Source: Bryobacterales bacterium (GTDB taxonomy: Bacteria > Acidobacteriota > Terriglobia > Bryobacterales > Bryobacteraceae). Taken from it: a stretch of DNA of 64,000 nt. The stretch covers positions 1 through 64,000 of the forward strand of contig PMUP01000074.1 in NCBI GenBank assembly GCA_003166865.1, written 5' to 3'. Position numbers and translations under genes: made by a program. The notes beneath the pieces are model-generated. The model was not told where the DNA came from, did not search any database, and saw only the letters and a list, made by a program, of their open reading frames with translations. Within the stretch, counting starts at the first letter, position 1. Every line of letters starts with the position of its first letter. Positions 1 to 64,000 of this stretch are shown one piece after another.

Positions 1-121
1 TCCACTGTGTACACCCCTCAGGTCCACAAAACATAAGCCCGTGGGAATGTTCGATGGAACCAGTCTCCTGGCGGCCTGGTTTTGCTCCGCCAGCTACGCC
101 GGTCACGCGGCGTTTACTGGT

Positions 122-1117
122 CTAGTTTGCCAGTGGCGCGTATACCGCAAGCGCCGCTCGGAGGTGTTCGACACAGATCTCCGCGACTCCATCCAGAAGT
201 GCATAAGTGCATGCGATACGCATGACGTGCGCTTCCGCCCTCGCGGTCGCCGCACCAAACAGACCGGACTCACCTTCGCTAAGTTGCTTATACTCTTGGT
301 GCCAAAGCTCGCGTGCTTCTTCCTCTCTCGCCAGCAGTCCCACACGATGTGCAAACTCCAGGCGCTCTTTCAGTAGGCCGGCTAATTCGTCGATGTCCTC
401 CTGGGGTACCGGCGCACCATCGGGCAGTGACTTGGACCGAGAAGCGCATACCCACAGGAAACGATTCGCAAAGCCGTTTAACATCGTAAGGTCGGACAAC
501 AGCGCGCGTATCTCTTCAATCGTGATATGCGCCACCATCGAAATCATCGGTTCTCGCACCAGCAGGGGGTTTTGCCTCGTCAACACTGCAAGATCCGTGC
601 CATCCCATGCCTGCCGGATTATGTCGGAGAGTGTGCTGTCTTTTCGGTCGGTCGCTTTCAACACCCGCGAGAATTCCGGCTCGTAAATCAAGAGGCGCTT
701 GTCGCCGCCATCCTTTAGCGCTGCAATCAACCCTTCACCACTCGCCAATCCGCTCTTGATGTGGTCTTTTGCCCAGCGTGGCTCAGCGCGGCTCAGAACG
801 TGTTTAACTAGACTCCATGACATTCCTTTGCGAGCCTTCGAGGTCTGACCGAGGACCGCAACGAAATTGTTCGTGAAGTGCAGATCCGAGCCCGCAATAA
901 AGTGCGGTCCTCTTCCAACAAGATTCCCGAATCCGACAAGGAGCTGCACCAGCAAAGGAGCGGGGTCCGCCTCGGAATATGGCTCCGTCAGTCTGATAAA
1001 GCACCCTGCAAGGCCGTGGAAGGCATCTGCACCCAATGGCGCAGGCCAACTCGGGGGGGCGCAATCGATTTCCGCGGCTGTGCCACGGGGCCCGGAGAAG
1101 GAATAAGCTGGTTTCAT
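122..1117 (-). CDS. DUF3987-type helicase/primase-like protein, shortened at the C-terminus
   Basis: 331 residues, ATG start. The family occurs in phages and integrated elements as a replicative ATPase. Visible marks are the family's unusual nucleotide-binding loop GQTSKARKGMSW (about residues 90-101), an acidic strand LLIYEPEFSRVL (about 142-153) in the Walker B position, and the block ending in MVAHITIEEIRALL. In relatives the stretch AALAVW is followed by a further helical tail; here it stops at AVYAPLAN, so perhaps 30-60 residues are missing. It lies downstream of the HTH gene on the same strand and belongs to the element next to tRNA-Arg. The family call is from motif memory; whether it is still active is unknown. 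Confidence 0.7.
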   Translation of the reverse strand: MKPAYSFSGPRGTAAEIDCAPPSWPAPLGADAFHGLAGCFIRLTEPYSEADPAPLLVQLLVGFGNLVGRGPHFIAGSDLHFTNNFVAVLGQTSKARKGMSWSLVKHVLSRAEPRWAKDHIKSGLASGEGLIAALKDGGDKRLLIYEPEFSRVLKATDRKDSTLSDIIRQAWDGTDLAVLTRQNPLLVREPMISMVAHITIEEIRALLSDLTMLNGFANRFLWVCASRSKSLPDGAPVPQEDIDELAGLLKERLEFAHRVGLLAREEEARELWHQEYKQLSEGESGLFGAATARAEAHVMRIACTYALLDGVAEICVEHLRAALAVYAPLAN

Positions 1118-1125
1118 AGATGAGC

Positions 1126-1179
1126 GCCCCTAAAGTGGGGGCAATCCTATTTCATGAGCCCGCCGCTCAATCCGGCGGG
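1126..1179. other. Two adjacent stem-loops between the helicase and HTH genes
   Basis: The first has arms GCCCC (1126-1130) and GGGGC (1138-1142). The second has arms CCCGCCG (1159-1165) and CGGCGGG (1173-1179) around a 7-base loop. On the plus strand the second is followed by a T-rich stretch, but the flanking genes run on the minus strand, so a terminator role is not obvious. An operator or mRNA structure upstream of the helicase gene (start 1117) is equally possible. Confidence 0.45.
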
Positions 1180-1231
1180 TTCACTGTTTTTCGGATGTAA
1201 GGTGGGGAGGGATCTCCGCTTTGCCTGCCGC

Positions 1232-1438
1232 TCACTCAAGCTTGGCGTTCGCTTCCACCCACTCTTCGAGTGCGCGGGCGGGAACTCGCACGCTCCGGCC
1301 GATGCGGACAGTTGGCAGGATACCGCCAGCCATCATTTCGTAGGCGGTAGCGCGCCCGACAGAAAGCCGCCGGGCGACCTCTTCTGCCTTTAGCAACAAT
1401 TTTGGTTTGTCCAAGGTATCCTCTCTTGCAGTCTGCAT
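1232..1438 (-). CDS. Small HTH DNA-binding protein, excisionase/AlpA-like
   Basis: 68 residues, ATG start. The core LLKAEEVARRLSVGRATAYE is a MerR-type helix-turn-helix of the kind found in excisionases (HTH_17), followed by the typical wing GILPTVRIGRSVRVPARALEEWV. Such proteins direct excision by tyrosine recombinases or activate element genes. It is divergent from the zinc-finger gene at 1475, with only 36 bases between the two starts, so both are probably controlled from one short region. It could be a transcriptional regulator rather than an excisionase. Confidence 0.75.
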   Translation of the reverse strand: MQTAREDTLDKPKLLLKAEEVARRLSVGRATAYEMMAGGILPTVRIGRSVRVPARALEEWVEANAKLE

Positions 1439-1474
1439 GCTTCAGTTGTACTCTAGCATCAGCAGGAATACAAG

Positions 1475-2152
1475 GTGGAAAAGAACTCTAGCAAAGCTTC
1501 TCGCAGTCGCCTTCTAGCAGAGCGTCTCGACAGGTTTCTCTTAGAATTCCTGAATGTCGAGGAAAGCCAGCGCCTGCGCGATCGGTTTCGCGACCTCTTG
1601 CCATCGGGCATTGAGTCTGACCATGAGTTCAGCCGGCTGTTTCATCATTCTCCAGAAGAGAACCGTGACCAAAACCTCCGGGGCTACCGCGAGTTGATGC
1701 GGGAAATGTGGGTTGCCCCCCTTGACGGCCAGCGCAGATATTTCGCATTTCAGCTACGGAGCAGACTCTATAGAGCACTCGAAGCGACTGCGCGCGCGAG
1801 TATTCCCAAAACGGTTGAGCGGAAAGCGAAGGGAGTCTGGAAGAGGAACGGCGAATGGAAGAGCGAGTATAGCGAAAGGATTAGGACGCTATGGCAGACG
1901 CCGTTTGAAGAGGCGCTCGATCGGCTAGAGAAGCTTACGGGGCGCACGAAGGTCTGTGGTAACCCTGACTGTCCGGCCCGCTACTTCATCGCGCAGAGGA
2001 AGAGTCAACGTTACTGCTCTGAGGCGTGTGCAGGCTTGTTTCAGCGTCAAGCGAAACGGAACTGGTGGGAAACGCACGGACGCGAGTGGCGCGAACAACA
2101 GAACCAAAAACGGCAAAGGAGAGGTGATCGTGTCAAAACGAAGAGGAAATAA
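1475..2152 (+). CDS. Zinc-finger protein with C-terminal CGNR-like domain
   Basis: 225 residues from a GTG start. The N-terminal 150 residues are charged and unassigned. The C-terminal part holds four cysteines at 161, 166, 181 and 185 in the arrangement CGNPDC...YCSEAC, followed by WWETHGREWR, which resembles the CGNR/FCS-type zinc finger seen in actinobacterial and acidobacterial regulators and often beside integrases. A DNA-binding role is inferred. Its last 23 bases overlap the start of the integrase gene in another frame, suggesting translational coupling and a functional link to integration. Confidence 0.65.
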   Translation: MEKNSSKASRSRLLAERLDRFLLEFLNVEESQRLRDRFRDLLPSGIESDHEFSRLFHHSPEENRDQNLRGYRELMREMWVAPLDGQRRYFAFQLRSRLYRALEATARASIPKTVERKAKGVWKRNGEWKSEYSERIRTLWQTPFEEALDRLEKLTGRTKVCGNPDCPARYFIAQRKSQRYCSEACAGLFQRQAKRNWWETHGREWREQQNQKRQRRGDRVKTKRK

Positions 2153-3404
2153 CGAAGGCTCGATCTTTCAATTGACGGACGGACGGTGGAGAGCAACGAT
2201 TAGTCTGGGCTATCGCAACGGTAAGCGCTGGAGAAAGGTGTTTGAGGCCCCAACTCGCCGTGAAGTGCAGCGGAAGCTGACGAAAGCGTTGGGAAACCAG
2301 CAACGCGGGATACCTATTGCAGTAGCCCGCCAGACGGTTGGGCAATTTCTAACATGCTGGCTCCGCGACGTGGTGAAGAACAGTGTAAAACCGAAAACCT
2401 TCAGGACGTATTCAGATTTGTGTGAGCTGCACCTGATACCCGGCTTAGGGAAACGGCCAATGGAAAAACTGTCACCGCAAAATGTGCAAGCCTTCTTGAA
2501 CGAGAAGCTGAACTATGTTTCCTGTCCGCACTGTAACAGTCGACTGTAAGTCTCAGCCTTTTCCGAGCATCAGACCACGAAACACCTTGCCAAAGTTGCG
2601 AAGACACGGAATCCTGCTTTAAGTGCGAGGACAGTCAAGCACCTGCTTGTGACGCTCCGCAGTGCATTGAATATTGCTGTCAAATGGGACCTATTGCCGC
2701 GCAACGTCGCGGCACTCGTGGACCCTCCCAAGGTGGCGAGAACGCAGTTCAAGGTTTTCTTACCTGAGCAGGCCCGAGCGTTCATTCAAAGTATTAAGAA
2801 CCATCGCCTTGAGGCGTTGTTCAGTACAGCTCTCGCCCTGGGCTACCGCCAGGGCGAAGCACTTGGTCTCCAGTGGGCCGACGTGGACTTAGAGAGGGGG
2901 ACGCTGACGGTCAAGCAGGCTTTGCAGCGCGTGAACGGCAAACTGCTGCTGGTGCCAACGAAGGCCGACAAAGTGCACACGATCAATCTTCCTTCAGTGA
3001 CGATCTCTGCTCTCCACGCACACCGCTCCCGGCAACATCAAGAGCAGCTGGCTGCGGCCTCGCAGTGGCGAGAGGCGGGGTTTGTCTTTACTACCCAGAT
3101 AGGTACTCCTCTTGATGCGCGAGGCGTGATTCGGGCCTTCGATCAAATACTGAAACGCGCGGCACTCCCAAAGATTCGTTTCCATGATCTACGGCACTCC
3201 GCTGCTACGCTCTTGCTCGCCCAAGGCGTGAGCGCGCGCTACGTCTCAGAGCTATTGGCACACAGCAGTGTATCGTTCACAATGCAGACGTACGCTCATG
3301 TGTTGGATCAAACCAAGTTGGAGGTTGCCGCGAAGATGGATGCTATTCTCAGTCCTGTGGCTACGCTCGCGGCTACGGTCCCGGATGCTTTGATAGTGCA
3401 TTAG
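2130..3404 (+). pseudogene. Tyrosine integrase interrupted by an in-frame TAA
   Basis: The N-terminal half starts at GTG 2130, 7 bases after AGGAG, with the integrase opening GSIFQLTDGRWRATISLGYR and a SAM-like arm ending FLNEKL. An extra segment of about 108 bases (about 2515-2622) follows and contains TAA at 2547-2549. In the same frame the sequence resumes with LSARTVKHLLVTLRSALNIA and the complete catalytic domain: Arg in ALGYRQGEA, HDLRHSAATLL, and the HSSV...YAHV region with the nucleophile Tyr. The second half is open from after the stop and could start at GTG 2649. Because the frame is kept, only the insert and its stop break the gene. It ends 20 bases from tRNA-Arg, its presumed target. 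Confidence 0.85.
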
Positions 3405-3424
3405 GACTTAAGTTGCTGATTTTA

Positions 3425-3501
3425 TGGTGCGCCCGGCATGACTCGAACATGCGACCTTCTGGTTCGTAGCCAGACGCTCTATCCAACTGAGCTACGGGCG
3501 C
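3425..3501 (-). tRNA. tRNA-Arg (anticodon ACG)
   Basis: Read on the minus strand this folds into a full cloverleaf of 77 bases with encoded CCA. The acceptor stem is GCGCCCG with CGGGCGC, the D arm contains AGTTGGATA, the anticodon stem-loop is TCTGG-CTACGAA-CCAGA giving ACG, and the T loop is TTCGAGT. Its 3' end faces the integrase gene, the usual arrangement when an element has integrated at a tRNA 3' end, so this is probably the attachment site of element 1-3424. Confidence 0.95.
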
Positions 3502-3511
3502 GCGATGTCCA

Positions 3512-4633
3512 TTATAGCAAGCGCGTCTTGGAAACGATCTTTCCCTCGCCATCGAGCTCCAGTTCCTGATCGCGCCAGATGACGCGGTGGCCAACCAGGC
3601 CCGCGCCCCACACCGCCGCGCCCCACAGATCGCGAAATGGAATTGCATAACAATACTTCCAGACGTCGCTCGCGCCGAGCAGGAACCATCCGCACGTGAT
3701 CGCCATCGCGAAGCGGATCGCGAGCAACGGCAGCGCAATCCACCAAAGTCCGAAAAGCGCCGCGACCACAACCCACAGGCTGGCGTACGTAATCGGCAGC
3801 CCCAAGTAGCCCGCGCCGCCGCCGGACAGTCGAATCGTCCGCGCCCAACGGACTTGATGACGCCACGCGCCCGCCCACGATTCCGCCGAGAGCCGGGTGC
3901 TCACCACAACTTCCGAGATTACGTTCCGCAGGCCGAGAGAGTGCAGCTTATGGCCCAGTTGATAGTCGTCGGCGATGTAATCCGTGATCGCCTGGAAACC
4001 GCCCATGCGATCGAGATCGGGCGCGCGGAACGCCAGCGTCGACCCCAGCCCGAAGTCCGACACGCCGAACATTCGCGCCACCAGCGTGCTCGGCGCAAAG
4101 TCGGCGGCGATGGCCAGCGCTTCGAACCGGCTGGGCCAGTCGTGAACCTCCGCTCGATAAAGACACGTCACGAGTCCGATGTTCGCGTCCGCGAGCTGGG
4201 CAGTCACATCGCGGATGTAATCCGGAGGCACGCTGATATCGCTGTCATTGACGATCAGGATCGGGTGGCGAGCTTCTCGAGCGAGATCGATTAACGTTCC
4301 CACCTTCAAGTTCGGCGCCGGCGAGTTGCACAGCACCAGGCGAACGGGCACAGCCGGGAACTCGCGCGTCAACCGCTCCACGTCGGCCACGGCCGGATCA
4401 TCCGCCCGCCGGATTCCGAACAGGATTTCGAACTCGGGATACTGCTGCAATGCGTGCGTGCGAATGGCTTCGTAGAAGCCCGCGTCTCTCCCGTATACGG
4501 GCTTAAGGATTGAAACGGGAGGCCGTTGGGGGTTGGGGGTTGGGGGTTGGCGCTTGTGGTACAGAGTCGCGATGAGCGCGAGTAATTGATACAGCGCAGC
4601 GGCGGTCGCAATGACGATGATTGCGACGGTCAC
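3512..4633 (-). CDS. hpnI: Hopanoid glycosyltransferase HpnI (GT21, ceramide-glucosyltransferase-like)
   Basis: 373 residues from GTG 4633, which overlaps the stop of the upstream EamA gene (ATGTGA), so translation is coupled. HpnI transfers N-acetylglucosamine to bacteriohopanetetrol. Visible are an N-terminal membrane helix, the GT-A nucleotide-sugar region with VNDSDIS (DxD), the acceptor Asp in ITDYIADDYQLG, the (Q/R)xxRW-type motif HQVRWART, and C-terminal membrane helices. The segment just after the first helix is Pro/Asn/Gln-rich and is encoded by three tandem 7-base repeats (4526-4546). Last gene of the hpnJ-EamA-EamA-hpnI operon. It stops 10 bases from tRNA-Arg. Confidence 0.88.
   Translation of the reverse strand: MTVAIIVIATAAALYQLLALIATLYHKRQPPTPNPQRPPVSILKPVYGRDAGFYEAIRTHALQQYPEFEILFGIRRADDPAVADVERLTREFPAVPVRLVLCNSPAPNLKVGTLIDLAREARHPILIVNDSDISVPPDYIRDVTAQLADANIGLVTCLYRAEVHDWPSRFEALAIAADFAPSTLVARMFGVSDFGLGSTLAFRAPDLDRMGGFQAITDYIADDYQLGHKLHSLGLRNVISEVVVSTRLSAESWAGAWRHQVRWARTIRLSGGGAGYLGLPITYASLWVVVAALFGLWWIALPLLAIRFAMAITCGWFLLGASDVWKYCYAIPFRDLWGAAVWGAGLVGHRVIWRDQELELDGEGKIVSKTRLL
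4526..4550. repeat. Tandem 7-base repeat (TTGGGGG)x3 inside hpnI
   Basis: Three perfect copies of TTGGGGG are followed by TTGG. It lies in the reading frame of hpnI shortly after the first membrane helix. Because the unit is 7 bases, gain or loss of one copy would shift the frame. The G tracts lie on the strand complementary to the coding strand. Confidence 0.85.
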
Positions 4634-5004
4634 ATCGCCAGCAGCGCGACCCCGCAAGCCACCGAGAGCGCGCCGGCCCATCGCAGCGCCGTCACCTTTT
4701 CCTTGAGGATCAGCCGCGCCAGAACCGTCTCCAACGCAACGCTAGCCGCCGTGACCGGAACCGCGAAGCTTAAATCAGCCACCGACAGCAGCTTCATGAA
4801 TGCGAAGAAGGAGACCGCCATGAAGAAAACAGCCACCACCAGCGGAACGCGCCGCGCGAGCCTAGCCAGCATTCCCGCCACGCGTCCGGGGCGCAAGTCC
4901 TCCACCGCAACGGTGTGCCGTTTCATCTCGAAACTCTGCAGCAGGTCGGCCAACACGGTGGAGCCGACAATGATTCCCACCATTGTCCACCTCATGGCAG
5001 CCAC
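4630..5004 (-). CDS. Small EamA/DMT-type membrane protein (second of a pair)
   Basis: 124 residues with four predicted membrane helices. The C-terminal half SFAVPVTAASVALETVLARL...LKEKVTALRWAGALSVACGVALL is the typical drug/metabolite transporter repeat with its conserved Glu and Lys. It resembles the four-helix EmrE/ArnE-like half transporters. It follows another small EamA protein by one base and precedes hpnI, so the pair may form a heterodimeric carrier for a lipid or sugar precursor of the hopanoid side chain, by analogy with ArnE/ArnF. The function is inferred only from position. Confidence 0.75.
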   Translation of the reverse strand: MAAMRWTMVGIIVGSTVLADLLQSFEMKRHTVAVEDLRPGRVAGMLARLARRVPLVVAVFFMAVSFFAFMKLLSVADLSFAVPVTAASVALETVLARLILKEKVTALRWAGALSVACGVALLAM

Positions 5005-5005
5005 C

Positions 5006-5461
5006 TCATCGCGCCGGCTCCTGTCTTGTCGTATTAGCCGCCGTGAGTCCGACGAAAACGATTCCGACCACGATAAACGACGTTCCGAGCCAGCGCTGCC
5101 ACGTCACCAGCTCGCCGAAAAACACCTTCCCCAAAACAGCGCTCAGCACGTAGCCGATGGAGGTCATGGGCAACACATAGCTCAGATCGGCCCAGCCGAG
5201 CAGAGTCATGCGCGACAGCAGCCACAGAATCAGAAGCGTCGTCCCCAGCAGCACCCAAGGAGTGAAAATCAAGCGGATATAGCCCAGCGGCGCCCAGCCG
5301 AGATCCGTGGCTTGGTGCTTCATGCCCCAGGACATCGAGAAATTGCCGAGGACGTTGGTGACTACCACGAACACGGTCAGGAGCTTGGTTTTGAGATCCA
5401 CTCGCCGCGCGCCGGTGCTGGTGATTTGCACTTCTTGCGCCACGGCCCGGCCGGCAGCCAT
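5006..5461 (-). CDS. Small EamA/DMT-type membrane protein (first of a pair)
   Basis: 151 residues with four membrane helices and the transporter repeat LGWADLSYVLPMTSIGYVLS...FGELVTWQRWLGTSFIVVGIVFVGL. The ATG at 5461 lies immediately after the hpnJ stop. The conserved part begins only at about residue 22, so GTG near 5403 is an alternative start that would drop a poorly conserved leader. It pairs with the next gene and is sandwiched between hpnJ and hpnI, which points to a role in moving a hopanoid intermediate across the inner membrane. The substrate is not known. Confidence 0.75.
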   Translation of the reverse strand: MAAGRAVAQEVQITSTGARRVDLKTKLLTVFVVVTNVLGNFSMSWGMKHQATDLGWAPLGYIRLIFTPWVLLGTTLLILWLLSRMTLLGWADLSYVLPMTSIGYVLSAVLGKVFFGELVTWQRWLGTSFIVVGIVFVGLTAANTTRQEPAR

Positions 5462-5462
5462 T

Positions 5463-6929
5463 CTACGACGCGCCGCCCTCGGCCCCCCGAAGCGCCGCGC
5501 TGGATTCCTTCTGTTCCTTGATAAATTTCTTGCGCCCTTTGCTGACGAAGAGATATTCGCGCGCTTCCTTGTAGAGGCGCGGGACGTCGTTGTGGCGAAT
5601 AGCGCTCGACACTACGCGCCATACGGCCTTAGGACGGAAGTAATATTCCGAGTAGAAACGATCCACCCACTCCACCAGCTCGCCCCGATCGAATCCGGGA
5701 TAAACGGCGTTGGGAAGCTGATGGCCGCCCGCATCCGTCATGCCCTCGATCGACACCAGGCCGTTGGCTTTGGCGTGCTCATAGAACTCGGTTCCCGGAA
5801 ACGCGTGGCCCAGCGACACCTGGATAGTCTCCACGTCCAGTTTCTTGGCGAACTCGATGGTCTTGCGCAACGACTGGCGGCTTTCGCCCGGCAAACCCAC
5901 GATGAAATCGCCGTGAATCGTCAAGCCCAGCTTGTGGCAGTTTTCGGTGAAGCGGTGCGCCATGTCGATGGTGGCGCCCTTCTTGATGTTTTTCAGAATC
6001 TGCTCGTCGCCCGATTCATAGCCCACGATGAGCAGCCGGCATCCGGCGTTCTTCATGGCCTTCAACGTGTCGTAATCTGTGGTAACGCGCGAGGTGCAGC
6101 TCCAGGTGAAGTTCAGAGGGCCAAGTTTTTCCGAAAGCTCGATGGCGCGCGCTTTGCGGTAGTTGAACGTGTCGTCGTCGAAGAAAATTTCCTTGAGGCC
6201 GGGGAAGTTTTCGAGCGTGTACTTGCACTCCGCCGCCACGTCATCGGACGATCGCAAGCGCCAGCGGTGCCCGGAATGCGTTTGCGGCCACAGGCAGAAC
6301 GTACACATCGCCGGACAGCCACGCGTGGTGTAAAACGACACGAACGGGTTCAGCAGAAACGGAACGTTGTACTTACGGAAATCGAGATCGCGCTTGTAGA
6401 CTTTCGTCACCCACGGCAGCTCATCCAGATTCTCGATGACGCCGCCTTCCGGATTGTTTACGATATCGCCATCTTTCCAGTAACTCACTCCCGGAAGTTC
6501 GGAAAGCGGAGTGCCCTTGGCATATTTCGCGATTTGATGATCGAACTCGCGGCGCACCACGAAGTCGATGGCCTTGGACGCTCTCAGCGACTTTTCGGGC
6601 TCGATGGTCACCGGAGGTCCAACAAACCCTACCTTCATCTTCGGGTTCACGTCCTTCATCATCTCGGCGATCCGCACGTCGACGGTAAAGCCGGGACTGG
6701 AGGTGAACAGCACCAGCAGCTCAAAATCGTTCGCCATGGCCACCGTCTGCTCGATGCTGACTTTATGCGGCGGCCCGTCCACCAACTTGCTGTCTTCCAG
6801 CATCCCCGCGGGATAGGCCAGCCACACCGGATACCAATACGACTCGATCTCGCGCGAAGCCGGCCAGCGCGAACCCGCGCCTCCGTCGAAGCCTTCAAAG
6901 GAAGGGGGGTTGAGGAACAAAGTTCTCAT
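5463..6929 (-). CDS. hpnJ: Hopanoid radical SAM protein HpnJ
   Basis: 488 residues, ATG start. It has an N-terminal cobalamin-binding-like region (to about residue 150) and a radical SAM core opening with TTRGCPAMCTFCLWPQ, whose CxxxCxxC binds the 4Fe-4S cluster. It also has FFDDDTFNY, VGYESGDEQILKNIKKG and IHGDFIVGLPGES. HpnJ makes the cyclitol ether of bacteriohopanepolyols from the glucosaminyl precursor. It is first in a four-gene operon with two EamA proteins and hpnI. The deacetylase hpnK that acts between HpnI and HpnJ is not in the window. No convincing promoter was identified upstream (6930-7126). Confidence 0.9.
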   Translation of the reverse strand: MRTLFLNPPSFEGFDGGAGSRWPASREIESYWYPVWLAYPAGMLEDSKLVDGPPHKVSIEQTVAMANDFELLVLFTSSPGFTVDVRIAEMMKDVNPKMKVGFVGPPVTIEPEKSLRASKAIDFVVRREFDHQIAKYAKGTPLSELPGVSYWKDGDIVNNPEGGVIENLDELPWVTKVYKRDLDFRKYNVPFLLNPFVSFYTTRGCPAMCTFCLWPQTHSGHRWRLRSSDDVAAECKYTLENFPGLKEIFFDDDTFNYRKARAIELSEKLGPLNFTWSCTSRVTTDYDTLKAMKNAGCRLLIVGYESGDEQILKNIKKGATIDMAHRFTENCHKLGLTIHGDFIVGLPGESRQSLRKTIEFAKKLDVETIQVSLGHAFPGTEFYEHAKANGLVSIEGMTDAGGHQLPNAVYPGFDRGELVEWVDRFYSEYYFRPKAVWRVVSSAIRHNDVPRLYKEAREYLFVSKGRKKFIKEQKESSAALRGAEGGAS

Positions 6930-7126
6930 GGTTTAATGCTCTCTCCGCATACCCTTCAGCTTACGTTGTTTGGCGCCTAAGAGCAACAAACAAAAACCCT
7001 TGGGCGGCTTATTCGGGCTCAGAGGCCAGTTTATCAGGTTGAAGCGCTTCCGCCGTCGCGCACAACGCAGCGGGCCACGATTGTTTTCGTCCATCAGCGA
7101 GCGCGTCCCGCGCTGTGCGCTTGTCG

Positions 7127-7876
7127 TTACTGCTGTTCGACGGCGGAAGTGTCGGCTACTGCCTCCACGTCGTCCGCGCCGAAGCCTGCCTCGGAGGTGT
7201 CCTTGGAAAAGGTCCGATAGTTGATATTCAGCTCCACCTGCCCAAAGAAGCGAGTCTCCACCCGGCTTTCGGTACGCTGCGGAATGGAAACGCCGTTCTG
7301 GAGTTCGTAGTCGCGCACGAACTGCATTTTCTTCAACATGAACGAAGGCGACTTCACAAACGAGCCCTGCTCGCGGACCGGCATATACGTCTCAGCGTCC
7401 AGCCACAGCTCGCCCTTGAATAGTCCGACCTTCTTTTCGCGCGGGCTTAAATGCAGAACATACACTTGCCGCCCGTTCAACTCCTGCGTGCCTTTGTATT
7501 TGAATTTGTAGTTCTCCGGAGTGATCGACAGGTTGGATGGGCCTTGCGCGGCTTCCACTTCCGCCTTGAGGTAGTTGGCAATCACCTCGGTCTTCACGAT
7601 GCTGTCACCGCTGAAACCGAGGGCCCGATATGTGATTTTCCCGAGCTTGGAGATGTTCTTCAGCGCGTGCAGCTTGCCTTGCTTCTTAAACTTGGGAACC
7701 GCGGCATCGATATCCACCTCTTCGGTTCCACCCCGCAAGGCGCTCTGTTGAGCTTGGGTGGCTTGGACGTACCGGTTCACCATCTCCTGCTCCGGCATCG
7801 GAGGAGGTTTGGGCTCACTAAGAGCGACAGAAGAGCCAATGGTTGCAGCCAGAATGACCGTAAGAAATAGCTTCAA
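7127..7876 (-). CDS. Secreted protein, LolA/outer-membrane lipoprotein-sorting-like fold
   Basis: 249 residues from TTG 7876, chosen because AGGAG lies 6 bases upstream and a signal peptide (LKLFLTVILAATIGSSVALS) follows at once; an open frame to 7960 adds only unlikely residues. The body has strands such as YKYKGTQELNGRQVYVLHLSPR-like text, LWLDAETYMPVREQG and VSIPQRTESRVETRFFGQVELNINYRTF, the pattern of the acidobacterial family resembling LolA/MucB substrate-binding folds. Probably periplasmic. A stand-alone gene; the role is unknown. Confidence 0.7.
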   Translation of the reverse strand: MKLFLTVILAATIGSSVALSEPKPPPMPEQEMVNRYVQATQAQQSALRGGTEEVDIDAAVPKFKKQGKLHALKNISKLGKITYRALGFSGDSIVKTEVIANYLKAEVEAAQGPSNLSITPENYKFKYKGTQELNGRQVYVLHLSPREKKVGLFKGELWLDAETYMPVREQGSFVKSPSFMLKKMQFVRDYELQNGVSIPQRTESRVETRFFGQVELNINYRTFSKDTSEAGFGADDVEAVADTSAVEQQ

Positions 7877-8031
7877 AACGCTCCTATAGACCTCAGAAGT
7901 AGTACACCTGGCACTATTAAGACCTGTGACCCTAATGTACCAGTTACGATTCGTTAACACAACACCCCTCTGCTCTGTTAGACTCCCAGGCCCAGGCTTC
8001 GGATTCCCAAAATTCTGTGGCCTTGCTTACG

Positions 8032-8802
8032 CTAGAACTGGATCGGCTGCTGGAGCGTGAAAAACAGACGGGTTTCCGATGGAATCTTGACCCGCTGACC
8101 TTTGGTTATAACCTGAACGCCGGTGCCGGCCGCTGCTCCGGAAGCTGCTCCAATGGCCGCGCCCAGGCCTCCACCGGCCAGCGCCCCAATGATCGCGCCG
8201 AGCGCCGTTGCGCCACCCACCACCTTGGCCGAGCGCGCGCCCCGCGAGCTGCTGGCATGCGAAGACGCGCTCGTCGTGGTGTTTATGGTCTGGCCGCTGA
8301 TGGTGATGTCCATCAACGCGAGAGTCAGGACGGTCTTTCCTTCAAACTTGCCGGATGGCTGGTCCTCCACCAGTTTCACCAGCGCGTCGGAGCCTCGCGG
8401 GATCACCGTTTGCCCTCCCAGTAGCACCGGTTCATCCACGCTCGCCCGAAACGTTTGCTCAAGATGGGCTACGTTCGAATCCACGCTATCGATCATGCGG
8501 ACCGTGATCGGGGTTCCGGCCGGAATTTGGACTCCGGTAACAGGGGTGGGCGGTGGTGCGGGCGCCTGCTGGACAAACCCTTGATCGGGCGGCGGGCCCG
8601 AACGCGTATCTCCACCGAATTGCAGGTCTCCTACGTCCTCCACATCGAAGGTATCCACGTGATCGCCTATCGCCATGCGGATGTGGCGGGCGTCACCACC
8701 CAGATACTGGCCGGTTACCACTCTTCCGCTGCGCAGGGTGAGAGTGTCGGCGCAACAAAGGCCTATTGCCGCCAGGGCAATCGTTGTCAAACGACGCAAC
8801 AT
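8032..8802 (-). CDS. Secreted glycine-zipper protein
   Basis: 256 residues from ATG 8802 with a signal peptide (LRRLTTIALAAIGLCCA). The N-terminal part DTLTLRSGRVVTGQYLGG is a short beta motif common in acidobacterial secreted proteins. A middle domain follows (PAGTPITVRMIDSVDSN, then VDEPVLLGGQTVIPRGS). The C-terminus has a glycine zipper (GAIIGALAGGGLGAAIGAASG) ending in LPSETRLFFTL-like text. The zipper suggests outer-membrane association. The middle and zipper parts match the arrangement of the adjacent upstream gene, so the two are probable paralogues. Function unknown. Confidence 0.7.
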   Translation of the reverse strand: MLRRLTTIALAAIGLCCADTLTLRSGRVVTGQYLGGDARHIRMAIGDHVDTFDVEDVGDLQFGGDTRSGPPPDQGFVQQAPAPPPTPVTGVQIPAGTPITVRMIDSVDSNVAHLEQTFRASVDEPVLLGGQTVIPRGSDALVKLVEDQPSGKFEGKTVLTLALMDITISGQTINTTTSASSHASSSRGARSAKVVGGATALGAIIGALAGGGLGAAIGAASGAAAGTGVQVITKGQRVKIPSETRLFFTLQQPIQF

Positions 8803-8845
8803 GTAATCCTCATGCACCAATATAGGCTACCGGTGCCTCGGCAAC

Positions 8846-10042
8846 CTATCGTGGCGCGCCGGCCTCAGCCGGATCGACACCGAAACAATACGCGTCGTCT
8901 GAGTTTTTGGGACTGAAAGCGTATTCGCCGGCAGCCAGGTCTTGGACCGGCGCCAGTCCATACGAGGACTCACCGATCTTGGTGACATTGAATATCAGCG
9001 TCAAGGGAGCGGTTTTGTTTCTGGGGTCGGATTCGGTGCGCCGGCTGTCGTTCTTGGTTTCGAGAGGAAACAGGCTGAAAGTCGTGGGGTCGATTCCGTT
9101 CGCCACTCGTATAACGAACAACATTTTTGGCCCGTTCTTCAACCGCACCGGGGAGCTGGCGCCAGCCATCTCCCAGTAAGTCTGTTGTGAATTTCCGCTG
9201 GCGCGTCTTCGAGGTATCCCGCGATTCTGCTCGAGCGATAGAAGCGTTCCGGACGGGTCCTGAAAATACATCACCCCGATCAGGTCAGGTTCAGAAACGG
9301 TTTTGATCGGCTCGGCCACGGGTGCTGGCCTCTCGGTCGGCGGCGCGGGCGGAGCGGCCGGTGGAACGATCGGTGGCGGATCCGCGTCCGCAGCCGGCTG
9401 CCGCGCGGGCAAGGGTGCGCGCTGAAGCCGGGCTTGGGGAGCGGCTGGCTCATTAGAATCGATCACGACAGAATCGACCACGACCGGCTGCGTCAGCCTG
9501 TAAGTGAACCTGGTTTCGGGCGCAATCTCGACGGCCTTTCCAAATAGCTTGCCAGCGACGGCACCCCCGGCGGCCCCGACTCCTGCTCCTATTCCGGCTC
9601 CTGCGCCACCGCCAACAGCGGCTCCAATTGCAGCGCCCGTGCCGGCGCCAACCGCAGCCCCAGTCGCCGTCCGCTTGACCTGTGAGCCACCCTTGGAGTC
9701 GACTTTGTCGGTGTTGACTGCGACCCGCTGCCCGTTGATCATCACGGCAACCAGGGAGGTGGCGAGCGAAGCGCGGCGTGAGAATCCCGCGTCCTGTATG
9801 TCTGACACCCGCAAAAAGGCGGTCGTCTTAGCCAGAATTACCGTCACTCCGTCGACGATAACGGGATCGTCCAGACTTGCGGCATACTCTCTGCGCGAAT
9901 CGGCTTTCTTCGAATTGATGCGGTCGACGGTGCTAATAGCTATCTCCGTGCCAACCGGGAGCGTAATGCTCTGCTGCTGGGCAGGCGCGCCTGGAACTAG
10001 CAGGCAGAACTGCACGAAGATGAGCGGCAAGGTCCTTTTCAC
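8846..10042 (-). CDS. Secreted glycine-zipper protein with C-terminal extra domain
   Basis: 398 residues from GTG 10042; GAGGAGG lies 6 bases before it, while the ATG two codons earlier would sit directly on the ribosome site. A signal peptide ends at PGAPAQQ. Residues 25-110 carry the same VGTEIAISTVDRINSKKAD...LDDPVIVDGVTVILAKT layout as the neighbouring gene. A strong glycine zipper follows, then a Pro/Ala linker and a C-terminal domain (about 270-398) ending in GEYAFSPKNSDDAYCFGVD, a pattern I associate with small acidobacterial secreted domains. Probably envelope-associated; function unknown. Confidence 0.7.
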   Translation of the reverse strand: MKRTLPLIFVQFCLLVPGAPAQQQSITLPVGTEIAISTVDRINSKKADSRREYAASLDDPVIVDGVTVILAKTTAFLRVSDIQDAGFSRRASLATSLVAVMINGQRVAVNTDKVDSKGGSQVKRTATGAAVGAGTGAAIGAAVGGGAGAGIGAGVGAAGGAVAGKLFGKAVEIAPETRFTYRLTQPVVVDSVVIDSNEPAAPQARLQRAPLPARQPAADADPPPIVPPAAPPAPPTERPAPVAEPIKTVSEPDLIGVMYFQDPSGTLLSLEQNRGIPRRRASGNSQQTYWEMAGASSPVRLKNGPKMLFVIRVANGIDPTTFSLFPLETKNDSRRTESDPRNKTAPLTLIFNVTKIGESSYGLAPVQDLAAGEYAFSPKNSDDAYCFGVDPAEAGAPR

Positions 10043-10058
10043 AAGCATCCTCCTCGAT

Positions 10059-11156
10059 TTACGGACTGACGCTCCAATGGACTACGCAGCGCTTCTGCGG
10101 GCCGGAGCTTTTGTTTCTGACAATCAACCGTTGCGTCTGTCCTTCGCCGGGCGCCAGGCGCGCGTCCCAGGTTTTTGTGTCGTAGTCCAGCTGCATTTTT
10201 ACCAGCGGCAAATTACGAAAGACGTATTCGGCATTCTGTGGAACGGGACCGCCGCTGCATTCCAGAGTGCCGGATTTCGCTCCGTTGTAAGGCGGCACAG
10301 CCGAAGGCAGCGGAGCCGACGGGACGGGGGCCGCCACCTGTGTAGGCGCCTGGTCGGCACTGGCGCGCGGCGCAGTGACAGCTGCCGTCTGATCGCCGGT
10401 GGGAGTGCTGTCGTCCACCGCGGGCCTTGGCGTCGATCTTCTGCGCGGGCTTGGCTGCTCGCTCGCAGTACGAGGCCCGTCCGCTTTGAGATCCGCCAGC
10501 CAGCGCTGAGCCTGATAGCTCTTTTCCTGGTCGCTCCCATGCAGATCCTGAGCCAGAAGACTTTCGGCTACTCGCCGGTAATGAGGTAGGATCTCGAGGG
10601 CACTCTTCCTCCACGTTTCTATATCCGGCATGTCCAGCAGAATCCTGCAGACAGTCTCTGCCGCCGGCTGCGACAGATCGGGCGGCGTGTTCTGACCTGC
10701 TGCCCTGGGACCGAGGAGATCGTCGAGGAAGGGTTTAGCGCTTTCCGGGAAGCGCGCCATGAGGTTGCCGAACATCGGCGCGTAAGCGGGAATGAATGCT
10801 GCTCGGCGCTGTTGGCGCCAGGAGAACTCGACGACCGTAGAAGCCACGCGCGAATCGGCCAGTGCTTCCATCACCCCCGGCAGATTCGCCCGGGTGTCTT
10901 TCTGCCAGGCCGCGATCAGTTCTTCGTCGATAGCATCCCGGTACCAGGAAAGCAGGCCGGAAAGCGTCTCGATGGTCTGCTTGCGATTGGCGGGATCGAC
11001 TTCTTCCAACAACGTCTTGATCTTCTGGTGTGCGACAGCGGGCGGATAAGGAGCGGGCCCGACCACCTTAAACTGTGCATTGGCTGTCGCCGCCAGGAAT
11101 GCGATAGACCAGACACCAAGCCCGATGCCCCGAACGATGCGGTGAAGGCAATGCAT
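10059..11156 (-). CDS. Secreted hypothetical protein with helical N-terminal half
   Basis: 365 residues. The N-terminus has a signal-like hydrophobic stretch (GLGVWSIAFLAATANA). Residues 30-200 are helical and repeat-like (HQKIKTLLEEVDPANRKQ, YRDAIDEELIAAWQKD), possibly HEAT-like. A Pro/Ala/Ser/Thr linker (about 210-290) leads to a C-terminal beta domain containing LECSGGPVPQNAEYVFRNLP and two cysteines (ECSG and KRCVVHW) that could form a disulfide. It lies 16 bases upstream of the glycine-zipper gene, so they are probably co-transcribed. No family recognised. Confidence 0.6.
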   Translation of the reverse strand: MHCLHRIVRGIGLGVWSIAFLAATANAQFKVVGPAPYPPAVAHQKIKTLLEEVDPANRKQTIETLSGLLSWYRDAIDEELIAAWQKDTRANLPGVMEALADSRVASTVVEFSWRQQRRAAFIPAYAPMFGNLMARFPESAKPFLDDLLGPRAAGQNTPPDLSQPAAETVCRILLDMPDIETWRKSALEILPHYRRVAESLLAQDLHGSDQEKSYQAQRWLADLKADGPRTASEQPSPRRRSTPRPAVDDSTPTGDQTAAVTAPRASADQAPTQVAAPVPSAPLPSAVPPYNGAKSGTLECSGGPVPQNAEYVFRNLPLVKMQLDYDTKTWDARLAPGEGQTQRLIVRNKSSGPQKRCVVHWSVSP

Positions 11157-11182
11157 GAATTAAGCTTAGACGTCTACGCGCG

Positions 11183-12064
11183 TCAGCGGTTGCGTTGCTG
11201 AAATCCCTCGACTAGTCCAGAGACCAGATGCCGGCCGCGCTCCAGGGCGACCTCATAGGCCAGGCGGCGTTCGGCGCGCGTGTACGCCTTGCCCAGGCGA
11301 TAGTAGCGCTCCAGCGACATTCCAGCCACGCGCGTCCCGGCGTAAGCGATGGCGGCTTTCGGAATCAATCCGCCGCCCCAGGGGATCTTGCCTACCAACT
11401 CGCGCGCCAGAGCCCGCCACCCAAAGGCGCCCAGAATGATGGTCGCGATCTCGGCTTGCTGTTCGCGATAGCCCACGTCGCGGTCGTTGGCCGCCGCCAG
11501 CAGGAATGCCATACGGATCTGGTTGGCCGTGAGGAACGCCGTGTCGGAGGCGAATTCGCCCATCGCCCAAGGCAGGGAAATGAACGGAACAATGTCGGGG
11601 ATCGCCGTGGCCAGCGCAAACAGAGCGTTCTCCTTGGCGATCTTCTTTACCATGCGGCGCGAGACTTCTTCACGAAACGGCAGCACGTGCAGCCCCAGCG
11701 GCACTGCCAGGTCCGGCCGGCGGCCGAGCATCTGATGAATCATCGCTCGTGGATTTTCAGGATCGAATGTAAATAGGCCCGAGGAGCCCGTGGCAAGATC
11801 GCCGGAGTTGTCAAAGTAGACTTCCAGATCGTTGCCGTCCACTGGCCCAGCGCTCTCTGAAGCCCGGTAGATCAAGCGCAGGACTTGGGCGCGCTTGGCG
11901 TGCGAGAGATCCCCCGGAACCAGAAACTCCTCCATCGCGCGATAGTCCGGCTCGCGCTCCGCATAAAGGAAGAATCGCAGCGGGCGTTCGGTGTGCCGCC
12001 GTATATCCGCCGGGTCGAGATTGCGGATGGCGTCCTTGATGTGTTGGAAAACTTGGATTGACAT
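11183..12064 (-). CDS. DUF697/YcjF-like membrane-associated protein
   Basis: 293 residues. The first 120 residues are soluble and unassigned. From about 150 the text AIPDIVPFISLPWAMGEFASDTAFLTANQIRM followed by GWRALARELVGKIPWGGGLIPKAAIAYAGT resembles the DUF697 region of YcjF-type proteins and GTPase-associated membrane proteins, with two semi-hydrophobic segments. No GTPase domain is present. It sits 27 bases before the secreted-protein gene on the same strand. Role unknown; the family match is tentative. Confidence 0.6.
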   Translation of the reverse strand: MSIQVFQHIKDAIRNLDPADIRRHTERPLRFFLYAEREPDYRAMEEFLVPGDLSHAKRAQVLRLIYRASESAGPVDGNDLEVYFDNSGDLATGSSGLFTFDPENPRAMIHQMLGRRPDLAVPLGLHVLPFREEVSRRMVKKIAKENALFALATAIPDIVPFISLPWAMGEFASDTAFLTANQIRMAFLLAAANDRDVGYREQQAEIATIILGAFGWRALARELVGKIPWGGGLIPKAAIAYAGTRVAGMSLERYYRLGKAYTRAERRLAYEVALERGRHLVSGLVEGFQQRNR

Positions 12065-12091
12065 GCTTGAACCGAGATGGCTGCCAGCGAG

Positions 12092-13516
12092 CTACGAGCG
12101 GTACATCACTTTCAGCTCCCTACGCCATTCTAATCCTACGCCCAACCGTTCGACGGGGATCTGGGGAGAAAAGTAGCGCAGCACGCGCTCATTGGAGGAA
12201 TGAAAATCGAGCGCGGGCGAGACCAGCAACAGCCGGGGAGGCTCGGGCCGCAGTTCCCGGCCAGGAAAATAGCCGCTCGCCTGAAACTCCCGACGCTCCA
12301 CGTGCCAGGCCACGCGCATCCAGTAATCCAGCGCCTGGAGTGGGAGATGGACGTCCTCGGAGGCCTTTAGCTCGATCACTGCCAGACGTCCGCTGGTATC
12401 GATGGCGAGCAAGTCCAGCACGCCTCGGTCGGCGGCCGCAAAGGCCGGAACCTGGCCATAAATGGGCGCGGCCGCGAGACTCGCGTCGATCTCCTGGATG
12501 TGGGCCCGCACCTGAGATTCTAGCCAGGCTTCCGGGTTCCGGAGATACAGCGGATGGCGCCGGTCTGCCGCATCGGGAGATCGCAGCCGTGCCAGCTCGG
12601 CGGCGCGCTTGGCACCGGGCCCCGAGAGCACCTCGCGGCCTGTTGTTGTGCGCGCGAACTCCAGTCCATGCACGCGAAAGCTCAGTTCACCGTCGCCTCG
12701 GTCTATCGTTTCTATGCCGGGCCCTGGTATCGGTTGCGCCAACGAACGGCGGTATGGCTCCAGATGGGTATCCAGATTGCCGCAGTCGCTGAGATCAATT
12801 CTGGTCTCGAGACCGTCCTCGTCGTAAACGAACGCCGAGTATTGCGCGGCGGCCGGATCCAGAAAGAGCAATCGAAGACAGGTGGTCTTCTCGGCGCCCG
12901 CCGGAAGATACAGGATCAAGCCATGGATCACCAGCCCGGGCTCCCGCTGGCGCAGATAGTCCAGCCAGATCAGTCCGAACGTGAGAACGCCATCGGGATG
13001 CACGGCATCCGCGGCGACACCGATCGCGGCCCAGGTCGAAGCGCCTTGCCGCAGCAACGCCCGGGGATAAGCGGGCGAAAGGCTGTGTTCCAGGTCGGCT
13101 TCAGTGGTGAGCTCCGCGAGCTTGTAAGCGGGAAACTGGCGGCGCAGAAACAGCCGAAACTGCTCGCGGAACCCGAGGCGCGCGGTGCGCAGCGGCACGT
13201 TGTCCCCGGCGGCGCCTTGTGCACCCCGGCGGCGGTCGATCAGCTCAATCGTGCCGGCCAGCTTGCCAAATCGCGCCACTCGCAGAACCAGCTTCCCGCG
13301 CGAGGCGCGCTCGATGGCGCTGACACGGCGCACCAGATTGCGTTTCTGATCCCAGGCCTGCAGTTGGGCGCACCCGGCGCGTACTTCCACCGCGAAGTTT
13401 TCCGGCGTGATGGCCAGAGACTCCTCACCCGGCTCGCATAGCATGGGATCTTGGCTGGATTCGAGGAAACGCTCGATGGCCTGGCGGATTTCCGTCGCAC
13501 GGACTTCTGCGGACAC
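12092..13516 (-). CDS. Hypothetical protein with C-terminal PD-(D/E)XK nuclease-like core
   Basis: 474 residues from GTG 13516. The long N-terminal part (1-300) is mixed alpha/beta and unrecognised. Between about 360 and 410 the text GVLDLLAIDTSGRLAVIELKA followed by LQALDYW has the D...(E)xK layout of NucS/RecB-type nuclease folds, with Asp in LDLLAID and Glu-Leu-Lys as candidate metal ligands. A DNA-processing role is possible, but domains with this signature also occur in proteins of unknown use. It is divergent from yggS, with 23 bases between the starts. Confidence 0.6.
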   Translation of the reverse strand: MSAEVRATEIRQAIERFLESSQDPMLCEPGEESLAITPENFAVEVRAGCAQLQAWDQKRNLVRRVSAIERASRGKLVLRVARFGKLAGTIELIDRRRGAQGAAGDNVPLRTARLGFREQFRLFLRRQFPAYKLAELTTEADLEHSLSPAYPRALLRQGASTWAAIGVAADAVHPDGVLTFGLIWLDYLRQREPGLVIHGLILYLPAGAEKTTCLRLLFLDPAAAQYSAFVYDEDGLETRIDLSDCGNLDTHLEPYRRSLAQPIPGPGIETIDRGDGELSFRVHGLEFARTTTGREVLSGPGAKRAAELARLRSPDAADRRHPLYLRNPEAWLESQVRAHIQEIDASLAAAPIYGQVPAFAAADRGVLDLLAIDTSGRLAVIELKASEDVHLPLQALDYWMRVAWHVERREFQASGYFPGRELRPEPPRLLLVSPALDFHSSNERVLRYFSPQIPVERLGVGLEWRRELKVMYRS

Positions 13517-13539
13517 TGCGCTAATCTATCTATCGTCCC

Positions 13540-14238
13540 TTGCTCAAACAAAGATTAGAAGACGTGGAATCCCGTATTGCCCGCGCGGCGGCGCGCGCCC
13601 AGCGCAACCGTTCCGACATTCAGCTGGTCGCGGTGACCAAGAAATTTCCAGCCGCCGTGATTCGCGAAGCCTTTGAGCTCGGCCTGCGCGATTTCGGCGA
13701 GAATTACGTGCAGGAATTCGAAGAGAAGCACGCGGAACTCTCAGATTGCATCGGCGCGCGCTACCACTTCATCGGCCATTTGCAATCCAACAAAGCCAAG
13801 AAGGCCGCGGAAATCTTCGACGTGATTCACACCGTGGACTCAGCCAAGCTCGCGCGCCGGCTGAACGCCGAACTCGACGCAGCCGCGGAACCTGCAGGCG
13901 CCCACTCCAGCAAGGACGTGCTCATTGAAGTAAAATTATCCGACGAGCCAGCCAAAGCCGGAGCCGCGCCAGGGGATATCGCGGCGCTGGTCGAGGCCAT
14001 TCGAGGGTGCCCGCATCTGCGGTTGTTGGGGCTGATGACAATGCCGCCGTGGTCGGATGACGCGGAAACATCGCGCCCTTATTTTGCGCGCTTGCGCGAG
14101 CTGGCCGCGCAGAACGGCCTTGGGCAATCGTCTTTGTCAATGGGGATGTCGCACGACCTTGAAGTGGCCATCGAAGAAGGCGCGACCATCGTGCGCGTGG
14201 GGACCGCCTTATTTGGTCCGCGTAGGAAAGCCGCGTAA
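13540..14238 (+). CDS. yggS: YggS/PLPBP family pyridoxal-phosphate homeostasis protein
   Basis: 232 residues from TTG 13540. The PLP lysine lies in LVAVTKKFPAAVI. Family blocks are present: LRDFGENYVQEFEEK, YHFIGHLQSNKAKKA, and the C-terminal LSMGMSHDLEVAIEEGATIVRVG with the phosphate-binding region. The protein binds PLP without known catalysis and buffers PLP and keto/amino-acid pools in the cytoplasm. Length is normal for the family. The glycosyltransferase gene begins 8 bases after its stop, so the two probably share a transcript. Confidence 0.93.
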   Translation: MLKQRLEDVESRIARAAARAQRNRSDIQLVAVTKKFPAAVIREAFELGLRDFGENYVQEFEEKHAELSDCIGARYHFIGHLQSNKAKKAAEIFDVIHTVDSAKLARRLNAELDAAAEPAGAHSSKDVLIEVKLSDEPAKAGAAPGDIAALVEAIRGCPHLRLLGLMTMPPWSDDAETSRPYFARLRELAAQNGLGQSSLSMGMSHDLEVAIEEGATIVRVGTALFGPRRKAA

Positions 14239-14246
14239 GAAAAAGA

Positions 14247-15374
14247 GTGACCGTCGGATTCTTCTCGCCTCTGCCTCCGGCCCGCACCGGCGTAGCCGAT
14301 TATTCGGCCGAACTGCTGCGCGCGCTCGCGCCGCTCGGTTCGGTGCAGGTGAACGCGCGCGATTCGGACGTTCCTCTTTACCATCTCGGCAACAACCCGA
14401 TGCATCGCGAAATCTACGGCCGCGCGCTTCGCACGCCAGGCGTGGTGGTGCTGCATGACGCCGTGCTGCATCATTTCTTCTTGGGCGCCGGGAGCGAACA
14501 GGAATACGTCGCCGAGTTCGTCTACAACTACGGCAACTGGAGCGAGGATTTAGCTCGCGAGCTGTGGCGGCGCCGGTCGCGCTCGGCCGCGGACCCCGAA
14601 TACTTCCGCTATCCGATGATCAAACGTATCGTGGAGCGGTCGCGCGCCGTCATCGTCCACAACCCGCGCGCGGCGGAGCTGGTGCATGAGCACGTGCCTG
14701 GAGCCACGGTCCACGAAATCCCGCTTCTATTCGAGCTGCCCGATCGGCCGGCGCAGTCTGAAATCATTCGATGGCGCGCCGCGCAAGGCGTTTTGCCGCA
14801 TACTTTCCTGGTTGGTGTATTCGGCCACTTGCGCGAATCGAAACGATTAATGGCGTTGCTTCGGGCGTTCCAGCGCGCGCGGCGCTCAGCCGACATGATG
14901 CTGCTGGTGGCGGGCGATTTCGTTTCGTCCGATCTGGCGCGCTCGGTCGAGCCGCTTTTGCGCAACGACCCGGGTATTTTGCGAACCGGCTATCTCGAAG
15001 AGCGCGATTTCTGGCTGTGTGCCTCCGCCGTGGACGCCTGCGTCAACTTGCGTTACCCCATGGCGGGGGAAACCTCGGCAATCGCGATTCGCTTGATGGG
15101 CCTCGGAAAGCCAGTGATGATGACCGCAGGCGAGGAGACCTCGCGCTTCCCTGAATCCGCCTGCGTGCGCGTGGATCCCGGCCAGGCGGAAGAGGAAATG
15201 CTGGTCGAATATCTGGTATGGCTGGCGCGGCATCCGGATGATTCACGGGCCATCGGCCAGCGCGCCGCCGCCTATATTGGCCAGTACCACGCGCCCGCTC
15301 GCGTGGCCCAACTGTATTGGCGGGCTTTAGAGGACTGCTATCATAAAAGTACATCGACTATAAGCTCAGTTTAG
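14247..15374 (+). CDS. GT4-type glycosyltransferase
   Basis: 375 residues from GTG 14247. It has a GT-B fold: the N-terminal half opens with FFSPLPPARTGVADYSAELLRAL, a usual start for GT4 enzymes, and the C-terminal nucleotide-sugar half has LVGVFGHLRESKRL, a weakened ExxFGxxxxE region (RYPMAGETSAIAIRLMGLGKPV) and a final helix. The donor and acceptor cannot be told. Placed between yggS and a hydrolase with almost no spacing; no other polysaccharide genes adjoin it, so the context does not reveal the product. Confidence 0.85.
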   Translation: MTVGFFSPLPPARTGVADYSAELLRALAPLGSVQVNARDSDVPLYHLGNNPMHREIYGRALRTPGVVVLHDAVLHHFFLGAGSEQEYVAEFVYNYGNWSEDLARELWRRRSRSAADPEYFRYPMIKRIVERSRAVIVHNPRAAELVHEHVPGATVHEIPLLFELPDRPAQSEIIRWRAAQGVLPHTFLVGVFGHLRESKRLMALLRAFQRARRSADMMLLVAGDFVSSDLARSVEPLLRNDPGILRTGYLEERDFWLCASAVDACVNLRYPMAGETSAIAIRLMGLGKPVMMTAGEETSRFPESACVRVDPGQAEEEMLVEYLVWLARHPDDSRAIGQRAAAYIGQYHAPARVAQLYWRALEDCYHKSTSTISSV

Positions 15375-15376
15375 GT

Positions 15377-17333
<1,957 letters not shown>

Positions 17334-17432
17334 ACACGCCACATGCGATAGGCAGCACGTAAGTTATGGGGCGCAGCTCGTTCATTCTCGTGCACGCTCG
17401 ATCACCGAAAATCACCGGCTTTCCCGGCGGAC

Positions 17433-17454
17433 GCTGCCTAAAAACTGCCTTTTT
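17433..17454 (+). repeat. Integrase arm-site candidate, left
   Basis: The 22-base stretch beginning GCTGCCTAAAAACTGCC matches 36927-36948 with one mismatch (A/G at position 9). It contains a half-repeat, CTGCCT twice at 11-base spacing. It lies 100 bases inside attL, just beyond the 3' end of the integrase gene. One copy inside each element end is what arm-type binding sites of a tyrosine integrase would look like. Confidence 0.6.
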
Positions 17455-17468
17455 CAATTCGCCAGTTC

Positions 17469-18620
17469 TCATTGGATCGAGCCCGCGCTCGTGGCCTTCG
17501 CTGTCGTTGGCTTCGGCTTCGCAGTGAGATACTCCTCGTACCGCACCATGGCCGCGTCCTTGTGCTCCTGCTGTGGGTGAACGTACCGCATCACCATTCG
17601 AAGCCCCGCATGCCCCAGGATCGCGGCGAGAGCAGGCAGGTTGCAGCCGGCATCGACCATCCGAGTGGCGAAGGTGTGGCGCAGATCGTACAGCACGAAT
17701 TCGAGCACCGGCGCCCGAAGATAAGCGCACTTCTTGTCTTTGTGCTCCGAACGCATCCGGCCGCACGTCGTACACGGATTGACCGTGTCGAGCACCTTCT
17801 CGTGGCTACCGTTGAGCTTCGAGAGGCGGGTTCCCGGCTTCTTGCCCTTGAACACCCATGTTCCGCCGTCGAGCCGTCTTCCCAGAATTGCCCGGCTTTC
17901 GGCTGTGAGCTTCAGGTCGCGCCTGGCGGCTGTCGTCTTGCCTGCGCGGATGTGGAGTACGGCCTTTGAGAGATCGATATCGGCCTGCCGAAGGGACATC
18001 AACTCATCCGGCCGGCACCCTTGATTCAACATCAGCCGGCCGAGGTCATACAGGCTCGGGAAGTGTTGCGCGGCGTCGAAGTACTTCAGCTCTTCGGGGG
18101 TGGTGATCACCCGGATTCGGGTCGCTTCGGCATCGCTGGGAACTTCGGCCTTACGAACCGGGTTATCCCTGCACCAGTTGTGCTTCACTGCGTACTGGAA
18201 GAATTTCGAAAGGGCGTGCAGATCGTGACGGATCGTGATATCTCGGACTTGGTGTTCGCGCCGGCGCCACGAGGCGTAATCATCAACGTGGCCCTCGGAA
18301 ATCGTGTGCAGCATCCGACCCTTGAAGTAGACATCCAGGCTCGCGAAACTTGTTCGCAGACGACGCGCTGTAGCTGGGTGATCACGATGTTTTCCGTCTG
18401 CCCACTCAAGGAACGCTTCTGAGGCCTCATTGAACGATCGAACCTCCAGCTTCAGCAGTTCGGCTTTGCCATCCACCACCAGGCGATGTGATGAGGCCTC
18501 GACCCGCGCGGCCTTCGTCCTGTTTTGTTCGGTGGCGTCCAAATCGGTTGGACCGAAGTACTTTCGGCCCGCTACCTGGAATCGCCAGTGCCATTTCCCG
18601 CCTTGTTCTCTGAGTGGCAA
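17469..18620 (-). CDS. int: Tyrosine integrase of the tRNA-Cys element
   Basis: 383 residues from TTG 18620. The catalytic domain carries Arg in LNQGCRPDELMSLR, Lys in the beta-hairpin region near HIRAGKTTAARRDL, the box VLYDLRHTFATRMV, LGHAGLRMVMRYVHP with the C-terminal His and the nucleophile Tyr. The N-terminal part (GGKWHWRFQVAGRKY) and the central arm-binding/core-binding segment are intact. An insert with four cysteines (CTTCGRM...KKCAY, about 290-308) between the catalytic Arg and HxxR is unusual and may bind zinc. It catalyses integration into and excision from tRNA-Cys. It overlaps the upstream excisionase-like ORF by 194 bases. Confidence 0.93.
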   Translation of the reverse strand: MPLREQGGKWHWRFQVAGRKYFGPTDLDATEQNRTKAARVEASSHRLVVDGKAELLKLEVRSFNEASEAFLEWADGKHRDHPATARRLRTSFASLDVYFKGRMLHTISEGHVDDYASWRRREHQVRDITIRHDLHALSKFFQYAVKHNWCRDNPVRKAEVPSDAEATRIRVITTPEELKYFDAAQHFPSLYDLGRLMLNQGCRPDELMSLRQADIDLSKAVLHIRAGKTTAARRDLKLTAESRAILGRRLDGGTWVFKGKKPGTRLSKLNGSHEKVLDTVNPCTTCGRMRSEHKDKKCAYLRAPVLEFVLYDLRHTFATRMVDAGCNLPALAAILGHAGLRMVMRYVHPQQEHKDAAMVRYEEYLTAKPKPTTAKATSAGSIQ

Positions 18621-18798
18621 CTTTGAGGCCCTCCATCCATGCTTCGAACTCCACCACCGGGTACCAGATTTTCCGTCCGACCTTCAGCCAGCCTGGACCA
18701 TCGCCGCGGCTGCGCCAGTTCGCCAGCGTCGCCGTGCCAATGCCCGTGATGGCGCTGACTTGTTCCGGGCTGTAGAGCGTCGCGGACGTGTATCCCAT
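18427..18798 (-). CDS. xis: Excisionase/MerR-like HTH protein
   Basis: The open frame from ATG 18798 encodes 123 residues. Residues 7-60 (YSPEQVSAITGIGTATLANW, then GPGWLKVGRKIWYPVVEFEAWM) are a compact excisionase-type helix-turn-helix with wing. The remaining half reads through the start of int in another frame and looks non-conserved, so the original gene may have ended near residue 70 and lost its stop. It presumably bends att DNA and controls the direction of recombination. It follows the nuclease gene by 5 bases and precedes int: nuclease-xis-int form one operon. Confidence 0.75.
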   Translation of the reverse strand: MGYTSATLYSPEQVSAITGIGTATLANWRSRGDGPGWLKVGRKIWYPVVEFEAWMEGLKVATQRTRREMALAIPGSGPKVLRSNRFGRHRTKQDEGRAGRGLITSPGGGWQSRTAEAGGSIVQ

Positions 18799-18803
18799 CG
18801 ATG

Positions 18804-19124
18804 CTATCGCGCTTGTGCGGCGGCCGTCCTTTCCTGTGAAGTGGCCGGTAGTTCCCGAACATCCGGCTCGCGCTTGCCGTCGATGTAGCGGTGCACAAGC
18901 TTGCGACAGTTTGCCGGCGCCGGAAACGCCCTCAGGCTGTCCATCTCGGAAGTGCCCGGCCAGTCGCGGGTCTTTACCTGCACCAGCACCACGTCCACGG
19001 CACGGATGCCGATGATGTCCCACTCGCCCAAGCTGGCGGCAGATCGTGAGCACTTGTACCCGGCCGCTCCGAGAAGGGCCATGGATCGATGCTCGTTTCG
19101 CGTGCCTTTGCGCTTGGCGTTCAA
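18804..19124 (-). CDS. Hjc-like Holliday-junction resolvase / PD-(D/E)XK nuclease
   Basis: 106 residues. The first 60 match the archaeal-type resolvase pattern: KGTRNEHRSMALLGAAGYKC (catalytic Glu), SAASLGEWDIIGI (Asp) and VLVQVKTRDWPG (the (E/Q)xK motif with Gln). Such enzymes resolve branched replication or recombination intermediates. The C-terminal 40 residues are low in conservation. Its place between the primase/helicase and xis suggests a role in element replication. Glu at the last motif is replaced by Gln, which is tolerated in some family members. Confidence 0.75.
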   Translation of the reverse strand: MNAKRKGTRNEHRSMALLGAAGYKCSRSAASLGEWDIIGIRAVDVVLVQVKTRDWPGTSEMDSLRAFPAPANCRKLVHRYIDGKREPDVRELPATSQERTAAAQAR

Positions 19125-19177
19125 TTCAAAACACCCCGTTCGAAAAAACTGGTCCTGTTGTTATCGAAAGCCACCAG

Positions 19178-19197
19178 CACCCCCGTTACTCGGGGTG
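19178..19197. other. Stem-loop beside the short tandem repeats
   Basis: Arms CACCCC (19178-19183) and GGGGTG (19192-19197) enclose an 8-base loop, followed on the plus strand by TGGTTTTCTT. All nearby genes run on the minus strand, so it is unlikely to be their terminator. It lies 44 bases from the iteron-like array and may belong to the same replication or control region. Confidence 0.4.
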
Positions 19198-19240
19198 TGG
19201 TTTTCTTCAGGGGGATTGTTAAGGGGGAGAATTGTACGGG

Positions 19241-19327
19241 GTATACAGTGCCGTATAGAGTAGTACAGTCCGTACACTCCATACACTCGCGTACAGTGCG
19301 TACACCCCGTACAGTCGCGTACAGTTG
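19241..19327. repeat. Iteron-like array: nine degenerate copies of GTACAGTCC
   Basis: Nine head-to-tail units of 9-12 bases begin at 19241, 19253, 19263, 19272, 19281, 19291, 19300, 19309 and 19319. Most read GTACAG/C followed by T or C and two or three C/G; two are degenerate (GTATACAG, GTATAGAG). The roughly helical spacing and the place directly at the 3' end of the primase/helicase gene and before the nuclease gene fit binding sites for a replication initiator, i.e. a candidate origin. A spurious 70-codon frame crosses it. An operator array is the alternative. Confidence 0.65.
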
Positions 19328-19329
19328 GT

Positions 19330-21126
19330 TCATCGAACGATCTCCCAGCGCTTGTCCTTGCCCTTGATGGCCTTCCCTCGCAATTCGAGTCGAAGGAGTG
19401 CCTGCCAGACGCTACCAAACGTCCTGCGAAGGGCAGTAGCGATCGTCGCCGGTTTTGTCGCCCCTTGTGCCTGAAGATAGGCAATGACCTCGGCCATTGT
19501 TTCTCCGATCGTGGCATCGTCGCCCGTTCCATCCACGGTCCAGCCCCATCCAAGTTCATCTCCAGCGTGCCATTCGAGGCTGTAATCTTCCTGCTGAACG
19601 AGCCGGCCCACCACCGTCAACTTTCCCTCTTTGGCGCTGGTGCGTTTAAGCTCGATCGCTGCGTCGGCGGCCGCGGAGATACCGGATGTTCCTATCAGAT
19701 TCTCGATCGGATTCCCGCCCCTGGCGCCCTTCTTCGTGTGCATCACGATCACCGCGGCGCAGTTGTTGGCCATTGCTATTTTTCGGACCCGGTCGATCAC
19801 GTCGTAGTCAGATTGCGATATGTCCCGGTTGCGATTCCCGCCACCGCCAGTCAGCTTAAAAAGGCTGTCGAGAATTATCAGCCCGGAAGGTTGCCGCGTG
19901 AGGGCATCGTTTAGGATCTGATCCCCGCCGGCCAAAACCGGTCGTGGAAGTTCTTCGTACAGCATCAGGTCGCGCAAACTATCGGGGCGTTCTCTTCCCA
20001 GCAACTTGCCGATCTTGTCTTTGGTCAATACTGTCTGATCTTCCAGCGCCCAAAGTTGCACGCGGCATCGCTCCTTCACCTTCAGCCAGCCACCCAATGG
20101 ATTGCCTGTAATCAGTGCCAATGCAAGCTGGCATGCCAACCAACTTTTACCGTCTTTGGGGCGGCCGCCGAGCAACACAAGGCCACCCTTCGGTATGAGT
20201 CCCTCCACCAGCAGATCTGGGATACACACAGAACTATCAGACATGACGTCCTCCATCGACCTACAGCTCACGCCGATCACTTGGGTGCCCGGCTTGTGTT
20301 CGCTACTGGCCTGCTTAGTAGCTTTCTGAGTCTGTTTTCGGAGTAGATCAAGAACCCTTTCGTGACCGTGCGTCCCAATCAGGTCATCAATTCCATTCAC
20401 GCCCGGCGGTGTGTCTGCCGGCCAGGTGAACCAGAAAACTTCCGCCCCACGCTTGCGCAGCTCGCTGGTGAGGGTGAAGCGCGCCGCCCGCACGCTTTCG
20501 TTGTCTGACACGTTCCTATCGAAAACGATTGTGACTTTTCTTCGTTTCCACGTGACGCGCTCAACGTCCGTTATCACGCCTTTGACATCGCGGCGATCGC
20601 CATCAGGCCCGGGCGCCTTTCCGGTGGTTCCACGAAAATTCCAGACGCCGGAAAGCCCGATCGAAAGCCAGCGTGGACGCTCGGCCGCTTCGCCAAGATC
20701 GCTCCAACTCAGACCACATAGCGCCAGGGTCTTCTTTTCGCCTTCGGTAATGAAAGCCGGAAGGCCCGCGTCTTCGATCCAGCCGGCCTCGGTGCCGGGG
20801 ACGAGATACAGCATGTTCCCGCGGCCAGGCGGGGAAATGTATTTGTCCCGCTCCTTGAAGCCTCCATCTGCTTTTTGCTCAAGCTCGGGTTTGTCACGGC
20901 GTAGCCTGTAGTCGCGAACATGGTTTTCCCCCGGCCAAACGTATGGGAACAGAACACCGCTATAGTCCGCGCTTCCATTGCGCCCGACGATTTCGGCACC
21001 TTCGCGCGAGTCAACCCGCCGCAACATGGCGGACTCAGCTAGCTCCCGAGAGATGCCACACTTGGCAAGTTTGTCGAGATCGGCTGGCAGTAGGACGGCG
21101 CCGCGCAAGTTTGGAACGGTGCTCAT
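19330..21126 (-). CDS. Primase/helicase: DUF3854 (TOPRIM-like) fused to RepA-type AAA ATPase
   Basis: 598 residues from ATG 21126; the frame is open to 21327 but the extra residues are not protein-like. Residues 50-250 form a DUF3854/TOPRIM-like domain with FITEGEKKTLAL (about 126-137) and VTIVFDRNVSDNESV (about 198-212), where the Glu and Asp would bind metal. Residues 300-500 are a RecA-fold ATPase: Walker A LLGGRPKDGKSW (318-329), Walker B GLIILDS (415-421), then VIVMHTKKGARGG. A C-terminal winged-helix-like part (TIATALRRTFGSVWQALLRL) closes it. This primase-helicase layout is typical of satellites and prophages and probably initiates element replication at the adjacent repeats. Confidence 0.85.
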   Translation of the reverse strand: MSTVPNLRGAVLLPADLDKLAKCGISRELAESAMLRRVDSREGAEIVGRNGSADYSGVLFPYVWPGENHVRDYRLRRDKPELEQKADGGFKERDKYISPPGRGNMLYLVPGTEAGWIEDAGLPAFITEGEKKTLALCGLSWSDLGEAAERPRWLSIGLSGVWNFRGTTGKAPGPDGDRRDVKGVITDVERVTWKRRKVTIVFDRNVSDNESVRAARFTLTSELRKRGAEVFWFTWPADTPPGVNGIDDLIGTHGHERVLDLLRKQTQKATKQASSEHKPGTQVIGVSCRSMEDVMSDSSVCIPDLLVEGLIPKGGLVLLGGRPKDGKSWLACQLALALITGNPLGGWLKVKERCRVQLWALEDQTVLTKDKIGKLLGRERPDSLRDLMLYEELPRPVLAGGDQILNDALTRQPSGLIILDSLFKLTGGGGNRNRDISQSDYDVIDRVRKIAMANNCAAVIVMHTKKGARGGNPIENLIGTSGISAAADAAIELKRTSAKEGKLTVVGRLVQQEDYSLEWHAGDELGWGWTVDGTGDDATIGETMAEVIAYLQAQGATKPATIATALRRTFGSVWQALLRLELRGKAIKGKDKRWEIVR

Positions 21127-21292
21127 CCGCGGGGTTGTCCTAGCCGACGAAGCGCAGCCAGAAAGGCGAGCCGCAACCAGCGATACGCCGTACGGCCAAG
21201 CCAAAGGGAACATCGCCCGAGAAGGTCCCCGCGATGTGAAAATACGTAGTCGAACTCCTGGTAAACATCGTCCAGCGGGGCTGACCGGAGCT

Positions 21293-21484
21293 TCATTGCG
21301 CACTGCCCCTGGACCGGATGTACTCATCCAAATCGCGTGCAGCGATTCGAATCTGGCGGCCGAAACGGTGGGTCTTCAGTCGCCCGGCCCGGATCTCCGC
21401 ATCAACGACGGCGACGGAAACTCTTAGGACTTTGCCGGTTTCCTTGCGGGTGTGAAAAATGGGTGGATCAGTTTGTTCAACCAT
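21293..21484 (-). CDS. Small HTH protein (excisionase/AlpA family)
   Basis: 63 residues from ATG 21484; a weaker start lies three codons upstream. The pattern TRKETGKVLRVSVAVVDAEI, then LKTHRFGRQIRIAARDLDEYI is an HTH_17-type DNA-binding domain ending RSRGSAQ. In phage satellites an AlpA-like protein upstream of the primase gene drives element genes; here it precedes the primase/helicase by 166 bases on the same strand. That regulatory role is an analogy, not shown. Confidence 0.7.
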   Translation of the reverse strand: MVEQTDPPIFHTRKETGKVLRVSVAVVDAEIRAGRLKTHRFGRQIRIAARDLDEYIRSRGSAQ

Positions 21485-21661
21485 ACAACCCAAGTCTGAA
21501 TAGCGAAGAATTGCGGTTCAAGAAGGAATTCAGTTCTGGGCGCGGATCGCGAATCTAAGTAGCTGAAGCGCGGGAAGATACGGCCAGGCCATAGAATGCC
21601 AGTGAAGACGTAACCTTGTTCGCGAAGTTGCGAGGAGTTGCGAAGAATTAGCAGCGAAGAA

Positions 21662-22477
21662 TTATTGCTCGCGCCGAACCATCTTCAGGCTGCTAGCGAT
21701 TTGATCGGCCACCAGCTTCTTGGAAAAGCAGAAGGCCTCCGTCCAACTGTTGACAGTGACGCCTTTGAGGGCTTCTGGTTTACCTAGTGTCCAAGAAATC
21801 AGCACATCGATCTTCTCTTCATCCAAATTCTTGCAGATCCGAGTAAGGATCTCATCGTGGCGCCAGTTTGGCCGGGCTCTCCAATCCTTGTCGTGAGCCT
21901 CCACGATGCCTGCGATTTTCCGGTGGTGGTCCATCAAGGGATCTTGTCCTCTGCGCTTGCGGATAGGGGCAGGGCCCGCCGCGACGGGCTCCGTGTCGCT
22001 TCGGCCGCCGGTAGCGACCTGAGACACTGGCGGCCCTTCTTCTATCACCCACCATGCTGGTGGGCAAGCGCCCATCTGATCGAGTCGCCGCCCGGCGGAG
22101 ACGTCACCTGACATCCGCAAAAACTCTTTTTTGCGATCCCGCATCTGTTTCTCGGCCGCTTGATCCCCTCTCTCGACAAACCGGGTAATGTACTCGTCGC
22201 AATGTTGAGCCGAAAGCAGGATGCAGAACGACATGAAGCGAGCGTCAGGATGCGTGCTCTCTTTACGAATTGAGTCTAGCCAGACATCAACAGCCTGATC
22301 GGGATAATCGAAAGTTCGTCCCAGCACTGCTATCGTTTGTCTCACGAGCCGCTGGAAGGCTCGCACCAGCGCTTTTTCCATGCCAGGGGAGCCGCTTCCT
22401 AGCAAGTGCCATGCTGGTTCGTAATCAGCGGATTGGTTGACTTCCGCTACCGTTTGCTCTTCTGCTGATTCCGGCAT
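21662..22477 (-). CDS. Hypothetical element protein
   Basis: 271 residues from ATG 22477, chosen because AGGGG lies 6 bases upstream; longer frames reach 22510. No family recognised. The N-terminal 150 residues are helical (MEKALVRAFQRLVRQTIAVL, YPDQAVDVWLDSIRKES), a Pro/Gly linker follows, and the C-terminal part (DDWRARPNWRHDEILTRICK-like text, VDVLISWTLGKPEALKG) is again helical. First gene of the leftward early operon, next to the palindrome region, so it may act in regulation or replication. No Walker or metal motif seen. Confidence 0.6.
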   Translation of the reverse strand: MPESAEEQTVAEVNQSADYEPAWHLLGSGSPGMEKALVRAFQRLVRQTIAVLGRTFDYPDQAVDVWLDSIRKESTHPDARFMSFCILLSAQHCDEYITRFVERGDQAAEKQMRDRKKEFLRMSGDVSAGRRLDQMGACPPAWWVIEEGPPVSQVATGGRSDTEPVAAGPAPIRKRRGQDPLMDHHRKIAGIVEAHDKDWRARPNWRHDEILTRICKNLDEEKIDVLISWTLGKPEALKGVTVNSWTEAFCFSKKLVADQIASSLKMVRREQ

Positions 22478-22661
22478 TCGCTTTCCCCTCATGCGATCCC
22501 GTTCCCTCAAGGTGAGGGAGCCGCCAGCGGAGGGATACCCGCTTGTCGCCTGGCCTGGCTAGGCGGCCACAAACAGGGTAGCCACAAAAACACGCGAGCG
22601 CAATCATGTTTAGGGCCAAAAGTACTAGCGGGACCGAAGGGCGGCGCTCGTTTCGTCTTCC

Positions 22662-22691
22662 CTCAAATGATGCGCTGGCGCATCATTTGAG
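22662..22691. promoter_or_regulatory. Perfect 14-bp inverted repeat, operator candidate
   Basis: Arms CTCAAATGATGCGC (22662-22675) and GCGCATCATTTGAG (22678-22691) are separated by TG. It lies in the 420-base space between the leftward early operon and the rightward HTH/virion operon. Such symmetry suits a dimeric repressor; the Cro-like protein at 22899 and the HTH protein at 21293 are candidates. It also overlaps the end of a possible 39-codon minus-strand ORF. Confidence 0.7.
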
Positions 22692-22802
22692 CTGCCCCGT
22701 ATTCCCCCACAGCTCCCTAAACGCAGTCACCGCTTCCTGCTCGGACAAATACGCCGTCAACGGCGCATTTGACATCAGGGATGTGTAGGCTACCAACCCC
22801 AT
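22683..22802 (-). CDS. Possible 39-residue peptide in the control region
   Basis: An ATG-started frame of 39 codons that ends inside the palindrome. The text SEQEAVTAFRELWGNTGQLK looks protein-like and helix-forming with no rare runs, unlike the shadow frames around. A purine-rich GGGGGTGAGG lies just upstream of the ATG; an internal ATG ten codons in is an alternative start. No homologue recognised. If real it would be the first product leftwards from the control region. Evidence is weak. Confidence 0.35.
   Translation of the reverse strand: MGLVAYTSLMSNAPLTAYLSEQEAVTAFRELWGNTGQLK
22747..22770. promoter_or_regulatory. Second inverted repeat overlapping a possible -35 element
   Basis: Arms AAATACGCCG (22747-22756) and CGGCGCATTT (22761-22770), one mismatch, 4-base spacer. 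The right arm runs into TTGACA (22769-22774), a consensus -35 hexamer pointing towards the HTH gene at 22899, although no clear -10 follows at 17 bases. It shares GGCGCAT with the perfect palindrome 70 bases to the left, so one regulator may bind both. Confidence 0.5.
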
Positions 22803-22898
22803 TACCTCACCCCCGAGTCGTTTCCTCGATCGCGCCGGCGCGCTTCAAAAAATCAGCAAAACAATTACAGACAGACGCTTTGGGGCTACGCTTCTTGC

Positions 22899-23180
22899 AT
22901 GACGCCAACAGTTGACGAACATGCAACACGGTTCAATCTGCGGTCTAACCGGGCGGCGCTGGGCCTGTCGCAAAGCAAGCTGGCGCGAGAGTCCGGTGTG
23001 CCGAGATTCAAAATAAACACCACCGAGCTCGGGGGTGCGCAACTCACGCACGAACAGGAAACGCTAGTCCGGGCTGCGCTTGAGCGGGAAGCACGGCGGC
23101 TCGCGGCCGCCGCATCCAGCTTCCACACGGAGAGCGCCCGTGGTAGCGCAGCCACCATGGAGAACGGAGCGTACGTCTAA
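22899..23180 (+). CDS. XRE/Cro-like regulator of the element
   Basis: 93 residues, ATG start. Residues 12-45 (LRSNRAALGLSQSKLARESG, then VPRFKINTTELGG) are a lambda-Cro type helix-turn-helix. The C-terminal 35 residues are Ala/Glu-rich with no peptidase or dimer domain. First gene of the rightward operon, facing the early operon across the palindrome region, so a role in switching between maintenance and late expression is likely. Its stop and the next start overlap (TAATG). Confidence 0.75.
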   Translation: MTPTVDEHATRFNLRSNRAALGLSQSKLARESGVPRFKINTTELGGAQLTHEQETLVRAALEREARRLAAAASSFHTESARGSAATMENGAYV

Positions 23181-24997
23181 TGGGCGCACTAGGAGCGGCA
23201 ATCTCAGCACAAGCTAACTTGTCCAACCTCAAGGTTGAGAACCCGATGACGCAGTATGCGCAGTATCAGCAAGCGCAATCCGCGCAAGCCGACGCCGCAC
23301 TTCGGCAACAGCAGGCTCAGACCCAGCAGCAGTTGACCCAGCAGGAACAAATCAAAGTCCAGGAGATGCAACAGCAGCAGCAATCCCAGGATGCTTTGAA
23401 GCGAGCTTACATGGAAGTCTACGCCGGCGGCGCCACTGCACCGCAAGCTGTACCGCAAGCCAATTCACAAGCTGTGCCGCAGGGCCGAGAACTGACCTCC
23501 GGTCAATCGGGCGGAGCACTGGCACCCGGGATGGTTGGCGTTCCGGGGTCGGCTCTAGCTCCGCAGGTCGCTCCGCAGGGCGCTCCGCAGGGTGGTCCAC
23601 AAGGTGGTCCGGTTGGACAGCTTCCTCAATCCCAGTCGGATGCGGTAGCAAGGCTCGCGCTGAAATATGGCGCGACGCCGGGCGCGGTGCAAACCTTTCA
23701 GACTGCACAGTTGGCGTACCACAAGTCCCTCACCGATTCCAGCAAAGACGACCTGGACCTTCAAGACAAGCACTCCGCGGAAGCATTGAACATTTTCGGC
23801 CCGCTCGCGCAGCTACCGCCGGCTCAGCTAGCCCAGCAGTGGAACCCGGCGATGTCGTTGGTCCTGAAGCGCGGCGATGTTAGCACGGACGATCTTGCGA
23901 AAATTGGCATTGATCCCAGCACAGTGCCCGATGCGCAGCACCTTCAGTTTCTGGTGAGTATGCTCAACGGCCATCAGAACGATGTCAACCAGGAACAGAA
24001 AAACCGCGAAATCGCGGCCAAAGAGACCGAAGCGAATACCGGCGCTACCAAGGAAGCCGCGGAGCAGCCGGGCCAAGCGGCCGCATCCGACATTGCGGTG
24101 AGCAAGTCAAACGCTGTCAAAGGGTGGCAGCAGAATCCCCAGAATCTCCTGTCCACGGTGGACAATATTTTCCCACCTCAGGTCCCTGGCAACGCGATCC
24201 GCAATGGCAATTACAAGAGCATGCTTAGGTTCGCGATAGGTCAAGGCGACTTCGACGGTGTGAATAAAATCATGGAGAAGGCGAACGATGAAGCCGGGGA
24301 TATTGCGAAACAGACCAATCCCCTGGTGCAGCAAGGCAAGATCGCTGTGTCGGCCGCCGAAGGCAAAGCGCACGCCGCCGCCACCATAGCTGCCCAGCAG
24401 GCGCAGTATGCCGGTACGCCCATGGCCAACGTGCCGCCGCATTTAGTGCAGGCGGCCGCCACCGACTACAAGAAGGCCACAGACGACCACGATGGGGCAG
24501 TGCAGGCAGCCGACGACATGCAGACGTTCACCAACCTTGCCCGGCAGGGAAACAAGATTGCCTACGCCTACTCGCCGGTAGAGGGCGTCCTGACCCTAAA
24601 TACCGGCCGTGGCGTGAAGCGCGTCAACATGAGCGAAATAGAAGCCTACGGCGGCGCCGGTTCGGCCATGGATCGGGTGAAGGGGTGGCTGGGCAAGCAA
24701 ACCTCTGGTGCGTCAATCCCGGCGTCTGTGTTGAATGATATGGACACGCTGCACCAGGCTATCCGGGGGAACGCCGACAATCTCTATGCAAACAAGGTCG
24801 ATTCCACCAACAAGACTTTTGGATCAAACTTCCAACCGATCGTGCGGCCCAAGGCGCAACAAAGCGCAGGTGGGGCCACTGTCCCACCGAACGTGAAAAC
24901 GTTGCTTTCCCAGCCAAATGTCACTCCTGGAGTGCACAAGCTTAGTGATGGAACGAGCTGGATGAAGGACGCGGACGGCAGCATCACCAAGCAATAA
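23180..24997 (+). CDS. Large Gln/Ala-rich protein, probable virion-internal or ejection protein
   Basis: 605 residues. Residues 20-80 are extremely Gln-rich and likely coiled coil. A Pro/Gly/Gln linker follows (about 90-150), then a long helical body with many Ala, Gln, Asp and Asn. The end, about 540-605, contains GVHKLSDGTSWMKDADGSIT, a short beta motif common at the ends of phage structural proteins. No enzyme motif. The composition and place next to terminase genes resemble internal virion or DNA-ejection proteins of short-tailed phages. Read from composition and context only. Confidence 0.55.
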   Translation: MGALGAAISAQANLSNLKVENPMTQYAQYQQAQSAQADAALRQQQAQTQQQLTQQEQIKVQEMQQQQQSQDALKRAYMEVYAGGATAPQAVPQANSQAVPQGRELTSGQSGGALAPGMVGVPGSALAPQVAPQGAPQGGPQGGPVGQLPQSQSDAVARLALKYGATPGAVQTFQTAQLAYHKSLTDSSKDDLDLQDKHSAEALNIFGPLAQLPPAQLAQQWNPAMSLVLKRGDVSTDDLAKIGIDPSTVPDAQHLQFLVSMLNGHQNDVNQEQKNREIAAKETEANTGATKEAAEQPGQAAASDIAVSKSNAVKGWQQNPQNLLSTVDNIFPPQVPGNAIRNGNYKSMLRFAIGQGDFDGVNKIMEKANDEAGDIAKQTNPLVQQGKIAVSAAEGKAHAAATIAAQQAQYAGTPMANVPPHLVQAAATDYKKATDDHDGAVQAADDMQTFTNLARQGNKIAYAYSPVEGVLTLNTGRGVKRVNMSEIEAYGGAGSAMDRVKGWLGKQTSGASIPASVLNDMDTLHQAIRGNADNLYANKVDSTNKTFGSNFQPIVRPKAQQSAGGATVPPNVKTLLSQPNVTPGVHKLSDGTSWMKDADGSITKQ

Positions 24998-24998
24998 C

Positions 24999-26510
24999 AT
25001 GGGAAGCCCTCTATCAATCGTCGATTCGCAGCCTCTTCCGGCTCAGCCGCCCAACGGTTCTACCGGTGGTCTGCAAATCGTGGAGAGCAAGCCATTGGGA
25101 GCATCCAATGCAACTGAGCCGGAGAGCTTCTGGCAGGGTGTTGGCAAGAACCTGAACCCGATCCCGCTGCTCAAGACGATTTACGATGCAGCTAACGACG
25201 CCCAGACCGAACATCCCATAGCCAGCATGCTCCTGGGTCCGCAGACCACGGTCTACGAGCTCGGCAAGAAGGTACTCCCAGGCTTGATTCAGGCTCATAA
25301 AGAGCAGTGGGACAAGGCCACGCAAGCCTACAGCGAAGGGCGGTACAGCGAAGCCGCGGGACACCTGTTGGCGACGGCGTTGCCTGGTATTGGGCCAGCT
25401 GCAGCGAATGCAGGTGAAACCATTGGATCGGGTAACATCGCGGGTGGGTTGGGCGAAGCGGCCGGACTCGTAGCGCCCTTCGTCGCCGGACCGGCAGTAA
25501 AATCCGTCGCACAAGCCGCCGGCATTCCCGAGGCGCTGGGGGGCTCAGCCGAAAAACAGTACTCATCCGCCCTCAACGCGACGACGAAGGGAAACAAGGC
25601 CCTAAGCGCGGACATTACGCCTCAGCTGATTGATCGGCGCGTAACGGGCAGCGTGAAATCCATACAAGCGCAAGCCGCATCGAAACTAGCCGACGTGGGC
25701 CAGCAGCTCTCCGATGCATACCAGGATCTTCCAGCGGGTGCATCCATCCCGCTAGCGGACGTGCAGGCCAAAATCAGCCAAGCCGCCAACGATGCTTTCA
25801 CGGTTCCAACCAAAACCGGCCCGGTTTCGGCGAGTCCCGTTGCGGATGCCGGATTGAATCATGCGGCCGAACTCAACAATCGCCTGTTGGCAGCATCCGA
25901 TGTTGATCAAACGACCGGTGAGCGAACCATTTCGGTAGACACGGCACGGCGGTTGCGGCAGTACTACGATAGCGTGGCAGCTCAAGCCGGCCGCTATAAC
26001 GGAACGGCGCTGGCTGATCAGAGCGCGGCGGCTGCACACGGGCAAGCAGCGGATGCGATCCGCTCCCAGCTAGCGAGCGACTTTCCCGACATTGCGAAAA
26101 TCAACAAGGAATACAGCTTTTGGTCCGATGTTAATCAGGTCACCTCGGACACGCTCTTGCGACGGCAGGGGCAAGCCAGTTCACCGCTGAGCGTTCATCT
26201 GGCTCGTGGCGCTGGCCAAGTTGCCGGAGCAGCGGTAGGAGGACCGGTGGGCGCCGTGACTGGAGGCGTCCTAGCGAATACGCTGCAAAAGCTGTTCAAC
26301 GGCGGAAGCTGGAAGACAACCAGCGCGGTCTTGAAGGATCGATTGGCGGATGCCCTGGCCTCCGGGAACCAGGGCGCTATAGGCTTCTATGCGACGCAAG
26401 CGATGCGGGCCAGTGGCGCGCTCTCTTCTGGAGCTCCAGCCACAGCGATGCCGGGAACCACTCTGCCGATGGCTGCGAGTAACAATCAACCGCAGCCGAT
26501 GGCGCAGTAG
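24999..26510 (+). CDS. Ala/Gly-rich helical protein, probable virion-internal protein
   Basis: 503 residues, ATG one base after the previous stop. Long amphipathic Ala-rich helices alternate with glycine-zipper-like stretches (GLGEAAGLVAPFVAGPAV, GQVAGAAVGGPVGAVTGGVL) that could insert into a membrane. The region 300-380 (TARRLRQYYDSVAAQAGRYN, LASDFPDIAKINKEYSFW) resembles phage internal proteins I have seen next to ejection proteins. No catalytic motif recognised. Partner of the preceding gene, probably in the same particle or ejection complex. Function inferred. Confidence 0.5.
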   Translation: MGSPLSIVDSQPLPAQPPNGSTGGLQIVESKPLGASNATEPESFWQGVGKNLNPIPLLKTIYDAANDAQTEHPIASMLLGPQTTVYELGKKVLPGLIQAHKEQWDKATQAYSEGRYSEAAGHLLATALPGIGPAAANAGETIGSGNIAGGLGEAAGLVAPFVAGPAVKSVAQAAGIPEALGGSAEKQYSSALNATTKGNKALSADITPQLIDRRVTGSVKSIQAQAASKLADVGQQLSDAYQDLPAGASIPLADVQAKISQAANDAFTVPTKTGPVSASPVADAGLNHAAELNNRLLAASDVDQTTGERTISVDTARRLRQYYDSVAAQAGRYNGTALADQSAAAAHGQAADAIRSQLASDFPDIAKINKEYSFWSDVNQVTSDTLLRRQGQASSPLSVHLARGAGQVAGAAVGGPVGAVTGGVLANTLQKLFNGGSWKTTSAVLKDRLADALASGNQGAIGFYATQAMRASGALSSGAPATAMPGTTLPMAASNNQPQPMAQ

Positions 26511-26530
26511 AGCACTGAGGATTTCTCACC

Positions 26531-27031
26531 ATGGATGACAAAGTGAAGCAGATCGCAGACGAAGAGCAAAAACGCGCGCCATTTGGATTTGGGGCGGTGA
26601 TAAGGGGCATCGGCGAGCTGAGGGGGCCGTTTACCCGGCCAGTCGAGCACGCCACGCCGGCTGATCCAGCTTTGAGTGCGGAGACGCTGAATGCCGAGGG
26701 TTTGAAGCGCCTCGCCGCAACCGCGTCGCCTGACGTTGAGATACTCAGGTCCGGACTGCGATCCCGCAAACTTGCCGAGAGGCTCGATGCCGCCATGTGG
26801 GTTGCACGGTTCGATGATAAGCCGGGGTTTGAATTTCTTCGACCATTGCGCACCCGCGCCGCCGGGATAGTTGCCGACGCAATGAGTTTCCGAACCGAGC
26901 CCGTGTTGTCAACCGCGGCGGCCCATGAGATCGACACTGAGTTGCTCCAGCTTCTTTATGAGCGCTCGGGGACCGGGTTTCTTACCGCCGTCGAACAAGT
27001 TGAGAGAAAAGCACGCCATTGGGTCAATTGA
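26531..27031 (+). CDS. Hypothetical protein upstream of the terminase genes
   Basis: 166 residues, ATG start. Predominantly helical and charged (LRSRKLAERLDAAMWVARFD, AAHEIDTELLQLLYERSG), no cysteine pairs or nucleotide motif. It lies between the virion-like proteins and the terminase pair in a run of overlapping or adjacent genes; its stop overlaps the next start (TGATG). A small head-completion, lysis or packaging-accessory role is possible, but nothing in the sequence selects one. Confidence 0.55.
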   Translation: MDDKVKQIADEEQKRAPFGFGAVIRGIGELRGPFTRPVEHATPADPALSAETLNAEGLKRLAATASPDVEILRSGLRSRKLAERLDAAMWVARFDDKPGFEFLRPLRTRAAGIVADAMSFRTEPVLSTAAAHEIDTELLQLLYERSGTGFLTAVEQVERKARHWVN

Positions 27032-27360
27032 TGGCTCGCAAGGCCGGTTCTGCCCGATTGGCCGGAGGCCAGTCTTCGGCCTTGGGGAGACCACCCAAGC
27101 TCCAGTTCGTGCAGCTTGAAGGCGCAACAGCAGTAAACGACGCCTTTGACCGCATGGACGCTTCGGTGTGGCTGTCACTATATGCGTCCACCAACACATC
27201 GAGACCCGCACGCCGAAGCCGTAAAAAGCGGCGCGGTCCAAGAATAAGGCACGGCGGGCGACCCCAAGGAATCAAATCCTTGCCACTTAAACTCAGGGAT
27301 TCACGCGTCGCTGGTGACCGGGTGACACTGGACATCCTCCGGGCAGGAACGACAGCGTGA
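27031..27360 (+). CDS. Small basic hypothetical protein
   Basis: 109 residues from ATG 27031, overlapping the previous stop and ending in a GTGA overlap with the terminase small subunit gene. The N-terminus MARKAGSARLAGGQSSALG and the central RPARRSRKKRRGPR are strongly basic, so nucleic-acid contact is possible. No family recognised. The tight overlaps on both sides support it as a real gene, although the composition is atypical. Confidence 0.5.
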   Translation: MARKAGSARLAGGQSSALGRPPKLQFVQLEGATAVNDAFDRMDASVWLSLYASTNTSRPARRSRKKRRGPRIRHGGRPQGIKSLPLKLRDSRVAGDRVTLDILRAGTTA

Positions 27361-27806
27361 AACGTGAAGTTAAGGGCGCTAGTAGTACCAAGCCGAATTC
27401 AGAGCAGCCGGATACCGGCAAGCTCAACAAAACTCTACACTTAAAAAGGGACGGAAGCATTTCAGCGGCATCGAAGGCGGCATTTCTGGCCGCTTTCTCA
27501 AGGTGTGCGAGCGTGACCGCATCAGCGAAGCGCGTCAGGCTCGATCGCTCGAATCACTACCAATGGATGCGTGATGATCCGACCTACGCAAAAGCGTTTG
27601 AAGCTACCCGCACCGAAGCGGCAGACGCGCTGGAAGACGAGGCTTCGCGCCGCGCCTTCGCGGGAAGCGATGTGCTGCTCATATTCTTGCTCAAAGGATT
27701 GAAGCCTGAGAAGTACCGCGAAAGAACCGAAGTTCAGCTGAAGGATTCCGAGGGCTTGCTCCAGCGCCTGGCGGAAGGTCGCAGGCGCGCCGCGGCGCGG
27801 GAGTAA
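27357..27806 (+). CDS. terS: Terminase small subunit-like protein
   Basis: 149 residues from GTG 27357. Residues 35-75 (AASKAAFLAAFSRCASVTAS, RVRLDRSNHYQWMRDDPTYA) form a helix-turn-helix of the kind found in small terminases, where it recognises the packaging site. The downstream helix (AADALEDEASRRAFAGSD) and the end KPEKYRERTEVQLKDSEG are also usual for the family. It ends 3 bases before the large subunit gene, the normal pairing. DNA recognition for packaging is inferred from family and context. Confidence 0.8.
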   Translation: MKREVKGASSTKPNSEQPDTGKLNKTLHLKRDGSISAASKAAFLAAFSRCASVTASAKRVRLDRSNHYQWMRDDPTYAKAFEATRTEAADALEDEASRRAFAGSDVLLIFLLKGLKPEKYRERTEVQLKDSEGLLQRLAEGRRRAAARE

Positions 27807-27809
27807 GCG

Positions 27810-29285
27810 ATGCCGGCCGCAAATGTCGATCTGGAACTTGCTGAAGCGGTAGCCCAGTATTACGACGATCCCTTCGGCTTCGTCCTCTTCGCGTATCCGT
27901 GGGGCCAACCAGGGCCGCTAGAGGGCGAGACGGGGCCCGATGAGAACCAGGCAGAGTTTCTCCGATCGCTCGGCGAAGAAGTGAAGGCTCGCCGGTTCGA
28001 TGGCAAGACGCCGTGCATGCCCATTCGCATGGCGGAAAGTTCAGGCCACGGTACCGGCAAGAGCGCAATGGGCGCCTGGATTGCCGACTGGATCTTGAGC
28101 ACGCGGCCGAATTCGATCGGAACGGTTACGGCCGGAACAGCAACGCAGCTTGAGGAGCGCACCTGGGCAGCCATACAGTACTGGACCCGGCTGTGCATCA
28201 CAGCACACTGGTTTGAGATTATGGCCGGCGGCATCTACGCCAAGATCAACCCAGACGCGTGGAAGTTGGTTTCCCAAACCTGCAAAGAAGAAAACGCACA
28301 ATCCTTCGCGGGCCAGCATGCGCGAACCTCGACCAGCTGGTACCTCTTCGACGAGGCCAGCACTGTGCCGGATGCCATCTGGCGGGTTGCCTTCGGTGGA
28401 CTGACAGACGGGGAACCGATGTTCTTCGCCTGGGGCCAGCCCGAGCGAAACACCGGGCAGTTCTACGAAGTGTGTTTTGGCAGAGAGCGAGACAGATGGA
28501 ATCACCGCAATGTTGACAGCCGGAATTCGCGCTTCACGAACAAGCAGCTAATTCAGGAATGGCTTAGAGACTACGGCGAGGATAGCGATTGGTGCAGGGT
28601 TCGTATCTTTGGCTTACCGCCGCGGGCTTCTGAGCTGCAATTCATCGACAAGGAGCGCATCGAAGAAGCTCGGAAGCGCCGCGTGGAAGTGCTGGATGGT
28701 GAACCGCTGATCTGTGGCGTGGATGTCTCAGGTGGTGGTGCAGCTTGGAACATTCTACGTTTCCGTCGCGGGTTGGACGCCCGCAGTATCCCGGCGATCC
28801 GCATTCCTGGTGAGCACGGCCGCGACCGTGAGCTCATGGTCGCCAAATGCGCTGAGGTGCTGTCCGACAAAGAACTAGACGTGCGCATGATGTTTATTGA
28901 TGCAGCCTTTGGCGCGGTGATCGTTGAGCGGCTGAAAATGCTGGGCTATCGCAACGTGATGGAGGTGAACTTCGGCGGCGAATCGCCGAATGTGCATCAG
29001 CTGAACAAACGCGCTTACATGTACAACCTGATGAAAGACTGGCTGGTCAAGGGATCGATCGACGAGGACGAGCGGCTCGCGGTTGACCTGGCGACGCCGG
29101 GCTATAAGATAAACCATTCCGGCAAGCTGGTGATCGAATCGAAGGAAGAGCTGGTGAAACGGCTGGGACGCAGCCCGGATGACGGCGATGCGCTGGCGCT
29201 CACTTTCGCGCATCCGGTCGCGCTGCAACTGCCCAAGCCGAAGGTCAGGCGAAATCTCGATAATTTATACCCCTTCATGCAGTGA
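27810..29285 (+). CDS. terL: Terminase large subunit
   Basis: 491 residues. The ATPase domain has Walker A ESSGHGTGKS (about 76-85), Walker B SWYLFDEAS (about 176-184) and the coupling region FAWGQPERNTG. The nuclease domain has ICGVDVSGGG (Asp 305), MMFIDAAFGA (Asp about 363) and DDGDALALTFAHP near the C-terminus, the three acidic positions of an RNase H-like nuclease. It cuts concatemers and pumps DNA into a prohead. All key residues are present, so it looks intact although no prohead genes are recognisable in the element. Confidence 0.92.
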   Translation: MPAANVDLELAEAVAQYYDDPFGFVLFAYPWGQPGPLEGETGPDENQAEFLRSLGEEVKARRFDGKTPCMPIRMAESSGHGTGKSAMGAWIADWILSTRPNSIGTVTAGTATQLEERTWAAIQYWTRLCITAHWFEIMAGGIYAKINPDAWKLVSQTCKEENAQSFAGQHARTSTSWYLFDEASTVPDAIWRVAFGGLTDGEPMFFAWGQPERNTGQFYEVCFGRERDRWNHRNVDSRNSRFTNKQLIQEWLRDYGEDSDWCRVRIFGLPPRASELQFIDKERIEEARKRRVEVLDGEPLICGVDVSGGGAAWNILRFRRGLDARSIPAIRIPGEHGRDRELMVAKCAEVLSDKELDVRMMFIDAAFGAVIVERLKMLGYRNVMEVNFGGESPNVHQLNKRAYMYNLMKDWLVKGSIDEDERLAVDLATPGYKINHSGKLVIESKEELVKRLGRSPDDGDALALTFAHPVALQLPKPKVRRNLDNLYPFMQ

Positions 29286-29297
29286 AAGGAGACCGCT

Positions 29298-29543
29298 ATG
29301 ATCATGGGAACTGACGAGCCGCGCGAGATCGGCAAGACGTACACCAGGCCGCTCCATATCGATGGCGTTTTGTACCCGGATCAGCCAGTCTTTATTATTC
29401 GGGAAGTCCCATTCGAAGAATGGAGAAAGGGCATAGAGCAATGTCCACTTGACCCCGTGGAGGCTCGCGCTGTGGCCCTGGGGGACCACGCGCGGCGCCC
29501 GGTTGGGCCGAAAATCTGGTGGTACGAGGTTTCCACCGACTGA
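29298..29543 (+). CDS. Small hypothetical protein after terL
   Basis: 81 residues; ATG 29298 is preceded by GGAG at good distance. The text EIGKTYTRPLHIDGVLYPDQ, then VFIIREVPFEEWRKGIEQCP suggests a small alpha/beta fold. No family recognised. It sits 12 bases after terL and 5 bases before the NinB-like gene, in the same operon. Confidence 0.6.
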   Translation: MIMGTDEPREIGKTYTRPLHIDGVLYPDQPVFIIREVPFEEWRKGIEQCPLDPVEARAVALGDHARRPVGPKIWWYEVSTD

Positions 29544-29548
29544 TCGAC

Positions 29549-29950
29549 GTGTCACAGCCCGCCCCAATTTTCCGAGGGACGGTGGAGAAGGGCAAGCTTA
29601 GCCTCGACTCACCGGGCGCGTTCCAAGCGACAGTGGCCCGGCTGGAAGGCAAACAGATTGCGCTTCGGCTCACAAAGCACCACCACAGCCGCTCGCTCAG
29701 CCAGAATGCCTACTACTGGGGCGTCGTCATTCCGCTGCTCGCCGAATCTTGCGGATACGAAGACGAGGAGATGCACGACGCGCTGAAGCATCGGTTTCTT
29801 CGCGATCGAGCGAACGAGAAGGGCGGGCTCGTGCTGGTTAAATCGAGCGCGGCATTGAACACGCGGGACTTTACGGAGTACATCGAGCAATGCCGCCGGC
29901 TTGGCGCCGAAATGGGCGTGGCGATACCGGACCCGGGTGGGCTGGAGTGA
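29549..29950 (+). CDS. ninB: NinB-like recombination protein
   Basis: 133 residues from GTG 29549; an earlier GTG at 29519 overlaps the previous gene. The signature RSLSQNAYYWGVVIPLLAES followed by YEDEEMHDALKHRFL and SAALNTRDFTEYIEQCRRLG matches the NinB family of lambdoid phages, small single-stranded-DNA-binding proteins that promote recombination. It is normally an early-region gene, so its place after terL is unusual. It is the last plus-strand gene before the minus-strand cargo block. Confidence 0.82.
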   Translation: MSQPAPIFRGTVEKGKLSLDSPGAFQATVARLEGKQIALRLTKHHHSRSLSQNAYYWGVVIPLLAESCGYEDEEMHDALKHRFLRDRANEKGGLVLVKSSAALNTRDFTEYIEQCRRLGAEMGVAIPDPGGLE

Positions 29951-29963
29951 TATTATTCGCGCT

Positions 29964-30254
29964 TCAGCGCAGCTTCTTCGTAATCCGTGTAGCTAGATGC
30001 CCTGCCCTGATTCCTGCTCGGAGAGCGTTGGTTGACGTGCGAACGTGATCCCTGGCTTCTCTTCGCTGTCTACGCTGCTCAATAATGGCCTCCTTGCTTG
30101 AAAACCCTGCTGCCATAAGAGCTTCGATAGACATGACCTGAACGGAAGGATTTTTTCGCTGGTGATACACATAGATCGCCAATGGAATCCAAACTGGAGA
30201 TCCGAAGACGATTACATACAACAGGATCACGAAAGCAGATTCTACTCCCTTCAT
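29964..30254 (-). CDS. Small membrane protein, cargo block
   Basis: 96 residues. One strongly hydrophobic segment (FVILLYVIVFGSPVWIPLAI) near the N-terminus, then a basic cytoplasmic tail with SIEALMAAGFSSKEAII and RRQRREARDH. A single-pass membrane protein of unknown role. It runs against the direction of the terminase operon and lies 8 bases downstream of the YbjN-like gene, so the two are probably co-transcribed. Confidence 0.6.
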   Translation of the reverse strand: MKGVESAFVILLYVIVFGSPVWIPLAIYVYHQRKNPSVQVMSIEALMAAGFSSKEAIIEQRRQRREARDHVRTSTNALRAGIRAGHLATRITKKLR

Positions 30255-30262
30255 CGCCCGGT

Positions 30263-30793
30263 CTACTTTGGGGCATCTTTGGGTTTATTGTCGATGACAA
30301 AGCGCGCCCACCGTGCCACCGTGTCTCTGAACGTTGTCACGAACATTTCAACGTTCTCACGTGTCACACCCCCGCTGAGAATTAGATCGTCTTCAATGGT
30401 GGCATCGCCAGCTTTGTCAACGTAGGCCCGTGAAAATCTATTCGTCTCGTTCCACTCATTTACGACCGTGGGGGTGGGAGCTACATCAGTGAAAGCATTG
30501 TATAGCTCAAGGAAACTAGGATCTGGAACGAAGGCTGCCACTTTGTAGCCTTCCGCCCTAAATGTAAAGAACGTCTCATCCTTGCCGTTTGCATCCTTGC
30601 CCCGCGTACACTCAAATCCCATTCCCTGCACAATTCTTTGGAACACTTCCAACGTCATACTCGTGACAATCGTGCTGTCCGTCGTTTTGGTAATGCCCTC
30701 CGCTGCTGGATTGGCGTTGGGAGTTTTGGGGGTCTGTTGCGCAAGTGCGGAGCACCCACATGCAAGGACAATGGTTGCGATTTGCTTTTTCAC
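30263..30793 (-). CDS. Secreted YbjN-like domain protein
   Basis: 176 residues from GTG 30793 with a signal peptide (VKKQIATIVLACGCSALAQQ). Residues 45-160 have the YbjN layout: LEVFQRIVQGMGFECTRGKD, FFTFRAEGYKVAAFVPDPSF, LYNAFTDVAPTPTVVNEWN, RFSRAYVDKAGDATIEDDL and LSGGVTRENVEMFVTTF. YbjN proteins are type III secretion chaperone-like folds; in most cases the role is unknown. An exported version carried by a phage-like element suggests a host-envelope effect expressed from the integrated state. Confidence 0.75.
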   Translation of the reverse strand: MKKQIATIVLACGCSALAQQTPKTPNANPAAEGITKTTDSTIVTSMTLEVFQRIVQGMGFECTRGKDANGKDETFFTFRAEGYKVAAFVPDPSFLELYNAFTDVAPTPTVVNEWNETNRFSRAYVDKAGDATIEDDLILSGGVTRENVEMFVTTFRDTVARWARFVIDNKPKDAPK

Positions 30794-30853
30794 GAGCACC
30801 TGAACCGTCCTTTCCTCTAGTCGCCTTCTATATCGCCCCGGTGCGTCCATTCC

Positions 30854-31163
30854 TTTAGTCGACCTTAATGACTCAGTTTGTGACGCTCCTTACCCGAGCA
30901 GATGCCGAAGGCCGTGGCCCTTCAGTGATCCTGAACCGACCGATGGGTCCGAACATTTCGCCGTAGAAACGTTTTAGAGCCCGCTGGCGCGATTTGGGGG
31001 TATCTGAGGTCGACGCCACAACAGAAACAGCTCAGAGGTGCCTTTCCGCGCGAAATCCGGCCACCCTACGCGCTGTTTCGGACCTCATTCTGGCCCTTTG
31101 GGTCGTTCGGGCCAGCCCGTAAAGTACTTGGTGCCGGCGGCCGATCCCGAAAAGGGGTCCATA
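30854..31163. other. 310-base interval without a recognised gene
   Basis: It separates the leftward YbjN gene from the rightward small secreted protein gene, so it should hold divergent promoters. I see no frame with coding character, no clear consensus promoter and no strong hairpin. A structured RNA cannot be excluded. Confidence 0.4.
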
Positions 31164-31448
31164 ATGTCCTTCATTCGCTATTGCGTTGCTGCATTTTTGC
31201 TGGCTTCACCGTGGGCATTGGCAAAGGATGAGCCAAAGACCGACGATGAAATCAAACAGGAACTCATCCGTGAATCGATAGCCGCATACCCGGGAACCTG
31301 TGCATGTCCCTACAACGTGGATCGCGCCGGGCACAATTGCGGACGACGCAGCGCTTATAGCCGTCCCGGCGGCTACGCTCCGCTATGCTATCCCAACGAC
31401 GTCACCAAAGAGATGGTGGAGAAATATAAGAAGCAACACAGCCGGTGA
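31164..31448 (+). CDS. Small secreted cysteine-rich protein
   Basis: 94 residues from ATG 31164, after AAGGGG. Signal peptide FIRYCVAAFLLASPWALA. The mature part ends in a dense conserved-looking block CACPYNVDRAGHNCGRRSAY, then SRPGGYAPLCYPNDVT, with four cysteines. I recall this CPYN...CG.RSAYSRPGG block in small exported proteins of proteobacteria and phages, without a known function. Two disulfides are likely after export. Probable cargo gene. Confidence 0.7.
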   Translation: MSFIRYCVAAFLLASPWALAKDEPKTDDEIKQELIRESIAAYPGTCACPYNVDRAGHNCGRRSAYSRPGGYAPLCYPNDVTKEMVEKYKKQHSR

Positions 31449-31817
31449 ATCTCTAAGCTCACAGGAAACAGCCGGGCGGCAAACCTGCAAAGTAGGTAGA
31501 ATCACGAGCGGGGCGGCATTCTTGGGCGCCCCGGGCCCTGCCGTCGCGCGTGGGTCGGTAGCGGAGCCTGTCAACGCTTCGCTACTTCGTACTGTCGTAT
31601 TGCTTTCCTCCGTTCTTGGATGCCGGCGCCGCCACTCAGCCCGGCACTCCTCAAGGCCCACCACAAAGACTTTCCGCGGCGGCCGGCTAGTTCCCAAAAC
31701 CAACTGGCTAGCAGCGTGGCCTTCCCGGATCAGCTCTGCATCGGACAGCTTGCGGAGATGCGCGCGGATCGCTTCAATGTCGATGTATTGGTCTCCGTCT
31801 TCCCAGGGATCGTGCAC
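31383..31817 (-). CDS. Hypothetical cargo protein
   Basis: 144 residues, ATG start. Only the first 70 residues look like a protein: MHDPWEDGDQYIDIEAIRAH, RKLSDAELIREGHAASQLVL and LEECRAEWRRRHP form three charged helices. The rest is low quality and overlaps the preceding plus-strand gene by 66 bases, so the original stop may have been lost. No family recognised. Confidence 0.5.
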   Translation of the reverse strand: MHDPWEDGDQYIDIEAIRAHLRKLSDAELIREGHAASQLVLGTSRPPRKVFVVGLEECRAEWRRRHPRTEESNTTVRSSEALTGSATDPRATAGPGAPKNAAPLVILPTLQVCRPAVSCELRDSPAVLLLIFLHHLFGDVVGIA

Positions 31818-31887
31818 CAGGGGGATGGTAGCGCGCGGCGTGGAGCTCTTTGGCGAAAAGCGCTCTGCCTCGCGAGTCGGGATGCCC

Positions 31888-32364
31888 CTATTGCTCGCTG
31901 CTCCTCTGCTTCCTGAGCTGCTTGGCTAGCTTTTTCTCTGCCTTCTCCCTCCTCTTGTCCTCGGCGCGCGCCTCTTTCTCCTCTCGGCGCTGCGCGGCAA
32001 TCTCACCGCGCGTCGGAAGTCCGAGCTGCTGGCGTGTCAGATCTTCCTGGAGTTGCCGCTGTTCCCTCGCCAGCCTCCACGCCATGATTGCCTGGTAATC
32101 CGGCGCCGCTGGAGGATGGCCTTGCGCGGCAATCGCAGCGGCCAGGGCGGAAGAAGCTTCATTGGATGGCAACGGGGCGGACGGCGCACTCGCGACCCAG
32201 ACCCAGCCGCAATTGAATGAATTCCCAGAGCACGCGCAGACGTGTTTGGCGTTCACCATACCACCTGGTGGAAGTTCGGGTGGCTCAATCGGGCACATTT
32301 GAGCGGAGACGGCGCCCGAAGTGAGCAAGCAAAGTAGGAAGGCTTTCGCGGTGGTGGCGGTCAT
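31888..32364 (-). CDS. Secreted protein with charged coiled-coil tail
   Basis: 158 residues. Signal peptide TATTAKAFLLCLLTSGAVSA, then a Cys-rich stretch (MCPIEPPELP, HVCACSGNSFNCGW) of a form seen in small exported phage proteins. A helix with WRLAREQRQLQEDLTRQQLG follows, and the tail is almost only Glu, Lys, Arg and Ala. Possibly anchored at the cell surface or in the periplasm. Function unknown; part of the cargo block. Confidence 0.65.
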   Translation of the reverse strand: MTATTAKAFLLCLLTSGAVSAQMCPIEPPELPPGGMVNAKHVCACSGNSFNCGWVWVASAPSAPLPSNEASSALAAAIAAQGHPPAAPDYQAIMAWRLAREQRQLQEDLTRQQLGLPTRGEIAAQRREEKEARAEDKRREKAEKKLAKQLRKQRSSEQ

Positions 32365-32542
32365 GATCCAGGCTAGCCACTGTGGCTTCGCGAATGGAAT
32401 GGACCGTTAGGTCTAAAATCTGCTCAACACGCCCTACACCTATTGGTGGTAGAGCCCGACCTCCCTGCCCCCCTCGATGAGCTGGGCATCTTTGATTGAG
32501 AGTTGTGCGCCCGGTTTCAGTTTTGCGCCATAGCCCAATCGC

Positions 32543-32803
32543 CTATTTCCCCTCTTTTCCCTTCTTCGCCGCCGCCTTCGCCTTCCCCCACCGCGCTTTC
32601 GCCGCGTTGCTCGCAATCTTCTTCTTCTGTGCCTTCGTCAATTTGGCGGCTCGCGCCTTTCCTCCGGCAAGGCCACCCTTCCTCTGCAACTTCAGCTTCT
32701 CCGCCTCCGACATCCCGGCCATGCGCGCTTTACCGCCTTTGGCGCTGATGGACCGTAGATGTTCCGCTAGTGTCACAGTCTCGGCTCTGGATTTCTTCGC
32801 CAT
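32543..32803 (-). CDS. Small basic KGG/GGK-repeat protein
   Basis: 86 residues. Repeated glycine-lysine motifs (SAKGGKARMAGMS, RKGGLAGGKARAAKL) end in KKKIASNAAKARWGKAKAAA. This composition matches small histone-like or stress-associated KGG proteins, which are often carried by mobile elements. Nucleic-acid binding is likely from charge. It is an independent gene on the minus strand facing the next rightward operon. Confidence 0.7.
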   Translation of the reverse strand: MAKKSRAETVTLAEHLRSISAKGGKARMAGMSEAEKLKLQRKGGLAGGKARAAKLTKAQKKKIASNAAKARWGKAKAAAKKGKEGK

Positions 32804-32974
32804 AAGCCTACCAGCTTAACAACCCACGGCAACACACCCAACCGTACTATACATCCCATGCTTGACTATACCACGGCTACTGGCCCGTCGTACTAGGTAT
32901 GTTTCATGCTTGACTAGCCATTGCTACTGATGCATACTGTTATTGGAAGCAGACAGAAAAGGAAAAGGAACCCA

Positions 32975-33130
32975 ATGACAAGCCTCTTGAACCTCCTGAT
33001 CGCCCTCACCGACAGCAGCGAACGCCGCTTCGAGGCCATCGAGCGCCGCCTGGACGACGCCGCCATTGAGCCGGTCTACGACGCCACGCGAATGAACCGC
33101 ATGCGCGCCGAGATTGGCTGGGCACAATAA
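32975..33130 (+). CDS. Small hypothetical protein (51 residues)
   Basis: ATG 32975 follows AAAAGGAA at a good distance, which excludes the longer frame from 32921. The text LLNLLIALTDSSERRFEAIE then RRLDDAAIEPVYDATRMNRM is helical and leucine-rich at the start. It opens a rightward operon of small genes; its stop overlaps the next start (TAATG). Confidence 0.6.
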   Translation: MTSLLNLLIALTDSSERRFEAIERRLDDAAIEPVYDATRMNRMRAEIGWAQ

Positions 33131-33507
33131 TGAGCGCCCTCCACCTCGAACGCCTGAACCAAGCGCTCTTCACTAACCCGAACGCGCCGGCTAAGCCGGT
33201 GGTTGCCCGGCACTCGGAGCTACTACCCGCGCCGGTCGAGCCCTACAGCACGATCATCGAGACCGCTTGCGACGATTGCGACGGAACCGGCGCGGCGTCA
33301 GGCAAGCACGAGGAATACGACCCCTGCACGTATTGCAATGGCTCAGGCAAGCAAGCCGTGCTTCGCAATTGGCTGGGTGAGGCCCTCCAGATCGGAGCTG
33401 GCCAGCTTCGTATTGAGCCGCGGTGTGAACATCTGACGGCCCTCCGGTTCTACGCCGACACGGTCGCCAAAGTCCACTGCCAAGAACACTCTCGGGAGGC
33501 TGCTTAG
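33130..33507 (+). CDS. Small protein with DnaJ-type zinc finger
   Basis: 125 residues. Two CxxCxGxG-type motifs, CDDCDGTG and CTYCNGSG, 20 residues apart form a DnaJ-like zinc-binding module, without a J domain. The flanks are unassigned. Such modules bind unfolded protein or act as scaffolds. In phage-like elements they occur in many small early proteins. Second gene of the rightward small-gene operon. Confidence 0.7.
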   Translation: MSALHLERLNQALFTNPNAPAKPVVARHSELLPAPVEPYSTIIETACDDCDGTGAASGKHEEYDPCTYCNGSGKQAVLRNWLGEALQIGAGQLRIEPRCEHLTALRFYADTVAKVHCQEHSREAA

Positions 33508-33509
33508 CC

Positions 33510-34160
33510 ATGTCGCTGAACGGGAAGATCGAGCTTGAAATCGGCACTTCGCAAACAGTCGCATTCGCCTACAACCAGGGGCGGCTCTGCTCGAAGCGTT
33601 GGCCAGGTGCGGAAGATTGCTACGCGCGACAAACCATAGACGGCCGGATGCTGTTCGTTGACGCGGCCGAAGAGATGCGGCTGCGTAAGGCTGTGCGAGT
33701 TGGCCAGCCCGTCATCCTCTGCCGGGAGAAGACGAAGGCCGGCGCCCAGTACCTTACGATCAAAACGCCAGCTCCCGAGCTCAAGGGACCGCTGGCAGTC
33801 GTCAACGGCCGAACGCTACCGGACACGAAGTACGCGAAGCCAGAATTGCTAGCGCCGGCCTTCCCGGAATGCGAGACGCCCGCCACAAGCACGGCGAAGA
33901 CAGAGCAGCCAACCGCGGCGCCATCCGTAGCCGGAGATGGCGACTTGCTCGGTCGCTGCCTTTGCGAAGCGTTGAACGCCTGCAAGGTTGCCCACGCGCA
34001 CGCTACCAATGTCGGTTTGCCGGTGGCCTTCGGGCCTGGGGAGATCGAGCGCATGGCCGTTTCGATCTTCATCGAGCGAACCCGTTACGGATCAGTGGCA
34101 GAGCGCAAGCCGAATGGGCAGGCCGGATACGTTAACGGCGCCGCCGCCACAGGAGCATAG
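33510..34160 (+). CDS. Hypothetical element protein
   Basis: 216 residues, ATG start two bases after the zinc-finger gene. The N-terminal 90 residues are a beta-rich domain (IELEIGTSQTVAFAYNQGRL, VGQPVILCREKTKAGAQYLT); a Pro/Thr/Ala linker precedes a C-terminal helical part (LGRCLCEALNACKVAHAHAT, GEIERMAVSIFIERTR) that resembles the ends of phage single-strand-annealing or essential-function proteins, but not enough to name one. Function unknown. Confidence 0.55.
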   Translation: MSLNGKIELEIGTSQTVAFAYNQGRLCSKRWPGAEDCYARQTIDGRMLFVDAAEEMRLRKAVRVGQPVILCREKTKAGAQYLTIKTPAPELKGPLAVVNGRTLPDTKYAKPELLAPAFPECETPATSTAKTEQPTAAPSVAGDGDLLGRCLCEALNACKVAHAHATNVGLPVAFGPGEIERMAVSIFIERTRYGSVAERKPNGQAGYVNGAAATGA

Positions 34161-34162
34161 CT

Positions 34163-34705
34163 ATGTACCGATTACTCTTGATGGCCGCAGTGATTTTCCT
34201 GGGCCGCTACGCGTTTCGCTCATTGGGCGCAGCCCGGACAGCGGCAATCCTCAGCCGGCTGTTCTGGGTTTGCTACGCAGGATGGGCAGTGGTGGTTTGG
34301 TACGGTGCGGTGTGGATGCCGCTTCACTCGTACACCACCGGACACTACACCGCCGCCGATATCGACTGGAAGGCAACTGCACCATTCACCCCACCACCGC
34401 TCAGTTCGTACAAGGGCGACGCGCCACAAGACCAATCCAGCGGTGTGATGGGCAGAGCCCGAACCAACGAGTTCGGCGATGTTGCCGTAGCCGATCAGCC
34501 GCGGGCAAAGCAGCCCTCATCAGCCGCAGCATCCGATCCGGGCGACTGGAAGGTTGTGCCTGAACCAGCTTCGAGCGAGCATCTTCCGCACCTGCCGGTA
34601 AATTGGGGGCTGGCGTTTTCACTGCTCGGCGCGCCGCTTCTGCTGTGGGTTGCCGTGATTTTTATTGCGACGGGACGGCCGGTCTGGAGGGCCAGGCAGT
34701 CATGA
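34163..34705 (+). CDS. Membrane protein of the element
   Basis: 180 residues with hydrophobic segments at about 3-20, 32-52 and 150-172 and a hydrophilic Pro/Ser-rich loop between them. The C-terminal helix LAFSLLGAPLLLWVAVIFIA is followed by a short basic tail. The end overlaps the start of the serine recombinase gene by 4 bases (ATGA). No family recognised; holin function is unlikely given the long loop. Confidence 0.6.
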   Translation: MYRLLLMAAVIFLGRYAFRSLGAARTAAILSRLFWVCYAGWAVVVWYGAVWMPLHSYTTGHYTAADIDWKATAPFTPPPLSSYKGDAPQDQSSGVMGRARTNEFGDVAVADQPRAKQPSSAAASDPGDWKVVPEPASSEHLPHLPVNWGLAFSLLGAPLLLWVAVIFIATGRPVWRARQS

Positions 34706-35361
34706 GAGCCGCTGTCTACGCCCGCGTGTCCGCCAAGGACAAGGGCCAGGACACGGCCAACCAGCTTTTGCAGCTTCGGGAGTATTGCGCCCGCCAATCC
34801 TGGAATGTGGTGGAGGAGTACATCGATCACGAGTCGGCCAAGACAGGCGACCGCGCCGCGTTCAAGCGCTTATTCGCTGGTGCGTCCCGCCGCAAGTTCG
34901 ATATCGTGCTCGTCTGGGCGCTGGACCGTTTCACCCGCGAAGGTGTGGTGGAAACCTTCACCTATATCGAAAAGCTCCGCGAGTTTGGTGTAGCTTTCGA
35001 GAGCTACGCGGAGGCGCACTTTCGCACCACCGGGCCCGCCGGCGAGCTGATGCTTGCCGTAGCCGCCTGGATCGCCAAGCAGGAACGGCTGAGGATCTCG
35101 GAACGCACAAAGGCGGGGATCGACCGCGCCCGCCGCGAGGGAAAGCATTGCGGGCGCCCGCGGCGCGTCTTCCGTCGCGATGAGGTTGCCCAGTTACGAG
35201 ACATTGAGCGCCTGAGCTGGCGAGCGATCGCCGAGCGCCTGGGCGTTCCTGTGTCGACGGTTGTCGACGTCTACAGGTGTACGGAAAGTACGCCCCATAA
35301 GGCGCCGGGATCGGCAATGGAAATACAGCCCGCGAGCGAGGCCACCAGCGCTTGCGGATAA
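34702..35361 (+). CDS. Serine recombinase (resolvase/invertase family)
   Basis: 219 residues from ATG 34702. The N-terminal catalytic domain begins AAVYARVSAKDKGQDTANQL with the nucleophile Ser 9, continues with Arg in AFKRLFAGASRRKFDIVLVW and the ALDRFTREG block, then the E helix LMLAVAAWIAKQERLRISER. A C-terminal Hin-type helix-turn-helix (SWRAIAERLGVPVSTVVDVY) follows. Size matches small resolvases and invertases, not large serine integrases. It could resolve element multimers or invert DNA. No paired crossover sites were found by eye. Confidence 0.88.
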   Translation: MRAAVYARVSAKDKGQDTANQLLQLREYCARQSWNVVEEYIDHESAKTGDRAAFKRLFAGASRRKFDIVLVWALDRFTREGVVETFTYIEKLREFGVAFESYAEAHFRTTGPAGELMLAVAAWIAKQERLRISERTKAGIDRARREGKHCGRPRRVFRRDEVAQLRDIERLSWRAIAERLGVPVSTVVDVYRCTESTPHKAPGSAMEIQPASEATSACG

Positions 35362-35414
35362 CGACCCCTTTTCGTAAGCAGTTAGTCAGTCAGCAATCCA
35401 AAGGAGAACCAACC

Positions 35415-35711
35415 ATGAAGAAGCACTCAACCAAATCCGGGAAGGCGTCCGCCGCCCTCTCGCAACCTCAGCAGATCACCAGAAACGCCCCGGATCGCGT
35501 CGATTTCCGGCGCCAGAATCTCATCGACAGTTCAGGCAGGCTCGAAGATCCGCCAACCACCACGTATCTGCTCCTCGCTCAGCGTTTCGTGGACGGGCAG
35601 GACTTGGAATGGATTCAGGATATCGAACTGAGCCTCGAAGAGTACGACAAGCTGCGCCGCTACCTGGTTCAGATCCGCGGCCTGGCGAAAGATGCCGCTG
35701 GTGTAGCGTAA
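35415..35711 (+). CDS. Small hypothetical protein
   Basis: 98 residues from ATG 35415, preceded by AAGGAG; the longer frame from 35352 overlaps the recombinase gene. A basic N-terminus is followed by DRVDFRRQNLIDSSGRLEDP and YLLLAQRFVDGQDLEWIQDI, a mixed fold. No family recognised. Part of the rightward small-gene operon. Confidence 0.55.
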   Translation: MKKHSTKSGKASAALSQPQQITRNAPDRVDFRRQNLIDSSGRLEDPPTTTYLLLAQRFVDGQDLEWIQDIELSLEEYDKLRRYLVQIRGLAKDAAGVA

Positions 35712-35722
35712 CAGGAGAAAAC

Positions 35723-36094
35723 ATGCCCAAGTCTAAGAAAGACGAAATCCGATGGTCCGTACGTCTTGAGATGGAGAGGTTCACATCGCACCTAGCGATC
35801 GCGCGCGAGGTTTGGCGGAGGTTTCCAGATTTCGTGCAGGCCGAAAAGCTCCCGGCCGCGTTTGAAGCAGCCGCGGAGGAGAACGAAATTGATCTTCATG
35901 GCGAATATGAGCCAATCGTAGACTTCGCTCGATCTGACTTTAGAAGGCAGCTTTGGCGGCATTGTCGCGATGAGCTGATCGAAGTTGAAACCAGGTGGAA
36001 AACCAAGACCGAAGAGGAGCACGTCAACGACCTGGATTTCTTGCGTTCGATGGGCATCGAGCCAGAAACCGGTGGCTCGGTGGGAGCGGCCTAA
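35723..36094 (+). CDS. Small hypothetical protein
   Basis: 123 residues, ATG preceded by AGGAG. Highly charged and helical (RRFPDFVQAEKLPAAFEAAA, FARSDFRRQLWRHCRDELIE). No motif recognised. It follows the previous gene by 11 bases and precedes a strong stem-loop, so it may be the last gene of this operon. Confidence 0.6.
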   Translation: MPKSKKDEIRWSVRLEMERFTSHLAIAREVWRRFPDFVQAEKLPAAFEAAAEENEIDLHGEYEPIVDFARSDFRRQLWRHCRDELIEVETRWKTKTEEEHVNDLDFLRSMGIEPETGGSVGAA

Positions 36095-36117
36095 GAACGT
36101 GGTGAGGCGCGCATCGT

Positions 36118-36142
36118 GGGGCGGCGAAGCGATAGCCGCCCC
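36118..36142 (+). terminator. Stem-loop after the small-gene operon
   Basis: Perfect arms GGGGCGGC (36118-36125) and GCCGCCCC (36135-36142) around a 9-base loop, 23 bases after the preceding stop codon. It is followed by GTTCT rather than a T run, so it is at best a weak intrinsic terminator or an mRNA-stabilising hairpin. Confidence 0.5.
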
Positions 36143-36156
36143 GTTCTAAGGCCAAC

Positions 36157-36378
36157 ATGAACGAGTGCATCATCGAAAGCCGCCTGCGTTGCGTCGGTAA
36201 GCGAGAATTCACCAAGCGCGGCGCCAGGTTCGTACAGCTCAAGTTCCAACGGAGCACCAGCTCATACACCGTGCGATTTATCGTTCCCGGCGATCAGGCG
36301 GACACCGTTGAGCTCGGCGGCTGGTACAAGATCGCAATCTTGCCGGATTCGGACATATCCTCTCCACCAGAGCGCTAG
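36157..36378 (+). CDS. Small hypothetical protein (73 residues)
   Basis: ATG start after the stem-loop. The text ESRLRCVGKREFTKRGARFV, then LKFQRSTSSYTVRFIVPGDQ and VELGGWYKIAIL looks like a small all-beta OB-like domain. No family recognised; single-strand binding would be a guess. Last plus-strand gene of the element. Confidence 0.5.
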   Translation: MNECIIESRLRCVGKREFTKRGARFVQLKFQRSTSSYTVRFIVPGDQADTVELGGWYKIAILPDSDISSPPER

Positions 36379-36423
36379 CCGCCCCTGCCGACCAGTCATC
36401 TCGGCACGAGTCCACCATGGGGC

Positions 36424-36837
36424 TCAGTGATTTTTGTTGGCATCCAAACGGAAACTGATCAGCAGCTCCGCTGCTTTTTCGGCGGAAAGAGTAGCCACTT
36501 GCTGGAGACAAGCAGATTCAATAACCGGAATGTTCAGGTTTTTTTTGTCAGAATAGAAGGCATCTAGCCTCATCACGATTTCCGAAAAAGTGAGCGTCGA
36601 CGGCCAGGGCAGGGTCTTCGAGGCGTCTCTGCCAGGAGAGTCCAGTATCCCATCTATGGCTCCCATCAAATATCCAGCCTTCAGGGGACCTTCCATCTGA
36701 ATCCACCAATGGCCGTTGTTTAATCCGTAGGTCTCAAAGATCGGCGAAACAGAATGGGTTAGCGGATCGACCTGATAGGGCGGATCTTGTCCGAGCATCA
36801 CACCACAGAAAGCAACCGCAAGTACTAGCAATTTCAT
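36424..36837 (-). CDS. Secreted hypothetical protein near the right end of the element
   Basis: 137 residues. GGAGG precedes the ATG and a signal peptide (KLLVLAVAFCGVMLGQ) follows. The mature part (NGHWWIQMEGPLKAGYLMGA, PSTLTFSEIVMRLDAFYSDK, then IPVIESACLQQVATLSAEKA) is a small globular domain of a type I have seen in acidobacterial exported proteins. It is placed between the small-gene operon and attR, a usual spot for cargo genes expressed from the integrated state. Confidence 0.65.
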   Translation of the reverse strand: MKLLVLAVAFCGVMLGQDPPYQVDPLTHSVSPIFETYGLNNGHWWIQMEGPLKAGYLMGAIDGILDSPGRDASKTLPWPSTLTFSEIVMRLDAFYSDKKNLNIPVIESACLQQVATLSAEKAAELLISFRLDANKNH

Positions 36838-36926
36838 GATTTCCTCCTACGTTTCTATCGAAATTTCTAGCGCTTACCTTTAACCCCCACAATTACCCCC
36901 ACGATTAGCGCCCGAGAGAGCCGCTC

Positions 36927-36948
36927 GCTGCCTAGAAACTGCCTTTTT
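36927..36948 (+). repeat. Integrase arm-site candidate, right
   Basis: A 22-base stretch beginning GCTGCCTAGAAACTGCC with one mismatch to 17433-17454 in the same orientation, 57 bases inside attR. Just before it (36883-36908) the unit CCCCCACAATTA / CCCCCACGATTA occurs twice in tandem and may be another binding site. Confidence 0.6.
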
Positions 36949-37005
36949 TCGGCACCCAGCGCCGGTCCGCTGTTGAATCTAAGCTAGTTGGTTGTGGTTA
37001 GTCGA

Positions 37006-37059
37006 AGGTCTGCAAAACCTTTATTCGTGAGTTCGATTCTCACCCGCGCCTCCAACAAA
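37006..37059 (+). repeat. attR: 54-bp direct repeat at the right end of the element
   Basis: Identical to 17280-17333. It holds only the 3' part of tRNA-Cys from the anticodon stem, so it is not a working tRNA gene. Host sequence resumes after it. Confidence 0.93.
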
Positions 37060-37132
37060 TTGCAGTGAATCACCCGCGTCACCGGCAGTTTACGAGTTCA
37101 CAATCGTTGGATTTCAATCGCTCGCGGGGCGC

Positions 37133-37810
37133 TTACGCGGACGCGGATTCCCTCAGCCGCCCGGAGTTCTTCTCGATCAACCGCGAACTGCTGTAATCGA
37201 TCGATCCGCCCAGGTCCACGGAGGCACAAGCCGAAGCCGCCTCTGAAATCCGGCGGTGCTCCTTCTCCTTGCGCTCCTGCCATTCGCGAAACAACTCGCG
37301 TTCGCGCTCAAGGTCCTGCTCGGTATCGGCGATTCGCATTCGGTACTCAGCGCACATGGCTTCCATCACCGCGCACAGCCGCTCCTTTTCGAGCTGCTTG
37401 GCGGTCTGAAAATCTTCCAGGCGCTTGCGCTGGCCGTCTTCGTATTCATTCAACACGCGCTGCCGTTGCACGGCATCGTGCAGCATATCCTCGACAGCCA
37501 CTCCGGCCGCTTCGAGAGCCATCATCAACGCACTATGCTTGGCCGCCGGTGACAAACCCTGTAAGTGGCCGTTGTTGACCATATCTGCGACCTTGAAAAT
37601 GTCCCACGCGGCGGTGGAAGTGGCCGCCTTGAGCGCGGACCTCTGGTAAATTTCGTCGAACGACGACAGCGCTGCCATTCCAGGCAAATCAGTCTGCTTC
37701 CGTTCACCGTTGCCGGGGGTTGACAGCCCGTTGTGTGAACCATTCGACTCTTTCACGAACGCCGTGAAGATGGTTTCGGTGGAAGAGCCTTTCCAGAACC
37801 TCTTAAGCAT
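37133..37810 (-). CDS. Coiled-coil hypothetical protein
   Basis: 225 residues from ATG 37810, with GGAGG five bases upstream. The middle (about 30-110) is helical (ALSSFDEIYQRSALKAATST, NNGHLQGLSPAAKHSALMMA); residues 115-195 are a long charged coiled coil (RKRLEDFQTAKQLEKERLCA, ERERELFREWQERKEKEHRR). No signal peptide or membrane helix. The role is unknown; such proteins occur near type IV pilus or polarity genes in this phylum, but none adjoin here. Confidence 0.65.
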   Translation of the reverse strand: MLKRFWKGSSTETIFTAFVKESNGSHNGLSTPGNGERKQTDLPGMAALSSFDEIYQRSALKAATSTAAWDIFKVADMVNNGHLQGLSPAAKHSALMMALEAAGVAVEDMLHDAVQRQRVLNEYEDGQRKRLEDFQTAKQLEKERLCAVMEAMCAEYRMRIADTEQDLERERELFREWQERKEKEHRRISEAASACASVDLGGSIDYSSSRLIEKNSGRLRESASA

Positions 37811-37927
37811 CCATCCCTCCCTTTGTAGCAAGTCGGCGACACAATATACTACCCCAATAAGGTGGGAATATACCGGAAAGATCTCGCCATTTCCTAAGCT
37901 GGCACGCGATCCGTCGTTCGTCGAGGG

Positions 37928-38107
37928 CTAGCGCCGCCGATAATCGATTGCATACCAGTCCCAGTCGTTACGAGCAGCACGATCGAACCTGTCTAGGTCT
38001 TCTCGTCTCCGAATGTCCTTATGAACCTTGGTCCGGTGAAACAAGCCGAAGATCCCTATGAGGCCAAGCAGGACCAACGCGGCAAACGCTATCGTTGCAG
38101 CTTCCAT
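37928..38107 (-). CDS. Small single-pass membrane protein
   Basis: 59 residues from ATG 38107. One hydrophobic helix (IAFAALVLLGLIGIFGLF) is followed by a charged tail with RRREDLDRFDRAARNDWDWY. It stands alone between two larger genes. Coding character is reasonable but homology is unknown. Confidence 0.5.
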   Translation of the reverse strand: MEAATIAFAALVLLGLIGIFGLFHRTKVHKDIRRREDLDRFDRAARNDWDWYAIDYRRR

Positions 38108-38306
38108 GCCGTACAAGTGTGCGATTCGGCGTTGAAATTCTCAACGGAGTTTGCTTATTTGTGACTCCGCGGTACTAGTTCGGCTAAGCCGCCCCACGAA
38201 ATCGGGGTTTGCGTCCGATCCGAGTACGCAGGCGTGGTACTGGAACCGCCCAGTACAAACAGGCGATGCCCGTCTGCGCCGAACGGTAGATTATCAAACG
38301 AGAACC

Positions 38307-39323
38307 ATGCCGACGGGTACACAACGTGGATACGATCCCGCCAACTACTACGTTTGGCGTACGCCGGGCGGCTTTTCCGTCCACCTGGGCTTGCACGTGG
38401 TCCGGGAACTGGCGGTTCAAACCGCGGCGTCCGCGGAAACTTGCGGAATTTTGCTGGGGCGCTCTATCACGGCCCCGTCCCCCGCCACGATGGCCGACGA
38501 TTTTGTGGTGATTCCACCGTCGGAAGACTTCGAGAGCGCTCGCCGGTCTGTGGAAAACGACGGACGCCAGCTGCGCGCCATCGGCTTTTTCCGCTCGCAG
38601 CGTGAAGGCGCGTTGAGTCTGGGCCCGCGCGAGCTGCTAACCTTTGAGCGCTGGTTTTACGAAAACGGAAGCGTCGCGTTGCTGATTCGAGCCCCAAGGC
38701 GTGGCGATAGCGAAGCCGCCCTGTTCTATTGGGAAGGCGGCCAGCCCCACCCGCACGAATTCGGCTTTGGGTTTCCGTTTGATGCAGCGAAATTGGCGGG
38801 AGGGCACCCAGGTTGGCGCTTTCCAGATCCGATCGAGCCGAAGCAAAAGGCCCCCCCGCAATCGGCCTTCCGTCGAACTCCGGAAGCGCCCGTGGTTGCT
38901 CCGAGGGAGGGCATTCGATGGTCCAGACTGTGGCCGACCACGGCGCTCACAGCGGTGGCAGTCCTTGCGGCGCAGGTTACCTGGAATTCCAGTGGAACAA
39001 AATCGGCGGGCGCGGCTCCAGCCTCCGAGACGTCGTCGGAGTCCGCTTACCAAATGCCGTTAGGCTTGAAAGTGACTTCGCAGCCGGGCCAGTTGGGGAT
39101 TCGCTGGAATGGGGCCGCGCCAACCGTTGCCGCCGCTATCAGAGGCGCGCTGGACATCTCGGAAGCCAACGTGACGCAAGCCATTGCGCTCGACATGCGG
39201 GGGCTTCAGGAGGGATACTTCGCTTACACGCCCAAGACGAGTAACGTCAGCATCCAATTCGAAGTGACGGCCGCGGATGGCTCCGCGATCGCGGAATCGA
39301 TTCGGGCCGTGGCGACTCCTTAA
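38307..39323 (+). CDS. Membrane protein with degenerate JAB/MPN domain
   Basis: 338 residues from ATG 38307; the open frame from 38151 adds 52 poor residues. The first 150 residues have a JAB/MPN-like layout: FSVHLGLHVVRELAVQTAAS, ETCGILLGRS, DDFVVIPPSEDFESARRS, then AIGFFRSQREGALSLGPREL, where active JAMM proteases have HxH near S and D; here the histidines are missing, so no protease activity is expected. A membrane helix (LWPTTALTAVAVLAAQV) and an external beta-sandwich-like domain follow. Function unknown. Confidence 0.6.
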   Translation: MPTGTQRGYDPANYYVWRTPGGFSVHLGLHVVRELAVQTAASAETCGILLGRSITAPSPATMADDFVVIPPSEDFESARRSVENDGRQLRAIGFFRSQREGALSLGPRELLTFERWFYENGSVALLIRAPRRGDSEAALFYWEGGQPHPHEFGFGFPFDAAKLAGGHPGWRFPDPIEPKQKAPPQSAFRRTPEAPVVAPREGIRWSRLWPTTALTAVAVLAAQVTWNSSGTKSAGAAPASETSSESAYQMPLGLKVTSQPGQLGIRWNGAAPTVAAAIRGALDISEANVTQAIALDMRGLQEGYFAYTPKTSNVSIQFEVTAADGSAIAESIRAVATP

Positions 39324-39355
39324 AAGCCCGCACGTCCTGAAGGCGAGAGCGCGTC

Positions 39356-39535
39356 ATGCTGACCAAAGAAGACCGGGCGGAAATAAAGCGGCTCATTGAG
39401 GAACAAGCTCAGGCCATCGATCTATCGGGTCTCTTAGACGACGTCGAGCCTGCCTTAAGCAGGGAAAACCTAGTGGACGCTACTGCTCGATCAATCGAGG
39501 TACTCGGCACTCGGAAAAGGCTCTACACTGGCTGA
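39356..39535 (+). CDS. Small hypothetical protein (59 residues)
   Basis: An ATG-started frame of 59 codons, 32 bases after the JAB-like gene. The translation starts MLTKEDRAEIKRLIEEQAQA and continues with LLDDVEPALSRENLVDATAR, i.e. well-formed charged helices with normal codon use for the region. No homologue recognised. Probably a real small gene in the same transcript. Confidence 0.55.
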   Translation: MLTKEDRAEIKRLIEEQAQAIDLSGLLDDVEPALSRENLVDATARSIEVLGTRKRLYTG

Positions 39536-39560
39536 AAACGCCTGTCCGATCGCTCGGTGA

Positions 39561-39896
39561 TCAGGCGCCGCTATCGCTTCTCGGCAGCCCCGATGGCATC
39601 GTCCGGGTTGAGGACGCCCTCGGGCGAATTGAGCACGGCGTCTGGTAAGTGGTCGTCTTTCGCCTCGTCAGCAGTCGGCCCCAGGCCTTGGTTTGCCCGC
39701 CCTTAAACTGGATGCCCTGACTGGCTTCGTACCTCTCCACGCCGTCCAGCTTTTCCAGAAAATCAAAATGCCAAAACGTCCGGCGGAACTCGCCGCGCTC
39801 TCGTCGAGCGCGAGCTTCCAGCAGGTGTTTCGGACGAAGAAAACTTCCGACCTGGTCGGCGCGGAAGGGGCCCGCAACCCTCAGCTCCGCTATCAT
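39561..39896 (-). pseudogene. Fragment of a MetE-like methionine synthase gene
   Basis: The frame from 39896 reads PFRADQVGSFLRPKHLLEAR, RRERGEFRRTFWHFDFLEKL, then GIQFKGGQTKAWG. These are pieces of the N-terminal and middle parts of cobalamin-independent methionine synthase-like proteins, which are normally separated by long segments, so internal DNA has been lost. After GGQTKAWG similarity ends, and another frame carries a different protein tail (LPDAVLNSPEGVLNPDDAIG). It is downstream of the permease gene on the same strand. A remnant of two genes, not functional. Confidence 0.65.
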
Positions 39897-39904
39897 TTCT
39901 GAAG

Positions 39905-42523
39905 CTATTCGTTCCGCAGTGCCCGCAGCGGATCCAGTCCCGCGGCGCGCCGTGCCGGTACATAGCTTGCAATCGCGCTGACCATCAACAACGCCAGCGG
40001 AACAAGAACGTACACCGCGGGGGACGATACGCCGAGTCCGGGAAAGCCCGCGGCGAGCATTGGCGCCGTCACCGCGCTGAGCACTCCGCCGGCCGCGATG
40101 CCAACGCCGGCCAGGATCAGCCCGCGGCGCTCCACCAGCCACACGACGTCGCGATGACTCGCGCCGACGGCGACGCGGATGCCGAACTCCTTCACGCGGC
40201 GGCTCACCGTGTAGGCCACCAGCCCATACAGCCCGGTGGTGGCGAGCGCCAGACCGATGAATCCCATGGTCCCCACCATTTGGAAAAAGTTCAGCCACGT
40301 ATCCGTCACGCGGCTTTCGTAGAGCGTCGCTACGGTCCGCAGGTTGAATACCGGCACGTTGCCGTCGATCGATCGAACCGCGTCGCGCAAGGGCTTTGCG
40401 AGCGCACCCGCATCGCCCACCGATTGCACCACTAACGTCATCCCCGGGCGCGGGTTCTGCTGGTAGGGCACATACACGTACGGGGCGGGCGCCTCGTTCA
40501 CAGCTAGATAGTGCCCGGTCTTCGCCACTCCCACCACCTCGGCGGCGGGGCCGTCTGCGCTGCCCAGCCGGATCCGCTTTCCGATCGGGTCTTGGCCAGG
40601 CCAATAGGTCTTCGCAAACTGCTGGTTCACAATCGCCACCGGGCGCGATCCGGCGCGGTCGTCGTCCGTGAACGCGCGCCCACGTTTGATCTCGACATTC
40701 AGGGTGCTGAAGTAAGCGGCGGCCACGGCGGCGCCGAACTCGATCGCTTTTTCGCGGCCTTTCGGGAACTGATACCCCTCGGGCACGACGGTGATCGCGG
40801 TCTGAGAGGGAGACAGCGGCAGCGCCTCGGTCATCGCCACCCCCGCCACGCCGGGCATCGCGCGAACGCGATCCACCAGCCGGCGGTAGAAGGCCTTGGT
40901 CTGTGCGGGCGAGTAGTGCAGTGCGGCGGGCGCGGTATCCAGGCTGATCAGGTGGTCCGTGCGAAATTCGGGCGGCATCACCAGCATGTTCCGGAAACCC
41001 GCGAGAAACATGCCGGCTGCGATCAGCACCACCATCGCGAGCGCAATCTGGCCGGCCACCAGAACATCGCGGCCGAATGTGCGCCCCTTGCCGGACGCAC
41101 CGTCCCCACCCGTCTTTAGTGCGCTCACGAAGTCCGTCCGCGCGGCCTGCCAGGCCGGAGCCAGGCCGAAGAAGATGCAACTCCCGAGCGCCGCGAGGAG
41201 ACTGAATTCGACCACACGCCAATCCAGTTGTACGCCCAGCACATTCGGCGGATCGCTGGGAACGCTTTGCATGTTGAGCAACAGAATTCCGCCATATGCG
41301 ACGAACAACCCCGCCACGCCACCGGCCATCGCCACCATCAGACTCTCGGTCATCAGTTGGCGCACCACGCGGCTCCGCGCCGCTCCGATGGACAGCCGGA
41401 TTGCGATCTCGCGGCTGCGGGTGCGCGCCCGGGCCAGCAACAGATTCGCGACGTTCGAGCACGCAATGATCAGGATCAGCGCCACCAGCCCTATCAGCAT
41501 CTTGACCAGCGCCAGCAGTTGTGGAGTCTCCCGGATGCGCCTCTCGAGTTCCGTGCGGACCGCCATGTGCCGGTTGCGATTCGTCTTTACATACTCGCGC
41601 TCGAGGGCCGCCCCGATGGTGGCAAGTTCAGCCTGCGCCGATTCCCGTGAAGTACCCGCGCTCAATCGACCCTTGACTACCAGATCGTGGCGTCCGCGGT
41701 CCTCCAGCGGATCTGCCGGCCTGGCGCCCAGGCGCTGGGTCATCCCCAGGGGAACGAAGATGCTGGGGCGAACGAAACGGTCCAGCCCGATGAAGGACTC
41801 AGGCGTCACGCCGATAATCGTGAAAACGATGCCGTTGAGGCGCAGGTGGCTGCCGACTACGGAATCGTCGCTTGCGTAATTCTCCTGCCAGAAGTCGTAG
41901 CTGACCATCGCGACAGGCTGAGCGGACGCAGTCGCTTCGTCAGGCGCAAACGCGCGGCCGGCTGAAGGCGTCACGCCCATCACCGAAAAGAAGTTGTCGC
42001 TCACCAGGTCCACAAAGCGAATCTGTGCCGGCGCCGCAGGATTGGCGGCCGCTGCCAGGCTGCTGAGGCGATACGCGGCCAGGCCGCTGAAGGAGCGGCT
42101 CTTATCGCGGAGATCGCGGTAATCGGGAAACGACATGCCTTCCAAAGGATTGTCGGGTGTGGTGCTACTGACGTCCAACAGCGCCGCTGGACTCTTTACC
42201 GGAAGAGGCCGCAGGAGCAGCGCGTCGGCGAAGCTGAAGATCGCGCTGTTCGCGCCGATGGCGAGAGCCAGTGAAAGCACCGCGACCGCGACAAATGCGG
42301 GCTGCCCGCCAAGCGCTCGGAGTGAATAGCGGAGGTCCGCGAAAATGCTCTCGAGCCACGTCCAGCCCCAGGTCGCGCGAACGTCCTCCATCGCCAGCGT
42401 GAGGTTGCCGAGTTCCTGGCTGCCCGCGATCGCGGTGAGCGATCCCAACTCCTCGCGCATCTCGCGCTCTTCCCGGCGGCGCCACGCCGGCCACAGATAC
42501 TCGAGTCGATTCCAGAGCATCAT
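39905..42523 (-). CDS. MacB-like ABC transporter permease of the acidobacterial ADOP type
   Basis: 872 residues. A short helical N-terminal domain (RREEREMREELGSLTAIAGS) is followed by a first membrane helix near 70, a MacB-type periplasmic domain, a three-helix FtsX block near 330-460, a second periplasmic domain and a C-terminal FtsX block ending in YVPARRAAGLDPLRALRNE. The duplicated layout is typical for this phylum. No ATPase gene adjoins, so the partner is encoded elsewhere. The start overlaps the padR stop by 4 bases, showing co-translation and control by that regulator. Substrate unknown. Confidence 0.9.
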   Translation of the reverse strand: MMLWNRLEYLWPAWRRREEREMREELGSLTAIAGSQELGNLTLAMEDVRATWGWTWLESIFADLRYSLRALGGQPAFVAVAVLSLALAIGANSAIFSFADALLLRPLPVKSPAALLDVSSTTPDNPLEGMSFPDYRDLRDKSRSFSGLAAYRLSSLAAAANPAAPAQIRFVDLVSDNFFSVMGVTPSAGRAFAPDEATASAQPVAMVSYDFWQENYASDDSVVGSHLRLNGIVFTIIGVTPESFIGLDRFVRPSIFVPLGMTQRLGARPADPLEDRGRHDLVVKGRLSAGTSRESAQAELATIGAALEREYVKTNRNRHMAVRTELERRIRETPQLLALVKMLIGLVALILIIACSNVANLLLARARTRSREIAIRLSIGAARSRVVRQLMTESLMVAMAGGVAGLFVAYGGILLLNMQSVPSDPPNVLGVQLDWRVVEFSLLAALGSCIFFGLAPAWQAARTDFVSALKTGGDGASGKGRTFGRDVLVAGQIALAMVVLIAAGMFLAGFRNMLVMPPEFRTDHLISLDTAPAALHYSPAQTKAFYRRLVDRVRAMPGVAGVAMTEALPLSPSQTAITVVPEGYQFPKGREKAIEFGAAVAAAYFSTLNVEIKRGRAFTDDDRAGSRPVAIVNQQFAKTYWPGQDPIGKRIRLGSADGPAAEVVGVAKTGHYLAVNEAPAPYVYVPYQQNPRPGMTLVVQSVGDAGALAKPLRDAVRSIDGNVPVFNLRTVATLYESRVTDTWLNFFQMVGTMGFIGLALATTGLYGLVAYTVSRRVKEFGIRVAVGASHRDVVWLVERRGLILAGVGIAAGGVLSAVTAPMLAAGFPGLGVSSPAVYVLVPLALLMVSAIASYVPARRAAGLDPLRALRNE

Positions 42524-42852
42524 CCTTTCACCTCCGGCGACGTCCCCATAATCCGCCCCACCGCGCTCACGAAGTCAGCCCACTTCGAATGTTCCCGTAC
42601 CAAGTGCTTCCGCCCCGCGGCGGTGAGTTTGTAAAACTTGGCGCGGCGATTGTGCTCGGACGTCTCCCACCCGGACGCGATCCAGCCTTTCGCTTCTAGC
42701 CGCTTCAACGCCGGATAGAGCGAGCCGAACTCAATGTCGAGGGCCTCGTTGGAGGTGCTGCGAATGTTCTTAGCGATTCCGTAGCCGTGCAGCGAGCCGG
42801 CCAGCAGCGTCCGGAGTACCAGCATGTCCAGCGTTCCTTGCAGGAGATCCAT
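42520..42852 (-). CDS. PadR family transcriptional regulator
   Basis: 110 residues. The winged helix is clear: DLLQGTLDMLVLRTLLAGSL, HGYGIAKNIRS, FGSLYPALKRLEAKGWIAS and RRAKFYKLTAAGRKHL. Members of this short class pair with permease genes of the type that follows and repress them until a ligand binds. The ATG directly adjoins an AT-rich symmetric sequence with no ribosome site, suggesting a leaderless transcript and an operator at the promoter. Confidence 0.92.
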   Translation of the reverse strand: MDLLQGTLDMLVLRTLLAGSLHGYGIAKNIRSTSNEALDIEFGSLYPALKRLEAKGWIASGWETSEHNRRAKFYKLTAAGRKHLVREHSKWADFVSAVGRIMGTSPEVKG

Positions 42853-42892
42853 ATAGAGATAGACTATATGAAGAGACTCTATACGTCAACTG
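42851..42892 (-). promoter_or_regulatory. AT-rich promoter/operator candidate of padR
   Basis: Directly at the padR start lies an inverted repeat with arms ATATAG (42851-42856) and CTATAT (42864-42869), followed by a further TATAG-like step at 42877-42884. In the padR direction TATAGT can serve as the -10 box about a dozen bases before the ATG. Three TATAG steps at about 14-base spacing stand out from the GC-rich surroundings and probably bind PadR itself. Confidence 0.5.
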
Positions 42893-42964
42893 CGCACCAG
42901 GCGGTATCGCCAACCTGTGGGAGATTGGTGATATCACGGCGCTACTCGGGCCGACAGAACTGTG

Positions 42965-43699
42965 ATGCGCATCGCAATCGTATCCGATATCCACGGCAAC
43001 TTGACCGCGTTCGAAGCCGTCCTGGCGGATCTGCGGCAAACTTCTCCTGATTTGATCCTGCACGGCGGCGATCTGCCTCACGGCGGAGCGAGTCCGGCGG
43101 AGATCGTAGATCGCATTCGCGATCTCGGCTGGCAAGGCGTGGTTGGCAATACCGATGAAATGCTTTTCAGGCCCGAGTCGCTAACTGAGTTTGCGAGTCA
43201 ATTGCCCAACCTGCAAACCCTCTTCGCCGTGATCCAGGAGATGGCGGTGGCCACCTGTGAAGCGTTGGGAGAAGAGCGCCTCGCTTGGCTGAGCGGCCTG
43301 CCGCGCGTGCAGATTCACGGCCCGATGGCGCTCGTGCATGCCAGTCCCGAGAGTCTTTGGCGCGCGCCCGCTCCGGAAGCCGGCGATGCCGAGTTGGAGT
43401 CGGTTTACTCGCCGCTCGGCCAGCCGATTGCCGTCTATGCGCACATCCATCGGTCATATGTTCGGAGTGTTTCAGGCCCGAACCGTTCAGAAATTATCGT
43501 CGCCAACACCGGCAGCGTCAGTCTCTCTTACGACGGCGATCGCCGAGCTGCGTATCTCTTGCTGGATGACTTCAAGCCTGCCATCCGGCGCGTGGAGTAT
43601 GACGTGGACCGGGAGCTGAAGGCTCTCGCCGGTTGCGGGCTCCCGCATACCGATTGGATTGCGAAAAGCCTCGAAAGCGCCAGCCCCCAAATGCCGTAG
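42965..43699 (+). CDS. YfcE/calcineurin-like metallophosphoesterase
   Basis: 244 residues from ATG 42965. Metal-binding motifs are complete: VSDIHGNLTAFEAVL, LHGGDLPHGG, GVVGNTDEML (N-D), VHASPESLW and YAHIHRSYVR, with the last one reading HxH. This small class hydrolyses phosphodiesters or phosphomonoesters of unknown identity. It is divergent from padR and convergent with the receiver protein, 3 bases away. Confidence 0.88.
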   Translation: MRIAIVSDIHGNLTAFEAVLADLRQTSPDLILHGGDLPHGGASPAEIVDRIRDLGWQGVVGNTDEMLFRPESLTEFASQLPNLQTLFAVIQEMAVATCEALGEERLAWLSGLPRVQIHGPMALVHASPESLWRAPAPEAGDAELESVYSPLGQPIAVYAHIHRSYVRSVSGPNRSEIIVANTGSVSLSYDGDRRAAYLLLDDFKPAIRRVEYDVDRELKALAGCGLPHTDWIAKSLESASPQMP

Positions 43700-43702
43700 C
43701 CC

Positions 43703-44086
43703 TTAGCCGCCGCCCAGCACGTGCTTCACCTTCTCCAACAGCTCGGCGCCCGTGAACGGCTTGGGAAAAATTTCAACTCTCTCCAGCACCGCCCGGTTTT
43801 GCAAACGATCGTCGGCCAGCAGCCCGGCCACCATCAGAATGCGCATGCCCGGACAGCGCCCCTGCAGATATTTCGCCGCGTCGTGCCCGGTGATGGTCTC
43901 CACGTACGGCGAGATCATCAACAGGTCCGCCTTGCATTCCTGCAAGCGATCCACTGCCGTGCCCAAGTCGCCGGTCGCCATCACCACATATCCGGCGCGC
44001 TCCAGCACCTCTCTCATTACCTGGCGGGCCAGTGGCTCCGAGCTCAGAAGCAGAATGGTGGTTTCCATGGGCGGTTTTTGTGGCAT
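43703..44086 (-). CDS. Receiver-like protein lacking the phospho-acceptor aspartate
   Basis: 127 residues, a single response-regulator receiver fold without output domain. The first strand TTILLLSSEPLARQVMREVL has SSE where receivers have two acidic residues. The third strand ADLLMISPYVETITG has Ser where the phosphorylated Asp should be. The Lys of the last loop is kept (EIFPKPFTG). It can hardly be phosphorylated in the normal way and is probably a pseudo-receiver acting by protein contact. ATG 44086 or the internal ATG at 44068 may be the start. Confidence 0.8.
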   Translation of the reverse strand: MPQKPPMETTILLLSSEPLARQVMREVLERAGYVVMATGDLGTAVDRLQECKADLLMISPYVETITGHDAAKYLQGRCPGMRILMVAGLLADDRLQNRAVLERVEIFPKPFTGAELLEKVKHVLGGG

Positions 44087-44163
44087 GTCTATTACGAATC
44101 ATACGCCTCTCCTGCCTAGGTGTTTCTGCTCAGATCGGCGGGATTTCGAAGGCACGACGATTA

Positions 44164-44640
44164 CTACGAGCCGCGCTTCCCTGGCCGGCCCGTGCTGAAA
44201 ATTCTCGGATCGAAGAAAAATGGGGCAACCTCGATCATCCTCACTTCCGAGAACCTGCCATGCAGCGGATTGAGGATCAGGTTCCGCTCGCGGGGGATCA
44301 CCAGCGGCGGTACCCCAAGAGCAATCGAGGCTCGCGACTCCAGCCAGTCGGCGCCAAGGTGTCGAGTCTGGACCTCGGCGAAAGGCCAGTTTCCGGGAAG
44401 GAGACCTCCCAGGATTTCTTCGATCGTCATCACGGAGTCGTTAGGCACGTCGATCGTCAAAAGCACGCTATCGACTGGGCGCTCCACCGTATGCACGGCG
44501 TACTCGAGCGACGCCAGTGCAATCGAAGTCGAAGCATAAATGACCGGATGTCCGGAGCGATGCCACCGGCCGGAATTCTTCAGACCTCCAGAGCCGGACA
44601 AATCCGCATAGGGTTGCCTAGCGATCCGCCAGCAAAGCAT
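44164..44640 (-). CDS. RES domain toxin
   Basis: 158 residues. The RES fold is recognisable: MLCWRIARQPY, LKNSGRWHRSGHPVIYASTS with Arg and Tyr, and ALASLEYAVH with Glu. RES toxins degrade NAD+ and stop growth. The size is normal. It follows the antitoxin gene by 10 bases in the usual antitoxin-first order. Confidence 0.88.
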   Translation of the reverse strand: MLCWRIARQPYADLSGSGGLKNSGRWHRSGHPVIYASTSIALASLEYAVHTVERPVDSVLLTIDVPNDSVMTIEEILGGLLPGNWPFAEVQTRHLGADWLESRASIALGVPPLVIPRERNLILNPLHGRFSEVRMIEVAPFFFDPRIFSTGRPGKRGS

Positions 44641-44650
44641 CAGGGCGCTG

Positions 44651-44908
44651 CTAGGCGATCATTCCGTGGTCGATGCAGTCCAGTATCCGTTCAACTTCGG
44701 CATCGTTACCGTCGTCTTCAATCACGTGAAGGGGAGTCCGGTTGCTCAGAGCTCCACATTCGCTTGATAACCAACGTCGAGCGGTCTGTAAAGAGCCAAA
44801 AGTTTCGACAGCGCGAAGCAGATATACTCGTTTGGATGGTCGCGCCCTGGCTGCAGGAGCCCGCGTGCTACCCTTCGACCGCTCCGCCACGTTCGTGTTA
44901 GTCGGCAT
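44651..44908 (-). CDS. ParS/MbcA-type antitoxin
   Basis: 85 residues from ATG 44908; a longer frame reaches 45079 but crosses the repeats in the promoter region. The C-terminal part RAVETFGSLQTARRWLSSEC...NRTPLHVIEDDGNDAEVERI, then LDCIDHGMIA is the DUF2384 toxin-binding domain (helices around FG, WL and the final HG). The N-terminus is basic but no full Xre helix-turn-helix is evident, so DNA binding may be weak or use a different surface. It neutralises the RES toxin downstream. Confidence 0.8.
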   Translation of the reverse strand: MPTNTNVAERSKGSTRAPAARARPSKRVYLLRAVETFGSLQTARRWLSSECGALSNRTPLHVIEDDGNDAEVERILDCIDHGMIA

Positions 44909-45036
44909 CCGTCGGGATTCTTTCTCAAACGCACGAGCCGGCGTCCCGGGGGCACTGTTTCGATCATGCTCTCTGGCCACGACTTCATTATCATACGTTC
45001 GGTTGCGTTTTGGGCGACTCGGACTACAGTACCCTC

Positions 45037-45083
45037 TTGCATGCAACTCGGCCCTGTGTGTACCTCTACCCCCTTGCATGCAA
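45037..45083. promoter_or_regulatory. Twin palindromes TTGCATGCAA, operator candidate
   Basis: The perfect palindrome TTGCATGCAA occurs at 45037-45046 and 45074-45083, 37 bases apart, with similar flanks (CTCTTGCATGCAACTCG and CCCTTGCATGCAACGCG). A related CTGCATGCAG is at 45196-45205. They lie between the antitoxin start and the divergent DUF1592 gene, so they may be the autoregulatory sites of the toxin-antitoxin operon or control the divergent gene. Confidence 0.55.
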
Positions 45084-45141
45084 CGCGTTTTTTTGTCATT
45101 ATTGGTGACATACCGCTACAGAGGCGGTCGGAGGGGTTCAA

Positions 45142-47568
45142 TTGTCAGCGAAAGACATCGTCTGTCTTGCAAGTTGTGCTCTTTTTTCGTCGTTCTGCAT
45201 GCAGTCCGCGCCTCCGCCCCAACAACCAGCCAATCCCGCGTCAATCACCTCTGAACGCGCTCTAGTCGATCAGTATTGCGTCGTCTGCCACAGCGACAAA
45301 TTGAAAACCGGCGGGCTCTCGCTCCAATCGGCCGACCTGACCAACCTCTCGGCCGGCGCTGAAACTTGGGAAAAGGTGATCCATAAAGTCAAACTCGGCG
45401 CCATGCCGCCGCAAGGAATGCCTCGCCCCGACGCGGCCGCCACGGATCGTTTTACCTCCTGGCTCGAAACCTCCATCGACCGCGCTTCAGCCGCTCATCC
45501 GAATCCCGGACGCGCCACGCTCCACCGTTTGAACCGCACCGAATACGCCAACGCCGTTCGCGATTTGCTCGGCCTCGAAGTAGATCCCGCGCCGCTGCTC
45601 CCCGCCGACGACGAAAGCTATGGCTTCGACGATATCGCCGATGTGCTCCGAACTTCGCCGTCGCTGCTGGAGCGCTACATGGCGGCGTCGTGGAATCTGA
45701 GCCGTCTGGCGGTGGGCGATCCCAACCTCGGGGCCGACACGGCGACGTATCGCGCCAAGCCCGATCTTTCGCAGAACGGCCACATGGAAGGTCTGCCGCT
45801 CGGAACCCGCGGCGGATTGGCTCTACGCCACTATTTCCCCCTGGATGGCGAATACGTGATCAAAGTCCGGCTGTGGCGCGCCACCGCCGACGCCATCAAG
45901 GGCCTGGAAGAACTGCACCAGGTGGAAATCAGCGTGGATGGCAATCGCGTCAAGCTGGCCACCATTGGCGGCAAGGACGAAGCCGAGCTGAGCTATACCA
46001 ACTCCGGAAAATCGGCTCTTGAAATCGACGCGCGCCTCACGGTTCACGTTCCGGTGAAGGCGGGGCCGCGCACCGTGGTGGCGACTTTCATGGCCGAGGG
46101 TGAGGCGCAGGACGACAACATCCTGGAGCCGTTCGAACGCGCCAATCTCGATCCGCTGGATTTCCGCGGCCTGCCCGCCGTCGATCGCGTGAGCATCACC
46201 GGCCCGCTCCACGCCACCGGAGTCGGCGATACACCCAGCCGCAAGCTCATCTTCGTTTGCCGCCCCACCGGGCATATTGACGAGCTTCCGTGTGCCAAAA
46301 AAATCATCGCTACCCTGGCGCGCCGGGCTTATCGACGGCCCGTGTCCGACAACGATCTCGAAACCCTGCTCAGCTTCTACCAAAAAGGCCGCAACGAAGG
46401 CGGCACATTCGACTCCGGCATTGAAGCGGCCATCCAGCTCATCCTGGCGAGTCCCGAATTCCTGTTCCGCTTCGAGCCCGACCCTCCCACTCTCGCGGCG
46501 GGCGCCGTGTACCACATCAGCGATCTGGAATTGGCTTCGCGGCTTTCGTTCTTCCTGTGGAGCACCGGTCCCGACGAGCAGCTCTTGAACCTGGCCACGC
46601 TCGGAAAGCTGAAAGATCCGGCGGTTCTCGACAGCCAAGTGAAGCGCATGCTGGCCGATCCGAAATCGAAAGCTCTGGTGGACAACTTTGCCGACCAGTG
46701 GCTCTACCTGCGGAACCTCAAGAACATCAACCCCGATTTTGAAACCTTCCCGGACTTCGACGACAACCTGCGCCAAGCCATGCGGCACGAGACGGACCTG
46801 TTCTTCACCAACATCATCCACGAAGACCACAGCGTGCTGGATCTGCTGAACGCCAACTACACGTTCATCAATGAGCGGCTGGCGCATCATTATGGGATTC
46901 CGAATATCTATGGCACCGACTTCCGCCGCGTGACGCTGACTGACGACCGCCGCCGGGGTCTGCTGGGCCAGGCCAGCATTCTGACGATTACCTCCTACGC
47001 CACTCGTACTTCACCCGTGCAGCGCGGCAAGTGGATACTCACCAATCTGATCGGCATGCCGCCCGATCCTCCTCCGCCCGGTGTTCCGGAGTTGAAGGCG
47101 CACGCGGATGCTGGCAAGGTCACTTCGTTGCGCGAGCGCATGGAAGAACACCGCAAGAATCCGGCCTGTGCCGGCTGCCACAAGGTGATGGACCCCATCG
47201 GCTTTTCGCTTGAAAATTTCGACGCCGTCGGCCAGTGGCGAACCAGCGACGAAGGCGCGAAAATCGATCCCGCGGGCGTCATGTTCAATGGCTCGAAGAT
47301 CGATGGCCCCATCGCTTTGCGCGAAATCCTGATGGCCAAGCCCGATATCTTCGTTGGCGTACTTACCGAGAAACTCATGATCTATGCCCTGGGACGCGGG
47401 CTGCAGTATTACGACATGCCGACCGTGCGGGCCATCGTCCGCGACGCCGGACACAACGACTACCGTTTTTCTTCCATCGTGCTCGGCATTGTGAAGAGCA
47501 CGCCGTTTGAAATGAAAGTTAAAGGCACGGACGGCGAGAACCGCACCGTGACCGCTGGTTTGCAGTAA
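45142..47568 (+). CDS. DUF1592-family c-type cytochrome (planctomycete-type PSCyt)
   Basis: 808 residues from TTG 45142 with GGAGGGG upstream. An N-terminal export region is followed by one haem c site (DQYCVVCHSD), then in order the DUF1587 (RLNRTEYANAVRDLLGLEVD), DUF1595/DUF1592 (SRLSFFLWSTGPDEQLLNLA), DUF1588 (RRGLLGQASILTITSYATRT) and DUF1585 (MIYALGRGLQYYDMPTVRAI) blocks. An additional CAGCHK motif near 670 binds a second haem. Members are periplasmic; a role in electron transfer during polymer or glycan breakdown is suspected. First gene of a three-gene operon with DUF1552 and ankyrin proteins. Confidence 0.9.
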   Translation: MSAKDIVCLASCALFSSFCMQSAPPPQQPANPASITSERALVDQYCVVCHSDKLKTGGLSLQSADLTNLSAGAETWEKVIHKVKLGAMPPQGMPRPDAAATDRFTSWLETSIDRASAAHPNPGRATLHRLNRTEYANAVRDLLGLEVDPAPLLPADDESYGFDDIADVLRTSPSLLERYMAASWNLSRLAVGDPNLGADTATYRAKPDLSQNGHMEGLPLGTRGGLALRHYFPLDGEYVIKVRLWRATADAIKGLEELHQVEISVDGNRVKLATIGGKDEAELSYTNSGKSALEIDARLTVHVPVKAGPRTVVATFMAEGEAQDDNILEPFERANLDPLDFRGLPAVDRVSITGPLHATGVGDTPSRKLIFVCRPTGHIDELPCAKKIIATLARRAYRRPVSDNDLETLLSFYQKGRNEGGTFDSGIEAAIQLILASPEFLFRFEPDPPTLAAGAVYHISDLELASRLSFFLWSTGPDEQLLNLATLGKLKDPAVLDSQVKRMLADPKSKALVDNFADQWLYLRNLKNINPDFETFPDFDDNLRQAMRHETDLFFTNIIHEDHSVLDLLNANYTFINERLAHHYGIPNIYGTDFRRVTLTDDRRRGLLGQASILTITSYATRTSPVQRGKWILTNLIGMPPDPPPPGVPELKAHADAGKVTSLRERMEEHRKNPACAGCHKVMDPIGFSLENFDAVGQWRTSDEGAKIDPAGVMFNGSKIDGPIALREILMAKPDIFVGVLTEKLMIYALGRGLQYYDMPTVRAIVRDAGHNDYRFSSIVLGIVKSTPFEMKVKGTDGENRTVTAGLQ

Positions 47569-47601
47569 AGCAGTAATGGTTTCAATGAGGAGATTGTGAG
47601 T

Positions 47602-48948
47602 ATGCATATCACGAAGATCCACCTTCCCCGCCGCACGTTTCTGCGCGGCATGGGTGTCGCCGTGGCGCTGCCTTTTCTGGACTCGATGGTCCCGGCGCAG
47701 ACCCCGCTGGCGAAGACGGCCGCGAATCCCCGCATTCGCCTCGGTTACTGCTACATCCCGCATGGCGGCGTGATGGCCAACTGGACCCCGGTCGCCGAAG
47801 GCGCTGATTTCGAGCTTTCGCGCAGCTTGATGCCCTTGCAGCCCTTCCGCGACCAGGTGGTAGTGGTCAGCAATCTCGCGCACAAGATGGCGGGCGCGGG
47901 CGGTCCCGGCGATAGCGGTGGCGATCACGGACGATCCCCCTCCGTCTTCTTGAACGGCGTCCATCCCAAGCGCACCGAAGGCGAGGACGTTCGCGCGGGC
48001 ACCACGGTGGATCAAATCGCAGCCGCGGCCATCGGCCAGGACACGCCGCTGCCTTCGCTCGAGCTCGCAACCGAAGACATGACCGGCCTGATCGGCGCGT
48101 GCGACGTCGGCTTCAGTTGCACCTACACCAACACCATCTCTTGGCGCACGCCCACCACGCCGCTCCCCATGGAAATCAACCCGCGCGTGGTCTTCGATCG
48201 CCTGTTTGGCGACGGCTCCAACGCGGCCGACCGCGTGGCCCGCATCCAGCGCGAGCACAGTATCCTGGACGCGGTGACAGCACAGGTCAGCCGCCTGCAG
48301 CGCGGCCTGGGCGCCAACGATCGCAATCGCGTCTCCGAATATCTGGACAACGTGCGCGAGATCGAACGCCGCATCCAGCTCACCGAGGCCAAGAACAGCC
48401 AGAGCATCAAAGTGCCAACCACGCCCATCGGCATTCCCGACGATCACGTGGAGCATTCCAAGCTCATGATGGAACTGATGGCGCTGGCCTTCCAGGCCGA
48501 CATCACGCGCGTGTCCAGCTTCATGATGGCGCGCGAAGTCAGCTACCGCACGTTCCCGCAAATCGGCGTGCCCGATCCGTTCCACGCCACTTCGCACCAC
48601 CAGGACAATCCGGAGAAACTCGAAAAGCTGACCAAGATCAACACCTATCACGTCAGCCTGGTCGCCTACCTTCTGGACAAGCTGAAGAACATCCAGGATG
48701 GCGACGGAACGCTGCTGGATCATTCTTTGATTCTGTACGGCAGTTCCATGAGCAACAGCAACCTGCACAATCATTCGCCGCTCCCAGTCTTTGTGGCCGG
48801 CGGCGCTTGCGGACGCATGAAGGGCGGCCGCCACGTCAAGTATCCCGAAGAAACGCCCATGGCCAACCTGCTCGCCACCACGCTGGCGAAAGCTGGTCTC
48901 ACTGACCAGCACCTCGGCGATAGCACCGGCATCCTGTCGGAAGTCTAA
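47602..48948 (+). CDS. DUF1552 Tat-exported protein
   Basis: 448 residues from ATG 47602, preceded by GAGGAG. The N-terminus LPRRTFLRGMGVAVALPFLD is a twin-arginine signal. The family blocks IRLGYCYIPHGGVMANWTP, GDHGRSPSVFLNG, GDGTLLDHSLILYGSSMSNS and HSPLPVFVAGGACGRMKGGR have the look of the DUF1501/alkaline-phosphatase superfamily. It always accompanies DUF1592 cytochromes, as here (33 bases after it), so the two probably work together in the periplasm. Biochemical role unproven. Confidence 0.9.
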   Translation: MHITKIHLPRRTFLRGMGVAVALPFLDSMVPAQTPLAKTAANPRIRLGYCYIPHGGVMANWTPVAEGADFELSRSLMPLQPFRDQVVVVSNLAHKMAGAGGPGDSGGDHGRSPSVFLNGVHPKRTEGEDVRAGTTVDQIAAAAIGQDTPLPSLELATEDMTGLIGACDVGFSCTYTNTISWRTPTTPLPMEINPRVVFDRLFGDGSNAADRVARIQREHSILDAVTAQVSRLQRGLGANDRNRVSEYLDNVREIERRIQLTEAKNSQSIKVPTTPIGIPDDHVEHSKLMMELMALAFQADITRVSSFMMAREVSYRTFPQIGVPDPFHATSHHQDNPEKLEKLTKINTYHVSLVAYLLDKLKNIQDGDGTLLDHSLILYGSSMSNSNLHNHSPLPVFVAGGACGRMKGGRHVKYPEETPMANLLATTLAKAGLTDQHLGDSTGILSEV

Positions 48949-48958
48949 GGAGACCACC

Positions 48959-50470
48959 ATGCGAATTGAACGTCTCATCCCTTGCCTACTGGTGACGGCC
49001 CTCTCCGGCGCCGCCTATGCTGCAACGAACGGGAACACCGCCCTGGTGGACGCCGCGCAGAATCGAGACGCTGAGTCTGTCCGCGCTCTTCTGAAACAGC
49101 ACGTTGATGTGAACGCTCCCCAAGCGGATGGCACCACGGCGCTGCATTGGGCCGCCCACTGGGGCGATCTGGAGACCGTTGACGCACTGCTGCGCGAAGG
49201 CGCGAATGCGACCGCGCTCAACCGTTACGGCGCCACACCGTTGTCGGAAGCGGTGCACATCGGCAGTGGCGCGCTGGTCGAAAAGCTGCTCAAAGCTGGC
49301 GCGGACGCGAACACGTTTACCACCGCGCAGGCCGAGACCGTGCTGATGAAAGCATCGCGCGAGGGCAATCTGGAAGCGGTGAAGGTTCTGCTCGACCACG
49401 CCGCCGAAGTGAACGCCAAGGAAAACTTCCGCGGGCAGACCGCGCTGATGTGGGCGGCGGCCGAAGGCCATGCGGACATCGTCAGCATGCTGGCCACGCA
49501 CGGCGCGGAACTCGATGTTCGTTCCTATGATCGCGATACCTCCACCCCGAAGATGGCTGCGGGAACTCCCGCTGCTCCCATCGCGCGCGGCGGCTTGACC
49601 GCCCTGTTGTTCGCGACCCGTCAAGGACAAATCGACTCGGCGAAGGCCCTGCTCGACGCCAAAGCCGATATCAACGCAGTGGATTCGGATGGCAACAATG
49701 CGCTGACGCTGGCGATCATAAACGGCCACTATGATCTGACTCAAGTGCTGATCGATCGCGGCGCCGATCTCAACATCGCTGCTAAGAACGGCAGGACCGC
49801 TCTCTATAGCGCCGTCGAAATGCACGACGTCGATTGGTCGCCGCGTCCGGCTCGCAAAGAAACCGACAAGACCACCAGCATGGACATCATTCATGCGCTC
49901 TTGGATCACAAGGCCAACGTGAATGCGCAGCTCACTGCGCCGGCGCCGATTGAAAAGCACGCGCAGGACATGGGCGATAAAACTATGGCCGCGGGTACCA
50001 CGCCATTCAAACGGGCCGCTCGCAGCGCTGACGTCGAGCTGATGCATCTTTTGCTCGACAAGGGCGCCGATCCGAAGCTGGCCGGTAAGGACAATCAGAC
50101 GGCGCTGATGGTAGCCGCCGGAGTCGCCTATAACGACCATATCAAAGGCACCGAAGCGGAAGCGCTGGAAGCCGTGAAGCTCTGCGTATCGCTCGGCCTG
50201 GATGTCAACGCCGCCACCGATAAAGGCGAAACGGCTTTGCACGGAGCCGCCCATCGCGGCGCCGATATCATCGCGAAATATCTCATCGACAACGGCGCCA
50301 ACGTCAACGCGCGGAACAAGCGCGGGTTCACGGCGCTGGATCTCGCCATGGGCAAGGGCGGCTACGCAGGCGGCCCCGGCCCGGTTCACGACACCACCGC
50401 CACCCTGATCCATCAGGCCGGCGGCGAGCCCGGACAGGAAATCAAGGAAACTGCCAAGGCCGAAGAATAG
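48959..50470 (+). CDS. Secreted ankyrin-repeat protein
   Basis: 503 residues, ATG after AAGGAG. Signal peptide (RIERLIPCLLVTALSGAAYA). About ten ankyrin repeats of about 33 residues follow, e.g. DGTTALHWAAHWGDLETVDA, RGQTALMWAAAEGHADIVSM, KGETALHGAAHRGADIIAKY. Longer irregular loops occur near 190 and 300-330. Ankyrin repeats bind proteins; the probable partners are the products of the two preceding genes. The C-terminus is a charged tail. Confidence 0.92.
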   Translation: MRIERLIPCLLVTALSGAAYAATNGNTALVDAAQNRDAESVRALLKQHVDVNAPQADGTTALHWAAHWGDLETVDALLREGANATALNRYGATPLSEAVHIGSGALVEKLLKAGADANTFTTAQAETVLMKASREGNLEAVKVLLDHAAEVNAKENFRGQTALMWAAAEGHADIVSMLATHGAELDVRSYDRDTSTPKMAAGTPAAPIARGGLTALLFATRQGQIDSAKALLDAKADINAVDSDGNNALTLAIINGHYDLTQVLIDRGADLNIAAKNGRTALYSAVEMHDVDWSPRPARKETDKTTSMDIIHALLDHKANVNAQLTAPAPIEKHAQDMGDKTMAAGTTPFKRAARSADVELMHLLLDKGADPKLAGKDNQTALMVAAGVAYNDHIKGTEAEALEAVKLCVSLGLDVNAATDKGETALHGAAHRGADIIAKYLIDNGANVNARNKRGFTALDLAMGKGGYAGGPGPVHDTTATLIHQAGGEPGQEIKETAKAEE

Positions 50471-50504
50471 TCGTGGGGCGGGGACGCCCTCGTCCGACTC
50501 CCTC

Positions 50505-51317
50505 CTAACGGCGGCGCGGATAAATATATTCCAACGCGGCGATAAAGCCCTGCACGAGTTCCTTGGGGAAACTCTGAAAACCGTTCAGAAAGCGGGAGGC
50601 GTTTATTATTCCGCCCGTTTGCCGCGCCAGCGTTATCATTTCGATTTCGACATACACGCCATTGTCCGCCTCTTCCATTCGCAAATAGATGTTTAATCGC
50701 CACAAATAGCCAGCTGCGTCTTCCTCCGCGCGCTCCTGATCCAACTTCTTCTTGTTCCTGGGATGCTCCACCTCGGCGATCTTCGTGGAGTGGCAGGCGA
50801 TCACCGCCCGCATCGGGTCCACTTGCGTGTATTTCGCGCTCTCGTTCACGTTCAATACAACCGCGCTCACCTGCTTTTTGAAGAGGCGCAGAAACGCTTC
50901 GTATTGATCGCCTTCGTGCTTAGTGGTCTTGGATTCCATGATCTGCAGCGGGATCATGTGGAAGTATTCGTTAAAGTTCAGCAGGACAACGCTCATCTTT
51001 TCGAGGGTGGCTTTCTCCAGAAACGCCAAGCCGAGCCAGTGCTGGATCTCACCATCCGGAACCTCGATCTCCTGGCCGTGATCCAGCGTCGTAAGCGGCA
51101 CAATCGTGCTTTGGCCCAGCCACACCAGCGACTTTTGCTTGGGATCCTGACGGTCCAACCACAAGAAGTCCCGAAAGCCCTTGTGCTTGTTCATCTCGTC
51201 TTCCGCCACTTTGACGTAGCGATCGAAAGCCGCTGCAGTCTCGGGCTTGAGTTCCGCCGCGCGAACGGACGCGCTCCCGAGAAGCGCCGTCAGGATCAGG
51301 CGGCGGAAGCCGCTCAT
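50505..51317 (-). CDS. Secreted hypothetical protein
   Basis: 270 residues with signal peptide (RRLILTALLGSASVRA). The body suggests a SRPBCC-like helix-grip fold: strands KSLVWLGQSTIVPLTTLDHG, GLAFLEKATLEKMSVVLLNF, then YLWRLNIYLRMEEADNGVYV and a long C-terminal helix FLNGFQSFPKELVQGFIAAL. I have seen similar acidobacterial proteins of unknown role. Its start overlaps the MFS gene stop by 4 bases, so they are co-translated. Confidence 0.65.
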   Translation of the reverse strand: MSGFRRLILTALLGSASVRAAELKPETAAAFDRYVKVAEDEMNKHKGFRDFLWLDRQDPKQKSLVWLGQSTIVPLTTLDHGQEIEVPDGEIQHWLGLAFLEKATLEKMSVVLLNFNEYFHMIPLQIMESKTTKHEGDQYEAFLRLFKKQVSAVVLNVNESAKYTQVDPMRAVIACHSTKIAEVEHPRNKKKLDQERAEEDAAGYLWRLNIYLRMEEADNGVYVEIEMITLARQTGGIINASRFLNGFQSFPKELVQGFIAALEYIYPRRR

Positions 51318-52543
51318 GCGGCCACCACCGGTGCCGTCTCCAGCTTCCGGCCCAACGTGAGGAAGTTCAGCGAAGTGGACGCAACGGCCGATCCGGCGAT
51401 CACCAGCGCCATCGGCAAAGCCGGATTGTCAATGAACCCGAGGAACGTGGTCATGATCGCCGCGATCAGGAATTGATTGGTCCCCAGCAGCGCGGACGCC
51501 GTGCCGGCAATGTCACCGTGCCGCATCATGGCGATGGCGGAGCCGTTCGGAAACACGAACCCCTGCGCGGACACGTAAACGAATATCCCCGCGTAGACGC
51601 CCCACATTCCTCCGGTGCCCGTCACCACGCTCGCCAGCAGCAACAGTCCCGCCACCAGTTGCACCAGATTGGCGGTCCTCAGCACACGCCACAGCGCTAT
51701 GCGGCGCGGCATCCTTCCGTTGATCTGCGCGGCCGCAACCATGCCGATCGCCACCGATCCGAACAGCCAGCCGAAGCGCTCGGTGGGCACCTTATACAGC
51801 GTGATGAACACGAACGGCGCGCTGGCGATGTAGGCGAACGTACCAGAAGAACTAAATCCGCACACCACGGATGCGCCGATAAACGTCCGGTCCTTGAAAA
51901 GCCGTGCGTACGTGGCCCGGATCACGCCGAGGTGCAGCGGACGCCGCGCGTCGTGCGCCAGCGATTCAGGCAAGCGGAAGTGCATTCCCACTAAACAAAG
52001 TATTCCCATCGCGGCTTGCACGATGAACGCCGCCCGCCAGTCGAACCACACCAGCAGATAGCTGCCGATCAGCGGCGCGATTACCGGCGACACGCCCAGC
52101 ACCAGCACCAGCATTGAAAAAATACGCCGCAATTCGCTCGCCGGAAACAGATCGCTCACCATGGCGCGCGACATCACCGCTCCGCCGCAAGCGCCCACCG
52201 CCTGCAGCAGCCGGAAGAAAGACATCACGTAAATCGAAGGGGAGATTGCACAGGCCGCCGACGCGCCAATGAAGACCAGCAAGCTCGCGTAGAGCGGCGG
52301 CTTGCGTCCGAAACGGTCGGTGATCGGCCCGTACAGCGGCTGGCCCAGCGCGTATCCCACCAGAAACGTCACCAGCGTGAATTGAACCGCCGCGCTGGAG
52401 GTGTGAAACACTTTCTCCATTACCGGCATGGCCGGCAGATACATGTCGATCGAGAGCGGCGCGAACGCTTGCAGCGCTCCCAGAAGAGTCAATAGCTCCA
52501 GATGACGTAAGCGCGACACCGGGCTGGATTGTTGTGCGATCAC
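51314..52543 (-). CDS. Bcr/CflA-type MFS drug efflux transporter
   Basis: 409 residues with 12 membrane helices. The first helix LGALQAFAPLSIDMYLPAMP is typical of Bcr/CflA; motif A is GYALGQPLYGPITDRFGRKP; the signature RLLQAVGACGGAVMSRAMVS and LGVSPVIAPLIGSYLLVWFD are on helices 4-5. Drug export by proton exchange in the inner membrane is the family role; the specific substrate is not known. The start is GTG at 52543, with AAGGA directly before it; a start slightly downstream is possible. Confidence 0.92.
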   Translation of the reverse strand: MIAQQSSPVSRLRHLELLTLLGALQAFAPLSIDMYLPAMPVMEKVFHTSSAAVQFTLVTFLVGYALGQPLYGPITDRFGRKPPLYASLLVFIGASAACAISPSIYVMSFFRLLQAVGACGGAVMSRAMVSDLFPASELRRIFSMLVLVLGVSPVIAPLIGSYLLVWFDWRAAFIVQAAMGILCLVGMHFRLPESLAHDARRPLHLGVIRATYARLFKDRTFIGASVVCGFSSSGTFAYIASAPFVFITLYKVPTERFGWLFGSVAIGMVAAAQINGRMPRRIALWRVLRTANLVQLVAGLLLLASVVTGTGGMWGVYAGIFVYVSAQGFVFPNGSAIAMMRHGDIAGTASALLGTNQFLIAAIMTTFLGFIDNPALPMALVIAGSAVASTSLNFLTLGRKLETAPVVAA

Positions 52544-52581
52544 TCCTTAATAGACGAGTGTAACAGGCGCAGCCCGCGCGC

Positions 52582-54126
52582 TCACACCGCGAGTTTACGC
52601 CACGCCCGCCGATCCGCGCCAATCAGAGCGTCCGCTTCCGCCGGGCCATCGCTGCCCGCTGCGTAATTCGGAAAAACGGGAGCGGGCAACTTTGCCCAGG
52701 CTTCCTCAATCGGTGTGATGATCCTCCACTCCGCTTCCACTTCGTCGCGGCGGGTGAACAGAATCGGATCTCCGCGCATGGAATCGAGCAGGAGGGTTTC
52801 ATAGGCCGGTGGTCCTTTGGAGCCGAACGCGGATTCGTAGGAGAAGTTCGCGTCCACGGTGAGCGCTCGCATATGATCGCCGGGGCGCTTCACGTCGAAT
52901 GCGATACTGATGCCGTCATCGGGTTGGATACGCAGAGTAATGACATTGGGTCCCAATTGTTCGTGCGGCGTGCCGGCGAAGAGAGCCTGCGGCGTGCGTT
53001 TGAAATGGACGCGGATTTCCGAGACCTGGCGCGGCAATCGCTTGCCAGTGCGGATGTAGAACGGCACGCCGGCCCAGCGCCAGTTGTGGACCTGGAACTC
53101 GACCGCGACGTAGGTCTCCGTCGTGGAACTCGCTTTGACATGCGGCTCCTCGCGGTATCCGGGAACTGGTTTACCGCCAGCCTGGCCGGGGCCGTATTGG
53201 CCGCGCACGGTTCGCTTGGACGCTTCCTCGACGGTCATCGGCGGGATGGAGCGAAAGACCTGCACCTTTTGCTCTCGCACCGAATCGGCGTCGAAGGCGA
53301 TGGGCGGTTCCATGGCCGTCAATGCCAGCAACTGAAGTAAGTGATTGGCCACCATGTCGCGCAACGCGCCAGTCTCTTCATAGAAGCTGGCACGGCCTTC
53401 CACGCCGACTGCCTCGGCCGCCGTGATTTCCACGTGATCGATGTAGTTCCGGTTCCAGACCGGCTCAAACAAGGAGTTGCCGAAGCGGAAAACCAAAATG
53501 TTTTGGACCGTCTCTTTTCCGAGGTAATGGTCGATGCGGTAGACATCTTTCTCGTCGAAAACCTTGTGCACTACATCGTTCAATTGCAGCGCGGACTCCA
53601 GATCGTGGCCGAACGGCTTCTCGAGGATGATTCGAGTCCAGCCCTGGGCCGTCCGATTCAATCCCGCGCGCGCCAAGCCTTCCACGACGGGTCCCGCCAC
53701 CGATGCCGGAGTGGAAACATAGAACAGCCGGTTGGGGCTGGATCCGCCGCTCTGCATTTTATCGAGTTGATCGCGCAGGCGGCTGTAAAACTGATCATCG
53801 TTGATATCGCCCGCGAAGTAGTGCAGGCGGTTCTCGAATTCGCGCCAGTGGCCGTCGTTGAAGTCGCGCGTACCGCCGGACTTGGAAGCCGATTCGCGCA
53901 GCTTGGTGCGGAACTCTTCGGAAGTCATCGGAGTTCGCCCGACGCCGAGCACTTCAAACTGCGGGTTCATGCAACCCACGCATGCCAGGTTATAGAGACC
54001 AGGAATCAATTTGCGGCGCGTGAGATCTCCGGAAGCTCCGAAGATGATCAGCAGACAGGAATCGCCGGGAGTTGGCGGCTCCGGGGAAAATTGCTCCAGT
54101 GGATTTACTTCAATGACGGCTGACAC
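52582..54126 (-). CDS. zwf: Glucose-6-phosphate 1-dehydrogenase
   Basis: 514 residues from GTG 54126, chosen because GGGAGGG lies 6 bases upstream. The coenzyme loop is IFGASGDLTRRKLIPGLYNL; the active site is RIDHYLGKETVQNILVFRFG, with the catalytic His; other blocks are IILEKPFGHDLESALQLN and MRGDPILFTRRDEVEAEWRI. It oxidises glucose 6-phosphate to the lactone with NADP+, the first step of the pentose phosphate pathway. Usual partners (gnd, pgl) are not adjacent. Confidence 0.96.
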   Translation of the reverse strand: MSAVIEVNPLEQFSPEPPTPGDSCLLIIFGASGDLTRRKLIPGLYNLACVGCMNPQFEVLGVGRTPMTSEEFRTKLRESASKSGGTRDFNDGHWREFENRLHYFAGDINDDQFYSRLRDQLDKMQSGGSSPNRLFYVSTPASVAGPVVEGLARAGLNRTAQGWTRIILEKPFGHDLESALQLNDVVHKVFDEKDVYRIDHYLGKETVQNILVFRFGNSLFEPVWNRNYIDHVEITAAEAVGVEGRASFYEETGALRDMVANHLLQLLALTAMEPPIAFDADSVREQKVQVFRSIPPMTVEEASKRTVRGQYGPGQAGGKPVPGYREEPHVKASSTTETYVAVEFQVHNWRWAGVPFYIRTGKRLPRQVSEIRVHFKRTPQALFAGTPHEQLGPNVITLRIQPDDGISIAFDVKRPGDHMRALTVDANFSYESAFGSKGPPAYETLLLDSMRGDPILFTRRDEVEAEWRIITPIEEAWAKLPAPVFPNYAAGSDGPAEADALIGADRRAWRKLAV

Positions 54127-54267
54127 GATAGCCCTCCCATACAGAACACTCCACCAGTGTAAATGCAACCAACGTCGCCAGGGCTTCTCGTTAGGACTTC
54201 GTCACCCGGTCCATTCGTTCTATAATGCAGGGACAGAAATTTTAAGGCAGTGAAAGGACGAACGTCT

Positions 54268-54636
54268 GTGAGCGGTTATCAACGTCGAGTTTATGGCCTT
54301 CTGAGCCTTGCGCTAGCGTTCGCAGAATATGGATGGTCCCGGAACTCCGATCCATTCGCGGCAGCCGGAGGATGCGCCGTCTGCTCTTCGATCCTCATGA
54401 TCCCAATAATCTTCTTTGTCCTCAACATTGCGCTATTGGTCTGGGTAGCGCGGGACGCGAAGGCCCGTGGAATGGACAGTTCGGTACTGTGGATGATCCT
54501 GGTGATGTTCACTAGCGTGATCGGCCTTATCTTATACATCTTTTCAAGGCCACAGGGTGCCGTGGTTCGCTGTCGAAATTGTGGCAACAATCGGTTGCAA
54601 GCGAGTATGAAATGTCCCCATTGCGCCGCGCCTTAA
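54268..54636 (+). CDS. Small membrane protein with C-terminal zinc ribbon
   Basis: 122 residues from GTG 54268; a GTG six codons earlier is possible. Two hydrophobic segments (SSILMIPIIFFVLNIALLVW and VLWMILVMFTSVIGLILYIF) flank a short loop DAKARGMDSS typical of PLDc_N-like membrane hairpins. The C-terminus CRNCGNNRLQASMKCPHC is a zinc ribbon. Function unknown. It overlaps the yidD-like gene by 25 bases in another frame, so they are translated together. Confidence 0.7.
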   Translation: MSGYQRRVYGLLSLALAFAEYGWSRNSDPFAAAGGCAVCSSILMIPIIFFVLNIALLVWVARDAKARGMDSSVLWMILVMFTSVIGLILYIFSRPQGAVVRCRNCGNNRLQASMKCPHCAAP

Positions 54637-54950
54637 AACGCCCGGAACTCTATTTGGCCGTTCTCGTCCTCATGCTGGTTCTTGGGGCGCTCGATTCCTT
54701 TCGCCGGCCAGAAGCGCAAGTCACGGCAAGGTTCTATGTCGCTTCGGTTCACGGATACCAAGTCGCGATTCGACCGTTGCTGTCTCCCTATGTTCGCTGT
54801 CGTTTCCAGCCGACCTGCTCGGTATATTCAGCGGAGGCAGTGCGGCGGTGGGGCATCCAGCATGGTCTTTTACTCACTTGGCGCAGAGTCGCCTCCTGCC
54901 AGCGGACGGTTGCCCTCGGGACCCTAGATCCGGTGCCAGTCCCGCCTTAG
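54612..54950 (+). CDS. yidD: YidD-like membrane insertion efficiency factor
   Basis: 112 residues from ATG 54612. The YidD core is present: VASVHGYQVAIRPLLSPYVR, then CRFQPTCSVYSAEAVRRWGI, HGLLLTWRRVASCQ, with the three conserved cysteines. YidD assists insertion of membrane proteins with YidC. Unlike ordinary YidD (about 70-85 residues, in the rpmH-rnpA-yidD-yidC cluster) this one has an added N-terminal membrane helix and lies outside the cluster, so it may be a specialised paralogue. Confidence 0.85.
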   Translation: MSPLRRALKRPELYLAVLVLMLVLGALDSFRRPEAQVTARFYVASVHGYQVAIRPLLSPYVRCRFQPTCSVYSAEAVRRWGIQHGLLLTWRRVASCQRTVALGTLDPVPVPP

Positions 54951-55051
54951 CCCGGTCTATTCTGGCCTGGAAGAATCCTCCCGCGTGCACAACATGACGC
55001 TGCACCTGCACCTGGCGCAAGCTCCCGGTTAACATTGTCTAGGAGCCCATA

Positions 55052-56443
55052 TTGCCAGTCGAAGACGAGTTGTACAGCCAGCGCATCCAACGCATCGCCG
55101 AAATCGAAGCCCTCGGCTTCCAACCCTACGGCCATCGCTTCGATTTCACACACACCATCCCGCAGATCCTGGCCGAGTATCGCGACACGCCCGCCGAGCA
55201 ACTTGCAGACCCGCGCGTCCAAGTCCGCGTCTCGGGGCGCGTCATGACCGTCCGCCGCATGGGCAAGGCCGGCTTCGCGCATCTGCTCCAGAATGGCGAA
55301 CAGCTCCAGATCTACGTCCGCAAGGACGCCGTCAGCGAGAAGGAGTTCGCGCTCTATCAACTCCTCGATCTGGGCGACCTCGTCGGCGTCGAAGGCTATC
55401 TCTTCCGCACCAAAACCAACGAGCTCAGCATCCACGTTGAACATCTCGATTTCCTGGCGAAAACGATGCTCTCGATGCCCGAGAAGTGGCACGGCCTGGA
55501 AGACGTGGAGACGCGTTACCGGCAGCGCTACCTCGATCTGATCGTGAACCCCGAGGTCCGCAACGTCTTCATCACGCGCGCGAAAATCGTCTCCTCGCTC
55601 CGCCGCCAGCTCGAATCCCGTGGCTTTGTGGAGGTAGAGACGCCCATGCTCCAGCCTATCTACGGTGGCGCCGCCGCTCGTCCATTCACCACGCATCACA
55701 ACACCTTCGACATCGATCTCTACCTGCGCATCGCGCCCGAACTGTACCTGAAGCGCCTGGTGGTCGGCGGCCTGGAGCGCGTCTACGAAATCAACCGCAA
55801 CTTCCGCAACGAAGGCGTCGACGCGCAGCACAATCCCGAATTCACCATGCTCGAGTTCTATCAAGCCTACACCGACTACCACGGCATGATGGATCTTTCC
55901 GCGGAGCTACTGCGCCAGACTGCCATCGACGCCACTGGCGGCACTGAGGTCGAGTATCAAGGAACCATCCTCGACTTCGGCAACATTCCCCGCGTGTCAA
56001 TGCGCAAAGCCGTCGGCGATTCAACTCTGAAAGGCCATCCCTTGGTCGAAGCCTTCGAGCGCGACGTCGAACCCACGCTCGTCCAACCCACCTTCATCTA
56101 CGATTTTCCCGTCGAGGTCTCGCCCCTGTCCAAGAACAAGCCCGATGATCCGGAATTTGTCGAGCGCTTCGAAATCTTCGCCGCCGGCATGGAGATTGGC
56201 AACGCCTTCACGGAATTGAACGATCCCCGCGAACAGCGCCACCGCTTTGAGATGCAGCTCGCCATGCGCGAAAAAGGCGATGACGAGGCGCATCAGATGG
56301 ATGAAGATTACGTTCGAGCGCTCTCCTACGGGCTGCCGCCCACCGGCGGCGAAGGTATCGGCATCGATCGCCTGACAATGCTCCTGACCAACTCGCGCTC
56401 CATTCGCGACGTTATTCTTTTTCCGCTTCTACGCCCTCTGTGA
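55052..56443 (+). CDS. lysS: Lysyl-tRNA synthetase, class II
   Basis: 463 residues from TTG 55052, 6-7 bases after AGGAG. The N-terminal OB fold (about 50-150) binds the anticodon: [20 protein letters not shown]. The catalytic domain has motif 1 around [20 protein letters not shown], motif 2 [20 protein letters not shown] and motif 3 [17 protein letters not shown]. It joins lysine to tRNA-Lys. Length is slightly under the usual 490-500, mostly from a short N-terminus. The LolC/E-like gene begins 4 bases after. Confidence 0.96.
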
Positions 56444-56447
56444 TCCG

Positions 56448-57692
56448 ATGAGCTCGAGCACGTTCGAATTCTTCATCGCCAGCCGGTACCTGCGCGCCAA
56501 ACGCAAGCAGGCCGTCATTTCGGTGATCACCGTGATTTCAATCGCCGGCGTCGCGGCCGGAGTGATGGCGCTGGTCATCGGAATCGCCATCAACAACGGA
56601 TTTCGTGACACGCTTCAGCGCAGCCTGCTCGGCGCCACGGCCCACGTGATGATTCTGGAGAAAGAGCCGGATCAGGGAATCGCCAACTGGCGCGCGCTCG
56701 ATCCCAAGTTTCGCCAGCTCCCGCATGTAATCAGCGTGGCTCCCAATCTCTATGGCCAGGTCTTGCTCGCGGGGCCGCTCGGCGGCCGTCAGTCCGGAGG
56801 TGCCGAGATCAAGGGCATCCCCATCGACAATCCGCCCGACATGCTGAAGCATTTGAAGCAAGGTTCGTTTGAAAAGCTCAAAGACACCAGCGGCTTTCCG
56901 GGGATCATCCTCGGCTCGCGCCTCGCGCAAAATACCGGTATGTTACTGGGCAGCGTGGTGAACATCATCAGCCCGCAAGGCATCGAACTCACTCCGTTTG
57001 GGCCGAAGATTCCGCCGGCATTCCGCTTCCGCGTTGTCGGCATATTCGAATCCGGCTTCTACGATATCGACTCAGCTTGGGCCTTCACCTCTCTCGGCTC
57101 AGCACAGCGAGTTTTAAGTGTTGGCGACGTGGTCAACTCCATTGAGCTGCGCCTCGATGATATTTACAAGGCTCCCGAAGTGGCTAAGCTCGCCGAGAAA
57201 ATCGCGGGCTCCAAACTCGCCGCCAACACTTGGATGGAACAGTATCACCAGATCCTGGATGCGCTCAGCATGGAGCGCCTGGTGACCGCAGTCACCATCG
57301 GCCTGATCGAAATCGTGGCCGCGTTGAACATTCTCATCACGCTGATCATGATGGTGATGGAGAAGAACCGCGAGATCGCCGTGCTCATGTCCATGGGCGC
57401 GACGCGCCGCCAGATCCGCAAAATTTTCATGCTGCAAGGCGCGCTCATCGGCGTCGTCGGAACCGCTATCGGCCTGGCGCTCGGCTTCACGCTGTCCATC
57501 CTGGCCGATCATTACCGCTGGCTGCGATTGAACGAGGATGTCTACTCGCTCGCCTACGTTCCCTTCAACCCCCGCTGGCAGGACGCCATCTGGATCGCCG
57601 CCGCCGCTATTTTTGTCAGCTTGATCGCGACGCTTTATCCCGCCCGGGCCGCTACCGCCATCGCGCCCGTGGAATCTCTGCGCTATGAGTAG
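56448..57692 (+). CDS. LolC/LolE-type lipoprotein-releasing permease
   Basis: 414 residues. FEFFIASRYLRAKRKQAVIS followed by helix 1 (VISIAGVAAGVMALVIGIAI) is the standard LolC/E start; a long periplasmic domain (50-270) and three C-terminal helices (LIEIVAALNILITLIMMVME, AVLMSMGATRRQIRKIF, then TAIGLALGFTLSILA) with the final PARAATAIAPVESLRYE complete an FtsX-type permease. It extracts lipoproteins from the inner membrane with LolD, which is not next to it here; a glycosyltransferase follows instead. Confidence 0.92.
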   Translation: MSSSTFEFFIASRYLRAKRKQAVISVITVISIAGVAAGVMALVIGIAINNGFRDTLQRSLLGATAHVMILEKEPDQGIANWRALDPKFRQLPHVISVAPNLYGQVLLAGPLGGRQSGGAEIKGIPIDNPPDMLKHLKQGSFEKLKDTSGFPGIILGSRLAQNTGMLLGSVVNIISPQGIELTPFGPKIPPAFRFRVVGIFESGFYDIDSAWAFTSLGSAQRVLSVGDVVNSIELRLDDIYKAPEVAKLAEKIAGSKLAANTWMEQYHQILDALSMERLVTAVTIGLIEIVAALNILITLIMMVMEKNREIAVLMSMGATRRQIRKIFMLQGALIGVVGTAIGLALGFTLSILADHYRWLRLNEDVYSLAYVPFNPRWQDAIWIAAAAIFVSLIATLYPARAATAIAPVESLRYE

Positions 57693-57724
57693 CAACGCGG
57701 CGCGATACAATTCATATACCCTTC

Positions 57725-58816
57725 ATGGCTTGGCCGGTGTTGCTGCTGGCCCGCGAGTTGGATCTCGGGGGCAGCGAGCGCCAGATGACCGAGATCGCGA
57801 AGACGTTGGATCGTTCGCGATTTACGCCGCACGTTGGATGCTTTCGTCCTCGCGGTATGCGCAATGCCGAACTCGCCGCTGCCGGTGTGCCCATTGTTCA
57901 TTTTCCGGTGGATTCGTTTCTATCGTTCGGGGCGCTCTCTGAAGCCTGGAATTTGCGGAGCTACATCCGGCGCCACGGAATCCGGCTGGTGCACCCCTTC
58001 GACTGTCCGCTCACTCTGTTTGCGGTTCCCGTCGCGCGCTGGCTTACAAACGCGGCCGTGGTCTCCAGCCAGCGATCACACCGGGCGTTGATTCCATCGC
58101 GGTATCGCCCGCTGATCGGAATCACGGATCGCATCGCGGACGCTATCGTGGTGAATTGCGAGTTCGTCCGGCGGCATCTGGAGATGGAAGAAGGCGTCCC
58201 GGGTGGACGAATCCGGCTCTGCTATAACGGCGTGGATCTGGACGAGTTTCAGCCTCGGGAGACTCCGCGCGATTCGCTCACGATCGGCGTGATGTGCGCA
58301 CTGCGGCCGGAGAAGGATTTGGGAACCTTGATCGAGGCATTTGCCCGCATCCGGCGCCCTGGACTGAAGCTGTCTATCGTCGGGAGCGGCTCCATGCTGG
58401 AACAACTGCGTTCGCAGGCCGAGGCGAGGGCCCTCGCGCCCGATTGTATCTTCGCTCCAGCTACCGCGAATGCGGCCGAGTGTCTTCGTGAGATTGATAT
58501 TTTCGTGCTGCCGTCGCGCTCGGAAGCGTTGTCCAATTCGTTGCTCGAAGCCATGGCCTGTGGCTGCTGTCCGGTGGCCTCCAGGGTCGGCGGAAATCCT
58601 GAATTGATTCGCCACGGCGAGAATGGAATGCTCTTCGAGGCCGGCGACGTCGATCAACTGTGCCATGTTCTGGAACCATTGATCGAGCACCCGGGGCTGC
58701 GTCAGCGATTGTCCACAAGAGCCCGCTGCGTCGCGGAGCGTTTCTCGATCGGCGCGTCAGCGCGGCGCATGGGTAAGATCTATGCCGACTTGATCGAAGG
58801 ATCGAGAAGACGATGA
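57725..58816 (+). CDS. GT4-type glycosyltransferase
   Basis: 363 residues. N-terminal half VLLLARELDLGGSERQMTEI, the typical GT4 start with the GG(S/A)E motif; C-terminal half with VMCALRPEKDLGTLIEAFAR, LSIVGSGSMLEQLRSQAEAR and the donor site DIFVLPSRSEALSNSLLEAM, with the ExxxxxxxE pair. It adds a sugar to a lipid- or polymer-linked acceptor in the cytoplasm. It converges with the next glycosyltransferase, sharing 37 bases at the 3' ends. Confidence 0.92.
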   Translation: MAWPVLLLARELDLGGSERQMTEIAKTLDRSRFTPHVGCFRPRGMRNAELAAAGVPIVHFPVDSFLSFGALSEAWNLRSYIRRHGIRLVHPFDCPLTLFAVPVARWLTNAAVVSSQRSHRALIPSRYRPLIGITDRIADAIVVNCEFVRRHLEMEEGVPGGRIRLCYNGVDLDEFQPRETPRDSLTIGVMCALRPEKDLGTLIEAFARIRRPGLKLSIVGSGSMLEQLRSQAEARALAPDCIFAPATANAAECLREIDIFVLPSRSEALSNSLLEAMACGCCPVASRVGGNPELIRHGENGMLFEAGDVDQLCHVLEPLIEHPGLRQRLSTRARCVAERFSIGASARRMGKIYADLIEGSRRR

Positions 58817-59901
58817 TATAACGCGATCCATTGCGGCCCGATGTGTGTCCACCTGTATTTTTCGCACTCGGCTCGAGCGTTTTTCGCCAGGCGCGCCCCG
58901 AGCCCTGGTTCTTCCAGCAGCCGCAGCGCGCAGGCGGCCATGGCTTGGTGATCGTTCCGAGGAAACAGCAATGCGGTCTGCCGATCTTCGACGATGTTGG
59001 GAATGCCGCCGGAGTTGCTGGAGACAATCGCGAGCCCCGCGGCGAAACATTCCAGCAGGGAGAGCGGCATGTTGTCGGCGTTCGGGCTCATCAGATAAAC
59101 GTCCGCCGAGTCGTACAGCGCGGACATCTGCTCGCGTGAAACAGGACCGATGAATCGTGTTTGGCGCAATCCGAGCGCTCGGGCGAGACGCTCCAGTTCG
59201 TCCCGCAGCGGGCCGTGATGCGCGATGGTCAAGCGGGCCTCGGGGTAGCGCTGCTGAATGACGGCGAAAGCTCGTAGCGTGCAGGCTGGGTTGTATTCCG
59301 GCGCTAGTCCCCGATTGTGAAGAAAAACGGGCCGAGGCTGAAGGCGTTCGCGATAAGGCAGGGAATCGGTCCCAGCGACATTTTGTATGCGCGTGGCGAC
59401 GAATCCGAAGCGCGCGAAAACCTCCACGAGATAATCCGATGGCACAACGATTGTGTCGGCGAGGCGCATCCAGCGGCGCGCCATGGGCCAGTGCGCCAGA
59501 TGATCTTGGGCGCGGCCATCGTGATAGTTGAGGATGGTTCGTTTCCCAAGCAGCCGCCCGAGCAGTAGAGCCGGAGCGGGGGCGAGGTAGAAGGAGAAAT
59601 ACCCAGGCGTGAAAATGTGCAGGATATCCGCACGGCCGATGTTTGCCACAAGCCGGGCGAGATTAAGAACGAGAGTAATCAGCGTTCGCACATACTTCAT
59701 GCTCAGCGCGGAGTGCAACCGGGGATTGACCGGGAGAAATTGAACTTGAACGGAGGGCTCAGTTGCCAGGCATCGCAGCAGTTGGTCCGCCTGAATGGAT
59801 TGGCCGCCGATGATGTCGAGCGATGGCGCGATGAGGAGAACGCTGACGTGGCGCGTTTCGTGGCTCACTTTCGCCAAAACAGCGGGTTTCGCCTTCAGCA
59901 T
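58780..59901 (-). CDS. GT4-type glycosyltransferase, second
   Basis: 373 residues from ATG 59901; GTG 59868 directly before VSVLLIAPSLDIIGGQSIQA is an alternative that reduces overlap with the flippase gene. GT-B marks: ILHIFTPGYFSFYLAPAPAL, FLHNRGLAPEYNPACTLRAF, LTIAHHGPLRDELERLARAL, and the donor motif DVYLMSPNADNMPLSLLECF. Sugar specificity is unknown. With the preceding glycosyltransferase and the divergent flippase it forms a small surface-polysaccharide cluster. Confidence 0.9.
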   Translation of the reverse strand: MLKAKPAVLAKVSHETRHVSVLLIAPSLDIIGGQSIQADQLLRCLATEPSVQVQFLPVNPRLHSALSMKYVRTLITLVLNLARLVANIGRADILHIFTPGYFSFYLAPAPALLLGRLLGKRTILNYHDGRAQDHLAHWPMARRWMRLADTIVVPSDYLVEVFARFGFVATRIQNVAGTDSLPYRERLQPRPVFLHNRGLAPEYNPACTLRAFAVIQQRYPEARLTIAHHGPLRDELERLARALGLRQTRFIGPVSREQMSALYDSADVYLMSPNADNMPLSLLECFAAGLAIVSSNSGGIPNIVEDRQTALLFPRNDHQAMAACALRLLEEPGLGARLAKNARAECEKYRWTHIGPQWIALYHRLLDPSIKSA

Positions 59902-61399
59902 CGCGCTACCGCTGCTCCTGGTTCGCCGCTTGGATCGCGAGCAGTACGGGTTGTACAAGCAGGTCTTTCTGGTGGTCACGACGGCCATGACCGTGCTGCC
60001 GCTGGGGGTTCCCATGAGCGCGTTCTATTTCCTGCCTCGCGAACCAGCGCGCCGCCGCGAAACTGTTTCGAACATTGTGCTGTTCCATGTTGCGATGGGG
60101 GCGCTGGCCTGCGGCGCACTGGTTCTGTACCCCTCGATTCTGACGGCGATTTTCGGCGGAGCTCAGCTCGCGCCGTATTCGGCGTGGATCGGCGTCACGA
60201 TTCTGTTTTGGATCACGGGAGCATTCCTCGACATGGTCGCGGTGGCCAACGATGAGATTCGGCTGGCTGCGGCGTTCATCATCGGAATCCAAGCCTCGCG
60301 CGCGCTGATCTTTGTCGGAGCGGTCCTGTTTTTCGGAACCCTGCGCTCGCTGCTCGCGGCCGCGATTCTGCATGGCGTAATCCAGACCATCGTGCTGCTC
60401 TGTTACCTGGAGTCGCGCTTCACGGGATTCTGGCGCGTATTTGATCGGCGCGCCTTTGATTGGCAAATGCTGCGCGATCAGCTGTCTTACGCTATTCCGC
60501 TCGGAGCCGCGGGCGTTCTGATGATCGTGCAAACCGATCTCCACAATTATTTCGTGGCGAATCATTTTGGACCGGCGCTGTTCGCCGTGTACTCCATCGG
60601 CACGCTGCAATTGCCGCTGATGGGGCTGCTTCAGGAGGCGGCCAATTCGGTTCTGATCACGCGCGTCAGCATCTTGCAGAAATGCGGCGAACATCGCGAG
60701 ATCGTTTTGTTGCTGGCGCGGGCGGCCCGCAAACTCGCGGCGGTCTACTTTCCGGTCTACGTCTTTCTCATCGTGGCAGGACGCGAGTTCATCCGGGTTT
60801 TGTTCACCGCGCGCTTCGCTGATAGCTGGCCGATTTTCGCGGTGAATCTCACGCTGCTGCCGCTGGGCATCGTGTTGCTGGACCCGCTGTTCCGGGCCTA
60901 CCAGCGCGAAAGGTATTTCCTGTTGCGGCTGCGACTTGTTTTGGCTGCGGTAATGATTGTGATGCTCTGGTTGTTCACCGCGCGGCTGGGATTGTTGGGC
61001 GTGATTGCAGCGGTGGTAACGATCGCGGCATTCGAACGGTCGGTGATGGCGATCCATTTTGCCCGGCTGCTGGGCGTCACTTCGCGCGACGTGACTTTGC
61101 TGCGTGATATCGGTCAACTGGCCCTTGCGGCATTGGGCGCCGGTGCGGTTGCAGACCTGGTCCGCTGGTCGTTGGCGCGCGAGAACGCTCTTACCGTGCT
61201 CGCGGGCTGCGGCGCGGCTTTCGCCTTCGTCTATGTGCCCTTGGCCAGCAGAGTTACTTCGGCGGGAGTCAGTTCGCGATACTGGCCGATAGGAAGATCG
61301 CCGATGCGCAGGCCGCCGATCGCGATGCGAACCAGTTTCAGCACCTTGCTTCCGATCGCCTCGGTCATGCGACGGATCTGCCGGTTGCGTCCTTCGTGA
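59831..61399 (+). CDS. Wzx-like polysaccharide flippase with run-on C-terminus
   Basis: 522 residues from ATG 59831. Up to about residue 475 it shows 12 or more membrane helices of the oligosaccharide-flippase type: FAKTAGFAFSIALPLLLVRR with DREQYGLYK, ILFWITGAFLDMVAVAND, LGAAGVLMIVQTDLHNYFVA. It moves lipid-linked oligosaccharide across the inner membrane. The last 48 residues (from about VTSAGVSSRYWP) are simply the opposite strand of the pseudouridine synthase gene, so the original stop has been lost. The 5' end overlaps the divergent glycosyltransferase gene by 38-71 bases. Confidence 0.85.
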   Translation: MRRTLTWRVSWLTFAKTAGFAFSIALPLLLVRRLDREQYGLYKQVFLVVTTAMTVLPLGVPMSAFYFLPREPARRRETVSNIVLFHVAMGALACGALVLYPSILTAIFGGAQLAPYSAWIGVTILFWITGAFLDMVAVANDEIRLAAAFIIGIQASRALIFVGAVLFFGTLRSLLAAAILHGVIQTIVLLCYLESRFTGFWRVFDRRAFDWQMLRDQLSYAIPLGAAGVLMIVQTDLHNYFVANHFGPALFAVYSIGTLQLPLMGLLQEAANSVLITRVSILQKCGEHREIVLLLARAARKLAAVYFPVYVFLIVAGREFIRVLFTARFADSWPIFAVNLTLLPLGIVLLDPLFRAYQRERYFLLRLRLVLAAVMIVMLWLFTARLGLLGVIAAVVTIAAFERSVMAIHFARLLGVTSRDVTLLRDIGQLALAALGAGAVADLVRWSLARENALTVLAGCGAAFAFVYVPLASRVTSAGVSSRYWPIGRSPMRRPPIAMRTSFSTLLPIASVMRRICRLRPS

Positions 61400-61995
61400 A
61401 TGGTGATCTCGATGAAAGAGTACTTGGCCGAATCGCGCACGCGCTTCACTTGGGCGGCCGCGGTTGGTCCATCGTTCAGCATTACTCCATCGCGGAGTTG
61501 CTGGAGCTGCTGGTCGCTGAGTAGAGTGGATGCCTTGACCAGATACGTCTTGGGAATTTTGTAATCGGGATTGGTGACGTGTTCGGCAAATTGCGTGTCG
61601 CTCGTGAGCAGCAGCAATCCGCTGGTGTCCTGATCCAGCCGGCCCACGGGCACAACCCAGCGTCCGGCATCTTGAATGAGATCGTAAACGGTCGGCCGCC
61701 CGTCGGGATCCCTGAAGGTGGTGATGTAGCCGGTGGGCTTGTAGAGCAGCAGGTAGATTTTCTCGCGCGCTTTGACGGGCTGGTTGTCCAAGGTGACTTT
61801 GTCGCGCCCGAGATCCACCCAGTGATCGGGAGTCTGGATCAGCTTGCCATTTACTTTGACTCGTCCTGCGCCGATCCACTTGCGCGCTTCGGTGCGCGAT
61901 CCCAAGCCCGCTTTCGACAGCACGCGCTCCAATGTTTTGAGCGGGCGCTGGCGCGCGGTCTTTAGCGGTCGCTTGCCGGGCCCCGGCTTCTTCAC
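61231..61995 (-). CDS. RsuA/RluB-type pseudouridine synthase
   Basis: 254 residues. An S4 RNA-binding domain (ERVLSKAGLGSRTEARKWIG, GRVKVNGKLI) precedes the catalytic domain with VPVGRLDQDTSGLLLLTSD, whose first Asp is the nucleophile, and IHEGRNRQIRRMTEAIGSKV. It converts uridine to pseudouridine in rRNA, probably 23S (RluB-like) given the length, but the exact site cannot be told. It overlaps the 3' end of the flippase gene by 169 bases and is divergent from hutI. Confidence 0.92.
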   Translation of the reverse strand: MKKPGPGKRPLKTARQRPLKTLERVLSKAGLGSRTEARKWIGAGRVKVNGKLIQTPDHWVDLGRDKVTLDNQPVKAREKIYLLLYKPTGYITTFRDPDGRPTVYDLIQDAGRWVVPVGRLDQDTSGLLLLTSDTQFAEHVTNPDYKIPKTYLVKASTLLSDQQLQQLRDGVMLNDGPTAAAQVKRVRDSAKYSFIEITIHEGRNRQIRRMTEAIGSKVLKLVRIAIGGLRIGDLPIGQYRELTPAEVTLLAKGT

Positions 61996-62074
61996 GCCAA
62001 TACACTAGCATGTGGTGTAGTTGAGAATCGGGCTGGGTTTTCTCGCAGTGGTAGCCTGGAGGCAGCGAGCTCGG

Positions 62075-63316
62075 TTGCGGAAAGTTACGTTGGTCCGGGG
62101 CGCGCGGCAGTTGTTGACATTGCGCGGGCCGAGCGGTCCCCGGCGCGGGGCCGACCTTCGAAACCTAGGAATCATTCAAGACGGCGCGGTACTGATCGCT
62201 GACGGGTTGATCCGCGAGGTGGGCTCCAGCCGGCGGCTGGAGAATCTCGCGCTGGCGCGCGGAGCCGAAGAGATCGATGCCAGCGGACGCGTGGTCATGC
62301 CGGGCTTCGTGGATAGCCACGCGCACCTGGCGGGTGGACCGGCGCGCGTTTCCGACTATCAGATGCGCCTGGGCGGCGCCACCGAGGAGCAGATCACGCA
62401 TGCTGGCGGCGGGGCTCTGGCGGCCGCGCGGGCCATTCACGAACTTTCACCGCGAGCCCTGGAGACGTTGGCATTGCGCGCGTTGGAGGAGGCGGTGCGG
62501 CATGGCACCACGGCGCTGGAGGCCAAGTCGGGCTTGGGCATCACAGACGCCGGCGAAGTGAAGATTCTGCGCGTATACGCGGGGTTGCGAGCGCTTCCAG
62601 TGACTTTGGTGTCCACGTTTCTGGCGACCCGCGTTCCACCGGAGTTCGGCGAGCGGTTGTTGCCGATGCTGCGGCGGCGCAAGCTGGCCGAGTTCGCCGA
62701 GGCTCGGTGTGAAGAAGGCGCGTTCACCCCAGCGCAAGCTTGCCGTTATCTCGGCCTGGCGCGCGAGCTGGGACTGGGGTTGAAAGTGAGCGCCAAACAG
62801 CGCTTGCATTCCGAAGCGATTGCGATGGCGCTGGAGATGGGCGCAATCAGCGTGAGCGGTCTGGTGGATGCGAGTGAGCGCGATGCGCTGCTACTGGCGC
62901 GATGCGAGACCATCGCGACACTGCTGCCCGGCACTGCATTTCACTCCGGAACGGAACGTTACCCGCCGGCGCGTATGCTGATCGATAACGGCGCGGCGGT
63001 GGCGCTGGCAACCGGCTATCATCCCTACGATTGTCCGTCGCAGAACATGCAAATGACCATCGCGCTGGCCTGCCGGACCCTGCAAATGACCGCGGCTGAG
63101 GCGATTGCCGCGTCCACCATCAATGCGGCGCACGGGCTCGGGAGGGCTGCCAGCATCGGCTCCATCGAAGCCGGCAAGAGCGCCGATCTGCTGATGCTGA
63201 GCGTGCCGGATTACCGGGAGTTGCCGTATCATTTTGGAGTGAACCTGGTGGATCTAGTGACGAGCCGCGGCGCGGTACTGGTGGAAAGGTCCGGAGTAAA
63301 GTGGCCGGTCCGCTGA
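62075..63316 (+). CDS. hutI: Imidazolonepropionase
   Basis: 413 residues if started at TTG 62075, where homology begins (VRGARQLLTLRG); TTG 62021 gives 18 more residues. Amidohydrolase fold: FVDSHAHLAGGPARVSDYQM (metal HxH), LEAKSGLGITDAGEVKILRV, VSAKQRLHSEAIAMALEMGA (His), TAFHSGTERYPPARMLID, and ATGYHPYDCPSQNMQMTIAL. It opens the imidazolone ring to formiminoglutamate in histidine breakdown. It overlaps ftcD by 16 bases, so both are one operon. Confidence 0.93.
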   Translation: MRKVTLVRGARQLLTLRGPSGPRRGADLRNLGIIQDGAVLIADGLIREVGSSRRLENLALARGAEEIDASGRVVMPGFVDSHAHLAGGPARVSDYQMRLGGATEEQITHAGGGALAAARAIHELSPRALETLALRALEEAVRHGTTALEAKSGLGITDAGEVKILRVYAGLRALPVTLVSTFLATRVPPEFGERLLPMLRRRKLAEFAEARCEEGAFTPAQACRYLGLARELGLGLKVSAKQRLHSEAIAMALEMGAISVSGLVDASERDALLLARCETIATLLPGTAFHSGTERYPPARMLIDNGAAVALATGYHPYDCPSQNMQMTIALACRTLQMTAAEAIAASTINAAHGLGRAASIGSIEAGKSADLLMLSVPDYRELPYHFGVNLVDLVTSRGAVLVERSGVKWPVR

Positions 63317-64000
63317 TCGAGTGCGTGGCAAATTTTTCGGAGGGACGGGATCGGGCCACGGTGGCGGCGATTGAGGGCGCAGTTCGGTCCGTCGCGGGCG
63401 TCGTGGTGCTGCGATCCGAGATGGACGCCGATCACAACCGGTCCGTGATTACGTTCGCCGGGCCGCCGGATGCGGTTGCGAAGGGCGCTCTGCGAGGAAT
63501 CGAGATCGCCGTCCAGCGCATCGATCTCAGAAAACATGCGGGCGTTCATCCCAGGATGGGCGCGGCGGACGTGGTGCCATTCGTACCTTTGGAAGGCGCG
63601 ACGCTGGCCGATTGCGTGGCCATCGCGCGGCGGACTGGCGAGGAGGTTTGGAATCGTTTCAAGGTCCCGGTCTATTTTTATGAAGCCGCGGCCTTGAGCC
63701 CCGATCGCCGGCCGCTCGAAAATTGCAGGCGCGGCGGGTTCGAGAATCCGAGGATTGCGCCGGATGTCGGCGGCCCGGGGCTGCATCCCTCGGCGGGCGC
63801 GTGCATTATCGGAGCGCGCAAGCTGCTGATCGCTTTCAATGTGAACCTGAAGACCGGCGACGTGCGGGTGGCGCGCGAGATTGCTCGCAAGATCCGGGCA
63901 TCCTCGGGAGGCATGCCGTTCGTCAAGGCGCTGGGGCTTTCCTTGGCCGAGCGCGGTCTGGTGCAGGTCTCGATGAACCTGACGGATTTTGAACAGACGC
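63301..64000 (+). CDS. ftcD: Glutamate formimidoyltransferase, cut by the window edge
   Basis: Starts at GTG 63301 inside the end of hutI and stays open to the last base (233 codons seen). The N-terminal formiminotransferase subdomain is clear: LIECVANFSEGRDRATVAAI, MDADHNRSVITFAGPPDAV, KHAGVHPRMGAADVVPFVPL, YFYEAAALSPDRRPLENCRR, and GACIIGARKLLIAFNVNL. It moves the formimino group from formiminoglutamate to tetrahydrofolate, the step after HutI and HutU-type reactions. Whether a cyclodeaminase domain is fused cannot be seen here. Confidence 0.93.
   Translation, partial: MAGPLIECVANFSEGRDRATVAAIEGAVRSVAGVVVLRSEMDADHNRSVITFAGPPDAVAKGALRGIEIAVQRIDLRKHAGVHPRMGAADVVPFVPLEGATLADCVAIARRTGEEVWNRFKVPVYFYEAAALSPDRRPLENCRRGGFENPRIAPDVGGPGLHPSAGACIIGARKLLIAFNVNLKTGDVRVAREIARKIRASSGGMPFVKALGLSLAERGLVQVSMNLTDFEQT

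Follow-up and report, generated by a model that had tools for sequence, protein, structure and literature searches.

A tandem iteron array directly 3′ of a DUF3854/AAA_25 initiator gene as the probable replication origin of an integrated bacterial element

Beyond a handful of models, replication origins are known for few temperate phages or integrated elements. Here we analysed a 64,000-nt stretch of DNA (the window) from an Acidobacteria-like genome and conclude that nine short tandem repeats directly behind a predicted primase-helicase gene very probably form the iteron origin of a 19.7-kb integrated element, read by a predicted winged helix at the C-terminus of the initiator encoded just upstream. 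Arrays in relatives stand at the same position behind the initiator gene, with a unit that changes along with the C-terminal domain, for which a winged helix is predicted. The initial annotation of this DNA had named the repeats a candidate origin of the element, a proposal that the placement of the arrays and the covariation of unit and C-terminus in relatives now support.

Results

The array comprises nine NTGTACGNN-like direct sites (19240–19325, − strand) on the sense strand of the initiator gene, with the consensus CTGTACGGA; the forward unit given in the initial annotation, GTACAGTCC, is the complement of this unit. The units start at 19324, 19314, 19305, 19296, 19286, 19277, 19268, 19258 and 19248 (− strand), that is, in steps of 10, 9, 9, 10, 9, 9, 10 and 10 bp, with 9 + 9 + 10 giving a 28-bp period, and three of the nine are degenerate (TGTATG, TATACG and TGTATA). 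A single unit in the opposite orientation, TGTACGGGG (19233–19241, + strand), forms an inverted repeat with them, and the whole array thus occupies ~19233–19325, close to the 19241–19327 first assigned to it, while the 9–12 base spacing proposed at that time narrows to the measured 9–10 bp. The first unit lies ~8 bp past the stop of the 665-aa initiator ORF (19330–21327, − strand), and the array is situated between this stop and a 106-aa ORF at 18804–19124 (− strand). The best exact 6-mer occurs in six copies within the 92 bp of the array, while dinucleotide shuffling of the surrounding 600 bp (1000 replicates) never gave more than four copies and 40 shuffled versions of the full 64 kb reached a maximum of five; because these maxima stay below the observed six copies, the array is not given by chance, and the nine repeats first noticed beside the primase/helicase are confirmed, with one inverted unit in addition.

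A small stem-loop nearby, also noticed initially, has seven pairs (19177–19198, + strand) and a T-rich tail on the + strand, where it is terminator-like. The origin layout in the window is one compact array with one inverted unit: neither a second iteron block nor a clear AT-rich spacer or strong AT-rich tract was found there, so that the window lacks the two iteron sets of phage-inducible chromosomal islands (PICI). The GC skew of the element shows no turn at the array; layout and skew both count against the origin reading. No RNA in an Rfam scan overlaps the array. A CRISPR array was also considered and rejected, in line with the first judgement that the repeats are too short and spacerless, since the units measure 9–10 bp and have no spacers, as against CRISPR repeats of >20 bp that alternate with unique spacers of comparable length.

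The array lies in an element of 19,726 bp, bounded by a 54-bp exact direct repeat in tRNA-Cys, of which the attL copy (17280–17333, + strand) falls inside the 3′ part of the tRNA-Cys gene (17254–17328) and the second, exact copy, attR, at 37006–37059 (+ strand). Adjoining attL is a tyrosine integrase (17469–18620, − strand; Phage_integrase, E 2.6e-17; phrog_1). An ORF at 18427–19053 (− strand) has an HTH_17 (AlpA/excisionase-like) domain (E 1.1e-08), and its true start is probably further in. The 106-aa ORF next to the array is a weak PDDEXK/Hjc-like nuclease candidate (PDDEXK_5, E 0.005, sub-threshold by the curated cut-off); the initial placement of the repeats between the primase/helicase stop and the next gene holds, and the label "nuclease" given to that gene is weak. 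Upstream of the initiator lies a second HTH_17 (AlpA/excisionase-type) regulator (21293–21493, − strand; E 1.6e-08; phrog_66). Compared with a PICI, a small integrated element with an integrase, an AlpA-type regulator and a primase or rep gene but an incomplete set of structural genes, the 19.7-kb element has an integrase, HTH_17 regulators, the initiator and a tRNA-Cys attachment site, and it also carries the small and large terminase subunits (27357–29285, 8 kb from the array) and a NinB-like protein.

No portal, capsid or tail family was seen among the element ORFs scanned, and a satellite, a small phage and a reduced prophage were therefore all considered as readings of 17280–37059. The element also contains two large ORFs without an assigned role (23180–24997 and 24999–26510), a YbjN-domain protein (30263–30850, − strand; E 8.8e-15) and, besides the tyrosine integrase, a resolvase-type serine recombinase (34603–35361, + strand). 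A match to the int-alpA RNA (Rfam RF02996, 38.7 bits against a gathering threshold of 35.8) at 22504–22569 (− strand), just upstream of an ORF at 21662–22510 (− strand), fits an island with AlpA-type regulators.

The initiator contains a DUF3854 domain (residues 184–323, E 3.4e-13), a putative primase, followed by an AAA_25 helicase domain (residues 370–535, E 3.2e-22; both Pfam); we found no literature on DUF3854 in replication. Approximately the last 62 residues (19333–19520, − strand) form the proposed iteron reader, which is predicted with good confidence to be a winged helix: the C-terminal 110 aa as modelled by AlphaFold2 (mean pLDDT 84) contain helices at 48–66, 71–78 and 82–94 and a two-strand wing, and winged-helix proteins were the best matches in both profile and fold comparisons, with no Foldseek E-value below 0.0014, in keeping with the small size of the fold. 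Searching viral contigs with the 665-aa protein returned no relatives.

Among 200 genomes of the family, a close homologue of the initiator was found in G034 only (L031/L002; 67–70% identity). The G034 array has the window's unit, steps of 9, 9 and 10 bp and the same place directly past the initiator stop, where the block CTGTACTACTCTATACGGCACTGTATA is unchanged, and the predicted recognition helix is likewise the same in both proteins. A hairpin follows the array in both genomes at the same place but with different sequences, that of the homologue being G/C-rich, and the gene behind the array in G034 differs from the window's next gene. That the array stays beside the initiator while the following gene changes counts for an origin, and it bears directly on the alternative of repeated regulator sites, already raised in the initial annotation. 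In that case an HTH_17 protein, a repressor or a self-repressing initiator would control the next genes through the array as an operator, and the array would have no origin function. Such an operator would suit the next gene (18804–19124), which runs in the same direction and starts ~100 bp after the array; short tandem sites are typical of regulators too, and initiators at iterons often regulate as well. However, the array keeps to the initiator gene where the next gene is swapped, the unit varies in relatives with a C-terminal residue of the initiator itself, no sigma-70-type promoter match was found in the region (weak evidence for this phylum), and the corresponding place in P4 is required for replication, all of which makes the operator reading improbable.

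The same pair of genomes speaks to a coding role of the repeats, which we consider the least credible of the alternatives. A 70-aa ORF (19121–19333, − strand) runs through the repeats and overlaps the initiator stop as ATGA, and both the overlap and the open frame occur in the window and in L031; yet the unit steps of 9, 9 and 10 bp break the frame, the ORF has no family match, and the reading frame through the conserved block differs between the two genomes, which argues against translation of the array.

Across the 200 family genomes, the TGTAC array pattern was found only in the window, at the homologous G034 site (twice, overlapping) and at one further G034 site. The latter, a four-unit TGTAC tandem (C94:7504–7535; L528 ~1501–1532), is intergenic and lies beside a gene unrelated to replication. 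Of the 120 stretches with the pattern among the matches listed in viral contigs, 109 are 9-bp coding repeats within long open frames, and none of those listed encodes an initiator, so that the TGTAC motif alone is not diagnostic.

More distant relatives were covered by 231 non-identical initiator loci that include downstream sequence, taken from the matches listed in whole genomes and in IMG/VR and GTDB contigs. An array was called when the first 250 bp past the initiator stop held five or more copies of one 6-mer. By this measure, 108 of the 231 loci (47%) carry an array past the stop, compared with 2% of control windows: 4 of 208 lying upstream of the initiator ORFs and 82 of 4110 from elsewhere in these loci. 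Part of the 82 may be real arrays. The repeats that the initial annotation would have looked for at the same place in related elements are therefore found, as the same unit in the closest homologue and as other units in these 108. The units vary widely (GGGAACA, GGTACA, GTTACA, GTAACA, CCCGACA, GTGAACAG, GCGTTCAT and others). In an enlarged set of 148 array loci, which are related to each other and whose counts are thus not independent, the trinucleotide TGT/ACA is present in 83 of the 148 consensus sequences against 25 (s.d. 4) expected when letters are shuffled within each consensus, and units occur in both orientations in 145. Opposite blocks separated by a spacer were seen in 130 loci, and in 123 of these the AT content of the spacer exceeds that of the initiator gene (mean 0.58 versus 0.40), a layout that most array loci have and the window does not.

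Near-mirror iteron layouts around a 70–110 bp spacer were observed downstream of VirE-type initiators in L248, L246 and L249–L258; in L248, the steps read 21, 11, 45, 10, 9 on one side of a 73-bp spacer and 10, 9, 44, 11, 21 on the other. Such symmetry would be predicted for a pair of helicase rings assembling head to head.

About half of the 231 broad homologues had no array detected past the stop, which weighs against the origin reading. L059 and L062, both of the AAA_25 type, are among them, and so is a large clade of Rhodobacterales (L265, L274–L280, L289–L294 and similar loci) that retains the C-terminal domain (ERYRRRDE) but had no array within 350 bp of the stop. The origins of these homologues may lie elsewhere, or their units may be too degenerate for the detector. 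A whole-genome profile search with the AAA_25 alignment added almost no new relatives.

Covariation of the unit with the primase C-terminal domain, a check suggested in the initial annotation, was borne out in relatives by partial Mantel tests, a wing-residue rule and contrasts on a core tree. With the helicase core controlled, unit similarity tracks C-terminal similarity in both VirE-type (partial Mantel r 0.24, p 0.0005) and AAA_25-type initiators (r 0.16, p 0.003). The unit also correlates with the core when the C-terminus is controlled (partial r 0.17 and 0.10, respectively), so that part of the covariation signal is shared descent.

Among VirE-type array loci, GGTGAC is the unit of 16 of the 17 with Gln at the last position of the motif W-x-R-Y-[R/Q] and of none of the 42 with another residue there (Fisher p 1.5e-13), a rule found post hoc and in a helicase type other than the window's AAA_25. 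Loci without Gln mostly have GGG units, and the lone Gln exception, L048, combines a divergent motif (EPKQQ) with the unit CGGTACA. In a predicted model of L262, the Gln/Arg residue maps to the first wing strand; a PDB sequence search with the VirE-type C-terminus gave no match. On a VirE-type core tree built without the C-terminus, the residue changes ~7 times and the unit six times, and four independent contrasts on supported branches, too few to reach significance alone, gave three to four concordant and no discordant changes (median p 0.125). The last 500 aa of L266 and L316 are 87% identical, but the two differ in Q/R and in GGTGACA/TTGGGACA, and their C-termini differ at further positions too. 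On these sequence comparisons, the wing residue is the best marker of the unit in VirE-type initiators, though not necessarily its sole cause. The few AAA_25-type data agree, with the helix PAVRMxLKRM accompanying TGTAAC in L055, L058 and L061 and the helix xT[VI]RRLL accompanying [TC]GTTCA[TC] in L050, L052 and L060; L075 is at odds with a simple one-position reading.

That the unit follows the initiator C-terminus in relatives counts for the C-terminal winged helix as the reader, and together with the position of the array behind the initiator it disfavours the repeated regulator sites that had been offered as the other usual explanation. The match between repeat and C-terminus comes from these relatives; for the window itself, a single close homologue shares both helix and unit.

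These data also weigh on whether the array is another cis site (for partition, incompatibility or copy control, or packaging recognition) that merely lies beside the initiator gene. Iteron arrays can serve incompatibility and partition, and the element does carry terminase genes, which would give a packaging site a use. However, those genes are 8 kb off, arrays of different units follow initiator genes across phyla, and in relatives the unit can be predicted from a domain of the initiator itself, so that we rate such a site as very unlikely, below the operator sites.

Discussion

For the window array, we infer binding, helicase loading, melting and origin activity from the comparisons above. 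After excision, the primase-helicase would bind the TGTACG units via its C-terminal winged helix, and several initiator copies would assemble side by side on the array. A hexameric AAA_25 helicase would then form or be loaded, the DNA adjoining the array would be opened, and synthesis would be primed by the fused DUF3854 domain or by a host primase.

Beyond this element, the relatives raise the idea of a general specificity code, in which very many temperate elements would have private iterons directly 3′ of the initiator gene, with units that tend to share a TGT/ACA anchor and neighbouring bases set by a few residues of the C-terminal winged helix; we consider such a code about as likely as not. 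Under this code, a change of one VirE-type wing residue from Arg/Lys to Gln would switch GGG to GGT. If the code is true, the replicons of different elements would stay compatible with one another, and sequence alone would suffice to find origins and pair them with their initiators, including those of the AAA_25/DUF3854 class. The place rule (directly 3′ of the primase-helicase gene) combined with the residue-to-base rule would make origins predictable across phyla and testable at the bench.

Several known systems share parts of this arrangement. RepA of plasmid RSF1010 is an AAA_25/RecA-like helicase. As proposed for the element in the window, RSF1010 has an iteron origin (oriV) with a dedicated helicase and primase (RepA/RepB′/RepC); by contrast, its iterons are bound by a separate protein, RepC, rather than by a helicase domain (PMC4234260). 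Orf904 of pRN1 is a primase-helicase with a C-terminal winged helix and an origin directly 3′ of its gene (PMC4234260), but this origin is a 100-nt stem-loop without iterons and the primase is archaeo-eukaryotic. In SCCmec, the C-terminus of the Cch2 helicase binds AAGTG iterons downstream of its gene (PMC7581432); unlike the window, this system has three 5-nt repeats, another helicase family and a separate primase-polymerase.

The Rep (Pri-Rep) proteins of SaPI and PICI likewise have short iterons directly downstream of the initiator gene (PMC7581432, PMC6092414). A passage of PMC7581432 that cites Ubeda et al. 2007 places the SaPI origin immediately behind rep and describes it as made of iterons that the C-terminal domain recognises, and in Gram-negative PICI an AT-rich region is flanked by two sets of iterons (PMC6092414), whereas the window has one array and one inverted unit. 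The predicted C-terminus of the VirE-type L262 has as its best, weak fold match PriRep1 with dsDNA (7pds; prob 0.94, E 0.13). The window helicase is AAA_25, unlike SaPI/PICI Rep.

The alpha helicase of phage P4 belongs to SF3, and the AAA_25 domain of the window is RecA-like. P4 served as a positive control: the detector used for the relatives also picks up its annotated crr, whose type 1 ori repeats (TGTTCACC) follow the 3′ end of the alpha gene immediately. Alpha is a primase-helicase with a C-terminal winged-helix origin-binding domain (PMC4234260), as predicted for the window's initiator, and the P4 repeats just 3′ of its gene are 8 bp long and required in cis. Unlike the window, P4 has a separate ori at 9.1–9.8 kb and type 2 repeats, and no common sequence family has been demonstrated over the two C-termini; P4 units also start with TGT, and an acidobacterial relative (L052) has CTGTTCACG. 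The arrangement in the window is thus of a known kind, that of P4, SaPI/PICI and SCCmec Cch2, and what is new, as far as the searched literature shows, is the AAA_25/DUF3854 initiator class, the breadth and the residue-to-base rule, by which the logic of SaPI and P4 would extend from satellites to other prophage-like elements and to the AAA_25 helicase class.
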